Assembly: GCF_011355085.1 (NCBI RefSeq)
Contig: NZ_VXCP01000029.1
Location: 1-64,000 of the forward strand
Direction of reading: 5' to 3'
From: Pseudomonas akapageensis
GTDB taxonomy: Bacteria; Pseudomonadota; Gammaproteobacteria; Pseudomonadales; Pseudomonadaceae
DNA: 64,000 nt
Shown here: one piece after another, positions 1 through 64,000 of the stretch
Numbering within the stretch: the first letter of the stretch is position 1
Layout of the letters: every line of letters starts with the position of its first letter
Position numbers and translations under genes: made by a program
Notes under the pieces: model-generated
Told to the model about the DNA's origin: nothing
Databases searched by the model: none
Seen by the model: the letters and a program-made list of their open reading frames with translations, nothing else

Positions 1-708
1 GCCCCTCCATGGGCCCTACGCTGCGCTCCGGGTTCCCTCCCTCCGGTGTCACTGCGGGGGATTGCGGCCCAGGGTTGCTGCGCAACCCTACAGCTCGCAA
101 CCTCGGCTACGCCTCGGGCGCTGCGCGCTCCCCCCTCCGTGACACCTCCGCTCGGCCTGCTGGAAAGGGGCGGAAGATCAAAAGCAAAAGCAAAAGCAAA
201 AGCAAGATCAAAAGCTGGACCCTGTAGCCGCTGCCACATGGCTGCGCTCGCGCGCGAAGCGGGCGCAGAATCTCAAGACCGCCGGGGAGCCCCTGCGGGA
301 CTCCAGCGCAGCCTGCGGCAGCGGCTACGTTAGCGTGGGCCGCACGAACTGCTTTGGCTTTGGCTTTTGATCTTGCTTTTGATCTTGATCCACCCGCCCT
401 TTCCGGCAGGCCGACCGGAGGCGCTGTGAAGCAGGCGGTGCGCAGCACCCCTCGGCGCAGCCGAGGTCGCGAGCTGTAGGGTTGCGCAGCAACCCTGGGC
501 CGCGAGCCTGCGTAACAGCGCCGGAGGGAGGGGACCCGTAGCGCAGCGAAGGGCCAACGGCAGGGCGAGACCTTTTGGTTACTTTTGGGGCGTTTGCCAA
601 AAGTGACCCGCCGTAAGGGCGGAACCGCCAGCAGCAACACCACCCAAAACGGATATGCCCACAAAATCAAACATCAAACATCAAACATCAAACATCAAAC
701 ATCAAACA
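1..708. repeat. Composite inverted-repeat element with simple repeats, no gene
   Basis: No convincing gene is seen; the open frames here are low-complexity Lys/Ser/Ala or Arg-rich shadows. About 31-173 and 398-546 are imperfect inverted copies of each other, both carrying a GTTGCTGCGCAACCCTACAG core. Inside lie a second pair of arms (GTAGCCGCTGCC near 225-236 and its complement near 316-327) and AAAGCA/TTGATC simple repeats around 180-215 and 350-392. The stretch at 283-328 recurs in inverted orientation at 43770-43815, so this is a dispersed intergenic element. Seven perfect tandem copies of ATCAAAC occupy 666-714 and run over the stop codon of the next gene. Confidence 0.7.
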
Positions 709-1149
709 TCAAACATTAACCACCAACCGCTCAAGCGCCGAACGCAGCGCCTGCGACATCGCAACGGGACGCCGCGACTCACGCCCCACATACACATGCA
801 CAAAATGCCCCTGCGCCGCCGCCAGCGTCTCCCCCTCCCGGAACAGACCCACTTCATACCGCACACTGGACCCACCCAACCGAGTCACCCGTACCCCCGC
901 ATCGATCACATCAGGAAATGCAATCGAAGCAAAATAATTGCACTGAGTCTCAACCACCAGCCCGATAGTCTCACCACGCTCGTAATCGAGCACCCCCTCG
1001 CTCAACAGAAAGCCATTCACAACCGTATCGAAGTAACTGTAGTAATTGACGTTATTGACATGACCATAGACATCATTGTCCATCCAGCGCGTCTGAATCG
1101 GACGAAAATACCGGTAATCATCGCGTGAATTGGCGACAGGCTTTGACAT
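709..1149 (-). CDS. Acyl-CoA thioesterase, hotdog fold (4HBT family)
   Basis: A protein of 146 residues of the 4-hydroxybenzoyl-CoA thioesterase-like hotdog family, which hydrolyses acyl-CoA thioesters in the cytoplasm. The N-terminal RWMDNDVYGHVNNVNYYSYFD block is the family signature with the catalytic Asp and the H-V-N-N segment. The C-terminal half is the usual beta-sheet (AAAQGHFVHVYV). I chose the ATG at 1149, which has an AGGTG about 9 bases upstream; 12 extra codons upstream are open but lack family similarity. The stop codon lies inside the ATCAAAC tandem repeat. The substrate cannot be told from sequence. Confidence 0.85.
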   Translation of the reverse strand: MSKPVANSRDDYRYFRPIQTRWMDNDVYGHVNNVNYYSYFDTVVNGFLLSEGVLDYERGETIGLVVETQCNYFASIAFPDVIDAGVRVTRLGGSSVRYEVGLFREGETLAAAQGHFVHVYVGRESRRPVAMSQALRSALERLVVNV

Positions 1150-1237
1150 GAGAAAATACACCTGAAAAAAATTGGCCCGACTCAAGGATTACGCACGTCG
1201 CCAGAGCGACGTGCCCATGAACCGCGTTACTCGAAAA

Positions 1238-1919
1238 TCACTTTCTGACCGCTGCTGCACCAGGCCTCGGCCCGATCGACATAGCGCTCCTCAATGACAC
1301 CGCGACGGATTTTATGGCTTCCATGAAGTCCACCAGTTCCTGGGGCAGATGCGCCATGACATCCTCGGCCAGGTAGCTTTGCAGGTCGTCCGAGCGCCAG
1401 CCCAGTTCGCGCAGGCTCTCCCGGGCACCGGGGTTGCTGCGCAGCAGGATCACGATCAACTGCAAACTGGCAGGCCAGCCACTGGTCAATTCGTGGATGA
1501 GATGATTCGTTGCTGGCACCTTCAAGGGGCGTGCCGGTGTCGATCGTGACACCCAGCCGATTGAGCGCTCCCCTCAAGTAGGCGAAAAAGGTCGAAAGAT
1601 GTTTGTCATCGGCACTGAGCGACAGCCAGGCCACCTCGGCGCCGGCGCGCATCATCGTCTGGCGCCATTGCACCAGCAAGGTGGTCTTGCCAAAGCCCGG
1701 GCTGCCAATGACCAGACCGACGGTGCAGTGCTCCATGCGCTGCAGTTGCTCGATCAATTGGCTGCGGGGAATCGATAGCGTGCCGATTCGCGGCGGAGCG
1801 AATTTGGTCGATACAAGCAGTTTGTCCGTGTGTATTTCCAAACCGAATCTCCGGTTCCCTGCCGCCTGTGAGAGGCCCAGACAGGCCGTGACATTGATGA
1901 AAACAGCGCTGGGGCGCAT
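1238..1919 (-). pseudogene. Broken MalT-like LuxR-family ATP-dependent regulator
   Basis: Remnant of a large MalT/LAL-type transcriptional activator. The first part reads LVSTKFAPPRIGTLSIPRSQL followed by a Walker A (GSPGFGKTT) and AWLSLSADDKHLSTFFAYL, all typical of the N-terminal ATPase of this family. After about GVTIDTGTP the frame is lost. The continuation (ELTSGWPASLQL, then YLAEDVMAHLP) appears in the next frame over 1552-1238. The intervening part of the ATPase and the whole C-terminus with tetratricopeptide and LuxR helix-turn-helix regions are absent. Intact members are about 900 residues, so this cannot be functional as a regulator. Confidence 0.8.
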
Positions 1920-2209
1920 GGGCCGGGCGTGCGCTCCATTTTAGCAGAGCACGACAGGCCAAACTCCGCACAGATTCAGAACCTGGGCGATAGTGCGGGC
2001 TGCGGCGGCACAGCCTGCCCCCTCTATTGGAGGGGGGCCGCCCCCTTCGTCCCCCTCTACACGAGTGGCCATGCCCCGGGGGGTTTTGAGTTTCAGTCCT
2101 GCCGGGCCCTGGTGCCTGCGCCCGGCAGATCGGCGGCAAGCGACGGGCCACTGGTCACCACAGGACAAAACACATAAAAAGTAGCCAACAACCACTGCGA
2201 GGTATTCCA
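1920..2209. other. Intergenic, GC hairpin
   Basis: No gene is seen. The upstream end of the broken regulator is followed by a GC-rich stretch with a CCCCTC-TATTG-GAGGGG hairpin around 2020-2037. The downstream part holds the GAGG ribosome-binding site of the SDR gene at 2210. Confidence 0.4.
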
Positions 2210-2986
2210 ATGAGCGTTCTGAATGCATTTTCCCTGGCCGGCAAGATCGTGCTGGTCACCGGCGCCTCCAGCGGCATCGGTGCGCACCTGGCCCAGGTGG
2301 CGGCGCGCGCTGGTGCCCGCGTGGTGCTGGCGGCGCGGCGCCTGGAGCGCCTCGACCAGGTGGCCGCAGCGATCCAGGACGAAGGCGGCCAGGCCCTGGC
2401 AGTGAAGTTGGACGTCACCGATCGCGCCAGCGTCGAGGCGGCCTTCGATGCCGCCGAAGCGGCCTTCGGCGTGGTCGACGTGGTGCTCAACAATGCCGGC
2501 GTGGGCAATGGTCAAGGGGCGCTGAAAATCAGCGAAGAAGCCTGGCGGCAAATGTTCTCGACCAACCTCGACGGCGTCTGGCGTGTTGCCCAGGTCGCCG
2601 CGCAACGCCTGGCCAACGCCGGAAAACCCGGCAGCATCGTCAATATCGCTTCGATGCTTGGCCTGCGCGTCGGCACCGGCTATAGCCACTACTGCGCAGC
2701 CAAGGCCGGCGTGGTCCAGCTGAGCAAGTCGCTGGCGCTGGAGCTGGCGCGCTATCACATCCGCGTCAACGCCATCGCTCCCGGCTACTTCAAGACGGAA
2801 ATGAATGACGACTTCTTCGACAGCGAGAAAGGCCAGGCCTACATCCGCGAAGCGGTACCGATGCGTCGCCTGGGTCAATTGCAAGAGCTGGAAGGCCCCT
2901 TCCTTCTGCTTGCCAGCGAAGCAGGCGCCTACATGAGTGGTGCGGTACTCGCTGTGGATGGTGGGCAGTTGGTCGGCAGCCTGTAA
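2210..2986 (+). CDS. SDR family oxidoreductase
   Basis: A classical short-chain dehydrogenase/reductase of 258 residues. Visible elements are the Rossmann TGASSGIG motif (residues 17-24), NNAG (94-97), the catalytic Ser near 148 and YCAAK (Tyr161, Lys165), followed by the family NAIAPG loop and a C-terminal AVDGG. The Arg-rich AARRLERL after beta-2 suggests NADP(H) preference (inference). A GAGG lies at the right spacing before the ATG. It stands alone between a regulator remnant and a repeat-rich gap, so its substrate is unknown. Confidence 0.9.
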   Translation: MSVLNAFSLAGKIVLVTGASSGIGAHLAQVAARAGARVVLAARRLERLDQVAAAIQDEGGQALAVKLDVTDRASVEAAFDAAEAAFGVVDVVLNNAGVGNGQGALKISEEAWRQMFSTNLDGVWRVAQVAAQRLANAGKPGSIVNIASMLGLRVGTGYSHYCAAKAGVVQLSKSLALELARYHIRVNAIAPGYFKTEMNDDFFDSEKGQAYIREAVPMRRLGQLQELEGPFLLLASEAGAYMSGAVLAVDGGQLVGSL

Positions 2987-3007
2987 AACCAATGACCGAG
3001 TTCCTCT

Positions 3008-3110
3008 TTCCCACGCTCCGCGTGGGAATGCATCCAGAGACGCTCTGCGTCGCGGTCACGCAGGTCGACGCGGAGCGTCTGGCACGGCATTCCCACGCAG
3101 AGCGTGGGAA
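3008..3110. repeat. GTTCCCACGC palindromic element, copy 1
   Basis: Outer arms TTCCCACGCTCCGCGTGGGA and a matching complement are each palindromic themselves. An inner pair (GACGCTCTGCGTC and GACGCGGAGCGTC) gives a cruciform-like structure of about 100 bases. Two further copies lie at 5016-5120 and 12998-13101. Confidence 0.85.
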
Positions 3111-3254
3111 CGAGAACAAAGACCGTGGTGCGCGCCCCCGCTGCCGCCAGGCTGGGACCCACCCCAATAAGGGTGGTGTTTCCTGGGCCAAGTCTGTTCA
3201 AAATCGTGAAATCGTTCGACGCCGATGCGCTGGACGCCCCACAAAACAGTTTTC

Positions 3255-3325
3255 GTAGGAGCAGACATACTTTTCGACAGACTGGGCGGTCACCCTCCTC
3301 TGCTGAAAAGCTGCTCCTACTTTTT
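3255..3325 (+). terminator. Hairpin with T-run
   Basis: GTAGGAGCAG (3255-3264) pairs with CTGCTCCTAC (3311-3320), with a secondary TTTTC/GAAAA pairing inside, and TTTTTAT follows. It resembles both a terminator and the TGTAGGAGC-type REP sequences of pseudomonads. Confidence 0.45.
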
Positions 3326-3378
3326 ATAAGGAGCTGAAGACGGATCTGCGCAGAGCGTTCCGGGCTTTGGCTTCAGTG

Positions 3379-3720
3379 TTATGCGTGGTGCTCAAGGTAC
3401 TCACTCAGCGCCTTGCGGGTCAGGTCATTGAGGGAAATGCTTTGCCGGGTAGCGGCAACGCTGGCGGCCAGGTGCAGGGCATGCCCCACCCGCACATTGA
3501 ACGAGCCTTTGCAAGGCACCTCCGCCTCCTGCCCAAGTGACTCACAGGTGTTCAGGTAGTCGTCGACTGCCTCGCGGAACGCCTGGGCCAAATCGGCAAC
3601 GGTTTCACCTTCATAGCTGATCAAGGCGCGAATGAACTGAAGCTTGCCGAACAGGCAGTTGTCCTCTGGGCTGGCGTCGATGGAGCCGTAATAGCCACGG
3701 TGCTGCAACATATTTCTCAT
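3379..3720 (-). CDS. hicB: HicB-family antitoxin
   Basis: A 113-residue antitoxin partner of HicA. The N-terminal YYGSIDASPEDNCLFGKLQFI forms the partial RNase H-like fold that binds the toxin. The C-terminal QSISLNDLTRKALSEYL looks like the ribbon-helix-helix DNA-binding tail typical of this HicB subgroup, so the pair probably represses its own promoter. The start codon overlaps the hicA stop (ATGA), indicating translational coupling. HicB-type antitoxins of this length are standard. Confidence 0.9.
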   Translation of the reverse strand: MRNMLQHRGYYGSIDASPEDNCLFGKLQFIRALISYEGETVADLAQAFREAVDDYLNTCESLGQEAEVPCKGSFNVRVGHALHLAASVAATRQSISLNDLTRKALSEYLEHHA

Positions 3721-3968
3721 CGGATCAACCCTCCTGCCTGCAATTGCTCGATCACTTGGCGTTTGACGTAGGCCTTCAGCTCATTACCGGGATGCGGCTT
3801 GTGCAGGCTGATCATCGCCTGCGGGTTGCCGTTGTCGAACTTTACTCGGCTCCCGTCGCCTTCGATCTGGCGGTATCCAAGTCCACTCATCAGCGTAACC
3901 AGCTCCGACCAGGTAAACCCGGCCTGCTTGTTCAGCAACTTGGCAAGCAGTTTTCCTTTCCTGGACAT
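3717..3968 (-). CDS. hicA: HicA-family mRNA interferase toxin
   Basis: An 83-residue toxin of the type II HicAB system; HicA proteins cleave mRNA through a dsRBD-like fold with a catalytic His. The core is present: SELVTLMSGLGYRQIEGDGSR, then KFDNG, then the SLHKPHPGNELK segment containing the active-site His. I used the ATG at 3968 (MSRKGK) because upstream codons do not resemble the family. It is transcribed before the antitoxin gene, the usual hicA-hicB order. Confidence 0.9.
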   Translation of the reverse strand: MSRKGKLLAKLLNKQAGFTWSELVTLMSGLGYRQIEGDGSRVKFDNGNPQAMISLHKPHPGNELKAYVKRQVIEQLQAGGLIR

Positions 3969-4078
3969 TTGAGACCCTATGGTGCAACTATTTTCAGTTG
4001 CTTGCAAAAGAATGATCAGCCGAAACCCAAAGAGCACAAATGTACTCCTGCATTCTTGTCAGTCAGACCACCCTTTTA

Positions 4079-4094
4079 CTGTATTTATATACAG
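4079..4094. promoter_or_regulatory. LexA-like operator
   Basis: CTGTATTTATATACAG fits the gamma-proteobacterial LexA pattern CTGT-N8-ACAG with an AT-only spacer. It sits about 110 bases upstream of hicA on the minus strand and 18 bases before a possible short frame (4112) on the plus strand. Which of these it serves, if any, is not clear. Confidence 0.5.
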
Positions 4095-4389
4095 TTGGCA
4101 GACGTAAAAACATGTCGAAAGGTAAACTCACATCCAGAGCGGGATTGCCGAATCGTCACCCTTGCTCGGCGAACCAGACTGAAGTATCCAGTGACAAATG
4201 GCGGCGTGTGGCAACAAGCAAAACTGCTTCCTCTCTTTAAAGCCGGGAAATATCCTACGCACCAGATCGGTACCGCCTTATTGGCTCGATCTACACCATC
4301 ACACTACCCTCCTCCAGTCGCTGCAAATTCAGCGATCGGGCGTAGGAACCCGAAGATCTTCAGGCGCGCAAGCGCCCACCTTCTCGTGT

Positions 4390-4550
4390 GATGGCGTTTT
4401 TTTATGTCAGCACGTCGAGTTATGGCGGCTGTGCGCGGGCATGCTTCGACATGGCCGGGTGCCTGGAGTCCCGGTTCCTACCCCGCGTATGGCTGCCACC
4501 CCAAGCCCGTAGGAAGGCCGGTGGCAGTTCCCTTACTTCAGGAGCTGCAT
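4390..4550 (+). promoter_or_regulatory. Structured leader of the DUF3077 gene
   Basis: A C/G-rich leader precedes the DUF3077 start. CTGCCACC (4493-4500) pairs perfectly with GGTGGCAG (4520-4527) over a 19-base loop just before the AGGAG ribosome-binding site (about 4540-4544). The region also reads as an open frame joined to the gene, but that extension has no protein similarity I recognise. From memory, similar leaders precede other DUF3077 genes in fluorescent pseudomonads. Confidence 0.4.
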
Positions 4551-4553
4551 GAA

Positions 4554-4904
4554 ATGATCAAGATCGTTCCCGATCCACCTGCCGATTCCGACGAGTCTCT
4601 CGCCTGCCCCACCGGCACACTTCACAAAACCGCCCTGACTGTGTTCGGCGCCTGCGATGCCGGGCATGCGCCCTTGTTCGCCGTGTGCGCGGGCATTCCG
4701 GCTGAAGATGCCCTGGTGCATGCGTCACTCTTGCTTAAGGGCGCGTTCGCTTCAGCCTTTGCTGCTTGCGATGTTGGGGGTGACGGGGAGAAGCAGGGGT
4801 TGCTGTGGTCGACGTTGCATGCGGTCGAGATGGCCAAGGGGTTGATTGATGCGGTGTTGGATGGGGCTGAGGTGGAGGGTTTGGAGCGAGGGTCGAGACC
4901 ATAG
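4554..4904 (+). CDS. DUF3077 family protein
   Basis: A 116-residue protein of the Pseudomonas-restricted DUF3077 family; function unknown. Hallmarks are the IKIVPDPP start, the central AGIPAEDALVHASLLLKGA helix and the GLLWSTLHAVEMAKGLIDAVLDG helix. It is a small, mostly helical, probably cytoplasmic protein. I used the ATG at 4554, which follows an AGGAG, rather than upstream starts that would add 50 residues of leader translation. Confidence 0.85.
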   Translation: MIKIVPDPPADSDESLACPTGTLHKTALTVFGACDAGHAPLFAVCAGIPAEDALVHASLLLKGAFASAFAACDVGGDGEKQGLLWSTLHAVEMAKGLIDAVLDGAEVEGLERGSRP

Positions 4905-4924
4905 AATTGGGTAGCCAGTCATTG

Positions 4925-4966
4925 CGGCCGCTGCGCGGCCGATCGCTGGCAAGCCAGCTCCTACAG
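4925..4966. repeat. REP element
   Basis: The sequence GCGGCCGATCGCTGGCAAGC followed by CAGCTCCTACAGG is the common Pseudomonas REP unit. It lies just after the DUF3077 stop codon. Confidence 0.8.
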
Positions 4967-5015
4967 GAATCGATGTCGGGCACATAATGGCGGTTTGACG
5001 CAGGGCCTGTTCCTC

Positions 5016-5120
5016 GTTCCCACGCTCCGCGTGGGAATGCCGTGCCAGACGCTCCAGCGTCGACCTGAAGGGCGTGTCGTGGAGCATCGCCGGAGGCATT
5101 CCCACGCAGAGCGTGGGAAC
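5016..5120. repeat. GTTCCCACGC palindromic element, copy 2
   Basis: Same architecture as the copy at 3008-3110. Outer arms GTTCCCACGCTCCGCGTGGG and GCATTCCCACGCAGAGCGTG surround an inner GACGCTCCAGCGTC palindrome. It lies between convergent genes. Confidence 0.85.
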
Positions 5121-5134
5121 TAGGAAAGATCTGA

Positions 5135-5617
5135 TTAGTTGAGCGCCTTGAAGTTCTGCGGCAATGGATAACCACGGCTGGACACACGACAGAACGCGAA
5201 ATCACTGGACAAAGACAGCTCAAACTCACTTGGCAGAACTTCGAGGCCCGAACGGGCTGGACTACCGACAGCTTTCCAACCCAGCATCATCGTGGAACTG
5301 TTGCGATGTACAAGCGCCACCCCCCGGTAATTGCTCCTGTCCTTTTCGCACCATAGCGAAACGGCTGCGGCCATGACCGCCTCTAGATGTTCATCCTCCA
5401 GCGCTTCTGCGTAGGCGGACTGCTCCAGCCAACGGTACAGCTTGAGATGCTGCGTCCAGTCAAACACCCGGCCACGGTAGTTGAAATGCCGTATGAAATC
5501 GCGAAACAGCTTATCGCCTTGAGCGTCATCAAGCTTCAATAACTCCGGACACAAATCAAACAGGGTGTGCCGGTGCAACTGAAGCCCTTTACCTGCTCGA
5601 TACTCTGCCTTTCTCAT
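5135..5617 (-). CDS. Hypothetical protein, 160 aa
   Basis: A family I do not recognise. The protein is mixed alpha/beta and rich in Arg, Leu and aromatic residues (FRDFIRHFNYRGRVFDWTQHL, then LVHRNSSTMMLGWKAVG), with no signal peptide or membrane segment. I used the ATG at 5617, which follows an AGGGTG. An upstream GTG at 5668 would require reading through the GC-rich hairpin at 5638-5661 that ends the cyd operon. It ends next to a palindromic element. Confidence 0.6.
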   Translation of the reverse strand: MRKAEYRAGKGLQLHRHTLFDLCPELLKLDDAQGDKLFRDFIRHFNYRGRVFDWTQHLKLYRWLEQSAYAEALEDEHLEAVMAAAVSLWCEKDRSNYRGVALVHRNSSTMMLGWKAVGSPARSGLEVLPSEFELSLSSDFAFCRVSSRGYPLPQNFKALN

Positions 5618-5637
5618 CAATAGCACCCTGTTAAAGT

Positions 5638-5661
5638 CCCGGCGCCAAACGAGGCGCCGGG
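5638..5661 (-). terminator. Hairpin after the cyd operon
   Basis: CCCGGCGCC and GGCGCCGGG form a perfect 9-bp stem with a 6-base loop, followed on the minus strand by ACTTTAAC. It lies 22 bases after the DUF2474 stop codon, so it probably terminates or attenuates the operon. Confidence 0.6.
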
Positions 5662-5683
5662 CATTCACATCTTGAAATCAGCA

Positions 5684-5845
5684 TCAATGAGTGGTCATAC
5701 CGGCCATATGCATCATCAGCCGGAAAAAGCTGGCGACGACACCCAATGCAACAACACTGCCGAACCAGATAGCTATCAACCAGAGAACCCGTCGATACCA
5801 GGGGGCGGATTCGCTTTGTGTAACCGATACTTCAGAGCGTTCCAT
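5684..5845 (-). CDS. DUF2474 small membrane protein of the bd oxidase
   Basis: A 53-residue protein with one hydrophobic helix (WLIAIWFGSVVALGVVASFF) preceded by a WYRRV stretch, as in DUF2474 proteins found at the end of cyanide-insensitive oxidase operons. Such proteins are thought to be accessory subunits comparable to CydX. The ATG is preceded by a strong GGAGGT and overlaps the end of the next gene upstream (5832-5987) by 14 bases. It was too short for routine gene calling. Confidence 0.8.
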   Translation of the reverse strand: MERSEVSVTQSESAPWYRRVLWLIAIWFGSVVALGVVASFFRLMMHMAGMTTH

Positions 5846-5987
5846 GTAGAACCTCCATCATCAGCCCGGTGGCGGATGCCAGCATGATCAATCCGCCTGG
5901 AAACATGAGACTTGACTCAGCAACTTGCTTGTAAAAGGGAACGGGTTGTTCAGTGCTTTGGGTGTTTGCGCGATCAATGGTAACCAT
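5832..5987 (-). CDS. Overlapping 51-residue membrane-type microprotein
   Basis: A small frame (MVTIDRANTQ start) that overlaps the last 14 bases of cydB and the first 14 bases of the DUF2474 gene. A GAGG precedes its ATG. The C-terminal half (SLMFPGGLIMLASATGLMME) could form one membrane helix, while the N-terminal half is polar. Without it there would be an unexplained 128-base gap between cydB and the DUF2474 gene, so the placement argues for translational coupling. I do not recognise the family; it might be a second CydX-like subunit of the oxidase. Confidence 0.55.
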   Translation of the reverse strand: MVTIDRANTQSTEQPVPFYKQVAESSLMFPGGLIMLASATGLMMEVLHGTL

Positions 5988-6990
5988 CACCAATCCTCAC
6001 TTTTCCGCGGAACACGTAATAACTCCAGCAGGTGTACGTCAGAATGATTGGCAGGATGAACAAGGTGCCGATCAAGATGAACAACTGGCTGGACAGCGGC
6101 GATGCGGCCTCCCACAAGCTGATCGAGGGCGGTACGATGTTCGGCCAGATACTGAATGCAAGGCCCATGTAACCCAGAAATACCAGCGCCAGGGTGAACA
6201 CGAATGGCCAGTGGGAGTGGTACTGGCGCAATGTTTTCAGCAGTCCGACCAGCGCCAGCACACCCAGGATCACCAACCCGCCAAACACCACGGTATGCGC
6301 ATGGGTGAACCAGCGAGTCGCAATCTCGGGATGTAACAGCGGTGTCCACACACAGAGCACAGCGACAATTGCCATCAGTACGAACGCCAGCGGCCGGGTG
6401 TAGTGACGCATGCGCGATTCAAGCATGCCTTCGGTCTTGACCAGCAACCAGGTACTGCCCAGCAGCGCGTAGGCGACGACCAACCCCACACCACAGAACA
6501 ATGGAAAAGGTGACAGCCAGTCAAAGGCACCGCCCACAAACACGCGATTGACCACTGGAATGCCAACGATGTAAGTACCAATCGCTATGCCTTGGCTGAA
6601 GGTTGCCAGCAGTGAGCCGCCGATGAAGGCCTTATCCCAGATATGGCGTCTTTCAGGGCTGGCCTTGAAGCGAAACTCGAACGCCACGCCGCGAAATATC
6701 AACCCCGCCAGCATGAAAATCAGAGGCAGGTACAACGCCTCCAGAATCACCGAATAAGCCAGGGGAAACGCACCGTAGAGTGCCGCGCCACCGAGTATCA
6801 GCCAGGTTTCGTTACCGTCCCAGACAGGCGCTACGGTGTTCATCATCACATCGCGCTCCTGCGCATCCGGGATGAGCGGGAACAGGATGCCCAACCCCAG
6901 ATCGAACCCGTCCATGATGACGTACATCATCACCCCGAAGGCGATGATGACGCCCCAGATCAACGACAGATCTATGCCTTGAATACCCAT
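5974..6990 (-). CDS. cydB: Cytochrome bd-type (CIO) ubiquinol oxidase subunit II
   Basis: A 338-residue membrane subunit of the cytochrome bd quinol oxidase. The N-terminal ALIIAFG-like helix is followed by MYVIMDGFDLGLGILFPL, then NTVAPVWDGNETWLILGG and the FRGVAFEFRFK segment, all CydB signatures. Several hydrophobic helices follow, ending in YYVFRGKV. I used the ATG at 6990 with a GGGGGATC ribosome-binding region, 16 bases after cydA. A second copy lies at 17200-18210. The short Q-loop of its CydA partner places the enzyme in the cyanide-insensitive CIO group. Confidence 0.93.
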   Translation of the reverse strand: MGIQGIDLSLIWGVIIAFGVMMYVIMDGFDLGLGILFPLIPDAQERDVMMNTVAPVWDGNETWLILGGAALYGAFPLAYSVILEALYLPLIFMLAGLIFRGVAFEFRFKASPERRHIWDKAFIGGSLLATFSQGIAIGTYIVGIPVVNRVFVGGAFDWLSPFPLFCGVGLVVAYALLGSTWLLVKTEGMLESRMRHYTRPLAFVLMAIVAVLCVWTPLLHPEIATRWFTHAHTVVFGGLVILGVLALVGLLKTLRQYHSHWPFVFTLALVFLGYMGLAFSIWPNIVPPSISLWEAASPLSSQLFILIGTLFILPIILTYTCWSYYVFRGKVRIGDGYH

Positions 6991-7006
6991 GATCGATCCC
7001 CCTTGT

Positions 7007-8428
7007 TCAGTTGACGTGTTCGACGGACGCGAACGTCTCGGCGACGGCGGACAGGGGACGGCGTGCCGTGCGCTCCTGGCCGGGACCGCCATGCGGCGGA
7101 TGCTCGTGATGGGGCTGAGGACCCTTGCGTACCAGTTTCATCATGTATCCGATGCCCACGGCGAACACCGAGAAGTAGATCAATACAAACAACGCCAGCG
7201 AAATGCTCAGTTGCACGGCACTGTGATTGGAAGCCGCATCGGCGGTTCGCTGCAGTCCGTACACGACCCACGGCTGACGGCCCACTTCCGTGGTGATCCA
7301 GCCTGCCAACATGGCGATGAGTCCGGTGGGGCCCATGAGCAACACCAGGCGCAGGAACAGGCGATTGCGGTACAGCGCACCACTGCGACGCAAGGCAAGA
7401 CCCAGCAACCCGGTGAGGATCATCAACATCCCAAGCCCGGCCATGATCCGAAAGCTGAAGAAAATGATGGTCGCGTTCGGCCGGTCCTCTTTCGGGAAAC
7501 TCTTGAGCGCGGGGATCTGCTTATCCAGGCTGTGAGTCAGGATCAGACTGCCCAGGTAAGGCACTTCTATCGCATACCCTGTCTTCTCGGCCTGCATGTC
7601 GGGGATGCCGAACAGCACCAGCGGCGTTGGCTCATTGCCGACGTTTTCCCAGTGGCCTTCAATGGCGGCAATTTTCGCCGGCTGATGTTCCAGGGTATTC
7701 AGACCATGGGCATCACCGACCACGGCCTGGATCGGCGCGACGATCAAGGCCATCCACAATGCCATCGACAGCATCTTGCGTACTTGCGGTGTGTCATTCC
7801 TGCGCAGCAGGTGCCAGGCGGCGGAAGCCCCGACAAAGAACGCCGTCGACACAAAGGCGGCGATCGCCATGTGCGCCAGTCGGAACGGGAACGACGGGTT
7901 GAACACGATGGCCAGCCAGTCCATCGGCACAATTCGGCCATCCACAATGGAGAAGCCCTGTGGCGTCTGCATCCAGCTGTTGGAAGACAGAATCCAGAAG
8001 GTCGAGATCAATGTGCCGATGGCGACCATGACCGTGGAAAAGAAGTGCAGCCCACGCCCTACCCGGTTCCAGCCGAACAACATCACCCCGAGAAAGCCCG
8101 CCTCGAGGAAAAAGGCCGTCAACACCTCATAAGTGAGCAACGGCCCGGTAATGCTCCCGGCGAAGTCGGAGAATCGGCTCCAGTTGGTACCGAACTCGTA
8201 CGCCATGACCAGCCCGGAGACCACCCCCATGCCGAAGTTGACCGCAAAGATTTTCGACCAGAAGTGATAAAGGTCCTTGTACACCGAGTTGTTGCTTTTC
8301 AGCCAAAGCCCCTCGAGCACAGCCAGGAAACTGGCCAGCCCGATGGTGATGGCGGGAAACAGGATGTGGAACGAGACCGTGAACGCGAATTGAATGCGTG
8401 CCAGGTCGAGCGCCTCCAGATTTAACAT
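7007..8428 (-). CDS. cydA: Cytochrome bd-type (CIO) ubiquinol oxidase subunit I
   Basis: A 473-residue haem-bearing subunit that oxidises ubiquinol and reduces oxygen at the cytoplasmic membrane. Conserved ligands are visible: His21 (haem d/b595 side), Glu101 and Glu109, His186 and the FRIM Met near 329 (haem b558), and the Q-loop start K252-IAAIE257. The GWITTEVGRQPW motif is at about 376-387. The Q-loop is short, as in CIO oxidases. The ATG at 8428 is preceded by GAGGG. The fdhF-like gene lies 130 bases upstream on the same strand and may be co-transcribed. Confidence 0.94.
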   Translation of the reverse strand: MLNLEALDLARIQFAFTVSFHILFPAITIGLASFLAVLEGLWLKSNNSVYKDLYHFWSKIFAVNFGMGVVSGLVMAYEFGTNWSRFSDFAGSITGPLLTYEVLTAFFLEAGFLGVMLFGWNRVGRGLHFFSTVMVAIGTLISTFWILSSNSWMQTPQGFSIVDGRIVPMDWLAIVFNPSFPFRLAHMAIAAFVSTAFFVGASAAWHLLRRNDTPQVRKMLSMALWMALIVAPIQAVVGDAHGLNTLEHQPAKIAAIEGHWENVGNEPTPLVLFGIPDMQAEKTGYAIEVPYLGSLILTHSLDKQIPALKSFPKEDRPNATIIFFSFRIMAGLGMLMILTGLLGLALRRSGALYRNRLFLRLVLLMGPTGLIAMLAGWITTEVGRQPWVVYGLQRTADAASNHSAVQLSISLALFVLIYFSVFAVGIGYMMKLVRKGPQPHHEHPPHGGPGQERTARRPLSAVAETFASVEHVN

Positions 8429-8558
8429 GACGATACCCTCATAGTGGCTCGATGCGTATGCATGCAAAGCCCGGCCGCCGTGAGCCTTTCGGCTCGCAGC
8501 GAACAGATTTCAGTGATGCGGCAAGGTTGGGGCGACGATCACACCGCCCCGGCCAGAC

Positions 8559-10883
8559 TCAAGCGCCGGTGGATTGGATCAGGTTGCTGGTCCTGGCCTG
8601 TTCGAGGCGAATGGCGACGAACTTCGAAGTCGGCGTGAACGTGCGATCGCCATAGCTTTCCAGCGGCACCAGCGGGTTGGTTTCCGGGTAGTAGGCGGCG
8701 GCCTGGCCACGCGGAATGTCATAGGCGATCAAGGTAAAGCCGGTCACACGACGCTCGCGGCCATCCCCCCACAGGGAGACCATGTCGACCTTTTGCCCCG
8801 GCTCGTAGCCCAGTTCGCGAATGTCCTGCTCGTTGACGAACACCACGTCGCGCATGCCGTAGACGCCGCGATAACGATCATCCAGCCCGTACAGGGTGGT
8901 GTTGTACTGGTCGTGGGAACGCATGGTTTGCAGGATCAGATCCGGTTTCACGTCCAGGTTGCGCACGCCTTCACTGACCAGGTACTCCGGCAATACGCTG
9001 GGGGTGAACTGTGCCTTGCCAGTGGCGGTTTTCCAGTTGCGTTCGGCAGCGTCGTTACCCAGGTGAAAGCCACCGGGGTGCAGGAGTTTTTTATTGAAAT
9101 CCTCGAAGCCGGGAATGGTGTCGGCAATCAGGTTGCGGATTCGGCTGTAGTCTTCGATCACCCAGAGCCAGTCAATGGGGTGTGCGCCCAAGGTCGCGTT
9201 GGCAATCCCGGCAATGATCGCAGGCTCCGAACGCAGCAACGGCGACTTGGGTTTCAGTTGGCCGTGGGAAATGTGCACCATGCTGAAGGTGTCTTCCACC
9301 GTAACGCCTTGCGGGCCCAGGGCCTGCATGTCGATATCGGTGCGACCCAGGCACGGCAGGATCAAGGCCTCACGACCGGTGACCATATGGCTGCGATTGA
9401 GCTTGGTGGAGATGTGCACCGTGAGGTCACAGTTGCGCAGTGCGTCATGGGTCCGCGGGCTGTCGGGAGTCGCTTGGGCGAAGTTGCCGCCCAGGCCGAT
9501 GAATACCTTCGAGCGCCCCTCTTCCATCGCGGCGATCGCCATCACCGTGTTATGGCCGTGTTTGCGTGGCACCTTGAAGGCAAAGCGTGCTTCCAGCGCG
9601 TCGAGCAACTCGGTGGGTGCCAGTTCGTTGATGCCCATGGTGCGGTCGCCCTGCACGTTACTGTGCCCGCGCACCGGTGACAGCCCCGCGCCGGGGCGAC
9701 CGACATTGCCGCGCAGCAACTGCACGTTGATGACTTCCTGGATGGTCGGCACCGAGTGGGTGTGCTGGGTCAGGCCCATCGCCCAGCACATGACGACCCG
9801 CTTGGCTTTGCGGTACATGCGGGCGGCAAGCTCGATATCCGCCAGGGTCAGGCCGGACTGTTCGACGATGTGCTCCCAGGTCGTGGCGTCGACTTCTGCC
9901 AGGTAGGCATCCAGGCCCGAGGTGTGCTCGGCGATGAAGGCGCGGTCGAACACCGCCTCGCCGTTGTTCGCGAGCGCTTCCCGCTCCCACTGCAACAGAA
10001 ACTTGGCGATGCCGCGCATGGCTGCCATGTCACCGCCCAGGGCCGGACGAAAGTACGCCGACGAGGTGGGTTCGGAACCGTTGGTGAGCATTTCCAGCGG
10101 ATGTTGCGGATGCTGGAAGCGTTCCAGGCCACGCTCTTTGAGCGGGTTGAAACAGATCACCTGGGCGCCCCGCTTCACCGCTTCGCGCAATGGCTCAAGC
10201 ATGCGCGGATGATTGGTGCCGGGATTCTGGCCGATGACGAAGATGGCGTCGGCTTCTTCCAGGTCATGGAAGACCACCGTGCCTTTGCCCACGCCGAGGG
10301 CTTCACCCATGCCCACGCCGCTCGCTTCATGGCACATGTTCGAGCAGTCCGGGAAATTGTTGGTGCCGTAGGCGCGTACGAACAGCTGATAGAGGTAGGC
10401 GGCTTCGTTGCTTGCCCTTCCTGAGGTGTAGAACTCGGCCTGGTCCGGCGAGTCCAGCCCCTTCAGGTGTTTGGCGATCAGGGCAAAGGCATCGTCCCAG
10501 CTGGTTTCCACGTAGCGATCAAGGGCGGCGTCATAGCGCATGGGGTGAGTCAGGCGCCCCTGGTATTCGAGCCAGTAGTCGCTTTGCGCCGCCAGTGCCG
10601 ACACGGTGTATTTGTTGAAGAAGGCAGGGTTGACCAGACGGCCGGTGGCTTCCCAGTTGACCGCTTTGGCGCCGTTCTCGCAGAACTTGACCATGCCATT
10701 TTCCGGCGACTCGCCCCATGCGCAACCCGGGCAATCGAAGCCACCGTTCTGGTTGGTCTTGAGCATGGTACGAATGTTCTTGAAAGCGTTTTCGCTGCCC
10801 AACCAGTTTCTGGTCACTGCAATGAGCGCGCCCCAGCCAGCGGCGGCTCCCTTGTACGGTTTGTAACGTTCAACTTCGCTCAT
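8559..10883 (-). CDS. FdhF/YdeP family molybdopterin oxidoreductase, copy 1
   Basis: A 774-residue molybdo-bis(MGD) enzyme of the FdhF/YdeP group (formate dehydrogenase H-like). An N-terminal CPGC (Cys51, Cys54) plus Cys68 probably hold an Fe-S cluster. NMCHEASG places Cys184-His185 where E. coli FdhF has selenocysteine-His, so this is a Cys version. GQNPGTNHPRM and the C-terminal NPLV..SYGDRTFTPTSK region bind the cofactor. E. coli YdeP, of similar length, is linked to acid resistance; the real substrate of the family is uncertain. A GGAG precedes the ATG. It stands upstream of cydAB and diverges from mobA, which makes its cofactor. Confidence 0.9.
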   Translation of the reverse strand: MSEVERYKPYKGAAAGWGALIAVTRNWLGSENAFKNIRTMLKTNQNGGFDCPGCAWGESPENGMVKFCENGAKAVNWEATGRLVNPAFFNKYTVSALAAQSDYWLEYQGRLTHPMRYDAALDRYVETSWDDAFALIAKHLKGLDSPDQAEFYTSGRASNEAAYLYQLFVRAYGTNNFPDCSNMCHEASGVGMGEALGVGKGTVVFHDLEEADAIFVIGQNPGTNHPRMLEPLREAVKRGAQVICFNPLKERGLERFQHPQHPLEMLTNGSEPTSSAYFRPALGGDMAAMRGIAKFLLQWEREALANNGEAVFDRAFIAEHTSGLDAYLAEVDATTWEHIVEQSGLTLADIELAARMYRKAKRVVMCWAMGLTQHTHSVPTIQEVINVQLLRGNVGRPGAGLSPVRGHSNVQGDRTMGINELAPTELLDALEARFAFKVPRKHGHNTVMAIAAMEEGRSKVFIGLGGNFAQATPDSPRTHDALRNCDLTVHISTKLNRSHMVTGREALILPCLGRTDIDMQALGPQGVTVEDTFSMVHISHGQLKPKSPLLRSEPAIIAGIANATLGAHPIDWLWVIEDYSRIRNLIADTIPGFEDFNKKLLHPGGFHLGNDAAERNWKTATGKAQFTPSVLPEYLVSEGVRNLDVKPDLILQTMRSHDQYNTTLYGLDDRYRGVYGMRDVVFVNEQDIRELGYEPGQKVDMVSLWGDGRERRVTGFTLIAYDIPRGQAAAYYPETNPLVPLESYGDRTFTPTSKFVAIRLEQARTSNLIQSTGA

Positions 10884-11339
10884 AAGACTTCTCCAGGACG
10901 CTGCACTAGGCTGCGGTCTAATGCCAAGCCATTGTTAATGACTGTTTTGTCGCGTGTATAAAAGGCAGTGTTAATTGAGCCTGGTGGCAGAACATTCGTA
11001 CTTGTTCACTTCATGGATGCTGCTTCAGGACTGCGAGCCAAGACTATTCTGCGCGTGACGAGTCTGTCTAATCGCAAATAATGACCACATCATCGAAATG
11101 ATCTATCAATATTTTTTCGTTACAAAACATGCATTTATGAATTAAACACCGATCGAACAACCTGATGTTCCCCTTGATAGATCCAATTGATCAATCAGTT
11201 GTTAAAAGTGATTAGTCCACGACTTAAAATATTGACCAGCAGTGATAGAACCAATCGATCGATCGTTAAATACTTCTGATTGGACTGAAAATACGAAGGG
11301 TGAGATCGTCTGGACATCCAACTATCCGTGTTTTCAATC
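10884..11339. other. Divergent promoter region of fdhF-like and mobA
   Basis: A 456-base AT-rich region without a gene. It includes a perfect CGATCGATCG palindrome (11256-11265) within a longer AATCGATCGATCGTT, and a TTGATAGATCCAATTGATCAA stretch at about 11174-11194 that only partly matches an ANR/FNR box. Regulatory proteins acting here cannot be named. Confidence 0.4.
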
Positions 11340-11939
11340 ATGACACTTACCTGCTCTCCCGCCGCTTCATCCGTACCCTGTTCAGTGCTACTACTTGCCG
11401 GGGGGCGCGGGGTGCGCATGGGGGGATGTGATAAAGGGCTGCTGCCCTGGAAAGGGAAGCCGCTCATCGCGCATGTACAGGCTGTCGTTCGCCCCTTTAC
11501 CGATGACGTGATCATCTCCTGCAACCGTAATCAGAACAGTTATCAGGCCTATGCCGATCAATTGGTTGAGGACTCTCAGAAGGATTTCCCGGGGCCTCTG
11601 GCGGGGGTGCTGGCTGGACTGGCTGTTGCGCAGCATCCGTGGCTACTGGTCCTCGCCTGCGACGCACCGAAAATAGACGAAGCGTTGATCAGGGCCCTGT
11701 TCGCGGCGCGCCCTGCAACGGATTCAGCGTTGATGGTGCAGCAGGCCGGGCAATGGCAACCTATGTTCAGCCTGATTCCCAAGGCGTTGTTGCCGGGCCT
11801 GCAGCAAGACTGGGATGAGGGAGAGCGAAGCCTGTTACGCGCACTGTTGAAACGTGACCCGAGGGCATTGACGTGCGCTTCGGACGACCCGCGCCTGAGT
11901 AATTTCAACACCCCGGAACTGCTCATTGGGTCGCACTGA
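11340..11939 (+). CDS. mobA: Molybdenum cofactor guanylyltransferase MobA
   Basis: Joins GMP from GTP to molybdopterin to form the MGD cofactor needed by the two neighbouring FdhF-like enzymes. The nucleotide-binding LLLAGGRGVRMGGCDKGL is near the N-terminus, followed by DFPGPLAGVLAGL, the LACDAP metal-binding Asp, and a C-terminal NFNTPEL. The length of 199 residues is typical. The start is uncertain: a GTG at 11328 is in frame 12 bases upstream, and neither has a clear ribosome-binding site. Confidence 0.92.
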   Translation: MTLTCSPAASSVPCSVLLLAGGRGVRMGGCDKGLLPWKGKPLIAHVQAVVRPFTDDVIISCNRNQNSYQAYADQLVEDSQKDFPGPLAGVLAGLAVAQHPWLLVLACDAPKIDEALIRALFAARPATDSALMVQQAGQWQPMFSLIPKALLPGLQQDWDEGERSLLRALLKRDPRALTCASDDPRLSNFNTPELLIGSH

Positions 11940-12014
11940 CCTGCCGCCACCCCTCCAGCCCGTTGACTTTGTTCTCACTAGCCAAACAAGCGTCGGCGCT
12001 GCATTGGCGCTGTT

Positions 12015-12962
12015 TTAAGGCCGGCGATCGGCAATAGCTTCCAGCAGATCCGCTGAAGGAACGAAGAACAGGCCGCCGGTGACCGCCGTGCTGAAATCGA
12101 GCAAGCGGTCATAGTTGCCCGGCGGCTTGCCGACAAACATGTTCTCGAGCATTAGTTCAATGGGGACAGGCGAACGCGCATAGCCGATGAAGTAGGTGCC
12201 GAACTCGCCTGCGCCTGGCCGGCCGAACGGCATGTTGTCGCGCAGGATTTTCACTTCCTGCCCATCCTGGGTGATGGTGGTCAAAGTACTATGGGAACAG
12301 CTCGGTTTAACGGTTTCATCGAGTTCGATATCGGACAGTTTCGTGCGCCCGATAATGCGTTCCTGGGCCTCGACGGACAATGCGTTCCACGCGCTCATGT
12401 TGTGCAGGTACTTCTGCACCAGCACATAACTGCCACCGCTGAACGACGGGTCTTCATCACCGATTATCGTGAAATCGACCGCCCGGTGGCCGACAGGGTT
12501 TTCCGTGCCATCGACAAAGCCGATGAGGCTGCGCATGTCGAAATAACGGAACCCCTGGACCTCATCGACCACCGAGACCGCATCGCCCAGCGATGCGAGT
12601 AACCGTGTCGCCAATTCGAAACAGAGGTCCATGTGCTCTGCACGAATGTGCAGCAGGATGTCACCTGGCGTTGCAACCGCGCGACGCCCCTCTGTACCGA
12701 ACTCGCGAAACCCATGCAATGAAGCTGGACGTGGGCTGCCATACAGGGTGTCCCAGGCACTGGAACCAAAGCCACAGACGCACGACAGATTACCCGAGGG
12801 GACACGCTGGCCGACCGATCGCACAAGCGCCGCGATGTCTGCGCACCAGGCCCGTACTCTTTCGGCAGGTTCAGCACCGGCTGTGAGTGTTGCAACGATG
12901 AAAATCGCGCTGCTGGTAATGGGATTACAGACGGGTTGGGGATCTGGAATGTCGTTAGCCAT
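12015..12962 (-). CDS. Dye-decolourising (DyP-type) haem peroxidase
   Basis: A 315-residue DyP-type peroxidase using haem and hydrogen peroxide. The GFVDGTENP motif (catalytic Asp151), the distal Arg in FGTYFIGYAR and a likely proximal His in PSCSHSTL are visible. There is no signal peptide, and no Tat motif is seen in the chosen protein. I used the ATG at 12962, which has a GAGGAG upstream; an open stretch further upstream is translation of the palindromic repeat at 12998-13101. Its position between two molybdoenzyme genes hints at oxidative protection, but that is inference. Confidence 0.9.
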   Translation of the reverse strand: MANDIPDPQPVCNPITSSAIFIVATLTAGAEPAERVRAWCADIAALVRSVGQRVPSGNLSCVCGFGSSAWDTLYGSPRPASLHGFREFGTEGRRAVATPGDILLHIRAEHMDLCFELATRLLASLGDAVSVVDEVQGFRYFDMRSLIGFVDGTENPVGHRAVDFTIIGDEDPSFSGGSYVLVQKYLHNMSAWNALSVEAQERIIGRTKLSDIELDETVKPSCSHSTLTTITQDGQEVKILRDNMPFGRPGAGEFGTYFIGYARSPVPIELMLENMFVGKPPGNYDRLLDFSTAVTGGLFFVPSADLLEAIADRRP

Positions 12963-12997
12963 TGTTGTGAGTACTCCTCGTTCCTCGTTCGTTCCTC

Positions 12998-13101
12998 GTT
13001 CCCACGCTCTGCGTGGGAATGCCATGCCAGACGCTCCAGCGTCGATCCCCGGGCGCATCGCGGAGCGTCGCCGGAGGCATTCCCACGCAGAGCGTGGGAA
13101 C
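12998..13101. repeat. GTTCCCACGC palindromic element, copy 3
   Basis: Third copy of the element seen at 3008 and 5016, here between the DyP gene start and the 3' end of the second fdhF-like gene. The outer arms are again complementary and the centre carries GACGCTCCAGCGTC. Confidence 0.85.
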
Positions 13102-13123
13102 GAGGAAACTGGCAGGACCAGAT

Positions 13124-15397
13124 TCAATTCAACTCCGAACGCATCACACGAACGGGAACCGACTTGTAGGAAGGTGTCCCACTATCGACATCGATATAGT
13201 CCAGCGGCACCAATTGATTCGCCTCGGGATAATAAGCCCCCACCGAACCCGGGGATATCTTGTACTCGATAGCGGTCAGTTTCTCGTAGCGCATCTTGCG
13301 CCCCTGGGTGACCGTCTCGATATCCACCAGGTCGCCATGGGCCAGGCCACGTGAATCCAGGTCCGCCTGGTTCATGAACAACACGTCTCGCCGACCAAAC
13401 ACGCCGCGATAGCGATCATCCAATGCATAGATGGTCGTGTTGTACTGGTCATGGCTGCGCAGGGTGATCAGCCGCAGGACATCCGCACCGTCGACCACCT
13501 TGTCTTCATGCAAGCCAGGGAAGACAAAGAACTCGGCCTTCCCTGAAGGGGTGGTCCATATGCGCTCGGTAGGCGGAAGCGGCATGCGGAACCCTCCCGG
13601 AACACGGATGCGCTCATTGTACGCCTCGAAGCCAGGCACCGTTTTCTCGATCAGATCGCGAATCTTGTCATAGTCGGCCACGAGCTCCAGCCACGGCACC
13701 TTGCTATCAGGCAAGGTGGCATTGGCCATCCCCGCCACGATCGCAGGTTCCGAACGTAGAAACTCGGAAGCGGGTGTCAGCTTGCCGGCCGAGGCGTGAA
13801 CCATCGACATGGAGTCCTCGACGGTGATCGACTGGCGCACCCCGCCTTGCACGTCGAGTTCAGTACGCCCCAGACAAGGGAACAGAAAGGTCTCCTTCGC
13901 GACCAGCAAGTGTGTGCGATTGAGTTTGGTACCAATATGTACACTCAGGTCCAGTTTGCCCATTGCCGGGAAGCACAGACCCGGGTCAGGCAAGGCAACC
14001 GCAAAATTGCCCCCCAGGCAAATCAGTGCCTTGGAGGTACCGGCGATCATTGCCTGCATCGCTTGCACCGAATCGTGGCCGTGGGCCGCTGGCGGCTTGA
14101 AGCCCAACACGTCCTCGATCTTGCCCAGAAAACTGCTGGATGGCTTCTCGGTGATGCCGACAGTTCTATTGCCCTGGACATTCGAATGGCCACGCAACGG
14201 GCAAATACCGGCTCCTGGCTTGCCAAAGTTGCCCCGCAACATGAGCAAGTCACAAATCAGTCGGACGTTGGCAGTGCCTTCATTATGTTGTGTGATGCCC
14301 ATGCCGTAGGTGACGATGGTGGCATTGGACTTTGCGTAGGCTGCAGCCACTTTCTCCATTTCGACCTGATGAAGCCCACTGGCGTGTTCTATATCAGGCC
14401 ATTGCGTTGCGTCCAGATCTGCCTTCAGCGCGTCGAAGCCTATGGTGTGCTTGGCGAGGAACTCATAGTCGAGGGCTTGCCCCACCGTTTTGTCCAACTC
14501 CAGCAACGCCTTCATGACCCCCTTGATCGCCGCCGCATCCCCCCCTGCCTTGACTTGCAAGTAGGTGGAGGCAATCCGGGTGGACCCATAAGTTGCCATT
14601 TCAATCATGCTTTGCGGGTCGGCAAAACGCTCGAGCGCCCGCTCGCGAAGTGGGTTGAACACCATGATCGGGACCTTGCGCCGCGACGCCTCGTGCAGCG
14701 TTCCCATCATGCGCGGGTGATTGGTGCCCGGGTTGTGGCCAATGGAAATGATGAGTTCACAGACATCGAAGTCTTCCAGTGAAACCGTCCCTTTGCCGAT
14801 GCCAATCGATCGAGGCAGCCCGACACTGGTCGGCTCATGGCACATGTTCGAACAATCAGGAAAATTGTTGGTGCCATATTCCCTGGCGAACAACTGGTAA
14901 AGATAGGCCGCTTCGTTGGACGCCCTCCCGGAGGTATAGAACTCCACCTGGTCAGGCTGCAGTCCACGGAGTATTTCGCCGATCCTCGCAAATGCCGCTT
15001 CCCACTCGATAGGCTGGTAGGTATCGGTTGCACGATCATAAACAAGGGGATGGGTCAGACGCCCGAGGTCCTCCAACTCGTAGTCGCTACGGTGGAGCAA
15101 GGTCGAGACGGGATGATTGGCAAAGAATTCCGGGGTAACCCGCTTGTTGGTCGCCTCCCAGGTGACCGCTTTTGCACCATTCTCACAGAACTGGAAGGTA
15201 GACCTGCTCTCCTTGTCAGGCCATGCGCAGCCCGGACAATCGAACCCCTCCGGCTGATTGGTCCTGAGCAGCGTGACAGGCGCCTTCAAGGCGTCCATCT
15301 GCTCGCGAACAGCCGTTGCGGTAGCCTTGAGTGCGCCCCAGCCCCCGGCAGGGCCGTCGTAATCACGAACGCCTGGTACCTTGCGTCGATTCGCCAT
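13124..15397 (-). CDS. FdhF/YdeP family molybdopterin oxidoreductase, copy 2
   Basis: A 757-residue paralogue of the protein at 8559-10883 with the same layout. CPGC (Cys54, Cys57) plus Cys71 lie at the N-terminus, NMCHEPTS places the Mo-ligand Cys186-His187, and GHNPGTNHPRMM binds cofactor. The C-terminus is SGTPSYKSVPVRV. The two copies are clearly diverged, so this is an old duplication or separate acquisition. A GAGGAGCG precedes the ATG. It is divergent from the second cydAB-fdhD-moaCDE group. Confidence 0.9.
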   Translation of the reverse strand: MANRRKVPGVRDYDGPAGGWGALKATATAVREQMDALKAPVTLLRTNQPEGFDCPGCAWPDKESRSTFQFCENGAKAVTWEATNKRVTPEFFANHPVSTLLHRSDYELEDLGRLTHPLVYDRATDTYQPIEWEAAFARIGEILRGLQPDQVEFYTSGRASNEAAYLYQLFAREYGTNNFPDCSNMCHEPTSVGLPRSIGIGKGTVSLEDFDVCELIISIGHNPGTNHPRMMGTLHEASRRKVPIMVFNPLRERALERFADPQSMIEMATYGSTRIASTYLQVKAGGDAAAIKGVMKALLELDKTVGQALDYEFLAKHTIGFDALKADLDATQWPDIEHASGLHQVEMEKVAAAYAKSNATIVTYGMGITQHNEGTANVRLICDLLMLRGNFGKPGAGICPLRGHSNVQGNRTVGITEKPSSSFLGKIEDVLGFKPPAAHGHDSVQAMQAMIAGTSKALICLGGNFAVALPDPGLCFPAMGKLDLSVHIGTKLNRTHLLVAKETFLFPCLGRTELDVQGGVRQSITVEDSMSMVHASAGKLTPASEFLRSEPAIVAGMANATLPDSKVPWLELVADYDKIRDLIEKTVPGFEAYNERIRVPGGFRMPLPPTERIWTTPSGKAEFFVFPGLHEDKVVDGADVLRLITLRSHDQYNTTIYALDDRYRGVFGRRDVLFMNQADLDSRGLAHGDLVDIETVTQGRKMRYEKLTAIEYKISPGSVGAYYPEANQLVPLDYIDVDSGTPSYKSVPVRVMRSELN

Positions 15398-15754
15398 GAT
15401 CGCTCCTCATACGACTCATACCTTGCAGGTGTAATTGCACGTCAGAGTCGCGGGTTGCTTATCATCTGCCTCTATAGCGGCATTACGTAACGATCTACCA
15501 TTCTCGCCAGAGCGGTAAATGTCACAACCTCACAGCAAAAACACAGACTTATAACCGAGGATTGGATAGCGGACTGGGGATTAAACCCGTTGACTCAACT
15601 GAAATAGTTTATTCAAACTTTTCGACCGTGATCTAAAATCTTAGCGGCATGCACCCACGTGTCAAGGCAACGGGCAGCCAATGAACGAGCTGACGTAGTT
15701 GCTATTTATTCGCATTGCTGGCGAATTTGCCCCTACCTGTGAGGCAGAAAAAGC
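15398..15754. other. Divergent promoter region of fdhF-like copy 2 and cydA copy 2
   Basis: A 357-base AT-rich gap without a gene. A small perfect palindrome GTTGA-C-TCAAC occurs around 15590-15600. No full ANR (TTGAT-N4-ATCAA) box was found by eye. Confidence 0.4.
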
Positions 15755-17161
15755 ATGGACCCATACAGCTCGACCGCAATTGATCTGGCGCGCCTTCAAT
15801 TTGCATTCACCGTTGGCTTCCACATTATTTTTCCAGCAATAACGATCGGCCTGGCTAGTTTCCTTACAGTGCTGGAAGGTTTGTGGCTTAAAACCGGAAG
15901 AGACGTATATCAAGATCTTTATTCTTTCTGGGTAAAGATCTTTGCCCTGAATTTCGGCATGGGTGTGGTCTCGGGCCTGGTCATGGCCTACGAGTTCGGA
16001 ACGAACTGGAGCCGTTTCTCCTACTTCGCCGGTGGTATTACCGGCCCACTGTTGACCTACGAAGTGCTTACGGCGTTTTTTCTCGAAGCCGGCTTTCTCG
16101 GCGTGATGCTCTTCGGTTGGGAACGTGTTGGCCGTGGGCTGCATTTCTTTGCAACGGCGACGGTGTCGCTGGGCACGCTGATTTCGACATTCTGGATCCT
16201 CGCGTCCAACAGTTGGATGCACACCCCGCAAGGCTTCAGCATCATCGATGGACGTGCCGTACCCGTCGACTGGCTGGCTGTTATCTTCAACCCCTCCTTC
16301 CCCTTCAGGCTCGCGCACATGGCAATCGCTGCGTTCCTGGCCACCGCCTTCTTCGTGGGGGCGTCAGGGGCATGGCACCTGTTGCGTGGAAAGGACAGTC
16401 AAGCGGCGCGCACCATGCTGTCGATGGCCACCTGGATGGCACTGGTCGTGGCACCCATCCAGGCTGTGGTCGGGGATGCACATGGTCTTAATACACTCGA
16501 ACACCAACCCGCGAAAATAGCAGCCATCGAAGGTCACTGGGAGAACTTTCCCGGTGAGCCCTCTGCGCTTATCCTGGCCGGCTGGCCAGATATGAAGGCG
16601 GAAAAAACCCGCTTTGCGATTGAGGTCCCGGTCCTGGGCAGTCTCATCCTGACCCATAGCCTCGATCGCCAGATTCCAGCACTGAAATCATTTCCTCCCG
16701 AGGATCGCCCCAACTCGACAGTGATTTTCTGGACCTTCAGGTTGATGGTCGGCATGGGGATGCTGATGATCCTGGGAGGGTTGTGGAGCCTCTGGTTGCG
16801 TCGCAGCAAACAGCTCTATACCTCACGGGCGTTCCTCACCTTCATGCTCTGCATGGGCCCGGCCGGCCTCATCGCATTGCTCGCAGGCTGGGTCACCACG
16901 GAAGTGGGCCGCCAACCCTGGGTGGTCTACGGAATCATGCGCACGGCGGATGCCGTATCACCGGTGTCCGTTACTCAGATCAGTATCAGCCTCGTCCTCT
17001 TCGTCCTCATCTACTTTGCACTTTTCGGCACAGGCATCGCGTATATGCTCAAACTGGTGCGCAAAGGCCCGCAACCCCATGAAGGTGAGCACCCGATCGA
17101 AGGTGGCGCGGGCCAGTCGCGAACACCCGCCCGGCCAATGTCGGCCGCCGACGACAACTGA
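15755..17161 (+). CDS. cydA: Cytochrome bd-type (CIO) ubiquinol oxidase subunit I, second copy
   Basis: A 468-residue homologue of the protein at 7007-8428, nearly collinear with it. His23, the YEVLTAFFLEA Glu pair, the AHMAIA His and the WVTTEVGRQPW motif are conserved, again with a short Q-loop. The N-terminus (DPYSSTAID) and C-terminus differ from the first copy. The ATG is 22 bases after CTACCTGTGAGGC, a plausible but distant ribosome-binding site. It begins an apparent cydA-cydB-fdhD-moaC-moaD-moaE transcript. Confidence 0.93.
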   Translation: MDPYSSTAIDLARLQFAFTVGFHIIFPAITIGLASFLTVLEGLWLKTGRDVYQDLYSFWVKIFALNFGMGVVSGLVMAYEFGTNWSRFSYFAGGITGPLLTYEVLTAFFLEAGFLGVMLFGWERVGRGLHFFATATVSLGTLISTFWILASNSWMHTPQGFSIIDGRAVPVDWLAVIFNPSFPFRLAHMAIAAFLATAFFVGASGAWHLLRGKDSQAARTMLSMATWMALVVAPIQAVVGDAHGLNTLEHQPAKIAAIEGHWENFPGEPSALILAGWPDMKAEKTRFAIEVPVLGSLILTHSLDRQIPALKSFPPEDRPNSTVIFWTFRLMVGMGMLMILGGLWSLWLRRSKQLYTSRAFLTFMLCMGPAGLIALLAGWVTTEVGRQPWVVYGIMRTADAVSPVSVTQISISLVLFVLIYFALFGTGIAYMLKLVRKGPQPHEGEHPIEGGAGQSRTPARPMSAADDN

Positions 17162-17199
17162 TTTTGCTGATGCAGTTTCGAACCTGAGGAGCGACTGCC

Positions 17200-18210
17200 A
17201 TGGGCGTCGACATCACGCTGATCTGGGCGTTGATCATTATCTTCGGCATCATGATGTACGTCATCATGGACGGTTTCGACCTGGGCGTCGGAATACTCTT
17301 TCTCGCCATCAAGGACAAGGAAGAGCGCGATGTGATGATGAATACGGTTGCCCCTGTATGGGATGGCAACGAAACCTGGCTGGTATTGGGCGGTGCCGGA
17401 CTCTTTGGCGCATTCCCCCTGGCCTACTCCGTCATTCTCAGCGCCCTGTATTTGCCACTCATGTTCATGCTCCTGGGCCTGATTTTCCGCGGCGTGGCAT
17501 TCGAGTTTCGATTCAAGGCGAGCGATCGCAACAGACACTTCTGGGACAAGGCCTTTATTGGCGGTTCGATCGTTGCGACATTCGCACAAGGGGTAGCGCT
17601 CGGCGCTTTCCTGGACGGCATACCGGTCGTTGACAACGCGTATGCCGGTGGCGGCCTGGATTGGTTACGGCCTTTCCCGCTGTTTTGCGGTTGTGCGCTG
17701 TTGGTTGCCTATGCGCAGTTGGGCAGCACCTGGCTGATCATGAAAACAGAAGGCGCGTTGCAAAATGAGATGTACCGCTTTTCGTCTTATTTCATCTGGA
17801 TTCTGCTCGGTGCCTTAGCCGTGGTGAGTCTCTGGACCCCGCTTGCACACCCGGAAATTGCGCAACGCTGGTTCACCATCCCAAACCTGTTTTATTTCCT
17901 GCCCGTACCGCTACTTTTGCTGTTCTGTTTCTTTGCCACATTGATTACGCTGGCACACCGTGCAACAGCATCGCCCTTCCTGCTGACGCTGGTAGTCATT
18001 TTTCTTGGCTATAGCGGTCTCGGCATCAGTATCTGGCCGAATATCATTCCGCCCTCTGTCTCCATATGGCAAGCAGCCTCTCCCGTGGCAAGCCAATTGT
18101 TCTCACTGATCGGCGCACTCTTCATTCTGCCCTTTATTCTTGTTTATACCGCCTGGAGCTATTACGTATTCAGAGGCAAGGTCAAAATTGGCGAGGGGTA
18201 TCACCACTAG
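17200..18210 (+). CDS. cydB: Cytochrome bd-type (CIO) ubiquinol oxidase subunit II, second copy
   Basis: A 336-residue CydB. MYVIMDGFDLGVGILF, NTVAPVWDGNETWLVLGG and FRGVAFEFRFKA are all present, with multiple membrane helices and a YYVFRGKV end. A GAGGAG lies before the ATG, 38 bases after cydA. Unlike the first operon, no DUF2474 or other small subunit gene follows; a short hairpin (18250-18268) lies downstream instead. Confidence 0.93.
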   Translation: MGVDITLIWALIIIFGIMMYVIMDGFDLGVGILFLAIKDKEERDVMMNTVAPVWDGNETWLVLGGAGLFGAFPLAYSVILSALYLPLMFMLLGLIFRGVAFEFRFKASDRNRHFWDKAFIGGSIVATFAQGVALGAFLDGIPVVDNAYAGGGLDWLRPFPLFCGCALLVAYAQLGSTWLIMKTEGALQNEMYRFSSYFIWILLGALAVVSLWTPLAHPEIAQRWFTIPNLFYFLPVPLLLLFCFFATLITLAHRATASPFLLTLVVIFLGYSGLGISIWPNIIPPSVSIWQAASPVASQLFSLIGALFILPFILVYTAWSYYVFRGKVKIGEGYHH

Positions 18211-18249
18211 ATCATTTGAATGATATTAGCGCGGCCATTTCGATATTAC

Positions 18250-18268
18250 GGGCGCATAAGTTGCGCCC
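18250..18268. terminator. Weak hairpin after cydB copy 2
   Basis: GGGCGCA and TGCGCCC form a 7-bp stem around TAAGT, but no T-run follows. It could attenuate rather than terminate transcription toward fdhD. Confidence 0.3.
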
Positions 18269-18391
18269 CAACTAACGATTGTGCCAGGCACACTGATCGA
18301 TCGCGTCAATCACCGCATCGGAACAAGCGATTGGACGCAATAATCCGTTGCCCGTAGCCTGAGGCCAACTCTGAACTTCGAGAGATTCGCC

Positions 18392-19219
18392 ATGGGCTGC
18401 CAGGTCGAACAGCAACATGAACACAGCGACGCCAATGCGCCTGCGCCAAAACCGTCGATCGTCAATTATCGAGAATACGACGCGAGCGGATCTGTCGGCC
18501 AGGCTGCACTGGCGGCCGAGGTCGCCCTGGCCATTACCTACAACGGGCTGAGCCAGGCCGTGATGATGGTTTCGCCCGGCAACATCGAGGATTTCATCCG
18601 GGGGTTCAGCGTCAGTAACGCTATCGTCGAAGGTCAACACGAAATCTACGATATCCGCCTGTCGCACTTCGACCAGGCCTGTCAGGCGGACGTGCAGATT
18701 TCCAGCCGCGCGTTCTGGGCGTTGAAAGATCATCGCCGGCAAATGGCCGGTACCAGCGGTTGCGGCCTGTGCGGAGTAGAAGCGCTGGAGCAGGCGCTGC
18801 CGCAACTGGGCATTCTCGACCCCTCACCCCTGCCGCCACCGGAGCACTTCAGCGGTATTCGCGAACGCATCGAGCAGGCCCAGCAAATGGCGCGCAGCAG
18901 TGGCGCCTTGCATGCGGCGCTGCACTTCGACTCCCGGGGTTCGGCGCTCTTGTGCCGGGAAGACATCGGTCGCCACAACGCCCTGGATAAATTGATCGGC
19001 GCCATGCAGCGCGACCAGGTCGAGGCCCGCGAGGGTTTCACGGTGGTCACCAGCCGCTGCAGCCTGGAGCTGATTCACAAGGCGGTGCGGGCCAGGATCG
19101 GCACCCTGGTCAGCTTGTCGGCCCCCACCGCGTTGACCGTGCAGTGGGCAAACAGACACCGCCTCAACCTGATTCACGTGCCCCACCGAAACGCGCCACG
19201 CATCTACAGCCCGGCTTGA
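18392..19219 (+). CDS. fdhD: Formate dehydrogenase accessory sulfurtransferase FdhD
   Basis: FdhD transfers sulfur from a cysteine desulfurase to the bis-MGD cofactor before insertion into formate dehydrogenases. The essential loop is GTSGCGLCGVE with Cys124 and Cys127. The C-terminal DIGRHNALDKLIGA, VVTSRCSLELIHKAVRA and SAPTALTVQWAN blocks are typical. Its length of 275 residues fits the family. Its presence supports the two neighbouring FdhF-like proteins being real sulfurated Mo enzymes. Confidence 0.93.
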   Translation: MGCQVEQQHEHSDANAPAPKPSIVNYREYDASGSVGQAALAAEVALAITYNGLSQAVMMVSPGNIEDFIRGFSVSNAIVEGQHEIYDIRLSHFDQACQADVQISSRAFWALKDHRRQMAGTSGCGLCGVEALEQALPQLGILDPSPLPPPEHFSGIRERIEQAQQMARSSGALHAALHFDSRGSALLCREDIGRHNALDKLIGAMQRDQVEAREGFTVVTSRCSLELIHKAVRARIGTLVSLSAPTALTVQWANRHRLNLIHVPHRNAPRIYSPA

Positions 19220-19262
19220 TACTTCTACGACATCGCCGCTCTCGTGAGCGCAGGAACTCAAC

Positions 19263-19769
19263 ATGACCGAAACCTTGGATACCCCATCTGACAGCCTGAC
19301 CCACCTCGACTGCCAAGGCCGTGCGCACATGGTCGATGTCAGCGACAAGGCATTCACCCGGCGCGAGGCCCAGGCCCAGGCCTGGGTGCGCATGCGGCCG
19401 CAGACCTTGCAGCTGATTCAGGCCAACGGGCATCCGAAAGGCGATGTGTTCGCCGTTGCGCGCATCGCCGGCATTATGGCCGCGAAAAAAACCCATGAAT
19501 TGATACCGCTCTGCCACGCCCTGCAACTCAGCTCGGTGGAACTCGAACTCAAGGTTTGTGAGCCCGATAGCGTGAAGATCGTGAGCACCTGTCGCCTCAA
19601 CGGCCAGACCGGTGTCGAACTGGAAGCGCTGACAGCTGCCAGTGTGGCTGCGCTGACGATCTACGACATATGCAAGGCGGTAGACCGCGGCATGGTCATC
19701 GGCGAGATTCGCCTGCTCAGTAAACAAGGCGGCCGCTCGGGGCACTTTCAACTGGAGGACACGCCATGA
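19263..19769 (+). CDS. moaC: Cyclic pyranopterin monophosphate synthase MoaC
   Basis: Converts the MoaA product to cyclic pyranopterin monophosphate. The sequence has [15 protein letters not shown], the [12 protein letters not shown] metal/substrate loop, [20 protein letters not shown] and the KQGGRSGHF tail. Its 168 residues match the family. The stop codon overlaps the moaD start (ATGA). No moaA is in the window, so that step must be encoded elsewhere. Confidence 0.95.
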
Positions 19770-20017
19770 TCCTGATCAACTACTTCGCCCGCTACCGCGA
19801 ACAGCTGAACCTGGGCGGCGAAAAGCTAGCGCTGACGCCATCGCTCAAGAGCATCGAAGATGTGCGTCAATTGCTCATGGCCCGTGGTGGGGTCTGGCAG
19901 GACGTCCTGGGCGAGAGCAACCTGATGTGTGCCTTGAATCAGGAGTTGTGCCGCCTGGACCGACCGGTCGAAAACTTCGACGAGATCGCCTTCTTTCCTC
20001 CGGTCACCGGAGGCTGA
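19766..20017 (+). CDS. moaD: Molybdopterin synthase sulfur carrier subunit MoaD
   Basis: An 83-residue ubiquitin-like protein ending in PPVTGG. The C-terminal Gly-Gly carries the thiocarboxylate used to build the dithiolene of molybdopterin. It begins inside the moaC stop and ends 3 bases before moaE. Confidence 0.95.
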
Positions 20018-20020
20018 ACC

Positions 20021-20470
20021 ATGGGGATTCGCATACAGCGCGAGGTATTCGACATCGGCCAACTGACCCGGAGCCTGCATGCCAATAATCCCCAGGTGGG
20101 CGCGGTGGTCAATTTCGTCGGTTATGTGCGCGATATCAACAACGCCCGGAAAGTCGACAGCCTGTTTCTCGAGCATTATCCCGGCATGACCGAAAAGTCC
20201 TTGCAAACCATCGTCGACAAGGCCAACGACCTCTGGCCCCTGCAGGCGGTCGATATCGTTCACCGCATTGGTCGTCTGGCCATCGCTGACCCTATCGTGT
20301 TCGTCGGCGTCGCCAGCCAGCACCGCCAGGCTGCGTTCGATGCCTGTGCGTTCATCATGGACTTTCTCAAGACCCACGCGCCCTTCTGGAAGCGCGAAGA
20401 CACCAACGCCGGACCGCGCTGGGTCGATGCCCGGGACAGTGACAGGGTCGCAGCCAGCCGCTGGGTGTGA
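20021..20470 (+). CDS. moaE: Molybdopterin synthase catalytic subunit MoaE
   Basis: A 149-residue large subunit of molybdopterin synthase. Visible are VGAVVNFVGYVRD, the LEHYPGMTEKSL segment, VHRIGRLAIADP, and the FWKRED motif with the catalytic Lys. It closes the cydAB-fdhD-moaCDE series. The convergent gene to its right has its own terminator. Confidence 0.95.
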   Translation: MGIRIQREVFDIGQLTRSLHANNPQVGAVVNFVGYVRDINNARKVDSLFLEHYPGMTEKSLQTIVDKANDLWPLQAVDIVHRIGRLAIADPIVFVGVASQHRQAAFDACAFIMDFLKTHAPFWKREDTNAGPRWVDARDSDRVAASRWV

Positions 20471-20535
20471 GGTTAATGTGAAACTACCTGACCAACCCTG
20501 ACCATTTCATTGGGTTCGGCGCTGACCGAAAGATC

Positions 20536-20570
20536 AAAAAAACCCTCCCCGCAGGCAAACGCAGGGAGGG
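20536..20570 (-). terminator. Rho-independent terminator of EF-hand gene copy 1
   Basis: On the minus strand, CCCTCCC and GGGAGGG enclose a GC-extended loop and are followed directly by TTTTTT. It lies 19 bases after the stop codon of the gene at 20589. Confidence 0.85.
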
Positions 20571-20588
20571 TGGCACAACGCACGCGTA

Positions 20589-21053
20589 TCAGCCCTTTGC
20601 CTGGCTCATGCGAGTGAACAGCTCGGTGGGTACTTTCTTGCCGTTGGAGATGTACTGGTTGGTGCGGAACTTGTAGACCTCGGCCTCGGACAGGTAGCCG
20701 TCGCTGTTGGTGTCCATCGCCTTGAATTCCTCACCACCCTTAGGGGCCACGGTCAGGAGTTCCTTGAGCGATACGCGGCCGTCGTCGTCGGTATCGGTGC
20801 GGGCGAAGGAGGCGTCGCCACACTTGCCTTCACCGCACTTGCCTTCGGCCTGGGTCGCCTTGGCGCCGGCTTCGCTGGCACCGCACTTGCCTTCGCCACA
20901 CTTGCCTTCCGCGGCCTTGTCCGCCGAGGCGAGTTGGTAGCCCTGAGGCAGCGCCTCCATGGCAAAGGTGGACGAGGCCATGTTCATGCCGCCCACCAGG
21001 GCAACGGCGAGCAGGCCAAGGCGGGTCTTGTTCGGGAACTGAATACGGGACAT
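20589..21053 (-). CDS. Secreted EF-hand protein with EGKCG repeats (HvfA/bufferin-like), copy 1
   Basis: A 154-residue protein. A signal peptide (about residues 1-31, cleaved after STFA) is followed by two EGKCGEGKCG blocks (49-58 and 70-79) and two EF-hand loops (Asp87-Glu98 and Asp114-Glu125). EGKCG repeats are the hallmark of HvfA-type precursor peptides, whose Cys residues are modified by MNIO (DUF692) enzymes with partner proteins into copper-binding groups. No MNIO gene is in this window, so modification, if any, must come from elsewhere. A near-identical copy lies at 22173-22637. An unmodified metal-binding periplasmic protein is the alternative. Confidence 0.8.
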   Translation of the reverse strand: MSRIQFPNKTRLGLLAVALVGGMNMASSTFAMEALPQGYQLASADKAAEGKCGEGKCGASEAGAKATQAEGKCGEGKCGDASFARTDTDDDGRVSLKELLTVAPKGGEEFKAMDTNSDGYLSEAEVYKFRTNQYISNGKKVPTELFTRMSQAKG

Positions 21054-21276
21054 GGTGTTTCTCCGGATACTGTGTGCGGCCAGGCCGCCAGGTTATTGCC
21101 ACTTGGGCGATTGAGCCCTGAAGCGAGGAGCGTGGGGCTGTCTCGCTTGGGTGAGGCTATTTGGCCTTAACCGTGTATCCGGGATGTATCGGCAACGAAG
21201 TGCATTTGTAAGCCAGTCCCCGGGGTGCCGGGTCTGGATACATAGTGAGACAAAAGCGCCCTGCTTGTCTGTGAAG

Positions 21277-22050
21277 TCACGGACGTTCTTCCAGCAAGTC
21301 GAACAGTGCCACGAACTGCCGGCACAGCTTGTGTTGTGGTTCCAGATGGATCAACGGCTTGCATGCCTGGTGAGACTCGCGCATTTTCACTGAGCTCATC
21401 AGATACACCGGCAATATCGGCATCTTCTCGGCAATCAATTCATCGAGCAGACGTTGCGGCAGCGCATTGCGAACCTGGTATTGGTTGACGACGATGCCCT
21501 CAACTTCAAGCCGCTCGTTATGATCCGCCTTGATTTCCTCGATTTCTCGAAGCACACCGTAGATCGCCTGACGGGAAAAACTGTCGCAATCGAAGGGAAT
21601 CAAGCAGCGGTCGGCTGCAATCAATGCCGAGACGCTGTAGAAGTTCAGGCCTGGAGGGGTATCGATGTAGATCCGCTCAAAGTCTTCATCGAGGCTGTCG
21701 AGCAGCTTGCTCAGCTTGTGAATCTTGAATCGAGTCTCGAGCTTCGATTGCAGCTCACCCAGTTCCGACGATGCCGCAATCAGATGGAGGTTGTTGAACT
21801 GCGTCTCGTGGATATGGGCTTGAACGTTCTTTGAGGCGGGGCTTGGGAAAAGCGTTTGCTTGAAGAAGTCGGCAATACCGAGTGGCGCATCTTCTCCGCC
21901 CAGACCCGTCACGTAACGCGTAGCGTTTGCTTGTACATCCAGATCGATCAGTAATGTGCGGTATCCTTCGAACGCACTGATGGCCGCCAGATTGCAAGCG
22001 ATGCTGGATTTACCAACGCCCCCCTTCTGGTTGAACACCACACGCCTCAT
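21277..22050 (-). CDS. ParA/MinD-family ATPase, orphan
   Basis: A 257-residue AAA ATPase with the deviant Walker A motif QKGGVGKSS (residues 8-16), the LLIDLDVQANAT switch and YIDTPPGLNFYSV. No parB-like gene or DNA-binding N-terminal extension accompanies it, so plasmid partition is unlikely. Chromosomal orphan ParA proteins can position protein clusters or act in regulation; its role here is unknown. It is sandwiched between two copies of the EF-hand gene on the same strand. Confidence 0.85.
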   Translation of the reverse strand: MRRVVFNQKGGVGKSSIACNLAAISAFEGYRTLLIDLDVQANATRYVTGLGGEDAPLGIADFFKQTLFPSPASKNVQAHIHETQFNNLHLIAASSELGELQSKLETRFKIHKLSKLLDSLDEDFERIYIDTPPGLNFYSVSALIAADRCLIPFDCDSFSRQAIYGVLREIEEIKADHNERLEVEGIVVNQYQVRNALPQRLLDELIAEKMPILPVYLMSSVKMRESHQACKPLIHLEPQHKLCRQFVALFDLLEERP

Positions 22051-22126
22051 GACCCTTTCCAGAACGCACTGATTACTGGAATTCTACTCCGTTGTGACTA
22101 CAACCGAAGCATGACCAGTCGTAAAT

Positions 22127-22154
22127 CCCTCCCTGCTGGCAAGCGCAGGGAGGG
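22127..22154 (-). terminator. Hairpin after EF-hand gene copy 2
   Basis: CCCTCCCTGC and GCAGGGAGGG form a perfect 10-bp stem with an 8-base loop. Only ATTTAC follows on the minus strand, a weaker tail than in copy 1. Confidence 0.7.
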
Positions 22155-22172
22155 TGGCACAACGCACGGGTA

Positions 22173-22637
22173 TCAGCCCTTTGCCTGGCTCATGCGGGTG
22201 AACAACTCGGTGGGCACTTTCTTGCCGTTGGAGATGTACTGGTTGGTGCGGAACTTGTAGACCTCGGCCTCGGACAGATAGCCGTCGCTGTTGGTGTCCA
22301 TTGCCTTGAATTCCTCACCACCCTTCGGGGCCACGGTCAGCAGTTCCTTGAGCGAAACGCGGCCGTCATGGTCGGCGTCGGTGCGGGCGAAAGAGGCGTC
22401 GCCACACTTGCCTTCACCGCACTTGCCTTCGGCCTGGGTCGCCTTGGCGCCGGCTTCGCTGGCACCACACTTGCCTTCGCCACACTTGCCTTCCGCGGCC
22501 TTGTCCGCCGAGGCGAGTTGGTAGCCCTGGGGCAGCGCCTCCATGGCAAAGGTGGACGAGGCCATGTTCATGCCGCCCACCAGGGCAACGGCGAGCAGGC
22601 CAAGGCGGGTCTTGTTCGGGAACTGAATACGGGACAT
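22173..22637 (-). CDS. Secreted EF-hand protein with EGKCG repeats (HvfA/bufferin-like), copy 2
   Basis: Almost identical to the protein at 20589-21053, including signal peptide, both EGKCGEGKCG blocks and both EF-hands. The visible difference is in the first EF-hand loop (DADHDG in place of DTDDDG), which keeps the Ca-binding positions. The duplication covers the terminator, coding region and upstream promoter region (about 20541-21256 versus 22125-22840). Such close copies suggest recent duplication or gene conversion. Confidence 0.8.
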   Translation of the reverse strand: MSRIQFPNKTRLGLLAVALVGGMNMASSTFAMEALPQGYQLASADKAAEGKCGEGKCGASEAGAKATQAEGKCGEGKCGDASFARTDADHDGRVSLKELLTVAPKGGEEFKAMDTNSDGYLSEAEVYKFRTNQYISNGKKVPTELFTRMSQAKG

Positions 22638-22863
22638 GGTGTTTCTCCGGATACTGTGTGCGGCCAGGCCGCCAGGTTATTGCCACTTGGGCGATTGAGC
22701 CCTGAAGCGAGGAGCGTGGGGCTGTCTCGCTTGGGTGAGGCCATTTGGCCTTAACCGTGTATCCGGGATGTATCGTCAACGAAGCCTGTTTGTAAGCCAA
22801 TCCCCGGGGCGCCGGGCTCGTATACACAGGGATACAAAACCCCCGATCAATCGAGCCCGATGT

Positions 22864-23754
22864 TCAAACCTCCTGCCGCACCACGCCACGCTCTTCCAGC
22901 AGGCGCACGAACATGGTCAGGCTTTGCGACACCGTGCCCCGGCGCCACACCAGCCAGGTTCGCAGGTAGCGAAAGGATTCCGACAAAGGCCAGACACTCA
23001 CCGTGGCGCAACCCGGCATGCTTTCGAGCATGCTGCGGGGCATCAGCGCCAGGCCGGCGCCGGCGCTGACACAGGCCAGCATGCCGTGATAGGACTCCAT
23101 TTCGAAAATCTTGCCCGGCACCGCGGCATCCCGGGTGAACCAGCTTTCGAAGTGGTGCCGATAGGAACAATTGGCGCGGAAGGCATAGATGCTTTCGCCG
23201 TTGACATCCCGGGCGCGGCCGATGGGGGCATGATGGAGCGGTGCGATGACCACCATTTCTTCCTCGAACACCGGCACGCCTTCCAATGCCGGGTGCAGCA
23301 CCGGCCCATCGACAAAGGCCGCGACCAGCCGACCGGCCAGCACCCCGTCGATCATGGTCCCGGAAGGTCCGGTGGAAAGATCCAGCTCGACCTTGTTGTA
23401 CTTCTGGTTGTAGGCGGCCAACAGTTCGGGAATACGCACCGCCGCCGTGCTCTCCAGCGAACCCAGCGGAAACGAGCCCTGGGGCTCGTCGCCGGCCACG
23501 GTCGCCCGGGCTTCCTGCACCAGGTCGAGGATACGCCGAGCATATTCCAGAAAACTCCAGCCCGCCGGCGACAGGCGCAGGCGACTCTTCTCCCGGATAA
23601 ACAGATCCACCCCGAGATCCAGTTCCAGCTGTTTGATCCGCGTCGTCAGGTTCGAGGGCACGCGATGAATATGCTGCGCCGCCACACTGATGCTGCCGTG
23701 CTCGGCCACGGCTTTGAAAATTTCCAGCTGGACCAGATCCACGTCATTCTCCAA
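22864..23754 (-). CDS. LysR-type transcriptional regulator
   Basis: A 296-residue regulator. The N-terminal winged helix-turn-helix ([20 protein letters not shown], then [17 protein letters not shown]) is followed by an inducer-binding domain with [16 protein letters not shown] and [14 protein letters not shown]. It is divergent from the SDR at 23956, with about 200 bases between, and most likely controls that gene and possibly ohr. The effector is unknown. Confidence 0.92.
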
Positions 23755-23955
23755 TCGCGAACAATTTGCTCGTCAGTATTCAGTTTATGAGTCAGGAACA
23801 CCAGCCCCGCCGGCCCATGGTCTGCCTGCACATTCATTACATCACATCACTAATGATGTTCCTCGCCCCACCTTTATCCCTCCCTGGCATCGGCCTAAAT
23901 TGAGCTCCAACACCTACCCATCATGTCGAGGGAAGGTCACTGTCAGAGGTTCATC
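23755..23955. promoter_or_regulatory. Divergent LysR/SDR promoter region
   Basis: About 200 bases of AT-richer DNA between the divergent LysR and SDR genes, the usual place of a LysR binding site. I could not single out one T-N11-A motif with confidence. Confidence 0.35.
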
Positions 23956-24666
23956 ATGAGCAATTCGAAAAAAGTCGTTGTCGTCACCGGTGCATCCCAG
24001 GGTATCGGCGCCGCTGTGGTCAAGGCCTTCCGTGATCTGGACTACCGGGTAGTCGCCACTTCGCGTTCGATCCAGGCGTCCACCGATCCGGACATTCTCA
24101 CCGTGGCAGGCGACATTGGCGATCCGGAGACCGCCCAGGCTGTCATCCGTGAAACCCTGGCGCGTTTCGGCCGCATCGACACCCTGGTCAACAATGCCGG
24201 GATCTTCGTCGCCAAGCCGTTCACCGCCTACACCCCCGAAGATTACGCCGCGGTGCTGTCGGTGAACCTCAATGGCTTCTTCTACATCACCCAACTCGCG
24301 ATCACCGAGATGGAAAAACAGGGCAGCGGTCACGTCGTCAGCATCACCACCAGCCTGGTGGACCACGCCATCGACGGGGTGCCGTCGGTACTGGCATCGT
24401 TGACCAAGGGTGGCCTCAATGCCGCGACCCGATCCCTGGCCATCGAGTACGCCAAGCGCGGCATCCGTGTGAACGCGGTTTCCCCCGGCATCATCAAGTC
24501 GCCGATGCACGGCGCAGAAACCCATGAAGCGCTGGGGCGCCTGCACCCGGTCGGGCACATGGGCGAGATGAGCGACATTGCCCAGGCGGTCGTCTATCTG
24601 GACTCCGCCGGTTTTGTCACCGGTGAGATCCTGCACGTCGATGGCGGTCAGAGCGCCGGCCACTAA
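23956..24666 (+). CDS. SDR family oxidoreductase
   Basis: A 236-residue short-chain dehydrogenase. VTGASQGIGAAV binds the cofactor, NNAG follows, and the usual YxxxK is not obvious: the active region reads SVLASLTKGGLNA, so Tyr appears replaced by Leu next to the conserved Lys. The NAVSPGIIKSPM loop and HVDGG tail are normal. The missing Tyr may mean altered catalysis. The ATG at 23956 follows an AGAGG. It is divergent from the LysR gene. Confidence 0.88.
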   Translation: MSNSKKVVVVTGASQGIGAAVVKAFRDLDYRVVATSRSIQASTDPDILTVAGDIGDPETAQAVIRETLARFGRIDTLVNNAGIFVAKPFTAYTPEDYAAVLSVNLNGFFYITQLAITEMEKQGSGHVVSITTSLVDHAIDGVPSVLASLTKGGLNAATRSLAIEYAKRGIRVNAVSPGIIKSPMHGAETHEALGRLHPVGHMGEMSDIAQAVVYLDSAGFVTGEILHVDGGQSAGH

Positions 24667-24910
24667 AACCTGCGCGCAGCGTCGTCGATGAATGTCGGCG
24701 GCGCTGTCTTGTTTCTGGCGCCTGGGCTGCTTGTTGATTTGTATCGGTCTGTAGTGGCTTGCGAAGATCTTACACAGCCTTACATAAGTGCCCGATCACG
24801 ACACATCCCTCCTACATGGACATGAAAAGCTGAACACATCGGGCTGCTGCCATGACCCGATGACTCAACGCTTTCAATGGTGGCAAGTCCCACCCCTTCA
24901 GGAGCCAATC

Positions 24911-25330
24911 ATGATCAACACCATCGACAAAGTGCTTTACACCGGCAAGACCCACACCACCGGCGGCCGCGACGGCCAGTCGCGCAGCTCCGATGGACGC
25001 CTGGACATCAAGCTTTCCCCGCCAGGCTCCACCGGCACTGGCACCAACCCCGAACAGCTGCTGGCGGCGGGTTGGTCGGCCTGTTTCATCGGCGCGATCG
25101 GAAAGGCGGCTGCCAAATTGCAAGTGACCCTCCCCACCAACCTGGCCGTCGATACCGAAATAGACCTGGGCACCACCGACAATGCCTACTTCCTGCGGGC
25201 GCGCCTGAATGTCAGCCTCCCCGGGCTGGATCCTGCTGTCGCACGAGCCCTGGTCGATACCGCACACCAGACCTGCCCCTACTCCAAGGCGACTCGCGGC
25301 AATATTGACGTCGAAATCAATCTGGCGTGA
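24911..25330 (+). CDS. ohr: Organic hydroperoxide resistance protein (OsmC/Ohr)
   Basis: A 139-residue thiol peroxidase that reduces organic hydroperoxides. Both catalytic Cys are present (Cys58 in GWSACFIGAI and Cys122 in HQTCPYSKATRGN), with Arg20 and Glu48 of the active site. AGGAG precedes the ATG at 24911. No ohrR regulator is adjacent; the LysR-SDR pair to the left may share its induction. Confidence 0.92.
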   Translation: MINTIDKVLYTGKTHTTGGRDGQSRSSDGRLDIKLSPPGSTGTGTNPEQLLAAGWSACFIGAIGKAAAKLQVTLPTNLAVDTEIDLGTTDNAYFLRARLNVSLPGLDPAVARALVDTAHQTCPYSKATRGNIDVEINLA

Positions 25331-25407
25331 ACCCGGCACCCGGTGTGGCCTGCCTCTTGCGGCAGGCCACTCTGGCAGGCGCTCCCATCCCTGGCCGGGG
25401 TCAGACA

Positions 25408-26868
25408 TCAATCATCGATTGCTGCCGTTGCATTATCAGCGTGATAGCCGCCACCCAAAGCCTTGATCAGCGCTACCTCGCTTTCCAGACGCTGCCCCTG
25501 CAACAAGGCCAGACTGCTCTGCTCGGCCAGCAGCGGCAGATTCGCTTCCAGCGCTGCGACCCGGCCCAACAGGCCACGCCGGTAATGTGCCTCGGCGCTG
25601 TCGCGGTTGAAACGCATATTGCCGATGCGTGCCTGCTGTAGCGTCGCCTGCGCTTCCAGTCCCTGGAGCTTGCTACCGGCCACGGCGACATCCCGCACGG
25701 CGTCAAGCACCGCCTGGTTGTACTGCTGCACCAGACTGTTGCTCAGGCTGCGGGCGTCAGCCAGTTCGGCATTGAGGCGGCCTCCGTCGAAGATCGGCAG
25801 AGTCATCCCCGGAATCAGGTTGATCTGCCGGCTGCCGTGGTCCCACAGGTCACCCATGTGCAGGGCATCGGCACCGAAGAAAGCCTTGATGTCGAAACTC
25901 GGGTAAAAAGCCGCCTTGGCCGCATCGATGCTCGAATAGGACGACTGCACCAGCCAGCGCATTGCCTGCAAGTCCGGGCGACGCGCCAGCAATTCATAGC
26001 CCAGGCTCTGCGGCACCCCATAGGCATGCTCCGGCAGGGAGCGTGGTGCCAGTGGCAGCGATACTTCGGCGCCGACGCCGATCAACGCACGCATGGCTTC
26101 GCGCAGTTGCCGCGTCTGGCTGCGCAGAGCGGCGATCTGACGATCGATCAGTGCCTGGTTGCTCAGCGCCAGCTGCTTTTGTGGCTGCGACTCCAGCCCA
26201 CGCTGGATGAGTGCCTGATGCGCGGCCACCACTTCGGCCGCGATGGCCGACATGCGCTGCAGGTCGGCAAGCAGTTGCTGCGCAGTCTGGACCTGGAAAT
26301 ACAGCAGGGTCACACCGCTGGACACCTCCAGCTCGATCCAGGCTGCCTCGGCCTGACGCGCATTGCGCACACCCAGGGCTGCGTCCACCTGCGCTCGCTG
26401 GCGTCCCCAGAGATCGAGTTGATAGACGCCGCCAAGCCCCACCAGACCCTCGGTGTACCAGGGCCCGGTGAGGCCGAGGGCTGGCTCGTTGCGGGCGAAG
26501 GGGCCAAGAAAGCCATTGGCGGAGACATGCTCGCGGTTGACCAGGGCAATCAGCTCGACCTGCACGCCGGTCAGCGATTTTACTGTGTCCGCCTGGGCGC
26601 GGGCCTGGTCGATATGACTGCGGGCGATGGCGATGCTCGGCGCCTGGGCGAAGGCCATGTCGATCAACTGGTCGAGCTGCGGGTCCTGGTAACGTGTCCA
26701 CCAGCGCGCTTCGGGCCAACCTTCGCGGGCCAGGTGCAGATCATCGGCCAGGCGGATGTCGACCGGATCGCGCGGCTGCGTCAGGTCGCCCTCCTCGCGG
26801 ATCAGCGCGCAACCGCCGAGGGCCAGGATCAAGCCCGCTATCCCGCAAATACGGGTGCGGCCACTCAT
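25408..26868 (-). CDS. mdtP: Outer membrane efflux lipoprotein (NodT/MdtP-like)
   Basis: A 486-residue outer membrane channel of the TolC/NodT family. A lipobox (LALGGC, Cys at about 19) anchors it, and two repeated helical/beta segments end with YHRRGLLG-like and VALIKALGGG motifs. It is last of four genes ytcA-mdtN-mdtO-mdtP and overlaps mdtO by 4 bases. Length and order match the E. coli mdtNOP efflux system, which has been linked to sulphur-drug/acriflavine-type resistance; the substrate here is unknown. Confidence 0.88.
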   Translation of the reverse strand: MSGRTRICGIAGLILALGGCALIREEGDLTQPRDPVDIRLADDLHLAREGWPEARWWTRYQDPQLDQLIDMAFAQAPSIAIARSHIDQARAQADTVKSLTGVQVELIALVNREHVSANGFLGPFARNEPALGLTGPWYTEGLVGLGGVYQLDLWGRQRAQVDAALGVRNARQAEAAWIELEVSSGVTLLYFQVQTAQQLLADLQRMSAIAAEVVAAHQALIQRGLESQPQKQLALSNQALIDRQIAALRSQTRQLREAMRALIGVGAEVSLPLAPRSLPEHAYGVPQSLGYELLARRPDLQAMRWLVQSSYSSIDAAKAAFYPSFDIKAFFGADALHMGDLWDHGSRQINLIPGMTLPIFDGGRLNAELADARSLSNSLVQQYNQAVLDAVRDVAVAGSKLQGLEAQATLQQARIGNMRFNRDSAEAHYRRGLLGRVAALEANLPLLAEQSSLALLQGQRLESEVALIKALGGGYHADNATAAIDD

Positions 26869-28919
26869 GGGTGCTGCTCCGCGAGCGCGCCATACTCGAA
26901 GTGTTGCCAGTCCGGCAGCGAATCCAGCAGACGGTGCAGCTCCTGCAGGTTGCGCAACAGCGCGTCGCCACCCGCCCCAACCTCAGTTGATGGATCGAGT
27001 GGCGGAAGGCCACCAGGCACGACCGTCGGGTCCTGCAGACGTGCCGCGTAATTTTCCAGCCAGGCACCCAGCCGCGCCTGATGTTCGCCCAACCAGGCGC
27101 GCAGTGGCATTGGCAACTGGGCATCGAGCAACGCCCGGTAACGTTGCAGCTGGCCGGTGAGCAGGAGGATGTCCCGCGCCTTGGCCAGCAGCGTCTGGGT
27201 AAACAGCGTCAGTTGCTCATGCTCGCCCTGTTGCCAGCCGGGCTCCAGTGCCACCCGCGCGAGCATGGCCTGGCATTCGGCGAGCTGACTCCAGCTGCGC
27301 AGGCTCAGCCCGTGCAGCGGGTCTGCCGGCGCGGCTGGCACCTGCGCCGGTGCGCGCAACAATCCGGCGATGCTCTGCAGGGCTGCGGCCAGGCGCCGAC
27401 GCAGGCTGTCACCCTCGCTTTCCGGCCACATCAGACCATGCACCAAAGTGCTGACCAGCACACCGAGGACGATGCCGACCAGGCGATCGCGAATCTCCGT
27501 AAGGTCGATGCTCGGGCCGAACTGTTCGAGCAGGGCCAGGGCGAAGCAGAACGCGATCTGCAGGCCGGCATAGCTGATGCGCTCGGACCCCGCCGCTACC
27601 CAGGCCCCGAGGCCGATGACCGGCAGGCTCATGGCCAACAGCCCGACCAGCGTTTCGATGCCCGGGATGACAAAGACCATGCACAACAGCGCCAGGGTAC
27701 TCCCCACCAGGCACCCGCCGATGCGCAGCAGGCCCTTCTGGGTCGAAGCGCCGAGGCTCGGCAGGGCGAGGATCACGCAGGTCAGCATCACCGTATGGAT
27801 GCCCGGCCAGTCCACAGCGTTGTAGAACACATAGCAGAACATTGCGGCCAGCCAGCTCTTGAAGGCAAAACGCAGGTAGTTGGGATTGCTGAAGGCATCA
27901 CTCACCAACAGCGGCTCCTTAGCCCCGGCCCCCGCGTCTGGGGGGACGCGCTCGCTGGCGGCCAGTGCGCGCAGGGCATCGCGCATCTCCTCCAGCGCCG
28001 CAGGCGCCAGCGACCGCACAAGGGCCTCGCTGTGCAGGGGGGGCGTCTGCGACACGGCATCGGCATTGATGGCCGAGGCCAGGGCCGCACAATCCTGGCG
28101 CAACGCCATCAGTGCCTCGATGTCCGTTGCGGGCGCGTTCAGGGAATATACAGCGGCGTACAGTCGCGACACGCATGTGATCAATGCCAGATTCTGCACT
28201 TCCCGGGCGCGGTAGCCGGCATCGCGCATGCTGGCGAACTTCAGCAGCTTGTGCAGGCTGAGCACGCCCTGCTGCACCTCCGTCGGGCTGATCCCCGAGG
28301 CCTGCGCGCGCCCCTCGGCCAGCGCGGCCAGACGCGCCTGGACCTGCGTCAACTGCCGCAGCATGGCCTCGCGCAACTGCTGCTGTGGCTCCTGTGGCAG
28401 CAGCAAGGTGTTCACCAGCAAGGTCACCAGGATCGGATAGACCACAGCCATCCACACCCACAGGCAGGCGCGCAACAGCAGCTCGGGCTGCGCAGTGAGG
28501 TCCACCAGGCTCTGCACGTAAATGGTGACGATGGCCACCAGGAAGAACAACGGGCCAAGGCGCGTGGCGCGCATACCGAACATGCTGGCGAGGAACACCA
28601 CGCTGGTGCAGAGGATGCGCAGCAGCGGGTAACCATAGGTGAACTTGAGCAGGAGGATGGCGATACCGATCGCGAGGGTCGCACTAATGATGAACAGGGT
28701 ACCGGCCATCCTCGTCAGGACCACGTTGCTCTGGCTGACGAAGAACACCATGATCAGCGACAGCGCCAGCAATGGCACTTCCAGGCTCATCGAGACAACG
28801 ATGACCAGCGTACAGGCCACAAGATTGCGCAACAGCGCGTTACCGCGCCCGGGAAAGTCCGCCAGCTCCGCGCGGAGGAAGCGCCATAGACGGTCGGGCC
28901 AACTATCCACGGCAGTCAC
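26865..28919 (-). CDS. mdtO: FUSC-family inner membrane transport protein (MdtO-like)
   Basis: A 684-residue protein almost equal in length to E. coli MdtO. It has two blocks of about six hydrophobic helices (from about residue 30 and again from about 340) separated by cytoplasmic helices, the pattern of the aromatic acid exporter/FUSC family. It overlaps both neighbours by 4 bases, which indicates a single coupled operon. Confidence 0.88.
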   Translation of the reverse strand: MTAVDSWPDRLWRFLRAELADFPGRGNALLRNLVACTLVIVVSMSLEVPLLALSLIMVFFVSQSNVVLTRMAGTLFIISATLAIGIAILLLKFTYGYPLLRILCTSVVFLASMFGMRATRLGPLFFLVAIVTIYVQSLVDLTAQPELLLRACLWVWMAVVYPILVTLLVNTLLLPQEPQQQLREAMLRQLTQVQARLAALAEGRAQASGISPTEVQQGVLSLHKLLKFASMRDAGYRAREVQNLALITCVSRLYAAVYSLNAPATDIEALMALRQDCAALASAINADAVSQTPPLHSEALVRSLAPAALEEMRDALRALAASERVPPDAGAGAKEPLLVSDAFSNPNYLRFAFKSWLAAMFCYVFYNAVDWPGIHTVMLTCVILALPSLGASTQKGLLRIGGCLVGSTLALLCMVFVIPGIETLVGLLAMSLPVIGLGAWVAAGSERISYAGLQIAFCFALALLEQFGPSIDLTEIRDRLVGIVLGVLVSTLVHGLMWPESEGDSLRRRLAAALQSIAGLLRAPAQVPAAPADPLHGLSLRSWSQLAECQAMLARVALEPGWQQGEHEQLTLFTQTLLAKARDILLLTGQLQRYRALLDAQLPMPLRAWLGEHQARLGAWLENYAARLQDPTVVPGGLPPLDPSTEVGAGGDALLRNLQELHRLLDSLPDWQHFEYGALAEQHP

Positions 28920-29968
28920 TGTGGCTCGCCTTCGTCGCTGTCGGCGTGGATCACCGCCACCGCCGATGCGCCGATGCGGAACAACTGCGGGTCGGGCTGA
29001 TCGACGCGGATGCGCACCGGGAAGCGCTGCGCCACCCGCACCCAGTTGATGGTTCGCGCGACCCTCGGCAGACCGCTGACCTGGGCACCGCCATCGTCGG
29101 GGAAGACGCCGAAGCCAATGGAGTCTACGGTACCGCTGAAAGCGCGCCCGCTGTCGCTCATCAGATAGAGCGTGCTGCGGCTGCCGGTGTGGATGTTGTC
29201 CAGCTCGGTCTCGCGAAAATTCGCCACCACGTACCAGCGCCGCGTATCGATCAGACTGAACAGAGGATGCCCGGCGGCGGCAAACTGGCCGTCGGAAGTC
29301 GTCAGGCCGACGATGCGTCCGTCGAAGGGCGCGCGCACAACACTGTGCTCCAGGTCCAGTTCGGCGCGGGCGATTTGTGCCTGGATCACTGCACGCCTGG
29401 CCACCAGAGCGTCAACCCCACTGACCGCGGCAGCGGCCTGTTTGGCCTGTAGTTGTGCTGCGTTCAGCTCGGCACGGGTGCTCCTGGCGGCGGTACGCGC
29501 CTGGTCCACCTGCTCCTCGGAGACATAACCGGGCGCCAGCAGCGGCTCCATGCGTCGCAGGGTGTCCGCGGTCTGAGCGGAAGTGGCCTTGGCGCGCTCG
29601 AGGCTGGCCTTCACTGCGTCAGAGTTGAACTGTTGGGCGTCGACCTGGCGCTGGCTGAGGATAATTTCCTGGTTCAGCGCGTGCAATGACGCCTGGGCCT
29701 GGTCCAGGACGTCCTGGTAGGGCCGTGCATCGATGCGCAGGAGCACATCCCCCTGCTTCACCTGCTGGTTCTCGTGCACCGGCAGCTCGACGATACTGCC
29801 GCTCACCTCGGGGGTGACATTTATGGTGTCGGCGTAGGCATAGGCGTCATCGGTGCGCGGAGCGTTGTCGAGACGCCAGATCACCCACACCAGCAGTACC
29901 AGAGTCAGCCCCAGCAGCACCAGGATCAGGACGCGCCGGGGCGGCGTCTTCACAGCATTCTCGCTCAT
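28916..29968 (-). CDS. mdtN: HlyD-family membrane fusion protein (MdtN-like)
   Basis: A 350-residue periplasmic adaptor with one N-terminal membrane anchor (LILVLLGLTLVLLVWVIW). The TDDAYAYADTINVTPEVSG motif and PVHENQQVKQGDVLLRID are EmrA/MdtN-type lipoyl-half signatures, followed by a coiled-coil hairpin and VRAPFDGRIVGL. It links the FUSC protein with the outer membrane channel. Confidence 0.9.
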   Translation of the reverse strand: MSENAVKTPPRRVLILVLLGLTLVLLVWVIWRLDNAPRTDDAYAYADTINVTPEVSGSIVELPVHENQQVKQGDVLLRIDARPYQDVLDQAQASLHALNQEIILSQRQVDAQQFNSDAVKASLERAKATSAQTADTLRRMEPLLAPGYVSEEQVDQARTAARSTRAELNAAQLQAKQAAAAVSGVDALVARRAVIQAQIARAELDLEHSVVRAPFDGRIVGLTTSDGQFAAAGHPLFSLIDTRRWYVVANFRETELDNIHTGSRSTLYLMSDSGRAFSGTVDSIGFGVFPDDGGAQVSGLPRVARTINWVRVAQRFPVRIRVDQPDPQLFRIGASAVAVIHADSDEGEPQ

Positions 29969-29984
29969 GGTGGGCGACTCCCGG

Positions 29985-30266
29985 TCAGGCCTGGAAGAAC
30001 AGCAGCCAGGCGCTCAGGGCAAACAGCGCGGTCAGCACGGGGTAAGCCAGCGCCGGTGGCCCCAGCCAGGCCCCAAAACCGCGCCGAATCAGCAACGTAT
30101 GGACAAGCAAGGCCAGCAGCACGGCACCGAGGATGCAGAACAGCCAGTCGGGGAAATAGGCCCCCAGCACGGGCACCGATGGCGCGTTGGAACAGGCCGG
30201 GAGTGCCAGAGTCAGCAGAACAAGGCTCCCCCGCCAAGTTCTGGCGTCCCTCCCCTTGCGGCTCAT
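29985..30266 (-). CDS. ytcA: YtcA-family small membrane lipoprotein
   Basis: A 93-residue protein with a lipobox-like LALPACSNAP and two hydrophobic helices (WLFCILGAVLLALLVHTLLI and YPVLTALFALSAWLLFF). In E. coli ytcA also stands at the mdtNOP operon. GGAGGG lies 5 bases before the ATG at 30266. Function is unknown, presumably accessory to the efflux complex. Confidence 0.8.
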   Translation of the reverse strand: MSRKGRDARTWRGSLVLLTLALPACSNAPSVPVLGAYFPDWLFCILGAVLLALLVHTLLIRRGFGAWLGPPALAYPVLTALFALSAWLLFFQA

Positions 30267-30354
30267 CAAGACCCTCCATCAAAGGGAAAACCGTGCTTGA
30301 ACAGTCTCAGGCTCGATTCACGTGATTCCTTTATAGCCCACAAAAGCAGGAAGT

Positions 30355-31782
30355 TCATGGCCGCCGCTTTAGCCACCATTGCAGAAACCCGGTCTTTTTG
30401 ATTGGGGATGGCTTGGGCGTCAACAACGAGTCGCTGAGTTGACTGCGTTGATGGCGCAGATTGGAGATGGCCGCTAAAACCTCCACGTGTTGTTCCAGAT
30501 AGCCTTTGATGATGTCCTTATCGATGCGATAGATCTTGCAGGGCGTCAGCGCCGTGAACCGGGCCAGCGAGGGAGCCTCGGCAGCCACGCCTTCTTCTCC
30601 GAAGATATCACCGGGTCCCAGACGGCCGGCCTCGAGCGTGTCGCCCTGTTCGAGAACCGTTGCGCGGACCACACCTGTACCAATCACTAAAAGGCCGCCA
30701 GCGATCTCGCCATAATCAAGCACAACCTGGCCCGCGGAATAAGCCAGCGGTGACATATGTTGGCTGAGGCTTTCCTTTTCTGCGGTACTGAGGTCCCGAA
30801 AAACCTTCATTTCCTCCAGCAGCAAGCGTGACGACTGGTGCCGGGTTACGGGCTCGCTGGTAAAGTCGATCCCGGATGCTTCCAGATGGCGATGGGCCAG
30901 GTCATACATCAGGTTGCGGATTTCGGCCTTGTTCTCCCCGGCGCGCACGAAGCCGATGGCCTCATATTGCATTGATTCCAGATCCGAGCCTTTGATGGTT
31001 ACCTTGGGCTTGGGGTTGGGCAGCAAGGCGCCGATCCCCTGCATAGCCTTTTCCAGAGCGTCCAGTACCAGGCGCGGTCGTACCTGGACAGGCACGCTCA
31101 AATGGATGGTCACGCCATTGATATCAATGGGCCGGCTGAAATTGTGCACCTTGGTTTTGGCGGCCAACGAGTTGGGAATCACCACTGTGCTGCCCTGACT
31201 GGTGAGCAGATGCGTTGCCCGCCAATCGATCTCGATCACCTTGCCTTCGGTATCTTCGATGCTGACCCAGTCATCCAGTAGATAGGGTTTGGTGATGTTC
31301 AGCACAATGCCCGAAAACACATCGCTGAGGGTGCTCTGCAGCGCCAGGCCGATGACGATGGCCATGATCCCCGAAGTGGCCAGCAATCCCTTGACCGGAA
31401 GATCCAATACATAGGTTGCCGCTGCCACTATCGCAACCAGAAAGATCAAGGCCCCCAGCACATCCTGAAACAGCCGGCCGGCGTGGCCTATGCGCGGCAT
31501 GAGCAGGCTGATGACCACTGTCAGTGTACGTGCACCGAACAGCCACCAGATGATCTCCAGTATGGTGGCTACCAGGTTCTGGGTGTCGTCCGTGAAGGGT
31601 GGCGGATTCGTCGGCCCCATGCCCGCCTGGAAAATCACCGCGCTGTAAAGCACGAACAACAATAGACGGGTCGATGCACTCCAGATTTGACGGCTGGCAG
31701 GAATCATCCGCCACGCCAGCACGTCGAGCAGCAGCAAGACCACACTGATGACAAGCGGATGGTTCTGGACGAATGGGGGCAT
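30355..31782 (-). CDS. MscS-family channel with cyclic nucleotide-binding domain
   Basis: A protein of 475 residues. About four N-terminal helices are followed by the MscS pore and beta domain (GIMAIVIGLALQSTLSDVFSGI, then DWVSIEDTEGKVIEIDWRAT and VVIPNSLAA). A C-terminal cyclic nucleotide-binding fold follows (GEIAGGLLVIGTGVVRATV, then GPGDIFGEEG). The family is a ligand- or tension-gated ion channel in the inner membrane, such as cyanobacterial/Caulobacter bCNG channels. I used the ATG at 31782 (MPPFVQNH); an upstream start at 31857 adds 25 weakly supported residues. Confidence 0.9.
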   Translation of the reverse strand: MPPFVQNHPLVISVVLLLLDVLAWRMIPASRQIWSASTRLLLFVLYSAVIFQAGMGPTNPPPFTDDTQNLVATILEIIWWLFGARTLTVVISLLMPRIGHAGRLFQDVLGALIFLVAIVAAATYVLDLPVKGLLATSGIMAIVIGLALQSTLSDVFSGIVLNITKPYLLDDWVSIEDTEGKVIEIDWRATHLLTSQGSTVVIPNSLAAKTKVHNFSRPIDINGVTIHLSVPVQVRPRLVLDALEKAMQGIGALLPNPKPKVTIKGSDLESMQYEAIGFVRAGENKAEIRNLMYDLAHRHLEASGIDFTSEPVTRHQSSRLLLEEMKVFRDLSTAEKESLSQHMSPLAYSAGQVVLDYGEIAGGLLVIGTGVVRATVLEQGDTLEAGRLGPGDIFGEEGVAAEAPSLARFTALTPCKIYRIDKDIIKGYLEQHVEVLAAISNLRHQRSQLSDSLLTPKPSPIKKTGFLQWWLKRRP

Positions 31783-32006
31783 GGGCACATTTTCCGCAAA
31801 GCGTCTCGCCGCCCCGCGACAGGCACGCGTCACGCCGTCGATTGGAAGCGCCGCCATGGCGCAGGCAATGCAGCCAGACCTGGCGCTTTGTGCTCTGATC
31901 GCTCCTGCGTGGGGGGTTCATCGAATAGACGTTATTGAGCCTAGCAGAAGCCATTGGTATTGCTGCTCATGGGCTTGGGCTAGAGCACGCAGATAGCCCC
32001 CGAGCG

Positions 32007-32420
32007 TCACTGCCGGGTCTTCACGGTAATGAACATTTTGATGCGATCGTGGATTTCCTGTACAGCATGACGGAAGGGATCATGCCTTTCACTGGTCACC
32101 GGATCTTCGAAACTCCATGCGATCACCTCGTCCGAGGTGGGCATCCGTGCAGCTTCCTCGGACGACTTGTCACAAAGCGTAATCACATAATGGAATGGCT
32201 GGCCCTCGAACTCATCCATGCCTTTACTGCATAGTCCCGTGGTGTCGATGCCGATGTGATCGAGAGACTCCAGCGCGCGGGGGTCGACCTCACCGGCCTC
32301 AAGGCCGGCGCTGAAGGCTTCGAAGTGCTCGGAGTCCGTGTGTTTCAGCAGTGCTTCGGCGATCAGCGAACGGGCGTCATTTTTTGCACAAACAAACAAA
32401 ACCCGGAATTTGTCAGGCAT
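32007..32420 (-). CDS. Low-molecular-weight phosphatase/arsenate reductase family protein
   Basis: A 137-residue ArsC/LMW-PTP-type protein. The P-loop CAKNDAR (Cys11 to Arg17) fits C-x5-R, and SFEDPV provides the general-acid Asp. The GLCSKGMDEF segment and Cys in ITLCDKSSEE match thioredoxin-coupled arsenate reductases, whose resolving Cys lie there. No arsR or arsB is adjacent, so arsenate as substrate is likely but not shown. Confidence 0.8.
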   Translation of the reverse strand: MPDKFRVLFVCAKNDARSLIAEALLKHTDSEHFEAFSAGLEAGEVDPRALESLDHIGIDTTGLCSKGMDEFEGQPFHYVITLCDKSSEEAARMPTSDEVIAWSFEDPVTSERHDPFRHAVQEIHDRIKMFITVKTRQ

Positions 32421-32541
32421 AACCTGCTCCCCGTATTGGTTTGATTAACACGCCTTTTTATAACAGCAGTGTTTTATGACGATTCGGTTTCAACTCCATG
32501 GATCGCACTGGGTCATGTCGAAGGGACTCCTGCCTGGGCGC

Positions 32542-32955
32542 TCACTTGTCCAGCACAACGAGCGGCTTGCCCTGCTCGACGATATAGGTGGCGAGCTCCG
32601 CCGCGTTGCCGCTGCCGACGTTCGTCACCTCGTGCTTGGCTCCGGCGGGAATGAACAGAACCTGCCCGGGCTTGAGCGTCACCGGCGGCTGGCCCTCGAT
32701 CCGATACTCCATTTCGCCTTCGATTGCATAGACGATCTCTTCGCCCGGGTGGTTGTGTTTGGGCGCCACTACCCCGGGGGCGATATCGACGCGCACCTGG
32801 ACCACCTCGCGTCCGGGGACGGACAGCGCGTGCCGCTGCAGATCGGTGCGGGTGACGCCCGCCATCTGCGCATTTTGCGCGTAGGACGGGGAAGCGAACG
32901 CGAACAGGCTGACCAGCACTGCGCTGGTGGATGCGATAGCGAGACAGGTTTTCAT
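32542..32955 (-). CDS. Secreted cupin-domain protein
   Basis: A 137-residue single-domain cupin with a signal peptide (cleaved after PSYA, about residue 25). Metal ligands are seen in HNHPGEEIVYAIEG (motif 1) and PAGAKHEVTN (motif 2). GGGAG precedes the ATG at 32955. Exported small cupins of this type are common beside oxidoreductase genes; function is unknown. Confidence 0.85.
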   Translation of the reverse strand: MKTCLAIASTSAVLVSLFAFASPSYAQNAQMAGVTRTDLQRHALSVPGREVVQVRVDIAPGVVAPKHNHPGEEIVYAIEGEMEYRIEGQPPVTLKPGQVLFIPAGAKHEVTNVGSGNAAELATYIVEQGKPLVVLDK

Positions 32956-33224
32956 GACGGACTCCCGAAGGCTTCGAGCCGGACGCGCCGGCGATGGGGG
33001 TATTTGAGCGGGTGCCTGTGTCGGCAATGTGTCGGGTGGTGGGTGATTTGTATGCCCCTGTGTCTCTGTTCTGGTGGGATACAGGGGCGTACAAAGAGAT
33101 CCTGCGCCCGCTGACGCGCGCGAGCCGTCATATCCCCGTGAATAGTCCAGTCGGACGAAGAGCGTGCTTTCAGTCCGTTCATATGATGACCCTGCGAACG
33201 AATCACTCTCACAGGGGCATATCA
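32956..33224. promoter_or_regulatory. Cupin/SDR divergent region with inverted repeat
   Basis: About 270 bases between divergent cupin and SDR genes. TTTGTATGCCCCTGT (33047-33061) and ACAGGGGCGTACAAA (33081-33095) are inverted with one mismatch over 15 bases, separated by 19 bases. This may be an operator for a dimeric regulator. Confidence 0.5.
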
Positions 33225-34016
33225 ATGCTAATGCGAAACAAGGTTGTGGTGGTGTCGGGTATTGGTCCGGGGCTGGGGGTCAAGCTTGCGATCCATGCCG
33301 CACAGGAAGGCGCACACGCGGTCGTGCTCGGCGCACGGACTGCGGCGAAACTGGATGAGGCAGAACGGCGCATCCTCGAACTGGGCACCGACTGCCAGGT
33401 GCTGAAGGTGGTGACCGACATTACCGACAAGGCCCAGTGCAAACACCTGGCGGACCAGGCCATCGCCCGCTTCGGCCGGATCGACGCCCTGGTCAACAGC
33501 GCCTTTGTCCATGGCAATTTCCCCGAGCAGGTCGAGGGCGCCGATCTGGATGTCTGGCGCGAGGTCTTCGACACCAACGTGATCGGCACCATGAACCTGA
33601 CCCAGGAAGTCGTGCCACACATGAAAAAGCAGGGCTTCGGCGCGATCGTCATGATCAACACCCAGGCCACGCGCAAACCCTTTCCTGGCGAATCCGGCTA
33701 TGCCGCCTCCAAAGGCGCGCTCGCGGTGGCCGTCAAATACCTGGCCAGGGAACTGGGGCAATACGGTATTCGCGCCAACAGCGTCTATATGGGCTGGATG
33801 TGGGGCGCGCCGGTGCAGGGCTATGTCGAGCATGCCGCGGCCGAGCACAACGTGCCGCAAGCGCAGATCATCGCGCCGATCACCGCCAACATCGCGCTCG
33901 GACGCATGCCGACCGACGACGACTGCGCCAGGGCGGCGTTGTTCCTGGTGTCCGACTACGCCAACGCCATCACTGGCGCGGCACTCGACGCCAATGGCGG
34001 CGACTTCATGCCTTGA
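33225..34016 (+). CDS. SDR family oxidoreductase
   Basis: A 263-residue short-chain dehydrogenase. The glycine motif is SGIGPGLG, the catalytic YAASK follows the NTQAT Ser/Thr strand, and the C-terminus is ALDANGGDFMP. AGGGG precedes the ATG at 33225. It is followed 55 bases later by the flavoprotein gene and probably starts that transcript. Confidence 0.9.
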   Translation: MLMRNKVVVVSGIGPGLGVKLAIHAAQEGAHAVVLGARTAAKLDEAERRILELGTDCQVLKVVTDITDKAQCKHLADQAIARFGRIDALVNSAFVHGNFPEQVEGADLDVWREVFDTNVIGTMNLTQEVVPHMKKQGFGAIVMINTQATRKPFPGESGYAASKGALAVAVKYLARELGQYGIRANSVYMGWMWGAPVQGYVEHAAAEHNVPQAQIIAPITANIALGRMPTDDDCARAALFLVSDYANAITGAALDANGGDFMP

Positions 34017-34071
34017 CCGCCCCGGTTCAGCGGAATGTTGCCTGAAAATTACAAGAAAAAGGACGGTATAC

Positions 34072-35541
34072 ATGTCATCCAGTTTCTCCGTTTCACACCC
34101 CTGTCGCCCCCACCAGGTCCCCCAGTGGGATACTGAAACCGATGTCGTCATCGTCGGATTTGGTGCGGCAGGCGCTTGCGCCGCCATCGAAGCCGCCAGT
34201 GCCGGCGCTGCCGTGACGCTTCTGGAGGCGGCCTCCGGCAACGGCGGCACCAGCGCTTTATCCGGAGGCGAAATCTATCTTGGCGGCAATGGCGGCACCC
34301 CTGCCCAGCGACAGGCCGGCTTTCACGACGACACCGAAGACCTGTTCCGCTACCTGATGATGGCCGGTGGCGTCGACGCCGACGAGTCGAAAGTGCGCCT
34401 GTATGCAGAAAACAGTCTTGGCCACTATGAGTGGCTGGTGGCACAAGGGGTCACGTACAAGAACACGTTCCTGCCGGAAAAAATGCTGGAGCCGGAGACC
34501 GACGACTGCCTGATCTGGTCCGGCAGCGAAGAAGCCTGGCCGTTCTCGGAAAAGGCCAAACCCTGCCCCCGCGGACATACCCCACAGTGGACCGGCTGGG
34601 GCGGCGGACGCATGCTGATGGACACCCTGGCCGCTCGCGTCGAGCAACTGGGCGTGGACATTCGCTACGACAGCCGGGTGCTCAGCCTGGTAGCCGATGA
34701 CGCCAGCAACGTCCAGGGGGTTGTCGTGCGAACCGACGGCCAGATCCGCTTTGTACGGGCCCGCAAGGGCGTCATCCTGTGCGCCGGCGGCTTCGCGATG
34801 AACCGTGACATGGTCAAGCGCCACGCGCCGCTCCTGCTGCGTTCCGATGACCCAATTGGAACACCCGGGGACGACGGCACGGGGATCCTCCTGGGCATGA
34901 GCGTGGGGGCCGCAGCGATTCACATGGACGAGGCTTTCCAGAGCCTGCCGTTCTACGCCCCCGAATCCCTGGTAAAAGGCATTTTCGTCAATGAGCGCGG
35001 CCAGCGCTTCATCAACGAAGACTGCTATCACGGACGCATCGGCCATCACATTATGCGGCAAACGGGCGATCGGATTTATCTGCTCGTCGACAACGCGTCC
35101 TACTCGCCACCGACGGAAATGACCCGCATCGACATTGCCGCCGCCGGAGAGACCTGGGAAGAGGTAGAGCACGATCTCGGCTTGCCCGAGGGCGCGTTGG
35201 TCGAAACCGTCGCCCTCTTCAACCGTCACGCGGCCGAAGGCAAGGATCCCCTGTTCCACAAAGCCGAAAAATGGCTCAAGCCACTCATTGAGCCGCCCTT
35301 CGTCGCGCTGGATTGCCGAGTCGATTATGCCTTCTATCCGCACTTCACCCTGGGCGGGCTGGACACGCTGCCGACGGGCCAGGTGCTGACCGAGAAGCGT
35401 GACCCCATCAACGGCCTGTATGCAGCCGGGCGCACCGCCTGCGGGCTACCCCGCTGGGGCGGTGGCTATAGTTCCGGCATGTCGCTGGCTGACGCTACCT
35501 TCTTCGGACGCCAGGCGGGGCTGAGCGCCGCTCTCAGGTAA
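34072..35541 (+). CDS. FAD-dependent oxidoreductase, KstD/fumarate reductase-like
   Basis: A 489-residue flavoprotein of the succinate dehydrogenase/3-ketosteroid delta1-dehydrogenase superfamily. The FAD motif is VVIVGFGAAGACAAIEA, and GTSALSGGEIYLGG is the usual second contact. The C-terminal GLYAAGRTACGLPRWGGGYSSG closes the FAD site. It probably introduces a double bond next to a carbonyl. Its 3' end overlaps that of the convergent acyl-CoA ligase by 8 bases. The steroid or terpenoid nature of the substrate is inference. Confidence 0.85.
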   Translation: MSSSFSVSHPCRPHQVPQWDTETDVVIVGFGAAGACAAIEAASAGAAVTLLEAASGNGGTSALSGGEIYLGGNGGTPAQRQAGFHDDTEDLFRYLMMAGGVDADESKVRLYAENSLGHYEWLVAQGVTYKNTFLPEKMLEPETDDCLIWSGSEEAWPFSEKAKPCPRGHTPQWTGWGGGRMLMDTLAARVEQLGVDIRYDSRVLSLVADDASNVQGVVVRTDGQIRFVRARKGVILCAGGFAMNRDMVKRHAPLLLRSDDPIGTPGDDGTGILLGMSVGAAAIHMDEAFQSLPFYAPESLVKGIFVNERGQRFINEDCYHGRIGHHIMRQTGDRIYLLVDNASYSPPTEMTRIDIAAAGETWEEVEHDLGLPEGALVETVALFNRHAAEGKDPLFHKAEKWLKPLIEPPFVALDCRVDYAFYPHFTLGGLDTLPTGQVLTEKRDPINGLYAAGRTACGLPRWGGGYSSGMSLADATFFGRQAGLSAALR

Positions 35542-37120
35542 CCGCTACGCGCTGTGCTGTCGCGTGCAAGGTGTTCTTGGCCACCTTGCCCGCGGCATTG
35601 AGCGGTAACTCGGTGACGAACTCCACACTGCGCGGCACCTTGTAGTTGGCCATGCGCTGGCGGCACCACTCGATCAAGGCGTCGGCCGTGATGGCGGCGT
35701 CCGGGCGTGCAACCAAATAGGCCTTGCCCACTTCCCCCAGCCGGGTGTCGACAACGCCAATGACAGCGACCTGGGCGATCGCCTCGTGTTCCATGAGAAG
35801 GCGTTCCACTTCTGCCGGGTAGCAATTGAAACCACCGACGATGAACATGTCCTTGAGCCGATCGGTGATCTGCAGGTAACCGCGCTCGTCGAGCACGCCC
35901 ACGTCCCCCGTGTGCAGCCAACCCTGTTCATCGATGGCATCGGCACTGGCCTGGGCATCGTCGAAATAACCTTGCATCAGGTTGTAGCCGCGAATCAGCA
36001 CTTCGCCCGGCTGCCCGCTCGGTAGCCGTTGTCCCTGGGCATCCACGCAACGAATTTCGATACCGTCCAGGGGGCGGCCGCAGGTGCCGGCAATGGTCTG
36101 CAGATCATCCCCGGGCCTGCAGACCGTGGCCAACCCGCAGCATTCGGTGAGACCGTAGGCCGTAATAACGCTCTCGAAACCCAACTCTTCGCACATCCGC
36201 TGGATCAGCACGGGCGGTACCGACGCCGCGCCGGTGACCGCCACGCGCAACGAGGAGAGATGGAAATCCCTGCGCCGCGGGTGGTCCAGCATGGCGATAT
36301 ACAGTGTCGGCGGTCCGGGCAGGAACGTCACCCGGTCGCGCTCGACCCGCTGCAGCACGGCTTCGGCATCGAAGGTTCGCTGAGGCAGGATGGTCGCCCC
36401 GCTGACCAGCGCCGCGAGCCAACCTGCCTTGAAGCCGAAGCTGTGGAAGAACGGGCTGACAATCAGATAGCGGTCGCCGGCCTGCAGGCCGACGATCTCG
36501 CTCCAGCTGTCGAACAGCCGCAGGTTCTGGCCCTGGGCGCAGAGCACGCCCTTGGGGTAGCCGGTGGTGCCTGAGGTGAACATCAGGTCGCACAGAGTGT
36601 CGGCGTCCAGGGTAGCGATGCGCTGGTCCAGCACCGACTCGGACACCTGTTCGGCAAGGGCGAGAAACGCCTGCCAGCCACTGGCCTCGACCCGCGCCTG
36701 CTCCAGCACAATGGTCCGCCGCAAGTGCGGAAGCGTCTGGCCGAGCAGTTGGTCGGGGTAGTAGGTGCCGAGAAACTCGCCAACGCTGAACAACAGCCCT
36801 GCGCTGCTGCGCCCCAGGATATCGGCGGCCTCGGAAGCTTTCAGGCGGGTGTTCAAGGGGACCAGGACTGCACCGACCAGCAGACAGCCGAGGGCCGCGA
36901 CTATCCATTGGTGACAATTGGGCGCCCAGATGGCGACTCGATCTCCCGGTTGGACCTCCAGGGCCAGCAAAGCGCGCCCGGCCTGGCGGCTCAGGCGGTA
37001 GAGCTCGGCATAGGAGATCTGCAGCCCCTGCTCTTCTATCGCGATGCGCTGGTCGTGGGTGCGGGCCGCCAGGGCCAGCATTGCCGCCAGGGTGTGTGGT
37101 TTGGCACTTGACGAACTCAT
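35534..37120 (-). CDS. Acyl-CoA synthetase, FadD3-like
   Basis: A 528-residue ATP-dependent acid:CoA ligase. The P-loop FTSGTTGYPKG is at 181-191, YGLTECCGLAT and GWLHTGDVG follow, and the C-terminal Lys is in NAAGKVAKN. The sequence resembles FadD3 and related ligases that activate bicyclic steroid degradation intermediates, but other carboxylic acids are possible. It overlaps the OYE gene start by 4 bases, placing it last in the leftward operon from 42401. Confidence 0.9.
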   Translation of the reverse strand: MSSSSAKPHTLAAMLALAARTHDQRIAIEEQGLQISYAELYRLSRQAGRALLALEVQPGDRVAIWAPNCHQWIVAALGCLLVGAVLVPLNTRLKASEAADILGRSSAGLLFSVGEFLGTYYPDQLLGQTLPHLRRTIVLEQARVEASGWQAFLALAEQVSESVLDQRIATLDADTLCDLMFTSGTTGYPKGVLCAQGQNLRLFDSWSEIVGLQAGDRYLIVSPFFHSFGFKAGWLAALVSGATILPQRTFDAEAVLQRVERDRVTFLPGPPTLYIAMLDHPRRRDFHLSSLRVAVTGAASVPPVLIQRMCEELGFESVITAYGLTECCGLATVCRPGDDLQTIAGTCGRPLDGIEIRCVDAQGQRLPSGQPGEVLIRGYNLMQGYFDDAQASADAIDEQGWLHTGDVGVLDERGYLQITDRLKDMFIVGGFNCYPAEVERLLMEHEAIAQVAVIGVVDTRLGEVGKAYLVARPDAAITADALIEWCRQRMANYKVPRSVEFVTELPLNAAGKVAKNTLHATAQRVAVT

Positions 37121-38208
37121 GGCCGGCCATCCTGCGGGTGGGTGAGATAGTCGGTGAAGCCGCGCGCGCCGCTGGTATAGAGGGTGGCGCGATCGAATGC
37201 GGCGAGCGGCGCGTGTTCACGCAGGCGCGCCACCAGGTCGGGGTTGGCGATAAAGTGACGGGCGAAGGACACGGCATCGCCTACCCCATCGTCCAGGGCC
37301 TGGACAGCACTGCGACCGTCGAAACCGTCGTTGACAATCAACGGGCCGCTGAAGTGGCGACGTACCAGGGCGAAGGCGTCCAGATCCGCTTGCGGCGAAC
37401 GGCTCACCTGCACATACGCCAGGCCGAGGGGATTCACGGCATCGAGCAACGCGCCATAGGTCGCGACCGGGTCGTCGTCCTGCATGTCGTTGTAGGGGTT
37501 GGCCGGGCAGATGCGCAGGCCGACCCGCCCAGCGCCAATGGCCCCGGCCAGGGCCTCCAGGCATTCCACGGTGAAGCGGATGCGTTTGGACAAGGAACCG
37601 CCATAACCATCCTGACGCTGGTTACTGCAGGCCAGCAGGAACTGCATCGGCAGGTAGCCGCTGCTGCAGTGCAGTTCCACGCCGTCAAAACCTGCCGCCC
37701 GGGCATTGAGCGCGGCCTGGCGGTAGTCCTCGATCACCCTGGCTATTTCATGACCGTGCAGGGCTCGCGGCATGTCCATTGGCACCATGCCGTGACTGTC
37801 GCTGTACAGGCTGCCCTGTGCGGCAATGGCCGAGGGGGCGATGGTCTCGGCGCTCTCGGGCTTGTTGTGCCGGCTGGCGGCCCGGCCCACGTGCATCAGT
37901 TGCAGCACCATGCTGGCGCCCGCCTCGCGCACCGGGCCGGTGACCTGACGCCAGGCCTCGACCTGGCGTGGCGTGACGATACCGGGGGTACGGCAATAGC
38001 CCTTGCCGTCCACACTCGGGTAGGTGCCTTCGGCGATGATCAGGCCGGCGCTGCCGCGCTGGCCGTAGTAGGCCGCATGCAGCTCGGTCGGCGCGTCATC
38101 GGCGTCGGCACGGCTGCGGGTCATCGGCGCCATGACGATACGGTTGGCCAGGCGCAGTTCGCCCAACTGCAGGGGCTCGAATAGTTTGCTCTGCGCAGAC
38201 GCCATCAA
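37117..38208 (-). CDS. Old Yellow Enzyme-family NADH:flavin oxidoreductase
   Basis: A 363-residue FMN alkene reductase. LANRIVMAPMTRSRA is the N-terminal signature, GFDGVELHCSSGYL replaces the common HxAHGYL-type segment, and GGSLSKRIRF and NDGFDG follow. OYEs reduce electron-poor double bonds. Short overlaps with both neighbours indicate translational coupling. Confidence 0.9.
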   Translation of the reverse strand: MMASAQSKLFEPLQLGELRLANRIVMAPMTRSRADADDAPTELHAAYYGQRGSAGLIIAEGTYPSVDGKGYCRTPGIVTPRQVEAWRQVTGPVREAGASMVLQLMHVGRAASRHNKPESAETIAPSAIAAQGSLYSDSHGMVPMDMPRALHGHEIARVIEDYRQAALNARAAGFDGVELHCSSGYLPMQFLLACSNQRQDGYGGSLSKRIRFTVECLEALAGAIGAGRVGLRICPANPYNDMQDDDPVATYGALLDAVNPLGLAYVQVSRSPQADLDAFALVRRHFSGPLIVNDGFDGRSAVQALDDGVGDAVSFARHFIANPDLVARLREHAPLAAFDRATLYTSGARGFTDYLTHPQDGRP

Positions 38209-38834
38209 CGAACCCTCACTCGCGGCGCGGCGGAGCCACGGCGCATGCGCTCGAGGAACGTATCCAGAGGCGCAGGTTCAGCGACCTCTGGCAGCGCGTC
38301 GTCGGGCTTGGCGTTCCAGAACGCCTTCCAGCTCGGCCATAGCTCGTGCCAGGAACCCTCGTAGGGTTCCCTGCCCGGCCAGCGCATCTTCCGTTCGCCG
38401 ATCGGGGGCTTGTTCAGGTCGCACGCATACAGGTAGCACGGCAGGCGACGGCGGAAGTACCAGCGCCCGTCGATGCGCTGGTAGTCATCCCAGTAGAGCA
38501 TTTGCATGATCACCCACTCGGGCCCGGTCTCGTGCTCGTTCTTCGAATAGACCACGCCGCTGGCATTGTCCCGGTCCTTGAACTCGATGATATGACCGCC
38601 GATATGGTGCGAGGTGGTACTGAACTGCTGGCGCAGGGTCTCGTCGATCCAGGCCTTGAGGTGGCTGCGGCCGACCCTGTCCTTGCCCACCTTGACGTCT
38701 TCGGGGAACAACCCGACCCAGGCGTCGAGGTCGCGCATGTCCTGGGCCAGGGCGTACTTGGCCGGCAGCATGCGGATTTCTTCCAGCGACTCCAGGCGGT
38801 CGAGGCGCTCCTGCACTGTTTGTTCGTTCATCAT
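38205..38834 (-). CDS. SnoaL/NTF2-like protein
   Basis: A 209-residue alpha+beta barrel protein of the nuclear transport factor 2 group (EEIRMLPAKYALAQDMRDLDAWVGLF and the TTSHHIGGHIIEF strand). Members act as isomerases, dehydratases or cyclases on polyketide- or steroid-like rings. The extension after about residue 150 is unusual for the family. It belongs to the leftward operon. Confidence 0.85.
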   Translation of the reverse strand: MMNEQTVQERLDRLESLEEIRMLPAKYALAQDMRDLDAWVGLFPEDVKVGKDRVGRSHLKAWIDETLRQQFSTTSHHIGGHIIEFKDRDNASGVVYSKNEHETGPEWVIMQMLYWDDYQRIDGRWYFRRRLPCYLYACDLNKPPIGERKMRWPGREPYEGSWHELWPSWKAFWNAKPDDALPEVAEPAPLDTFLERMRRGSAAPRVRVR

Positions 38835-38849
38835 TGCGCTCCCGTCGGC

Positions 38850-39614
38850 TCAGCGTTGCGAAGAAATATTGCCGCCGTCCACAAGGATCTCTGCAGCGTT
38901 GATGTAGCTGGCTTCATCCGACAGCAGGAAGCGCACCACGCGGCCGACCTCGTGCGCCTGGCCGAGCCGGCCGAGCAGGATGCGACGCTCGAACTGCCCG
39001 GGATGGGCGGCCACCACCGGCTCCAGCATCGGCGTCAGGATCTGCCCGGGCGACACCGAGTTGATACGGATGCCATCGCCGCTCAAGGCGTCGGCCAGGG
39101 ACCGTACCAGCGACAGCAGGCCCCCTTTGGATGCGCTGTAGGCTGGGATCAGGGCATTGCCCAGGGTGGCGTTGATCGAGGCGATACCCACCACTGCGGC
39201 ACCGGGATTGGCGCGCAGATCCGGCAGCATGGCCTGCACCAACAGGGCCATGGCGCGCAGGTTGACGTTCAGCACCTGGTCCCAGCTCTGCGCCGAGAGC
39301 TGCTCCAGGCCACTCTGGTCGACCACTCCGGCGGCATGCACCAGGGCGCCTGGCGCGCCCAGCTCGGCGCGGGTCCTGACCAGTGCCGGGGCAATCGCGT
39401 CCGGGTCGCGCAGATCGATGCCGATGCCCAGGCACGGCACGGCATGCTGCTCGGCGAGCCGGGCAGCGACTGCTTGCGCCTTGTCCTCGAACAGGTCCCA
39501 GATCGCCACCGGGCGGCCGACTGCAGCCAGCGCCGCAGCGCTCGCCGCACCGATGCCGGAGGCGCCGCCGGTGATGACTACCGGGCTTGCAGGTGAATTC
39601 AATAGCGTGTTCAC
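38850..39614 (-). CDS. SDR family oxidoreductase
   Basis: A 254-residue short-chain dehydrogenase (TGGASGIGAASA, then YSASKGGLLSL, and LVDGG). AAG replaces NNAG in the central motif. It overlaps the upstream SDR gene by 4 bases. Confidence 0.9.
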   Translation of the reverse strand: MNTLLNSPASPVVITGGASGIGAASAAALAAVGRPVAIWDLFEDKAQAVAARLAEQHAVPCLGIGIDLRDPDAIAPALVRTRAELGAPGALVHAAGVVDQSGLEQLSAQSWDQVLNVNLRAMALLVQAMLPDLRANPGAAVVGIASINATLGNALIPAYSASKGGLLSLVRSLADALSGDGIRINSVSPGQILTPMLEPVVAAHPGQFERRILLGRLGQAHEVGRVVRFLLSDEASYINAAEILVDGGNISSQR

Positions 39615-40438
39615 AGGTTCAGATCCCCTTGGGTTGCCCGGTATTCACTGGAGGTTTGCGAGGTGTAATCGGTAGCGCCCACATTGAGTTCGCAGGTCTT
39701 GCCACCATCGACGATCAGGCTTTGCCCAGTGATGTAGGAAGACTCGTCCGAGGCGAGGAAGAGGATGGCGTTGGCGACCTCCTCGGGCTCGCCGATACGC
39801 CCCAGCGGCACGGCCCGCGCGGTGGCGGCGATCATCTGTTCGCTTTGCATGGCCTCGCGCGTGCCCTCGCTCCAGACAATCCCGGGGATCACCACATTGA
39901 CCCGGATCCTGTCGGCAGCCCCTTCCAGGGCGACGGCGCGGCTGAAATTGATGACACCGGCCTTGGCCGCACCGTAGGCGCTCAGGCCGGGGCTGCCGAG
40001 CAAGCCGGCCACCGAGCCCATGTTGATGATCGAACCGCCCCGACCCTGCATCGCGCGCATGGCTGCCCGTGTGCCGAAAAAGGCCACGTCGAGGCTGCCG
40101 CGCAGGCTCTTGTGCCAGTCCTCGGTGCTCAGTTGCGCCAACGGCCCCCAGGTGTAGTTCACCGCGTTATTGACCATGACATCCAGGCGACGAAAGCGCT
40201 CCAGGGTCCTGGCCACCGCCCGCTCCACCGCCTGCTCGTCGGTGACGTCAGTCTGCACCCAGTCGGCCTCCCCGCCCTGCTCGCGAATCTTCGCCGCCAT
40301 CGTCTCGATGGGTTCGCGCCTGCGCCCGCAGAGCATCACCCGGGCGCCCTGGGCTGCGAACAATTGCGCCGCTGCGGCGCCGATACCTGTTCCGGCGCCA
40401 CTGATCAGCGCCACCTTGCCTTGCAATCTTCCATTCAT
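39611..40438 (-). CDS. SDR family oxidoreductase
   Basis: A 275-residue short-chain dehydrogenase (SGAGTGIGAAAA, NNAVNYTWGP, YGAAKAGVINF, VDGGKT). It has a C-terminal extension of about 20 residues after the usual end. The NNAG motif reads NNAV. It is one of three consecutive SDR genes, which suggests several alcohol/ketone steps in one pathway. Confidence 0.9.
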   Translation of the reverse strand: MNGRLQGKVALISGAGTGIGAAAAQLFAAQGARVMLCGRRREPIETMAAKIREQGGEADWVQTDVTDEQAVERAVARTLERFRRLDVMVNNAVNYTWGPLAQLSTEDWHKSLRGSLDVAFFGTRAAMRAMQGRGGSIINMGSVAGLLGSPGLSAYGAAKAGVINFSRAVALEGAADRIRVNVVIPGIVWSEGTREAMQSEQMIAATARAVPLGRIGEPEEVANAILFLASDESSYITGQSLIVDGGKTCELNVGATDYTSQTSSEYRATQGDLNL

Positions 40439-40451
40439 GGTTACTGTCCTC

Positions 40452-41279
40452 TCAATGCATCAACATGCCGCCACTGGCGGCCAGGGTTTGTCCGGTAAAG
40501 CAACTGGAGTCGTCACTGGCCAGGAACAGGCAGGTACGGGCGATTTCTTCAGGTTCGAGCAGGCGTCCCAGGGGGATGGCTTGCTGCAGGGCACGAGCCC
40601 ACTCCTCGGAGATAGACTGCATCATCGGCGTGCGGGTCGGCCCCGGGCAGATGGTATTGACCCGGATGCCGCGCGGCCCCAGGTCACGGGCCAGGCATTT
40701 GCCCATGCCGAGCAAGGCGGCCTTGGACGCGCAGTAGGACAGCGGCCCCTCGCCACTGAGCGCGGACAGGCTGGCGATATTGATGATCGAGCCCTTGCTG
40801 GCGCAGGCGATCATCAGGCGCACTGCGGCGCGGCTGCAGTAGAAGGCGCCGTTCAAATTGATGTCCACGATCCGCTGCCAGCCGGCGTCGGTGAGGTCGA
40901 CGATCATGTCGGTGAACACCTCGGGCTCTCTGCCTGCCGCCAATTGCTCGCCGCGCTGGGCCAGGCGCTGCTGGTAAAGCTCGAAGCCATCACCGGGCAC
41001 CTGCCCCAGCCCCGCGTTGTTGACCAGCACATCGAGGCGGCCGTAGCGCCGTTCGACTTCCGCAAACATTCGCCTGACTGACTCGCTGTCGGCGATATCG
41101 CAGCCCACTGCCAGGCAGTCGCCGCGCCCGTCGATCATCTGCAGCGTTTGCTGCGCCGCGGTCTGGTCGATGTCCGCAAGCACCACACTGGCGCCTTCGG
41201 CAGCGAACAGTGCGGCGGTCGCACGCCCCATCCCCGATCCCGCCCCGGTTACCAGCGCAACTTTATGTTTGAGCCTCAT
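40452..41279 (-). CDS. SDR family oxidoreductase
   Basis: A 275-residue short-chain dehydrogenase (TGAGSGMGRATAALF, NNAGLGQ, YCASKAALLGM). An insertion of about 20 residues after NNAG is visible. Its C-terminus ends in the truncated ASGGMLMH. Confidence 0.9.
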   Translation of the reverse strand: MRLKHKVALVTGAGSGMGRATAALFAAEGASVVLADIDQTAAQQTLQMIDGRGDCLAVGCDIADSESVRRMFAEVERRYGRLDVLVNNAGLGQVPGDGFELYQQRLAQRGEQLAAGREPEVFTDMIVDLTDAGWQRIVDINLNGAFYCSRAAVRLMIACASKGSIINIASLSALSGEGPLSYCASKAALLGMGKCLARDLGPRGIRVNTICPGPTRTPMMQSISEEWARALQQAIPLGRLLEPEEIARTCLFLASDDSSCFTGQTLAASGGMLMH

Positions 41280-41318
41280 ACCCGTTTGTCTCCACTGATT
41301 GTTGTTTTTGTACGTCGC

Positions 41319-42401
41319 TCAGATCAGGTGCAGTTCGCTGCGGGCCTGTTCAGGCACCTCATCGAGCTGGCGCCAGATACCGCCCTTGCTTTCGAAAACC
41401 TTCATGCGTGGCGCGGGCAGTTCGGCGACGTCGGTATAAAACTGCTCGTACCACTCACGCAGCTGGTAGACCGGCCCATCGCCCTCGCAGAGCAGCGGCT
41501 TGTCGATGCGGGTCTTGCTGTGCCAGATCTCCACGTCCTGGAAGAACGACGTGTGTGCCTGTTCGGCATAGCCCCGGGCGATGTCCTGGTTGGCCGCCTC
41601 GTCGAGCGCCGGGTTCTTGCGCACCTTGATGGCGTAGCGCAGCTCGAAGCTGTTGTGGTCGATGGGCACATGGCAGTTGAGCAGCAGGGTATCGATCGTC
41701 TGCTCCCCTGCGCGGGCGGTCATCCGGGTAACGTGATAGGCGGGGCCGAAGTAGGCACTGTCGGCGCGCAGGCCGCTGCCGAGCAGCTCACTCTCCTCGC
41801 CGTGAAACATCTGCCGGCCGATATGGCCATCGAAGGTGTTGCAGAAGTAGCTGGCAGGCGATCCGTGCACCGGGCCGAAATGAGCGGCGTCGGCAAGGTT
41901 GTCCACCAGTTCGCGGCAGCTGGTCTGGATCACCATCTTGCGCATCATCCAGTCGGTCCAGTCCGTGGAGAAGCAGGCTTCGATGCGCGGGATCTCCACC
42001 AGCGGGTCCGGTGCGTCGCCTTGCGCGTCGTGCCAGACGAACAGCAACTTGTTCTGCACCAGGGTCGGCCAGGCCTTGACCCGCGCCCGTGGCGGAATGC
42101 GTTTGCAGTAGGGAATCGATGCACACTTGCCATCGCTGCCCCACTGCCAGTGATGGAAGGGGCAGACCAGGGTACTGCCCTGGACTTCGCCCTTGCTCAG
42201 GTCGGCGCCCATGTGCGGGCAGTAGCCGTCGAGTATGTGCAGCGCGCCCGCCTCGTCGCGATAGGCCACCAGGCGGGTGCCGAAGATGTTGAGTGGGTGG
42301 GGCTTGCCATCCGCGTAGTCGGCGGCCAGGCCCAGGCAGTGCCAGCCGCGGGCGTAGCGTCGTGCCAATACAGGGATCAGAGCGGTGCTCGACATTTCCA
42401 T
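41319..42401 (-). CDS. Rieske non-haem iron oxygenase
   Basis: A 360-residue terminal oxygenase. The Rieske centre is Cys61-x-His63 with Cys80-x2-His83. The mononuclear iron site is Asn168, Asp171, His174 and His179 (NLADAAHFGPVH). This arrangement resembles KshA-type 3-ketosteroid 9alpha-hydroxylases. No ferredoxin or reductase gene is adjacent, so electrons must come from elsewhere. The ATG at 42401 follows AGGAGAG. It is first in the leftward catabolic operon. Confidence 0.9.
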   Translation of the reverse strand: MEMSSTALIPVLARRYARGWHCLGLAADYADGKPHPLNIFGTRLVAYRDEAGALHILDGYCPHMGADLSKGEVQGSTLVCPFHHWQWGSDGKCASIPYCKRIPPRARVKAWPTLVQNKLLFVWHDAQGDAPDPLVEIPRIEACFSTDWTDWMMRKMVIQTSCRELVDNLADAAHFGPVHGSPASYFCNTFDGHIGRQMFHGEESELLGSGLRADSAYFGPAYHVTRMTARAGEQTIDTLLLNCHVPIDHNSFELRYAIKVRKNPALDEAANQDIARGYAEQAHTSFFQDVEIWHSKTRIDKPLLCEGDGPVYQLREWYEQFYTDVAELPAPRMKVFESKGGIWRQLDEVPEQARSELHLI

Positions 42402-42618
42402 GCTGCTCTCCTGAAGGTGAAGGATGTCGAGGCGAACTATCCTCCCAGCCAGCAGCACCCCACATCCCCGCGCTGGACTAACCCCCAAGGGTGACTCGGG
42501 TAACTTGCACGTGCCGACGTGTGACGCATCCTCCGTTTGAACGATGTCCGCCACATCCCGGCGCGCGAGTCTTGAGCAAAAGCCACGAAATCCGTGGCCC
42601 CCAGGATGGGCGACACCT

Positions 42619-43773
42619 ATGTACACCGCCGATGTCTCGCTCGATGAGCTCTGTCACATTATCGAGTTGATCTATGAAGGCCCCAGCGAAGCGTTGCCCT
42701 GGCAACAGAGCCTCGAACAGCTGCGCAGCAGTTTGCAAGCCAGCTACGTGACGCTGATCCTGCGCCCTTCCACGGCCGAAGATCCCGGTTTCATGGTCAA
42801 TGCCGGCACCGTTTCCACCTGGGCGGTCGGCGCCTATGCCAGCACTTACTATGCCCTTGACCCCTTTGTCGGGCTGCCGCCAGGCGAAGTGCACACGGTG
42901 GCGGAAATTCTCGGCGAGGAGCGCTGGCTGAACTCCGCCTTCTACCAGCAATTCAACGCACCGCTGGACGTTTTCCACATCATGGGCGCAGACCTGCGCA
43001 GCACCGACGGCAGCGAGTGCCGCCTGCGCATTTGCCGTCCACGCCGGGACGAAGCCTTCAATAGGGAGGACAAGGCGCTGTGCACGCGCCTGCTGCCGCA
43101 CTTGCGACGGGCAGTGGGCCTGCGCAGTCAGCTCAAGCGCAGCGAGGCAGAATGCCAGCTCTACGCCACGGCCGTGGAGCGCCTGCAGATCGGTACATTG
43201 ATTCTCGACGACAACCGCAGAGTGCTGGAAATCAATGAAACCGCCAGAGAGCTGCTCGCCGAGGACGATGGTCTCAGACTGGTGGACGGCAGCCTGCAGG
43301 CCGCCTGCAATCGCGACGACCATGCCTTGCAGCGGCTGATCGGGCAAGTTCAGGAAAAACGCCTGCAACCGGGGCCGAAAATCGCCGAAGCCATTACCCT
43401 GAAGCGGCCATTGAGCGGTGGCAGCCTCGGCGTTGTGGTACAGAGCCTGCCGCGCCCGGAAGGCCCGCAAAGTCGCCTGCCCGCATTGGTGGTCTACCTG
43501 CGCAACCCGGAGCGCAAGGCCTGTGTCCAGCAGCAGACCCTGCGCCAGCTGTTCGGCTTCACCCCCACCGAAGCCGAGCTGACGCTCCAACTGGCCCACG
43601 GTCATTCACTGGATGAAGCAGGCGCGCGGTTGAACATCCGGCGCAACACGGTGAAGACGCACCTGCGCTCTATCTACGCCAAGGCCGGCGTCACCCGGCA
43701 CACCGAACTGACCCATCTGTTGCACAGCAGCGTGGCAGTCCTGGCCGGAACGAGTTCTGCAGAGCATTTGTAG
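42619..43773 (+). CDS. LuxR-type helix-turn-helix regulator
   Basis: A 384-residue regulator. A PAS/GAF-like N-terminal part is followed by a C-terminal LuxR HTH (FTPTEAELTLQLAHGHSLDEA, then RRNTVKTHLRSIYAKAGVTR). It is divergent from the Rieske oxygenase operon, with about 217 bases between starts, and probably controls it. The ATG at 42619 is chosen; in-frame codons further upstream run into the promoter region. Its stop codon lies at the edge of a dispersed repeat. Confidence 0.88.
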   Translation: MYTADVSLDELCHIIELIYEGPSEALPWQQSLEQLRSSLQASYVTLILRPSTAEDPGFMVNAGTVSTWAVGAYASTYYALDPFVGLPPGEVHTVAEILGEERWLNSAFYQQFNAPLDVFHIMGADLRSTDGSECRLRICRPRRDEAFNREDKALCTRLLPHLRRAVGLRSQLKRSEAECQLYATAVERLQIGTLILDDNRRVLEINETARELLAEDDGLRLVDGSLQAACNRDDHALQRLIGQVQEKRLQPGPKIAEAITLKRPLSGGSLGVVVQSLPRPEGPQSRLPALVVYLRNPERKACVQQQTLRQLFGFTPTEAELTLQLAHGHSLDEAGARLNIRRNTVKTHLRSIYAKAGVTRHTELTHLLHSSVAVLAGTSSAEHL

Positions 43774-43945
43774 CCGCTGCCGCCAGGCTGCGCTGGAGTC
43801 CCGCAGGGGCTCCCTTGCAATGTCAACGTTGCATTCGGCCGCTGCGCGGCCGATCGCGGGCAAGCCCGCTCCCACAGAGGTATTACGTACACCGGACTAC
43901 TGTGGGAGCTGCGGTGCGGCGATCCGACTTGCCAGCGATGAGGCC
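43770..43945. repeat. Dispersed repeat plus REPIN
   Basis: 43770-43815 matches the complement of 283-328 almost exactly. 43841-43877 and 43900-43933 are two inverted REP units (GCTCCCACAG at 43868 and CTGTGGGAGC at 43900) forming a REPIN. The LuxR stop codon is the TAG of GTAGCCGCTGCC. Confidence 0.75.
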
Positions 43946-43976
43946 CGCAGGGCCTCTAATTACCCCAAGGCCAGGA

Positions 43977-44295
43977 TCAAACCAGCCGTTCCAGTTCCGG
44001 CACGGCCTCGAACAGGTCAGCCACCAGGCCGTAATCGGCCACCTGGAAGATCGGCGCTTCTTCGTCCTTGTTGATTTTCCGGCAGTTGGTGGGCATAGGC
44101 TGCGTTATCGGCAACCAGTACCTTGGCAACGCCAGCAATTTTTGCAGCGGCTTCGGCCACAGCGCCAACACCGGCACCGGCCACCAGCACGTGAATGTCG
44201 CCACCGATTTTCGCGGCAGCAGCAACGGTGTTCAGGGTTGCCGGGGCAACGGCAGCATTTTCCTGACCTTGTATAAAGTCAGCGATCACCAGGAT
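43977..44295 (-). pseudogene. Remnant of etfA (electron transfer flavoprotein alpha)
   Basis: The N-terminal part (ILVIAD, then [20 protein letters not shown] and [19 protein letters not shown]) is plainly EtfA. It is joined, after a frame change, to the EtfA C-terminus ([20 protein letters not shown]). More than half of the gene is missing between them and no clear start codon remains. It lies between the LuxR regulator and the EthD-like gene and is non-functional. Confidence 0.85.
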
Positions 44296-44492
44296 ACGCC
44301 TATGTGCGGGCCGGCTGTACCATCCCAGGACAGCAGCCAAGTAGTCTGTTTGAGGGATTACGCGTTCCTGGCCTTGATTGACCATGGGTCCAAGGCCTCG
44401 CCTGGAAGTCGGCTCAGGCCCGAGCACCCTGGATGAGCTGCGCCGCAATGCGGCCGATCCATCCATCAACCGAAACGAGGATCTTGATCGCT

Positions 44493-45194
44493 ATGGAAAA
44501 AGTCATCTACCTGCTCTGGCGTGATACCCAGACCAGCCGCGAAACCTTCGCCCGCCGCCTGCGCAGCGAGGTCGCCGAACAACTGCAGGCCCTGGGCGCC
44601 CAGGGTCTGCAACTGAACCTGGCCGACGCCGATGTCGAACCTGCAGCCGGCCTGCGCCAGGAGAACAACCGGCCTTTGCCCGATGGCAGCCTGTCGCTAT
44701 GGCTGGACAGCGCAAACGGACCTGCTCGCCGCCCGTTTGACGATCTGATTGCTGCGGCGACGGCACGCATGGCCGCCTATCTGGTCTGCGAGTCGGTTGC
44801 GATCCGCAATATCCGCTTCCCCGCAACGCCCGGCGAGCGCACCCACGGCTTCGCTCAACTGGCCCTGCTCACCCGCCCTCCTCGACTCACCCCTGAAGCC
44901 TGGCTGGATATCTGGCGCAACCACCACACCCCGGTGGCCATCGACACGCAAGACAACTTCCTATACGTGCAGAACCTGGTGGTATTGGCACTGACTCACG
45001 GCGCGCCGCGAATCGATGCCATCGTCGAAGAATGTTTCCCGCCAGCCGCCATGACCGATCCCCAGGCGTTTTTCGATGCGGTGGGCGACGAGGCGAAATT
45101 CCAGCGCAACCTGGGCGCGATGATGGACAGCTGCAATCGCTTTATCGATTTCGACAAGATCGACGTGCTGCCGACCAGTCAGTACTGCCTGTAG
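44493..45194 (+). CDS. EthD-like domain protein
   Basis: A 233-residue protein with two dimeric alpha/beta-barrel-like halves (KVIYLLWRDTQTSRETFARRL and RTHGFAQLALLTRPPRLTPE, the latter leading to WLDIWRNHHTPVAIDTQ). EthD-type proteins accompany ring-degrading oxygenases. I used the ATG at 44493. A hairpin (CTGTAGG/CCTACAG, 45189-45206) starts at its stop codon. It is the last catabolic-type gene before the biosynthetic cluster. Confidence 0.75.
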   Translation: MEKVIYLLWRDTQTSRETFARRLRSEVAEQLQALGAQGLQLNLADADVEPAAGLRQENNRPLPDGSLSLWLDSANGPARRPFDDLIAAATARMAAYLVCESVAIRNIRFPATPGERTHGFAQLALLTRPPRLTPEAWLDIWRNHHTPVAIDTQDNFLYVQNLVVLALTHGAPRIDAIVEECFPPAAMTDPQAFFDAVGDEAKFQRNLGAMMDSCNRFIDFDKIDVLPTSQYCL

Positions 45195-45240
45195 GGGAGC
45201 CTACAGAATTCGGAAAAATCGTACGCTAAAATTTTCCGAA
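45189..45240. terminator. Two hairpins at the catabolic/biosynthetic boundary
   Basis: A CTGTAGG-GGAG-CCTACAG hairpin (45189-45206) is followed by an AT-rich inverted repeat TTCGGAAAA (45209-45217) and TTTTCCGAA (45232-45240). They separate the EthD-like gene from the convergent 1233-residue gene. Confidence 0.5.
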
Positions 45241-45294
45241 CTGTCAGAGGCCTGTCAGGTGGATCTGCACCTGGCGCGGCCCAACCGCAGCACA

Positions 45295-48200
45295 CTAGGT
45301 CGGCCCCAAGGAGGCGGGACGCGTCTGCACAAGAGTCGGCCACGAATCCAACGTTGTCCAATCGATGCCTTTTTCCATTTCAAATCGACAGACAGGCCCG
45401 CGCATCAATATCTGAGCCTGGATGGCCTGCTCAGCGTCGGCGGTGTGTCCCCAAGGAATCGCATCCAAGTCCCGTAGTAGACCCGCCAATATGTCCTGAT
45501 CAAGGCGATCGCCAAATCGAGCGGCCAAAAAATGTTTCGCCCGACGAAATCGAGTTCCAGTGCCGATTAGTTGCGTAGCCAAGAGCGTTGCGCCACGGCC
45601 CTCCACAGCAATTTCGGGGGCATGCCGCACTATCATCGCCGGCATTCCCGATAGGGTTGACGATCCCGCCGCCACGATTTGCCGGAGGTCATCCGCCAAG
45701 TCCGAACGTTTGAACAGGCAGGCTGCGATCAGGTCATCGCCGACATTGAAGATGCCCCGCCCGGCGAGTTCCGAAAGCGCCTGTCTTGGCCAATTGGCCG
45801 CCAGAAACAGGCTGGCCTGCCGGAGCGACTCATAGCGATCGGACCACAGCCCATCGTCCGCGGATTCCTGATTCAGCCAGTGCGCATACCCGTCAATCAA
45901 GCCTAGGCAATAATCGAATCCCCTGCGCAGACAACGTAAGAGCAGACCACGAACGACTCGACTCCGCGCCATCGCGGCGACGGTCGACGACATCGGCAGG
46001 GCGTGCAAGGCGACGTACTGCGACGCGTCGTCGAGTACCGCCCGGTGCCGTATCAGTGTGGTGAGAATCGCCTTCCATTGCGGCCCGTCAAAACATTCGG
46101 CGAAGCCTTCGACGGCTTCGTTGACGACATACGAGAAATCGTAAGAGGCGTCGAATAGCAAACGCGTGGCGACCACAAAGTGCCTGAGATGCTCGTAATC
46201 CCAGGGATCTGATCCTTGCGCGTTGAGGCGGATGAACAGTGTCCAGGTACCCAGCACTTGCTCGCGCCGGACCGTCAGTGCCGGGAACATCCAGGCGCGG
46301 AATCGATCCAGGAACACCTCAAACGCCAGGATCCGGGCGATTTCGCCCCCGGGGCAATCAGGCGGCTCCGTCCACTCTACCGAGATCTGCCGTGGCGTGA
46401 ACACGTAGCTCGCCTTGTGCGTTCCCATCGGAATCTGGATCTCGAGCAACTCTCGTTCAAATCGCAGAACCTTCGTCGAGCGACTACTAAACGTCGAACA
46501 GAAGTGCTCGAGCGCTTGTACGCGCCGTGGTAGCCGCTGCGTGTCAATACGCAGTCCTGTCAGGGAGTATTGGTGAAGGAGATTATGTAGAACGTGCGGA
46601 TTCTCATACCGCTGTGGCGTCTCGCGGGAAGCCACAATGGCGTCAAACTCGAATCGCCAGTTGCGGTCCTGTATCTCGAATGACTCGGGGATCGCTTCAT
46701 CAGTCCACTGACGCAGCCAAATTTGAAAGCGCTGAAGCACTGCGGCATCGCGCTCAGGTAGCGATCCCATGCACAGAAATCTGATCCACCATTGCATCAC
46801 CATGAGGTAGCGGCCATAGCTGCTGACGTCGCCCTCATCCACCACGCGCCCTAGCAGCATTTTCAATGTGGCATCGTAAGTTTCGACTAACGATCCTCTG
46901 ATCTGCTCTGCAACGTTATCCAGACCTACCACGTACAGCGCGTCCCGGAGCGTCAAATAGGCATCGTTGAGTTGCTGAGGAAGCTGCGCCGTCGCTTCGC
47001 CTCCCGACACAATGCTTCTAAACGACGTTACTGACTGCCGGAATGCGTCCACTGGCTCAAGGACGGCGGGATTGTTGAGAGCCTGGCGTGTAAGCAGGAT
47101 CCCGCTTGCGATCGGCAACTCCAGTGAACGTATGGATACCATCGCTTCGACAAGCAAACCGTCTTCAAGGTCGTGCGCTAGTGCGTCGATGTAGGAGGCA
47201 GCGTCATCCAGCACATAAACTGGTAGTCGCACACATTCCGTCCTGACGAAGGCCAAGCTTTCAAGAATCAATACGGCATTGTCGCGCCGAAGCGCCGTCA
47301 GTTGAACTGCGGCCGAGTCAAGCAGACGGCGCAACGTTTGCGGCGGTACCCAGGACGTCGCCGCTTCGCAGGCGAGCAGTGCCATGACGATTCGAAGGTC
47401 ACCACTGGCGACCAATGTGCGTGTCACGGACGACAGCGCGAACAGTGTACGCAGGTCACGCTGCGGCCTACCCTGTGATACTTGGACGGCACGTTCGTAG
47501 TCTCTCGCAAACTCCGTGAGCGCGCAATATTCGCCGGCGTACCCTGGGTTCTTTGAGCGCCAGATTGCCGCGAGCAGAGACGGTGACTCCACTACGCCGT
47601 CGGCGCGTTGCATCCACCTCGCCGGTGTTGGCTGTTCGCTAAGTGCCAATAGTCGGTCCTTGACTTCTCGCCCGACCGGGAGACGACGTAACTGGGTAAG
47701 AACTTCGACACAGTCTGGCGCCAGCTCGCCGCCAGGTATCAGCACCTCGTCGGTGAAGACAAGTGCGCAGTCGTCGGGCAACACCAACTCTCGGCGAAGC
47801 TCACTCTGAATTGATCGCAGCATGGTCGAGTCGCCCAGGATTAAGGCGCCGCGGTCAAATACAACGCAGTCTGCTCCGGCTGGCATGCGCCGAGTGTCCA
47901 TCCTGACGCAGGTAATTTTCTGCTGGCGGAACATGATACCCGCGTGTTCCTCCGCGCTGCCTTCGTCCACTATCACCACTGCCACGCCGGCCTGCTCCCA
48001 CGCGTTGAGCGCAAGATATCGGCGCCAGGCGCACATGAGATCCGGTGCCACTAATGCGCGGCCCGAGGATTGTGTGCCAAGCATCAACAAGCCGGCTTCC
48101 GCGACATCGTAGCGCCCGATCAACGCTGCACGGCATGCATCGGTCAACACATCACGGTCGCGAAAGGCATCATCAGGATATGCCGGCCGCACCTGCAGCA

Positions 48201-48996
48201 GATGCAACCGTCGAACCGTCGTCGCGCGCAGATGGCTCCCGCGCCAGAGCCTGAGGTCTGAGCAAGCCGGACGCAAGACTAGGGTCGTCGCCTGCGAGCC
48301 GGTACTCTGAGCGCTGGCGAAACCGAAGCCGATCGTATGCGCGACGTTCATCAGCTGTGGGTTTCTCGGCATGACGGTGGTCACGGACACGAAGCCAAGT
48401 GTCGTCTCGAGTCCCCATTCGCAGTCGATCGCTGTAAAGTCGAACGTCTGCATCAGCTGGTTACATACCGCCTCCATGTGATCAAGAACTGCCGTGTCCA
48501 GATACGGCGAATGATCGTGACCGACATCGCCACAAACATCGATATTCAGCAACGGCTGCACAAAGCATGGAATGGCCTCGACATGATCGTAACGCCCCGA
48601 AAGCGCAAGCTGGCGTCGTGCGTGCTCGGTCGATCCACTCATGGCCACAGCGGCAATGCGCCGTATGAGCGCTTGGGGCTCGGGACATATCAGACTTTCG
48701 TAGCCGCCGGCATTGACGTGATCCGTCAGATCCTCGTTACCTGCACTACGCACGATCCAGGGACCTGGACCACAGACGTCCTCCACTTGTCGCGTCAGCT
48801 GTGGAAAAGCCTCCTCCAAAGCGGCTGCGTAAATCGATACTGGGTCGTCCGCCTGTGCCAGGCCGCCCGCCACTGCGGTCGGCAAAGGGGCGATCGGAAA
48901 GACGGGCAGGACAAGACTACTTAGGGATTCGATCTTCCGAATGCGCAGAAGCCGATCCACCTTGGGTCCGTAGAGCTGTTCTTCGTCTGTAGTCAT
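45295..48996 (-). CDS. Giant protein with PEP-synthase/rifampicin-phosphotransferase-like N-terminus
   Basis: A 1233-residue protein. Residues 81-100 (IVRSAGNEDL and AGGYES) resemble the nucleotide-binding VRSSATAEDL..AGQQET of PEP synthase, PPDK and rifampicin phosphotransferase. LLQVRP at 267-271 corresponds to their LQARP. EGSAEEHAGIMFRQQ (345-359, His351) resembles the swivelling phosphohistidine domain. The remaining 840 or so residues match nothing I recognise and lack the PEP-binding barrel. It may phosphorylate the cluster product or an intermediate, or confer self-protection; both are inference. It is last in the leftward operon, after the exporter. Confidence 0.6.
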   Translation of the reverse strand: MTTDEEQLYGPKVDRLLRIRKIESLSSLVLPVFPIAPLPTAVAGGLAQADDPVSIYAAALEEAFPQLTRQVEDVCGPGPWIVRSAGNEDLTDHVNAGGYESLICPEPQALIRRIAAVAMSGSTEHARRQLALSGRYDHVEAIPCFVQPLLNIDVCGDVGHDHSPYLDTAVLDHMEAVCNQLMQTFDFTAIDCEWGLETTLGFVSVTTVMPRNPQLMNVAHTIGFGFASAQSTGSQATTLVLRPACSDLRLWRGSHLRATTVRRLHLLQVRPAYPDDAFRDRDVLTDACRAALIGRYDVAEAGLLMLGTQSSGRALVAPDLMCAWRRYLALNAWEQAGVAVVIVDEGSAEEHAGIMFRQQKITCVRMDTRRMPAGADCVVFDRGALILGDSTMLRSIQSELRRELVLPDDCALVFTDEVLIPGGELAPDCVEVLTQLRRLPVGREVKDRLLALSEQPTPARWMQRADGVVESPSLLAAIWRSKNPGYAGEYCALTEFARDYERAVQVSQGRPQRDLRTLFALSSVTRTLVASGDLRIVMALLACEAATSWVPPQTLRRLLDSAAVQLTALRRDNAVLILESLAFVRTECVRLPVYVLDDAASYIDALAHDLEDGLLVEAMVSIRSLELPIASGILLTRQALNNPAVLEPVDAFRQSVTSFRSIVSGGEATAQLPQQLNDAYLTLRDALYVVGLDNVAEQIRGSLVETYDATLKMLLGRVVDEGDVSSYGRYLMVMQWWIRFLCMGSLPERDAAVLQRFQIWLRQWTDEAIPESFEIQDRNWRFEFDAIVASRETPQRYENPHVLHNLLHQYSLTGLRIDTQRLPRRVQALEHFCSTFSSRSTKVLRFERELLEIQIPMGTHKASYVFTPRQISVEWTEPPDCPGGEIARILAFEVFLDRFRAWMFPALTVRREQVLGTWTLFIRLNAQGSDPWDYEHLRHFVVATRLLFDASYDFSYVVNEAVEGFAECFDGPQWKAILTTLIRHRAVLDDASQYVALHALPMSSTVAAMARSRVVRGLLLRCLRRGFDYCLGLIDGYAHWLNQESADDGLWSDRYESLRQASLFLAANWPRQALSELAGRGIFNVGDDLIAACLFKRSDLADDLRQIVAAGSSTLSGMPAMIVRHAPEIAVEGRGATLLATQLIGTGTRFRRAKHFLAARFGDRLDQDILAGLLRDLDAIPWGHTADAEQAIQAQILMRGPVCRFEMEKGIDWTTLDSWPTLVQTRPASLGPT

Positions 48997-49114
48997 GGTT
49001 TAGCACCCAAGATTCGATGAATAAGATGGTGCAGCATGGCGATGGGCCGGCAACGGCATATATCAATCTCGCTACACTTTCGGTGCAGGCACGTCTTCAA
49101 GGGGTCACGTACTT

Positions 49115-50947
49115 TCATCTAGGGTCGCCCAGGAATCCGCCGCTTTGGTGAGCCCACAACCTCGCGTATAGACCTCCTTGCGCAAGCAGGGTCGTGTGGT
49201 CGCCCTGTTCGACAACACGTCCCTCATCAAGCACGATCAAACGGTCCATCGCCGCGATGGTGGACAACCGGTGCGCGATCGCAATCACGGTCTTGCCTTC
49301 CATTAACCGGTAAAAGCTCTGCTGGATTACGGCTTCGACTTCGGAATCAAGTGCACTGGTCGCCTCATCGAGCAGCAGGATCGGTGCGTCCTTCAGCATC
49401 ACGCGAGCAATGGCAATACGCTGACGCTGTCCACCAGAGAGCTTGACGCCGCGCTCGCCCACATGCGCCTCGTAACCGCAGCGATTGCCCGCATCACCGA
49501 GATCTTGGATAAAGGTATGTGCCTCTGCGCGCCGGGCAGCCGCTTCAATCTGCGCCGGAGTCGCATCGGGTCTGCCGTAGGAAATGTTGTCGGCTACCGA
49601 CCGATGCAGAAGTGAGATGTCCTGCGTGACTATGCCGATTTGGCTGCGCAACGAATTCTGCGTAGCGTGTGCGATGTTCTGCCCGTCGATAAGGATGCGA
49701 CCGTTTTCTAGATCATGGAAGCGCAGCAGCAAGTTCAATAGCGTCGACTTGCCGGCCCCCGAGCGGCCAACCAGGCCAATCTTTTCACCAGGCTTGACCG
49801 TGAGGTCCAGATCGTCGATCACTCGTGACCCGTTTTCGGCATAGCGGAAGCTCACTCGTTCGAAGCATACTTCGCCACGTGTCTCTGCGAGTTCGACGGC
49901 GCCAGGTACATCGAGAACGGCAGGTGGGATCGACAGCATCTTCATGCCGTCCTGCACCGTGCCGACGTTCTCGAACAGGCTGGTCATCTCCCACATGAGC
50001 CACTGCGACATGCCTTGCAGCCGCAACGCCATAGCGGTGCAGGCGGCTACGGCGCCCACTCCCACTACACCTTGCGACCACAACCACAACGCGGTACCCG
50101 TCGTGCCAATAGTGAGCCCAATGCTCAGGAGATGGTTGACGATCTCAAAGGCGCTCACTAGCCGCATCTCGCCGTAGCCAGTGCGCATGAATTCGCGCAT
50201 CGCCTCGTGCGCAAACCCTGCCTCGCGCTGCGTGTGCGAGAACAGTTTGACAGTGGCAATGTTGGTATAGGCGTCGGTCACGCGTCCCATCAATAGCGCT
50301 CGCGCGTCAGCCTGCTCCTTGCCGAACTTGCCAAGGCGAGGCACGAAATAGAACAACGCGGCGATGTAAAGGACAAGCCAGATCACGAAGGGCCATACCA
50401 ACTGCGCATCGAGCACGGCAACCAGGACGATCATGGTAGTTATGGAGACACTCATAGCGACCATGACGTCGGCCAACACGAATATGGTTTCGCGTACCGC
50501 AAGTGAGGTTTGCATCACCTTCGCCGTGATACGACCCGCGAACTCATCCTGATAGAAGGCCATGCTCTGCCCCAGCATCAGCCTGTGAAAGTTCCACCGC
50601 AGCCGCATAGGCAGGTTCACCGTGAGGGTCTGATGCTTGACGACGGACTGCAGCGCCACTACTACGATGCTGGCCACCATTACAGCAACCAGCCATAGTA
50701 ATGTCTCGCCACGCTCAGCCCACAGGCGTGACGGCTCCTGCAAGCTGAGCCAGTCGACGATGCGGCCGAACATGGCAATCAGCAGCGCCTCTAACGCCGA
50801 CATAATCATCGTGAGTACCGCCATGGCGGCGATCTTGCCGCGTACGCCCTGCGTGCAAGCCCAAAGAAAGGCGAAAAATCCCCGGGGCGGCGGTGATGGC
50901 TCGGCGGCAGGGAACGGACAGAGCAATTTTTCAAAGAAGCCGAGCAA
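49115..50947 (-). CDS. ABC exporter, fused permease and ATPase
   Basis: A 610-residue half-transporter of the type I exporter class with about six membrane helices. The ATPase has Walker A GRSGAGKST, signature LSGGQRQR, Walker B ILLLDEATSALD and an H-loop AHR. It is expected to dimerise in the inner membrane and export a small molecule, most likely the cluster product. The start appears to be a TTG at 50947 with GTGAGG upstream; no ATG is nearby. Confidence 0.9.
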   Translation of the reverse strand: MLGFFEKLLCPFPAAEPSPPPRGFFAFLWACTQGVRGKIAAMAVLTMIMSALEALLIAMFGRIVDWLSLQEPSRLWAERGETLLWLVAVMVASIVVVALQSVVKHQTLTVNLPMRLRWNFHRLMLGQSMAFYQDEFAGRITAKVMQTSLAVRETIFVLADVMVAMSVSITTMIVLVAVLDAQLVWPFVIWLVLYIAALFYFVPRLGKFGKEQADARALLMGRVTDAYTNIATVKLFSHTQREAGFAHEAMREFMRTGYGEMRLVSAFEIVNHLLSIGLTIGTTGTALWLWSQGVVGVGAVAACTAMALRLQGMSQWLMWEMTSLFENVGTVQDGMKMLSIPPAVLDVPGAVELAETRGEVCFERVSFRYAENGSRVIDDLDLTVKPGEKIGLVGRSGAGKSTLLNLLLRFHDLENGRILIDGQNIAHATQNSLRSQIGIVTQDISLLHRSVADNISYGRPDATPAQIEAAARRAEAHTFIQDLGDAGNRCGYEAHVGERGVKLSGGQRQRIAIARVMLKDAPILLLDEATSALDSEVEAVIQQSFYRLMEGKTVIAIAHRLSTIAAMDRLIVLDEGRVVEQGDHTTLLAQGGLYARLWAHQSGGFLGDPR

Positions 50948-51064
50948 AATATAGCCTCACTAATATTCCGCGACTGATGCCACACGCCTACCGGGTGGCG
51001 GGTAATGTTTTGACATACCAAGTCAATGCGATAAATGCGTCGCTTGCGCATTCGCTCAAGCACT

Positions 51065-52330
51065 TCAGCTGTCGATCAACCTGGCTACTTTTTCGAAGGC
51101 GGCGGCCACATGTTCTATCGCGCTCGTATCGGCCAACAGCATCCGGTGAGGAAGAGCGATGCAGGACCTGGAAAATTCTTGCGCTATAGGCAATTGATAA
51201 CGGGTTGGATCGACCGCATCGGTGAATGCCTTGCCCAGCCCGAACCGGTTTCTCGAGGAGGGCTTGTAGAGACGATTCTGGTTAAGCGCGCTGTACATCG
51301 TCTTGCAGGGCAACCGAATTTCCGCAGACAGCGCCGCAGCGAACCTCTCCGCGCCCTGTGTCTCGACAATCGACTGCGGCAACCGCACCACGTAGATGTA
51401 ATGCGCCCGCTCCGTGGTGCGAGGGGCGGTAGCCTGTGGCAGGAAACCAAGAGAAACCAGAAAGCTGTCCAGAACGGCGGCATTACGACGCCTATGTGCC
51501 AGTTGCTCGTCCAACACCTCCAGTTGCGCCACCAGGATGGCGGCATGAAACTCCGAGAGACAATGGTTGTTGCCCATGATCTCCGCGGTTTCGACCAGCG
51601 CCATCTCATCCATTCCAGGGGGCTGTGCAGAGAGCGTTCGGCCGTCGGCCCGCAGGTGCGCCAGGCGGCGTGCGACGCCCTCGTTGTCAGTAATCACCGC
51701 CCCACCCTCGCCGCTCGTCAACAGCTTGCTGTGCTGCATCGAAAACGTACCTGCCGCGCCGAAACAACCAACATGCCGACCGGCATACCTGGCGCCATGT
51801 GCCTGGGCGCAATCTTCGATCAAAGGAAGGGAGTGCGCCTGAGCGATTGCTACGAGGCGATTCAGGTCGGCGACCGCCGATCCAAGATGGACCACAGTGA
51901 TGGCTCGCGTACGCCGCGTGATTGCGCGCTCAAGTGCCACTGGATCAAGGCAACCGGTCTCGGGTTCCACGTCGGTGAGGACGGGGATAGCATTGATGCC
52001 GAGTACCGCGGACGCTGATGCGACCCAGCTCACGCCGGGCACGATTACCTCGTCGTGCGCCCCGACCTCGCAGGCCTCCAACGCCATACTCAAGCTGGCG
52101 GTGCCCGTCGAGGACGGCACGCAATACCCGGCGCCAGTGTATTCGGCAAACGCCTTTCCGAAACGCTCTTCCCAAGACGGCTGCCCGCGGTATTGACCAC
52201 TGATGGACCATCGGTGGCTGCCCAGTACGGCATTGACATTACGCAGGGTGTTATCAGTGCTCTGGGGCCAGTTGGGCCAATTCCCGTCGTGGACCGGCGT
52301 CCCTCCGTAAATTGCTAGCTTTTCCAACAT
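51065..52330 (-). CDS. DegT-family aminotransferase, scyllo-inosose aminotransferase-like (BtrS/StsC type)
   Basis: A 421-residue PLP enzyme. The WPQSTDNTLRNVNAVLGSHRWSISG opening (given in part) closely parallels L-glutamine:2-deoxy-scyllo-inosose aminotransferases, followed by VPSSTGTASL, the PLP-contacting EDCAQAHG and FSMQHSKLLTSGEGG with the Schiff-base Lys at about 202. NNHCLSEFHAAIL is also typical. The expected reaction is glutamine-dependent amination of a cyclitol ketone made by the synthase at 56358. The ATG at 52330 has GGAGG upstream. Confidence 0.85.
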   Translation of the reverse strand: MLEKLAIYGGTPVHDGNWPNWPQSTDNTLRNVNAVLGSHRWSISGQYRGQPSWEERFGKAFAEYTGAGYCVPSSTGTASLSMALEACEVGAHDEVIVPGVSWVASASAVLGINAIPVLTDVEPETGCLDPVALERAITRRTRAITVVHLGSAVADLNRLVAIAQAHSLPLIEDCAQAHGARYAGRHVGCFGAAGTFSMQHSKLLTSGEGGAVITDNEGVARRLAHLRADGRTLSAQPPGMDEMALVETAEIMGNNHCLSEFHAAILVAQLEVLDEQLAHRRRNAAVLDSFLVSLGFLPQATAPRTTERAHYIYVVRLPQSIVETQGAERFAAALSAEIRLPCKTMYSALNQNRLYKPSSRNRFGLGKAFTDAVDPTRYQLPIAQEFSRSCIALPHRMLLADTSAIEHVAAAFEKVARLIDS

Positions 52331-52427
52331 GGATGCCTCCGTCAATCAGGGTTAATTCGGTCTATCCAGGACAGCCACGGGATCAAGCCAGCGGTTGTTC
52401 CGGATCAACTCTTTCGCTAGAACGGAT

Positions 52428-53135
52428 TCAATTCACGCGTCGCCACAGGCGCTCCGCATATCGTGCGATGCCGGTGCCGACACGACCGGCATGTAGCAGC
52501 ATCTCAGCGATGGTGGATGCACTGGTCTGTGAACGGTAACCCCACATGTCCTCGCATTTGCTTTCCAACACAACTTCGATGTCGGCCGTCATGGCGGGTG
52601 CTAGGCCTTGAATGGCAAGCTGTCTTTCGAGTTCCGGGAGCGGCAAGCTCGAGCTGTAGGGAACGTCTTCGTAGTAAAGGACTTCGACGTGATCCAGCGT
52701 ATCAGCGGCAATTCGTACGATCTGATGATCGACATGCCCACCAAGGCCGCACGGAGCAAGCACAACCTGAGGCGACCGACACGCCACGGCGTTACGGATC
52801 AAGTTCACGACGTCCTCGGTCCTGGGATCATCGGTGGCTGCGATGCTAAGTTCTGTCGCTTTGTCATATCCCATCACAAAGCTGTCTGGACAGGACAACA
52901 GGTCGTAATCGATCCGCCGTCGCGCGCAATACGCTCGATCCTCCCGCTCCCGTTCTGCCGATATCGCATGTGCAGATTTCTCCCACGAAGCCTGCGGCAG
53001 TGCCCATCCGCTGTGGCCGAAGATTGTTACGAGACGGAGATCCGCTCGCATAGAAAGCCGCACAACGATGCCGCCTATGGAGTAGGCAATATCATCCGCG
53101 TGAGGTGATAGCAGCAGGATTCGCCTGCCCATCAT
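52428..53135 (-). CDS. PIG-L family N-acetyl sugar deacetylase
   Basis: A 235-residue LmbE/PIG-L-type zinc deacetylase. SPHADDIAYSIGG carries the His-x-Asp-Asp metal motif (Ala in place of the usual Pro) and GLGGHVDHQ the second metal site. In 2-deoxystreptamine pathways an N-acetylglucosaminyl intermediate is deacetylated after glycosyl transfer; this gene would fit that step. An ATG at 53135 with CTGGAG upstream is preferred to a GTG overlapping the aminotransferase stop. Confidence 0.82.
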   Translation of the reverse strand: MMGRRILLLSPHADDIAYSIGGIVVRLSMRADLRLVTIFGHSGWALPQASWEKSAHAISAEREREDRAYCARRRIDYDLLSCPDSFVMGYDKATELSIAATDDPRTEDVVNLIRNAVACRSPQVVLAPCGLGGHVDHQIVRIAADTLDHVEVLYYEDVPYSSSLPLPELERQLAIQGLAPAMTADIEVVLESKCEDMWGYRSQTSASTIAEMLLHAGRVGTGIARYAERLWRRVN

Positions 53136-53155
53136 TGACTCCAGAGATGACGAGA

Positions 53156-54403
53156 TCACCGCTCCTCCTTGATCCAGCGAATCGCTTCCTCGACAGGAAC
53201 GAGATCGTTGGCTCCGTCTATCATGCGAAAGGCTGCCTGGAAGCGCCGCTTCCGGTTGATCGACACGGGGCCGCCTCTTCCGAACCGTTGCGAAGTGGCA
53301 GTGAGCCCTTTCTCGAAACGTTCGAGCAATTCGTCAAGTACGTCGCCGGTCGCGAGCGAGACAGCTTGATTGTCCCCTTCGTATAGAAGTAGGCCCGCCA
53401 TGGCACAATTCGCGTACAGGGCTTGATCCAGGGCTTCTGTGGCACCCACGATTTGCAGCATTGGACCATCGCCGTAGATCACGATCGGCAGCCCCCTGCG
53501 TTGCACGATATTGCGCATTTCTGCAGCCAGGGTGGCTCCACACTGGACCAATCGCTGGTAACCATCGTGGCTGTCCATGTAGTCCAATGTGGCCAACGCT
53601 GCCACGATCGGGATCGTGTCAAAATAGGCGGTATAGGTGAACTCCTTCGCCGCGGCCATCACATCGGATCGGCCCACCAGGCACGAGAGTCGGTGGCCAT
53701 TCGCCAATCCTTTGGCGAAGGTGTACAGATCTGCATGGAAGCCGACCGTCCGTGGAAATTGGGAGGCGCGCACCGAACGGTAGCCTTGCTTGACGTCATC
53801 GCAGCACAACAGCACCCGCTCATCCCTAGCGATTTTCGCCAGCCGACGAAGTGTATCCGGTTGCAAGTGGACGTAGTCCGGCGACAGAATTACCAAGGCC
53901 GTTTGTCCGCGATGCCGCTCAAGCACCTGTTCCAGCAGTTCTGGCACGAAGTAGAAGTCAATGACTCCACTCGCATTGGCTTCCAGTAGATTGTCACTCG
54001 TAGCCCAGTAGTCGCCCCAGCCGTGATAACCCGCACTTGCAATGAAGTGCCGGCCCGTGAATTGCCGCGCAGCCTGAACGGCGGCTCGACAGGCTTCCGT
54101 CCCCGTACTGAACAGGGCAAGCCGCGCTTCGTCCATTCCGACGTCGTCGATGATCCGGTTTGTGAGCACCTCATGCAGGTCACTCCAGCAGGTCGCCGAT
54201 GCCAGCCCGCTGTGTAAATGGCGAGTAATCGCCAAGTTCACTGCTGGGTGGTGGTGCCCGAGCGTGACGCCGCCTTTGCCATTCATCAGGTCGATATACT
54301 GCTTGCCGTCCGAGAGCGTCACCGTGGCCCCACTGGATCTGATGGCGCGCAGCCTAGGCTGTGCAGTGCAGATGTTGCTGACGATGTGCTGAGGTCTGTC
54401 CAT
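53156..54403 (-). CDS. Class III aminotransferase (GSA/6'-aminotransferase-like)
   Basis: A 415-residue PLP enzyme of the glutamate-1-semialdehyde aminomutase type. STGTEACRAAVQAAR (99-113), the YHGWGDYW segment (126-133), CCDDVKQGYR (200-209) and the PLP Lys231 in LYTFAKGLANG are visible. Class III enzymes make the 6'-amine of neomycin/butirosin after a GMC oxidase step; the GMC gene at 58096 would be the partner. It starts 1 base after the phosphoribosyltransferase-like gene ends. Confidence 0.87.
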   Translation of the reverse strand: MDRPQHIVSNICTAQPRLRAIRSSGATVTLSDGKQYIDLMNGKGGVTLGHHHPAVNLAITRHLHSGLASATCWSDLHEVLTNRIIDDVGMDEARLALFSTGTEACRAAVQAARQFTGRHFIASAGYHGWGDYWATSDNLLEANASGVIDFYFVPELLEQVLERHRGQTALVILSPDYVHLQPDTLRRLAKIARDERVLLCCDDVKQGYRSVRASQFPRTVGFHADLYTFAKGLANGHRLSCLVGRSDVMAAAKEFTYTAYFDTIPIVAALATLDYMDSHDGYQRLVQCGATLAAEMRNIVQRRGLPIVIYGDGPMLQIVGATEALDQALYANCAMAGLLLYEGDNQAVSLATGDVLDELLERFEKGLTATSQRFGRGGPVSINRKRRFQAAFRMIDGANDLVPVEEAIRWIKEER

Positions 54404-54404
54404 G

Positions 54405-56255
54405 TCATTTCCGGGAAGGCGCGTCGATCTCGGCCAACTTGGAAGTTGTCCGCATCAATTGATGGAAGTCTTCATAGAGGGTGATGCGTCCACTTTCGCT
54501 GGGTATTCTCACGCTGCGAACTCTAGACTCGACGATCGTCAGCGCAGCCAGTGACAGGCACTCCCTTACGCTCGACCAGGTGAGACCGCACATCGATGCG
54601 AGCTGCCCAGCGTCATCGATCGCCAGGCAATTTTCGAGAATGAAAGCTGCCAATTCCAGCTCGGGAAAGCTGATGTCTCCCCAGTTTGCTTCCAGCTGAA
54701 AACGATGAAGCCTTCCGTGTCGGTCAACCTGCCAATGCCAGCCACCGCTGCCATAACGTAGTGACGAACGGAAGGCCCTGCCCGTCCGTCCCGGCCACGG
54801 TACCGGCTCCGCTAGAAACACTCTCAGTGGCTCAGATATTTCCTGTAGCGGATCGCAACCGCACCACTTTCGCATGGTATCTGCCATTGCCGACCAGCGA
54901 GGATCAAGTTCCATGACCACGGGGCTGTGGTACGTGTGCGCAATGGTTTGCCGTGCAGGGGCGGCCAGCCAGTTCGCCGCTTGAAGCAGTAAGTCGGCTC
55001 GTCTCGGCTGGCTCGCAGCATGAAACTGCTCCTGGAATGATTGTGTGGCCCCGATGTCGACCGTGATGGCATAACCGTCAACTAGCCAGGCTACCCCCAT
55101 TGAACCCATCTTCCTCACGCGCTCGAACTCCGCACGCCCGAACACGCCTTCGCCGATAAAACGCAGATGTAACAACGCCTCACCATCAGGCCCAAGAATT
55201 TCGATCGGCGTCTTGCGTGGGTTCACCAAAGGGCGACACCCGTTCAGGACCCGTGGATCGTTCCATGGGAGCCAGGCGCGACTGAGCCCGTAACGCATTT
55301 CACCGTGTGGGCACCGGAAGTGAAGTCGCACCTGGGCCGGGAGCGAAGGAATGCCCGCTGTATCCCGCAGTCGTGCGATGAATTCAGGTTGTTCACCAGG
55401 TAGCAAGCATTCCCAAAGCCGTGGTGCACTCGAGTTGCGCATCACGTGCGTCTGTGAGTGTGCCGGCATCGGCTGCACCGCCGGACCGTGCCAAAGAGTT
55501 CCGATGCTCGAGAACCATAGATCGACGACGGGCTCGCGCAACTGTGCCGCTACACCTTCCATGGTGGCTCCGGTATCCGGACGATCGTCCACCACCACGA
55601 TCACAGGGGCGAATCGGTGCTCCAACCAGGCCCGCGCGATTTCCAAGTCATCCGACGTTGCGCATCCTTCTCGCGGGCGCACCGTACACCAGTGCACATC
55701 GGCAACGCCCAACCCGGTCAGTACTGCCTTCCAGAGCGGAGCAAGGTATGTTCCACCGGTGCGGATCCCAACAATCAGGAAGGCCCGATCAAGGCGCACC
55801 TGCGCGATCAATTGATCAACGTCGCTGGCAATCAACGCAAGATCAGCAAGGTCGTAGCCACAGCACTCCGGGATCGGCAGGTGGAGCACTTTGCTCAGAG
55901 AATTGAGCGATGAGTTGGCATGGAGCGCGACACTCGCAGAGGCGAGGTGATCGATGTTTATGGACGCAGTCGCGGTCCGCCCCAGCATCATCTGTGCGGC
56001 GCAATCGGCTGCACATTCGGCGTGGCGAAGCTGCTCTTCGAGTTCTTCCATCGTCGTATCGCCAAGCACGCCGTTCGATTTTCCCACAGCGATCAGGTCG
56101 GCCCAGAATTGCACGCTGGCGCAGGCCACCAGATATCGGTCCAGAGGGTTTGGGGTGGCTGCGGCACACAGGCGACTCAATGCAAGCCTGATATCGATGC
56201 GCATCAGTCCCACAGAGCCCGCCTGGGCAGGTTGGTTAACAAGAGGGTCGTTCAT
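54405..56255 (-). CDS. Phosphoribosyltransferase-domain protein, 616 aa
   Basis: The N-terminal half has a PRTase fold signature: IVGIRTGGTYLAPLW and the PRPP loop VIVVVDDRPDTGATM (about residues 217-232 from the chosen start). The C-terminal 350 residues, with GEGVFGRAEFERV and many Trp, match nothing I recognise. In butirosin biosynthesis a PRPP-dependent phosphoribosyltransferase (BtrL) attaches ribose to the neamine core before dephosphorylation, so this is a candidate ribosylation enzyme. No clear phosphatase gene accompanies it. ATG at 56255; a TTG at 56270 is an alternative. Confidence 0.65.
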   Translation of the reverse strand: MNDPLVNQPAQAGSVGLMRIDIRLALSRLCAAATPNPLDRYLVACASVQFWADLIAVGKSNGVLGDTTMEELEEQLRHAECAADCAAQMMLGRTATASINIDHLASASVALHANSSLNSLSKVLHLPIPECCGYDLADLALIASDVDQLIAQVRLDRAFLIVGIRTGGTYLAPLWKAVLTGLGVADVHWCTVRPREGCATSDDLEIARAWLEHRFAPVIVVVDDRPDTGATMEGVAAQLREPVVDLWFSSIGTLWHGPAVQPMPAHSQTHVMRNSSAPRLWECLLPGEQPEFIARLRDTAGIPSLPAQVRLHFRCPHGEMRYGLSRAWLPWNDPRVLNGCRPLVNPRKTPIEILGPDGEALLHLRFIGEGVFGRAEFERVRKMGSMGVAWLVDGYAITVDIGATQSFQEQFHAASQPRRADLLLQAANWLAAPARQTIAHTYHSPVVMELDPRWSAMADTMRKWCGCDPLQEISEPLRVFLAEPVPWPGRTGRAFRSSLRYGSGGWHWQVDRHGRLHRFQLEANWGDISFPELELAAFILENCLAIDDAGQLASMCGLTWSSVRECLSLAALTIVESRVRSVRIPSESGRITLYEDFHQLMRTTSKLAEIDAPSRK

Positions 56256-56357
56256 AGTTATCGCACGCAAAGAGATCCGTGGGCGCGTCGATCGCGAAAC
56301 CTCGACGTCATTAGAGATTGGCTGGCCCGCAAATGGCCATGACTTGAAAAGCCCTTG

Positions 56358-57503
56358 TCACTGCCGAGATTTCTCGACGGCGATATCCTTGATCTCCGTT
56401 AAGCAATCCTCAATGCAACACTGAACTAGCGAGGCTTCGACCAGTATCAGGGGTCTACCAACTGGTCCGGCCGGCGCCCCCAGGCCATCTAGCAGGATCA
56501 TGGCAACCTGATCAGGACGAGCGCAGACATAACCTCGCTTGTTGTCCGTGCGCAGCAGCGCCATCACTGCAGCGACAGTAACCCCGGCCGGCAACCGAAC
56601 CGTCAGTCCATTACGTCTGAGTAGCCGATAATGAAGACTCCGGTCTGCTTCGCTCAGCCGCCCTAAGCGACTGGCAACTTCAGCTGCCACGATCATTCCG
56701 AGGCCGACGGCTTCTCCATGTGGTACTCGCCCCTCCGCTGCCAGTTCGATTGCGTGGCCAACCGTGTGGCCGTACTCGAACACAAGAGCCTCTTTGCGCT
56801 CGCATTTATCGGCTTTCATCACCCTCTGCTTTGCAAGCAAACCTGCCTCGACAATGACCAAGAGTTCCTTATCGGAATAATTGGCGTCCGGCTTCAATCC
56901 ACTTTCGAGCAGCGGTATGGTCTCGGTTGCCACGGTCAATGCGTTCTTGATGATCTCGAACATGCCAGACCGAATTTGCGTCGCCGGCAACGTCCGGAGG
57001 AAGTGAATATCAATCAGAACAGCGGTGGGCTTGTGAAAACAGCCAAGCAAATTTTTGCCTATAGAAAGATTCACTGCCTGCTTGAGCGAGGCTACTGAAT
57101 CTGCCGCCGCTATTAATGTCGTCGGCACATGTACGAGGCGAATACCGCGAAACAGCAATGCAGCTATTAATCCCGCGAGATTTCCGACAACCCCGCCACC
57201 CACGGCGACAATGACGCTACCCCGGTCAATACCAGCCTGAACCATTTTGTGGGCAAGACGCTCGACAGTTTCCAAGGATTTGAATGATTCGCCATTGTCG
57301 ACGACCCATAGACTGGCAACCACCTGAGCGGAAAGTTGCTCACACAATACGCCCGCATGCAACTGACTGACTGTTCTGTCGGTAATTAAGTGATAGCTAG
57401 AGGCACCAAATTCACGCAAACCCGATATGATTTCATCCAAGCATCGAACGCCAATCCATACCGGGTAGCACTCATCTTCGAATTGAAGTCGCAAGTTACG
57501 CAT
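56358..57503 (-). CDS. Sugar phosphate cyclase, 2-deoxy-scyllo-inosose synthase-like
   Basis: A 381-residue dehydroquinate synthase-superfamily enzyme using NAD and a metal. GGGVVGNLAG (102-111) binds NAD. ADSVASLKQAVNLSIGKN (134-151) carries the KQAVN typical of 2-deoxy-scyllo-inosose synthases, where dehydroquinate synthases have other residues. Metal ligands Glu183, His246 (FEYGHTVGH) and His262 (HGEA) are one residue off those I recall for BtrC, and DNKRGY (320-325) is conserved. It should convert glucose-6-phosphate to 2-deoxy-scyllo-inosose, the first step of 2-deoxystreptamine synthesis. It is first in the leftward operon, with GAGAGAG before the ATG. Confidence 0.85.
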   Translation of the reverse strand: MRNLRLQFEDECYPVWIGVRCLDEIISGLREFGASSYHLITDRTVSQLHAGVLCEQLSAQVVASLWVVDNGESFKSLETVERLAHKMVQAGIDRGSVIVAVGGGVVGNLAGLIAALLFRGIRLVHVPTTLIAAADSVASLKQAVNLSIGKNLLGCFHKPTAVLIDIHFLRTLPATQIRSGMFEIIKNALTVATETIPLLESGLKPDANYSDKELLVIVEAGLLAKQRVMKADKCERKEALVFEYGHTVGHAIELAAEGRVPHGEAVGLGMIVAAEVASRLGRLSEADRSLHYRLLRRNGLTVRLPAGVTVAAVMALLRTDNKRGYVCARPDQVAMILLDGLGAPAGPVGRPLILVEASLVQCCIEDCLTEIKDIAVEKSRQ

Positions 57504-58095
57504 AAGACTCTCTCAATTATTCAAGAGCATAGTTAGCAACATGACGCTTATCGCCACCGAGCCACTCAATACGGCCTAAGGCTAGGTACCCAGTCACAAA
57601 GTACATGACATCACAGAACACCGACGCCAATCACACTCATGTGGCAAACGCATCACTTATAAGAAAACCAAATTCAACGAACAAAATTTGACCGTCGATC
57701 ATGGGTATCGCACCAAACACAGCGTGAACACTGCGAATATAAATGCAATCAAGGCTGCCGTGATGTCAACAAAATTTTCGTGTAATTTGTGATATCTGAA
57801 AATTACTACGAAGTCCTAGGAGCGATACTACATATCTTTCTTATATAAAATAAATTTTCCAACTTGCAATTTCTCCCCCTCAGTTTCTCTGCTAAGGTGA
57901 TTTCACTTGGGACAAAAAGGCACGCTATCGGCGATAGGCCAAGTGAATGCACGCTTGGGCAGTGCTACCCCATAGGCGTACGTTTGCGCATCTATAATTG
58001 ATTTGTTGGAAAGCGCGGATTATTTACTCGATAGGAAAGCGAGATATCTGCGTTGCACGCCTACGTGTAATCACGTTAGAGGACGATCCATAACG
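57504..58095. promoter_or_regulatory. AT-rich divergent control region of the biosynthetic cluster
   Basis: 592 bases without a gene, much more AT-rich than the flanks. Toward the GMC gene, TTCACTTGG (57902-57910) and CCAAGTGAA (57939-57947) form a perfect 9-bp inverted repeat. It encloses a second hairpin, CTATC-GGC-GATAG (57925-57937). It could be a regulator site or a structured 5' leader. Both divergent promoters must lie here. Confidence 0.6.
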
Positions 58096-59706
58096 ATGAC
58101 TTCTTCACTAAACCAGTACGCCGAAGACTGCGCGCTCGGTATATCCCATATACATGGGCTGCGGTCAAACATTCTGTTAGATGATCCTTTCGACGTGGTC
58201 ATCATTGGTAGTGGGGCCGCTGGTGCGGTTGCTGCAGACACCTTCGTTCGAGCCGGACTTCGCACCCTCTTGCTGGAAGAAGGTGTGAGACTTAAGGCGA
58301 GTGCAAAGAATGCGGACGTTGACGCGCAAGCCGGGCACGCATTGGCTGGCAATTCCACACAAGGATGGAATCCGCGGGGATGGCCATGGAGTACCCGCAA
58401 TCTTGGTGGCGGAACGGTTTTCTATGGCGGTGCCTCGTTTCGGTATACCGATTTCGATTTCGATCCCAGCGAGCGCATCCGTGTTGACGGACTACCGGTG
58501 AAATGGCCAATCAACGCTTCCGATCTCGCTCCTTTTTACAACGAGATAGAATCGAGTCTTTCCATCGACCACGCAGGGTTTGAGAGTAGGCGAAGACAGG
58601 CACCTAATACGTTGAGCCTGCCCGCGGAACATCTTTGGGAAGGAGCGCTCCGGCTCGGCCTGTCCCCCCGCCCGACTCCTGTAGCGATCGACCGCAGCCG
58701 GTGTGACCACTGCTCCTTATGTATCGCGGCACAGTGCACGCGCGGCGCCAAGAGCGATGTGGTGAATTCCCTGCTCGGCCCCTTGGCCGATATGCCCAAC
58801 CTGCTGCTTCTGACCGGCGTGAAGGCCGTGGCACTAACACAGGAAAAGTGTACCCACGCCAGCGCGGTGCAGTGCATGGACACCATAACCGGTCAGATCA
58901 GTTCCGTCCGTGGGCACCGTTTTGTGTTGGCCTGCAATGCAATTCAAACGGCCGCATTACTGCTGCGCTCGATCACACCTTATGCCCCAGGAGGTCTTGG
59001 CAACGAGCACGATATGGTTGGTCGGGGTCTCTGCATGAAACTCAGCGAGTATTCGCAGGGCATGGTGAATGCTGACCGACAACTAATCAACGATCATCCA
59101 ATCGGTTATCGGGGGCCTTTCTCGACGGTCTGCACGCTTGACTATTATCTGGACGAACGTTGTCCGACCGGTGTCGGTGGACTGATCTACGAAGCAAAGC
59201 ACGACGACTGGAGCCTTCTACAGGGCGATGGTTTGGTATTACGCGTGGAAACCATTCTTGCTGACCATCCGTCTCTCGGGAATCGGATCCGTCTCTCCAG
59301 TAGTACGGACTCATGGGGCCTGCCGCGATTGATGATCGACTACACAAAAAATCCACAGGATCTAGCACGCCTGGCTTATATGGTCGAGCGCTCAGCCGAC
59401 TGGCTCACGTTCGCCGGCGCGCGGGATATCCAACATCAAGTCTCGAACTTCGCAATGGGCAGCACTCACCTACACGGTACTTGTCGCGCGGGTGACGATC
59501 CGCGGACTTCCGTGGTGGATCGGGATGGCAAGCTCCATTCGCTGGATAATGTCTACGTTGTGGATGGCAGCTACATGCCCTACCCGGGCGGAGTGAATCC
59601 CACTCTGACGATCCAGGCCAATGCCTTGAGAATTGCTCGCCAGATCGCCCGCGACGCAACGGGTCATGCAAGCGCCTCGCAAGCGGCGCAGCCCTGCTCT
59701 AACTGA
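58096..59706 (+). CDS. GMC-family FAD-dependent oxidoreductase
   Basis: A 536-residue alcohol oxidase/dehydrogenase. The FAD motif GSGAAG is at 38-43, a Cys cluster (Cys203, Cys206, Cys209, Cys214) lies mid-protein, and the C-terminus has STHLHGTCRAG and GGVNPTLTIQANAL, the active-site His and Asn regions. GMC enzymes (BtrQ/Neo11) oxidise the 6'-hydroxyl of paromamine before transamination, so the class III aminotransferase is a logical partner. It could instead oxidise the cyclitol ring. The ATG at 58096 is chosen over a TTG 93 bases upstream. Confidence 0.85.
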   Translation: MTSSLNQYAEDCALGISHIHGLRSNILLDDPFDVVIIGSGAAGAVAADTFVRAGLRTLLLEEGVRLKASAKNADVDAQAGHALAGNSTQGWNPRGWPWSTRNLGGGTVFYGGASFRYTDFDFDPSERIRVDGLPVKWPINASDLAPFYNEIESSLSIDHAGFESRRRQAPNTLSLPAEHLWEGALRLGLSPRPTPVAIDRSRCDHCSLCIAAQCTRGAKSDVVNSLLGPLADMPNLLLLTGVKAVALTQEKCTHASAVQCMDTITGQISSVRGHRFVLACNAIQTAALLLRSITPYAPGGLGNEHDMVGRGLCMKLSEYSQGMVNADRQLINDHPIGYRGPFSTVCTLDYYLDERCPTGVGGLIYEAKHDDWSLLQGDGLVLRVETILADHPSLGNRIRLSSSTDSWGLPRLMIDYTKNPQDLARLAYMVERSADWLTFAGARDIQHQVSNFAMGSTHLHGTCRAGDDPRTSVVDRDGKLHSLDNVYVVDGSYMPYPGGVNPTLTIQANALRIARQIARDATGHASASQAAQPCSN

Positions 59707-59730
59707 ACATCAATCAGAAAGTGACCACAC

Positions 59731-59979
59731 ATGACACCCCACTTCATCCGCCAACTCGTCATTCACACAATCTGCAATGTGACCGGCGAAACCCCAAAAG
59801 ATGTTACGGCCCTCGACAGGGTTGAATTGAATACACGCGATTGGGAGCAGGTCTTCAGCCGGCTGGAAGCGACGCTCGACATCCAGACCGGTATGTTGAC
59901 TTCAGCCGAGCGATCGATCTCCATCGACGCGTTGATGCGTGTGCTGCACGCCAGGCTAACAGACGACATCGTCACCTGA
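59731..59979 (+). CDS. Acyl carrier protein-like protein with Thr at the Ser site
   Basis: An 82-residue helical protein with ACP-like layout (IRQLVIHTICNVTGETPKDV, then LEATLDI and a final VLHARL helix). The usual Asp-Ser-Leu at the start of helix 2 is replaced by NTR (Thr35 aligns with the phosphopantetheine Ser). It may be a non-acylated scaffold or an ACP with unusual attachment, or only superficially ACP-like. It lies 24 bases after the GMC gene. Confidence 0.55.
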   Translation: MTPHFIRQLVIHTICNVTGETPKDVTALDRVELNTRDWEQVFSRLEATLDIQTGMLTSAERSISIDALMRVLHARLTDDIVT

Positions 59980-60168
59980 CCGATACGTGGTCGGAATCGT
60001 CGTGAGTCCTGACGCGCGTCGTGACCTCGCCCGTCCGGATAGCTGAGGACGTTGCATGATGTTTTCGCGTCTCATCAGGTAGTCGCGACAGGCGCACTTA
60101 ACGGTCACCCGGCTCTACACTCTCGAACTGCCATCGGCCCTTATTCATTTACCAAAGGCCTGATTTGT

Positions 60169-61404
60169 ATGAAAGTCTTGAAGCTGACGCCCTTTTTCCA
60201 TCATCCGGATGCTGACTCGTGGCCAGCGGCGTACGACTCGGTAGGTGGCATGCAGGTCCAGACCTGGCGACAGGCAGTCTGGCTCGCTCAGGAAGGTATC
60301 CATCAACATGTTATGACCATCGGCTTCCCCGGACTGCCCAAGCTGCGACAGTTGCATCCATTTCTGTGGGTAGAGCGCATGCTACTACCCATGCCGCGGA
60401 TACGGTCCGAGTTCAGTGGTTTGATCGGGCTGACGCAGTCGTGGGCCGTGGCAACACTATCTGCACTGCTCAAAAAAGGGCGTAAGCATGATTTCGATGT
60501 CGTTCATACGCACCTCGACGGACAAATTCCAGCGCTGCTGGTCGCTTGTTTAGCGCCTCGATTACTACGGCGCCCGCTGATCCTGACGGTGCACTGCTCT
60601 CGTCTCGCGGTCTACACGCCGCATTCCTGGCTGGACATGCTTCAGCACCGTCTTGCCCGGTGGCTGGAACGCAAAGCCGTGGGCACGGCTTTCGTGGTAG
60701 TCGCCCTGACCCAACGAACCGCTTCCCAACTCACACGTGATGCTCGTCATGTCGAGATCGTTCCCGACGTGGTCGACACCACAGAATTCGCGCCGCCCCC
60801 GCAAGAAGGCGTAATTGCGTTCCGCAAACGTCATAATCTGCAACGGCAAACGGTGGGCTTTGTCGGCCGCAGCGCGAAAGAAAAAGGATGGCGACATCTT
60901 ATCCCGCTCGCCCAGGCACTTCGCGAGCAAGAGTGCGAGTTGCTGATCGTCGGCGACGGGACACAGCGGGATCGGCTGCGGCACGCCATTTACAAGGCTG
61001 GACTGCAAGATTGGGTGACAGTTACGGGCTTCATCCCCAATCATGAAGTGCCCCTGGCGATCGCGGCCTGCCGTCTGATCGTGATGCCGTCAGCGCATGA
61101 AGAGTTCGGGGGAGCCAGTATTGAAGCGCTGGCTACAGGCGTCCCGGTGGTGGCTTTTGCCGTTGGCGGTCTTCCGGAAATTCTGCGCGGCATTACGCCC
61201 GACCTACTGATCGCACCGGAAGATACGACCGCGCTGATTGCACGAGTAAAGGCGGTGCTGGCCGGGCACCATTCGCAGAGTATCGAACCGGCGCGGTTGC
61301 GTGCCTACGTTGAGCAACGTTATGCCCCATCCGCAATGGGCGCCCGAATCCTGGAGCTATACCGGTTGGCGCTAATCAACTCCACGAAACCTGTCAGACC
61401 ATGA
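60169..61404 (+). CDS. GT4-family glycosyltransferase (BtrM/NeoM type)
   Basis: A 411-residue GT-B retaining transferase. The N-terminal PDADSWPAAYDSVGGMQVQTW is the acceptor-side start seen in aminocyclitol glycosyltransferases, and the C-terminal SAHEEFGGASIEALATGVPV is the E-x7-E nucleotide-sugar site. In 2-deoxystreptamine pathways such an enzyme adds N-acetylglucosamine from UDP-GlcNAc to the cyclitol. I used the ATG at 60169; a TTG at 60052 would add 39 unlike residues. Confidence 0.87.
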   Translation: MKVLKLTPFFHHPDADSWPAAYDSVGGMQVQTWRQAVWLAQEGIHQHVMTIGFPGLPKLRQLHPFLWVERMLLPMPRIRSEFSGLIGLTQSWAVATLSALLKKGRKHDFDVVHTHLDGQIPALLVACLAPRLLRRPLILTVHCSRLAVYTPHSWLDMLQHRLARWLERKAVGTAFVVVALTQRTASQLTRDARHVEIVPDVVDTTEFAPPPQEGVIAFRKRHNLQRQTVGFVGRSAKEKGWRHLIPLAQALREQECELLIVGDGTQRDRLRHAIYKAGLQDWVTVTGFIPNHEVPLAIAACRLIVMPSAHEEFGGASIEALATGVPVVAFAVGGLPEILRGITPDLLIAPEDTTALIARVKAVLAGHHSQSIEPARLRAYVEQRYAPSAMGARILELYRLALINSTKPVRP

Positions 61405-61480
61405 GTGCCGTAGCGCAGCAACTGCGCGGCATCGGCAGCGACTCGTCCAACGTAAAACGGCCCGTCACGGAGGATTCTCG

Positions 61481-62371
61481 ATGTCGCTGATTCACCTTCC
61501 CAACACCGCTTCAGCATCGGAAGTGGAGCAATGCTTGCGCGAGAACGGTTACGCCATCATTGACAAACTCGTACCCGGCACCGCTATGGATCGCATCGCC
61601 GAAGAGCTCGAACCCTACACGGCGGTGACGCCCTTCGGGCCTGACGGCATTCTCGGTAGACGGACCAAACGCACCGGTGGGTTAATTGCGCGATCTATAG
61701 GGGCGCGCGAGTTGATCCTCAATCCTACTATTCTCGAGACTACACGGCGCTTTCTCTGTCACGCTACAACGTTTCAGATCCATTGCACGCAGGTCGTGTC
61801 AATTTATCCAGGTGCAACAGCACAAACACTGCATCAAGACGAGGTGGCCTGGGACATGTTCCCCTTTCCTCACGACTATCATGTGCAATGCAATACCCTA
61901 TGGGCCATGACCGACTACTCCGAGCAGATGGGAGCCACTCGCATCGTACCCGGCAGCCACCGATGGGGGCGCAGCATCGAGTTTGATATTGCGACCAGCT
62001 TTCCTGCGGAGATGGAAAAGGGATCAGTACTCGTCTACGACGGAAAGGTGTACCACGGTGGCGGAGCCAATCGCTCCGACCGAATCCGGTCGGCCATCAA
62101 TCTGACTTATGCGCTCGGCTGGCTTCGGCAAGAGGAGAACCAGTTCCTATCCTGTCCGCTAGAAATTGCCCGTACGCTGCCGGACGATCTGCTGCGTCTT
62201 ATGGGCTATCAGTGCGGAGCGTTCGCCCTGGGCTACGTCCACGGGTTCGAAGATCCGATGACTGTGTTGGGGCGGAGTAAACCTGGCAAACTTGTGGGCG
62301 CGGAGCTGATGCTGACGGCCGAGCAGAACAACGATCGCAGGTCTTTCCTGCGGGAAGCAAAATTCGATTGA
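61481..62371 (+). CDS. Phytanoyl-CoA dioxygenase-family Fe(II)/2-oxoglutarate oxygenase
   Basis: A 296-residue PhyH-type oxygenase. The metal triad is His118-x-Asp120 (HQDE) and His192 (YHGGGANR), with an Arg near 201 for 2-oxoglutarate. Such enzymes hydroxylate or desaturate late intermediates of natural products. A GGAGG lies before the ATG. It closes the rightward operon and is followed by a strong bidirectional terminator. Confidence 0.87.
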   Translation: MSLIHLPNTASASEVEQCLRENGYAIIDKLVPGTAMDRIAEELEPYTAVTPFGPDGILGRRTKRTGGLIARSIGARELILNPTILETTRRFLCHATTFQIHCTQVVSIYPGATAQTLHQDEVAWDMFPFPHDYHVQCNTLWAMTDYSEQMGATRIVPGSHRWGRSIEFDIATSFPAEMEKGSVLVYDGKVYHGGGANRSDRIRSAINLTYALGWLRQEENQFLSCPLEIARTLPDDLLRLMGYQCGAFALGYVHGFEDPMTVLGRSKPGKLVGAELMLTAEQNNDRRSFLREAKFD

Positions 62372-62430
62372 GGAACGTTTGGGAAGTGAGCATGGACGTC
62401 CCGGGTTTAGACCGAATTGCCTTCGCTTGT

Positions 62431-62460
62431 AAAAGCCCGACGCCATGCGCCGGGCTTTTT
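62431..62460. terminator. Bidirectional terminator at the cluster's right edge
   Basis: AAAAGCCCG (62431-62439) and CGGGCTTTT (62451-62459) enclose a CGC-CAT-GCG inner pairing, with a T-run on both strands. It serves both the PhyH gene and the convergent SnoaL-like gene. Confidence 0.85.
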
Positions 62461-62471
62461 CATGGGCGTGT

Positions 62472-62957
62472 CTACGCGTGGCAAGTCGGATCAAACAGGC
62501 TGGCGGTCAGCTTGAACTGTTCGGGGAGCGGCGAAGTCAGGGTCTCGAATACACGCCGGTAACCCGTTGCGAGGATCTGCCAGGCCCCATCTCGCTTGAT
62601 GTACTCATCCTGGTAAAAGGCCGTGCCGTGGAGCATCCAGCCGCCGTCCAGGTCGATGACGTGATCTTCCAGGTACCAGGTGCCCCTGGCCCTGTCCGCT
62701 GCCAGCAATTCGATCTCCGGATGGTGGCCCTGGTGCTTGGACAGCAGGCCGGGCCTGTCCATTATCGCCTTGAGTCCCTCAACGAACGCAGCACGGCCGT
62801 CGAAGCTGTATTTGCCGCTGTCGAGGGCCGTTTTCACGTCCTCGGCCAGGCAGGTTTCGAACAAGCTCCAGTCGTGGCAGTCGAGCGCGCGAAAGTAGCG
62901 GTACTTGAGTTGTCTGATCTGCTCGATTTCGAGGTAGGTGTCCATCGTCATAGCCAT
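62472..62957 (-). CDS. SnoaL/NTF2-like protein
   Basis: A 161-residue SnoaL-like protein (YRYFRALDCHDWSLFETCLAED, then GRAAFVEGLKAIM). AGGAA precedes the ATG. It resembles the proteins at 38205 and 63180 in kind, so it probably belongs to the catabolic region that resumes here. Confidence 0.83.
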   Translation of the reverse strand: MAMTMDTYLEIEQIRQLKYRYFRALDCHDWSLFETCLAEDVKTALDSGKYSFDGRAAFVEGLKAIMDRPGLLSKHQGHHPEIELLAADRARGTWYLEDHVIDLDGGWMLHGTAFYQDEYIKRDGAWQILATGYRRVFETLTSPLPEQFKLTASLFDPTCHA

Positions 62958-63179
62958 TGGTTGTGTTCCTGTGAATGTTCCTGTGGATGGTCCTTCGCGC
63001 AGGATAGGCAGGGGTCAGGCGGCACTCATCGTCCGGCCAGACTAGCGACTGCCCCGCTGACCGGACGAACGATGTCCCCTGCCCCTGGCGCTAGTCTCCT
63101 CGGACGATGACCCCTGGTCTGCGCAATGCGAACTTCATCGCACCTGCACCACCGCAGGGCGAATGAGGAGGCTCAGAGG

Positions 63180-63605
63180 ATGTCCGAGGCATCGCACAAG
63201 CAAGCGCTCTACGAACTCGTCTGTCGTTATGCTCAGGCAGTCGACCAACGCGACTGGGCGGCGCTGTCCCGCCTGTTCACCACCCAGGCTTCGCTCAAGG
63301 GGCCGGGGTTCAGCTTCGATGGCGTCACCGCCATCGTCGAAGGCATGAACGGCCTGGGCCACTACAGCAAGACCCAGCACCACATCCATAACCACCTCGC
63401 TGAAGTGGACGACCTGCAAGCCCGCGCGGAAACCTACTGCGTGGCCAACCATGTCTATGAGGCCGAAGGCATCGAGCGCAAGCTCGACTGGGGCATTCGC
63501 TACCGCGACCGATTCGCCTGCGTGGACGGCATCTGGCACTTCACCTGCCGAGAGCTGTTGCTGGACTGGAGCCAGGACCTGCCCTTGCGAGGAGCCGCCC
63601 AATGA
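63180..63605 (+). CDS. SnoaL/NTF2-like protein
   Basis: A 141-residue SnoaL-like protein (CRYAQAVDQRDWAALSRLF, then KTQHHIHNHLAEV). An AGAGG precedes the ATG at 63180. Its stop overlaps the start of the following SDR gene (ATGA), and it is divergent from the SnoaL-like gene at 62472. Confidence 0.85.
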   Translation: MSEASHKQALYELVCRYAQAVDQRDWAALSRLFTTQASLKGPGFSFDGVTAIVEGMNGLGHYSKTQHHIHNHLAEVDDLQARAETYCVANHVYEAEGIERKLDWGIRYRDRFACVDGIWHFTCRELLLDWSQDLPLRGAAQ

Positions 63606-64000
63606 ACGGCCCTCTGCACGGCAAGACCGCCCTGATCACCGGCGGTACCGGTGCCCTGGCCAAGGCCTGTGCGCTGGCATTGCTCAAGGACGGCGCCAGC
63701 GTCGTGTTGATGGCCCGCCGCGACGAGGCCCTGGAGGCCGCCCGCAGGCAATTGCTCGAGCAGGTACCCAATGCCCGGGTCGAGTGCTGCAGCGGTGATG
63801 CCTGCCAGGAAGCCGACGTGTTGCGCGCACTCGACCATGCCTACGGCCTGCAGCAGCGCCTGGACATTCTGATTCCCACCGTCGGCGGTGCCGCTTTCCG
63901 TCCGTTGCTGCAACATGACGCAGCCAGCTTCAGTGCCGTGATGGATACCAACCTGCTCAGCGCCTTTCTCGCCATCCGCCACGGCGCGCCCCTGATGGCA
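63602..64000 (+). CDS. SDR family oxidoreductase, partial
   Basis: The first 133 codons of a short-chain dehydrogenase are in the window: TGGTGALAKACALALL near the start, then VVLMARRDEALE and TVGGAAFRPL. It runs off the right edge before the catalytic Tyr. ATGA overlap with the upstream gene indicates coupling. Confidence 0.88.
   Translation, partial: MNGPLHGKTALITGGTGALAKACALALLKDGASVVLMARRDEALEAARRQLLEQVPNARVECCSGDACQEADVLRALDHAYGLQQRLDILIPTVGGAAFRPLLQHDAASFSAVMDTNLLSAFLAIRHGAPLMA

Follow-up and report, generated by a model that had tools for sequence, protein, structure and literature searches.

Judged from its sequence, a cyclase gene of Pseudomonas akapageensis very probably encodes a genuine 2-deoxy-scyllo-inosose synthase (DOIS), which would start the pathway encoded by an 11-gene cluster of the aminoglycoside type. 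Actinomycetes and bacilli are the classical producers of aminoglycosides; by every sequence test run, this cyclase is a DOIS-family member, an ordinary enzyme in an unusual host. The gene lies in a stretch of 64,000 nucleotides from contig NZ_VXCP01000029.1, which is called the window below. As read from its predicted genes, the cluster departs from known pathways in two tested respects: it holds no gene like BtrN or NeoE, and it gave no match to the phosphatase of its relatives.

The three motifs that an earlier note had quoted as hallmarks of DOIS are all present in the 381-amino-acid cyclase (Table 1), as are E183, H246, and H262, which the same note had given as a characteristic metal triad. 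The triad exists but is not specific to DOIS: K141, E183, H246, H250, and H262 were common to all 53 rows of an alignment that comprised the window protein, 11 Gram-negative relatives, BtrC, 4 actinomycete proteins, and 36 AroB proteins and other cyclases. Diagnostic residues were S139, Q142, N187, and E243, which all 17 rows of the BtrC group share and none of the 36 others has; the same holds for DNKRGY (one of the 36, 5EKS, ends before this site). The 19 proteobacterial AroB rows have G139, T142, N243, and DKK. We take K141 and E243 to have catalytic roles. Actinomycete AroB proteins are represented by the 3 of 15 loci kept by an ORF and motif filter, which dropped L114; the DOIS sequences L033 to L036 (from G334, G260, G189, and G327, two of them repeats of L023 and L025) were outside the alignment, and long N termini were trimmed. 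Across loci, the three motif patterns of the DOIS type co-occurred in 28, several of which are copies of one gene. No locus in this set had just one or two of the patterns, and none of the three occurred in the 55 loci with the AroB-type pattern N[LYF]GHT. The accessible text of PMC4426668 and PMC6170601 held no residue table for DOIS.

Table 1. Genes and motifs of the predicted aminoglycoside-type cluster, in window positions
Feature	Positions	Strand	Basis or remark
1233-aa conserved protein	45295-48996	-	ATP-grasp-like at ~24-268; phosphohistidine swivel-like at ~298-406, with invariant H351; then ~800 aa
ABC exporter, permease and ATPase fused	49115-50947	-	domain matches
DegT family L-glutamine:2-deoxy-scyllo-inosose aminotransferase	51065-52345	-	best solved match 5W70, E 2.6e-143
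PIG-L family deacetylase, putative N-acetylparomamine deacetylase	52428-53159	-	family and published Ps639 annotation
Class III aminotransferase, putative 6'-aminotransferase	53156-54403	-	family and published Ps639 annotation
Putative phosphoribosyltransferase (PRT)	54405-56270	-	PRPP-loop-like VVVDDRPDTGAT at residue 225; Pribosyltran match weak, E 0.064
2-Deoxy-scyllo-inosose synthase (DOIS)	56358-57503	-	ATG start, 381 aa; motifs, BtrC alignment, tree
DOIS motif DNKRGY	56529-56546	-	cyclase residues 320-325
DOIS motif FEYGHTVGHAIE	56745-56780	-	cyclase residues 242-253; H246, H250; E243 where AroB rows have N
DOIS motif ADSVASLKQAVN	57069-57104	-	cyclase residues 134-145; holds S139, K141, Q142
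GMC oxidoreductase, putative 6'-dehydrogenase	58096-59706	+	start inferred, first Met of ORF 58003-59706
DUF6137 protein, 82 aa	59731-59979	+	all-helical model
GT4 glycosyltransferase, putative NeoM-like	60169-61404	+	start inferred, first Met of ORF 60052-61404
PhyH-type Fe(II)/2-oxoglutarate dioxygenase	61481-62371	+	HxD at 118-120; candidate deoxy-scyllo-inosamine oxidase (hypothesis)

In a maximum-likelihood tree, the 17-row BtrC group, including the window protein, was split from the other 36 rows at 100/100 and in 100% of 200 bootstrap trees. Clear grouping with dehydroquinate synthases had been set beforehand as the outcome that would speak against a DOIS, and the tree gave the opposite. 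The branches of BtrC and L109 are longer than 1.4, and the program warned of a possible false join of BtrC and L110 and of an unusual composition of BtrC. Among the DOIS rows of the tree, BtrC alone represents a solved, named enzyme, the rest being assigned by annotation (L043 and L044) or by similarity. BtrC (2D2X/2GRU), from the butirosin pathway, was also the best solved-structure match of the cyclase (258 bits), aligning without a gap over 355 residues (5 to 359) and sharing all diagnostic residues, although at 38.6% identity; the cluster of the window has no BtrN. The runner-up was a dehydroquinate synthase, at 152 bits. Diagnostic residues, best match, and clade together uphold the earlier claim that the cyclase is of the BtrC type and not AroB.

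A second dehydroquinate synthase, or an amino-DHQS-like cyclase, would belong to the same superfamily, have identical metal ligands, and fit the 252-bit hit of the cyclase to the aroB model. We regard this identity as highly improbable, as the protein lies outside the AroB side of the 100/100 branch, has E243 and DNKRGY instead of N and DKK, and coexists with a normal AroB elsewhere in the genome (G000:C1:231941-232903, 33% identical to it). It combined neither AroB grouping nor a score above the aroB cut-off of 305, reaching 252.4 (five other BtrC-group members, 204 to 267); such a score decides nothing alone, because two cyclases outside the BtrC group also fall below the cut-off (257.6 and 276.4, with one above it at 320.7).

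The comparison of subfamilies proposed in the earlier note was thus carried through by alignment and tree for dehydroquinate synthases and DOIS, and for EEVS and a presumed DDGS by bit scores alone, the tree rows including no EVS, EEVS, or DDGS sequences. This makeup of the tree is all that speaks for a sedoheptulose-7-phosphate cyclase (EEVS, EVS, or DDGS) with a C7 cyclitol as product. Such an enzyme is most unlikely: the cyclase scored 95 bits against 5TPR, which we take to be a DDGS (the structure list labels it 3-dehydroquinate synthase), and 104 bits against 4P53, both far under the score for BtrC, and the neighboring DegT protein is closest to DOI aminotransferases. The identity of 4P53 as the EEVS ValA is taken from the literature.

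DOIS is rare in the genus. Matches at E 1e-80 or better were found in 6 of 398 Pseudomonas genomes, the window's own included, and the 1233-aa protein occurs in the same six (6 of the 358 in its genus sample). Among 296 actinomycete genomes, the centre genome alone gave a DOIS-level score, the next match being at 3.4e-49. A contig scan that used the window protein as query, and that detects no more than close relatives, returned 12 loci: five from Pseudomonas, one each from Trinickia, Microtetraspora, and Pseudomonas sp. Root71, and four from Photorhabdus. The earlier note had called a DOIS in Pseudomonas unexpected, and in frequency it is; it is not unreported, having been predicted in 2021. 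The accessible text of that study (eLife; PMC8719888) describes an aminoglycoside-like cluster of eight enzymes in Pseudomonas Ps639, listed as DOIS, phosphoribosyltransferase, aminotransferase, deacetylase, DOI aminotransferase, ParQ-like dehydrogenase, glycosyltransferase, and 2OG-Fe(II) oxygenase, and reads the gene set as a neamine-type pathway. Compared by list and not by sequence, all eight have a counterpart by family in the window. With that prediction in print, neither a DOIS in Pseudomonas nor the product class is new. The accessible account of Ps639 makes no mention of the 1233-aa protein, DUF6137, the exporter, or a missing dehydrogenase (PMC8719888). In the literature searched, with subscription papers mostly outside it, we found no product, assay, or remark on a missing dehydrogenase for such a Pseudomonas cluster. 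In the accessible parts of other Pseudomonas genome mining studies, aminoglycosides are among infrequent PRISM predictions (PMC8704066) and a 5'-hydroxystreptomycin-related cluster is predicted (PMC5953339); the part of PMC6722718 available held nothing relevant. New here, at the level of predicted genes, is a cluster without a BtrN- or NeoE-like gene and without the histidine phosphatase, most of whose relatives carry BtrN.

The 11 genes span positions 45295 to 62371. Six share the orientation of the DOIS gene, and the GMC, DUF6137, GT4, and PhyH genes are divergent from it. Six other loci (L021 to L026; five Pseudomonas and one Trinickia) have all 11 in identical order, and in each of them the 1233-aa gene reaches the end of the locus. 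Beyond these borders, the flanks of six Pseudomonas genomes (ORFs of at least 100 aa, up to about 20 kb on each side and less at contig ends) share matches of just 28 to 35% identity; therefore, we treat the cluster as a discrete unit. Its GC content is 0.576, compared with 0.609 to the left and 0.628 to the right. Around it (33168-45194 and 62472-63605) lie genes for a KshA-type Rieske oxygenase, an FMN oxidoreductase, short-chain dehydrogenases, and SnoaL-like proteins, and these surroundings look like an island for the catabolism of steroids or similar ring compounds. In Pseudomonas helleri (L025; G327:C196), the 1233-aa and PhyH genes are each split by an apparent frameshift, for which decay and sequencing error are both possible, and the 1233-aa match in G002 has one in-frame TGA.

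A DOI aminotransferase, as looked for in 2-deoxystreptamine clusters, is present as the DegT protein with its 5W70 match, and this neighbor supports the earlier view that the cyclase points to the product class. The putative roles of the glycosyltransferase, deacetylase, 6'-dehydrogenase, and 6'-aminotransferase follow the Ps639 annotation, with the families themselves present. Matches of the GMC protein included 6'''-hydroxyparomomycin C oxidase (1.1e-7). The phosphoribosyltransferase is likewise putative, assigned from a weak domain match, a motif, and the published annotation. Gene by gene, the cluster presumably differs from the neomycin and paromomycin clusters of Streptomyces in having no NeoE-type gene and in holding a PPDK-like protein and DUF6137. 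In enzyme classes, as annotated in the accessible text of PMC8719888, it is like them; the counterparts named there for the GMC protein and the PRT are ParQ-like and NeoL-like, respectively.

By a mechanism that we take over from BtrC, the cyclase, with NAD and a divalent metal, would most likely oxidize D-glucose-6-phosphate at C4, eliminate phosphate, re-reduce C4, and close the carbocycle to 2-deoxy-scyllo-inosose. By homology, the DegT enzyme would then aminate the ring. Of the steps beyond this first amination, all of which we infer, the GT4 enzyme would glycosylate the ring and the PIG-L enzyme deacetylate the sugar, the GMC and class III enzymes would oxidize and then aminate C6', the PRT-like protein may add phosphoribose, and the ABC protein would export the product. 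The cluster has neither of the dehydrogenase types usual for introducing the second ring nitrogen; it therefore does not by itself account for a complete 2-deoxystreptamine route and may make an aminoglycoside by a partly different one. Sorbistin, which we take to be a Pseudomonas aminoglycoside with a 1,4-diaminosorbitol core that would not need a DOIS, was dropped as a candidate product; literature mentioning it gave no link to the cluster.

Related clusters in Photorhabdus (L027 to L030) and Sodalis praecaptivus (L043) have DOIS proteins 52 to 55% identical to that of the window. All five loci share the DegT, PRT-like, PIG-L, and DUF6137 proteins and a homologue of the 1233-aa protein, and four of the five share GT4. 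Unlike the window, all five (the four Photorhabdus loci and Sodalis) have a histidine phosphatase, four have a BtrN-like gene (three of the four Photorhabdus loci, L029 being the exception, and Sodalis), and none has PhyH. The BtrN-like protein of L028, a radical SAM/SPASM protein of 235 aa, has a match to solved BtrN at 9e-60; copies in L027 and L030 (97%) and in the Sodalis locus L043 (80%) adjoin the same clusters. As a query, it gave matches of 80 to 100% in three Photorhabdus genomes, one of them its source, and on the Sodalis plasmid. At E 1e-5, the Photorhabdus cluster phosphatase found no match in eight cluster-bearing genomes (seven Pseudomonas and the Trinickia). We presume that this phosphatase has a role in the ribostamycin-type branch; of the pair by which we would recognize that branch, PRT and cluster phosphatase, a PRT-like protein is present in the window and the phosphatase was not found.

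Among these relatives, the Photorhabdus australis locus (L028, 24-16817), like L027 and L030, has BtrN and the histidine phosphatase together with another radical SAM protein, of 320 aa, and a protein resembling glycosyltransferases, and we take the cluster of these three loci to resemble a fuller, neomycin-like route. In Photorhabdus heterorhabditis (L029, 11111-21110), no GT4, BtrN, GMC, or second radical SAM match was found within 10 kb after the DOIS gene, which suggests that this locus is rearranged or reduced compared with the other three. On Sodalis praecaptivus plasmid pHS1 (L043, 7292-22205), the cluster is reduced: in 33 kb, neither the GMC protein nor the class III aminotransferase had a match.

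Of the enzymes that usually oxidize deoxy-scyllo-inosamine, BtrN is a radical SAM protein and NeoE is NAD dependent, and no gene like either was found among those shared by the Pseudomonas and Trinickia cluster loci. Searching nine cluster-bearing genomes (Pseudomonas G000, G002, G189, G260, G327, G334, G438, and G736 and Trinickia G434) with the L028 protein gave no BtrN orthologue, with nothing in five and one partial match of 20 to 24 bits in each of four. The second query was the alcohol dehydrogenase of a hygromycin-like plasmid cluster, which we label NeoE-type by assumption. It found a 48% homologue in Microtetraspora, on the DOIS contig, and 3 to 9 matches of 26 to 38% identity in each of seven cluster-bearing genomes. 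The best of these were 1.5e-43 in G189, 1.6e-28 in G334, 6.8e-28 in G434, 1.5e-27 in G327 (on the contig of the cluster itself, about 40 kb away), 1.4e-17 in the window genome, 1.5e-15 in G002, and 6.1e-14 in G260; in three genomes without the cluster, best matches of 5.1e-14 to 1.9e-21 were all weaker than those of the first four.

Because four of the seven genomes exceed the cluster-free ones, a chromosomal dehydrogenase is a live rival as the source of the missing oxidation. We give close to an even chance to a true DOIS whose ring acquires its second amine via such a dehydrogenase, or via the GMC enzyme acting twice, with PhyH as a late tailoring enzyme. Members of the PhyH family tailor other aminoglycosides (kanamycin B dioxygenase, a weak match to the window protein at E 0.0014), and the hygromycin-like plasmid cluster holds both PhyH and alcohol dehydrogenase genes. 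However, no such dehydrogenase is among the genes common to the cluster loci, the matches in the window genome, G002, and G260 lie within the range of the cluster-free genomes, and no cluster-bearing genome reaches the identity seen in Microtetraspora.

The PhyH gene is present only in the Pseudomonas and Trinickia clusters, as opposed to those of Photorhabdus and Sodalis. Its copies in nine Pseudomonas and Trinickia genomes are 86 to 100% identical, and at E 1e-10 neither the three Photorhabdus genomes searched nor the Sodalis plasmid gave a match. This contrast with BtrN suggests that one may replace the other, although the pattern separates two sister lineages and may go back to a single switch. 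It is conceivable, if somewhat doubtful, that PhyH takes the place of BtrN or NeoE in Pseudomonas and Trinickia, oxidizing 2-deoxy-scyllo-inosamine to amino-deoxy-scyllo-inosose. Homologues of 46 to 53% identity occur in 6 of 398 genomes of the genus, all outside the six with DOIS, and weaker ones (37 to 40%) occur in 17 further genomes; the context of one homologue (L105), assessed by eye, is fatty-acid and amine catabolism with no aminocyclitol genes. Homologues without DOIS, and this context, weigh against a PhyH subfamily devoted to aminocyclitols. The best solved match of PhyH was SwnH1. An identity with KanJ was rejected on the weakness of the kanamycin B dioxygenase match, and one with HygX on a best E value of 0.18 against the PhyH of the hygromycin-like plasmid cluster.

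The lack of a known second-oxidation enzyme in the cluster, and of a BtrN orthologue in the nine genomes, would also fit a product that keeps the mono-amine ring of 2-deoxy-scyllo-inosamine and is not a 2-deoxystreptamine aminoglycoside. We consider such a product unlikely, given that the remaining genes are read as neamine-type in the accessible text on Ps639 (PMC8719888) and that the related Photorhabdus and Sodalis clusters have BtrN.

Both kinds of cluster, that of Pseudomonas and Trinickia and that of Photorhabdus and Sodalis, encode DUF6137 and a homologue of the 1233-aa protein. The latter had no Pfam match. In its N-terminal half, RSAG.ED, Q.RPA, and EHAGIMFRQQ are invariant across 11 aligned rows, and the model of this half is poor (mean pLDDT, 52.9). 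With this model, the best Foldseek match was PPDK, at E 9.5e-5 but with a TM-score of 0.17, and rifampin phosphotransferase followed at E 0.17; VIA-align matched ATP-grasp enzymes over residues ~24 to 268 and the enzyme I/PPDK swivel over 282 to 406, with Z scores of ~6 to 8, a level that the tool calls common. The low-confidence model thus suggests that a phosphohistidine swivel region follows an ATP-grasp region, and the protein may have a phosphotransfer role, either for synthesis or for self-protection.

DUF6137, a name not found in the literature searched, was detected in 10 of the 11 genomes examined, compared with none of 14 control genomes. The exception was Microtetraspora, where DOIS sits in a different kind of cluster. 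By eye the protein resembles an acyl carrier protein with no Ser at the expected site, which is Thr in seven of nine rows and Ala in two (L024 has a Ser one place before; register set by eye). Its single-sequence model (mean pLDDT, 64.6) had no significant fold match, acyl carrier proteins appearing at E 4.9 and 7.6. On these grounds, a working acyl carrier protein was rejected. In Pseudomonas sp. Root71 (L032, 9322-14027), DOIS is reduced to two scraps next to an intact DUF6137 ORF (86 aa) and an intact 1234-aa PPDK-like ORF, and the genome had no PhyH match at E 1e-10. From this one case, the two genes might be useful on their own, or it might be just a recent deletion.

Other cyclase loci came to light in the searches. 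On a plasmid of Streptomyces sp. NBC_00853 (L109, 11950-21078), a DOIS-group cyclase adjoins an annotated amidinotransferase, a streptomycin biosynthesis protein, and a phosphotransferase, and this locus might encode a deoxy counterpart of the streptidine route. A plasmid of Streptomyces sp. NBC_00015 (L044, 13986-16699) has DOIS and an MFS transporter, with no other annotated aminoglycoside genes in 29 kb. Three proteins of other Pseudomonas strains (L111, L112, and L116; 625 to 672 aa) have an N-terminal part that by eye is apparently membrane bound and a C-terminal cyclase domain with DYGHW[AS]AHKLE replacing the usual motif.

Recurring in Pseudomonas and Trinickia and related to clusters of Photorhabdus and Sodalis, this compact and apparently mobile cluster of Gram-negative bacteria means that the class reaches further, and the strains that bear it are tractable hosts. 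The PPDK/RPH-like protein of both cluster kinds could act in an unrecognized step of biosynthesis or self-protection. The division between clusters with BtrN and clusters with the dioxygenase poses a well-delimited question of biochemistry that could be tested with only two or three proteins in purified form. If PhyH does carry out the oxidation, this step of 2-deoxystreptamine synthesis would have a third chemistry, unrelated to the other two.
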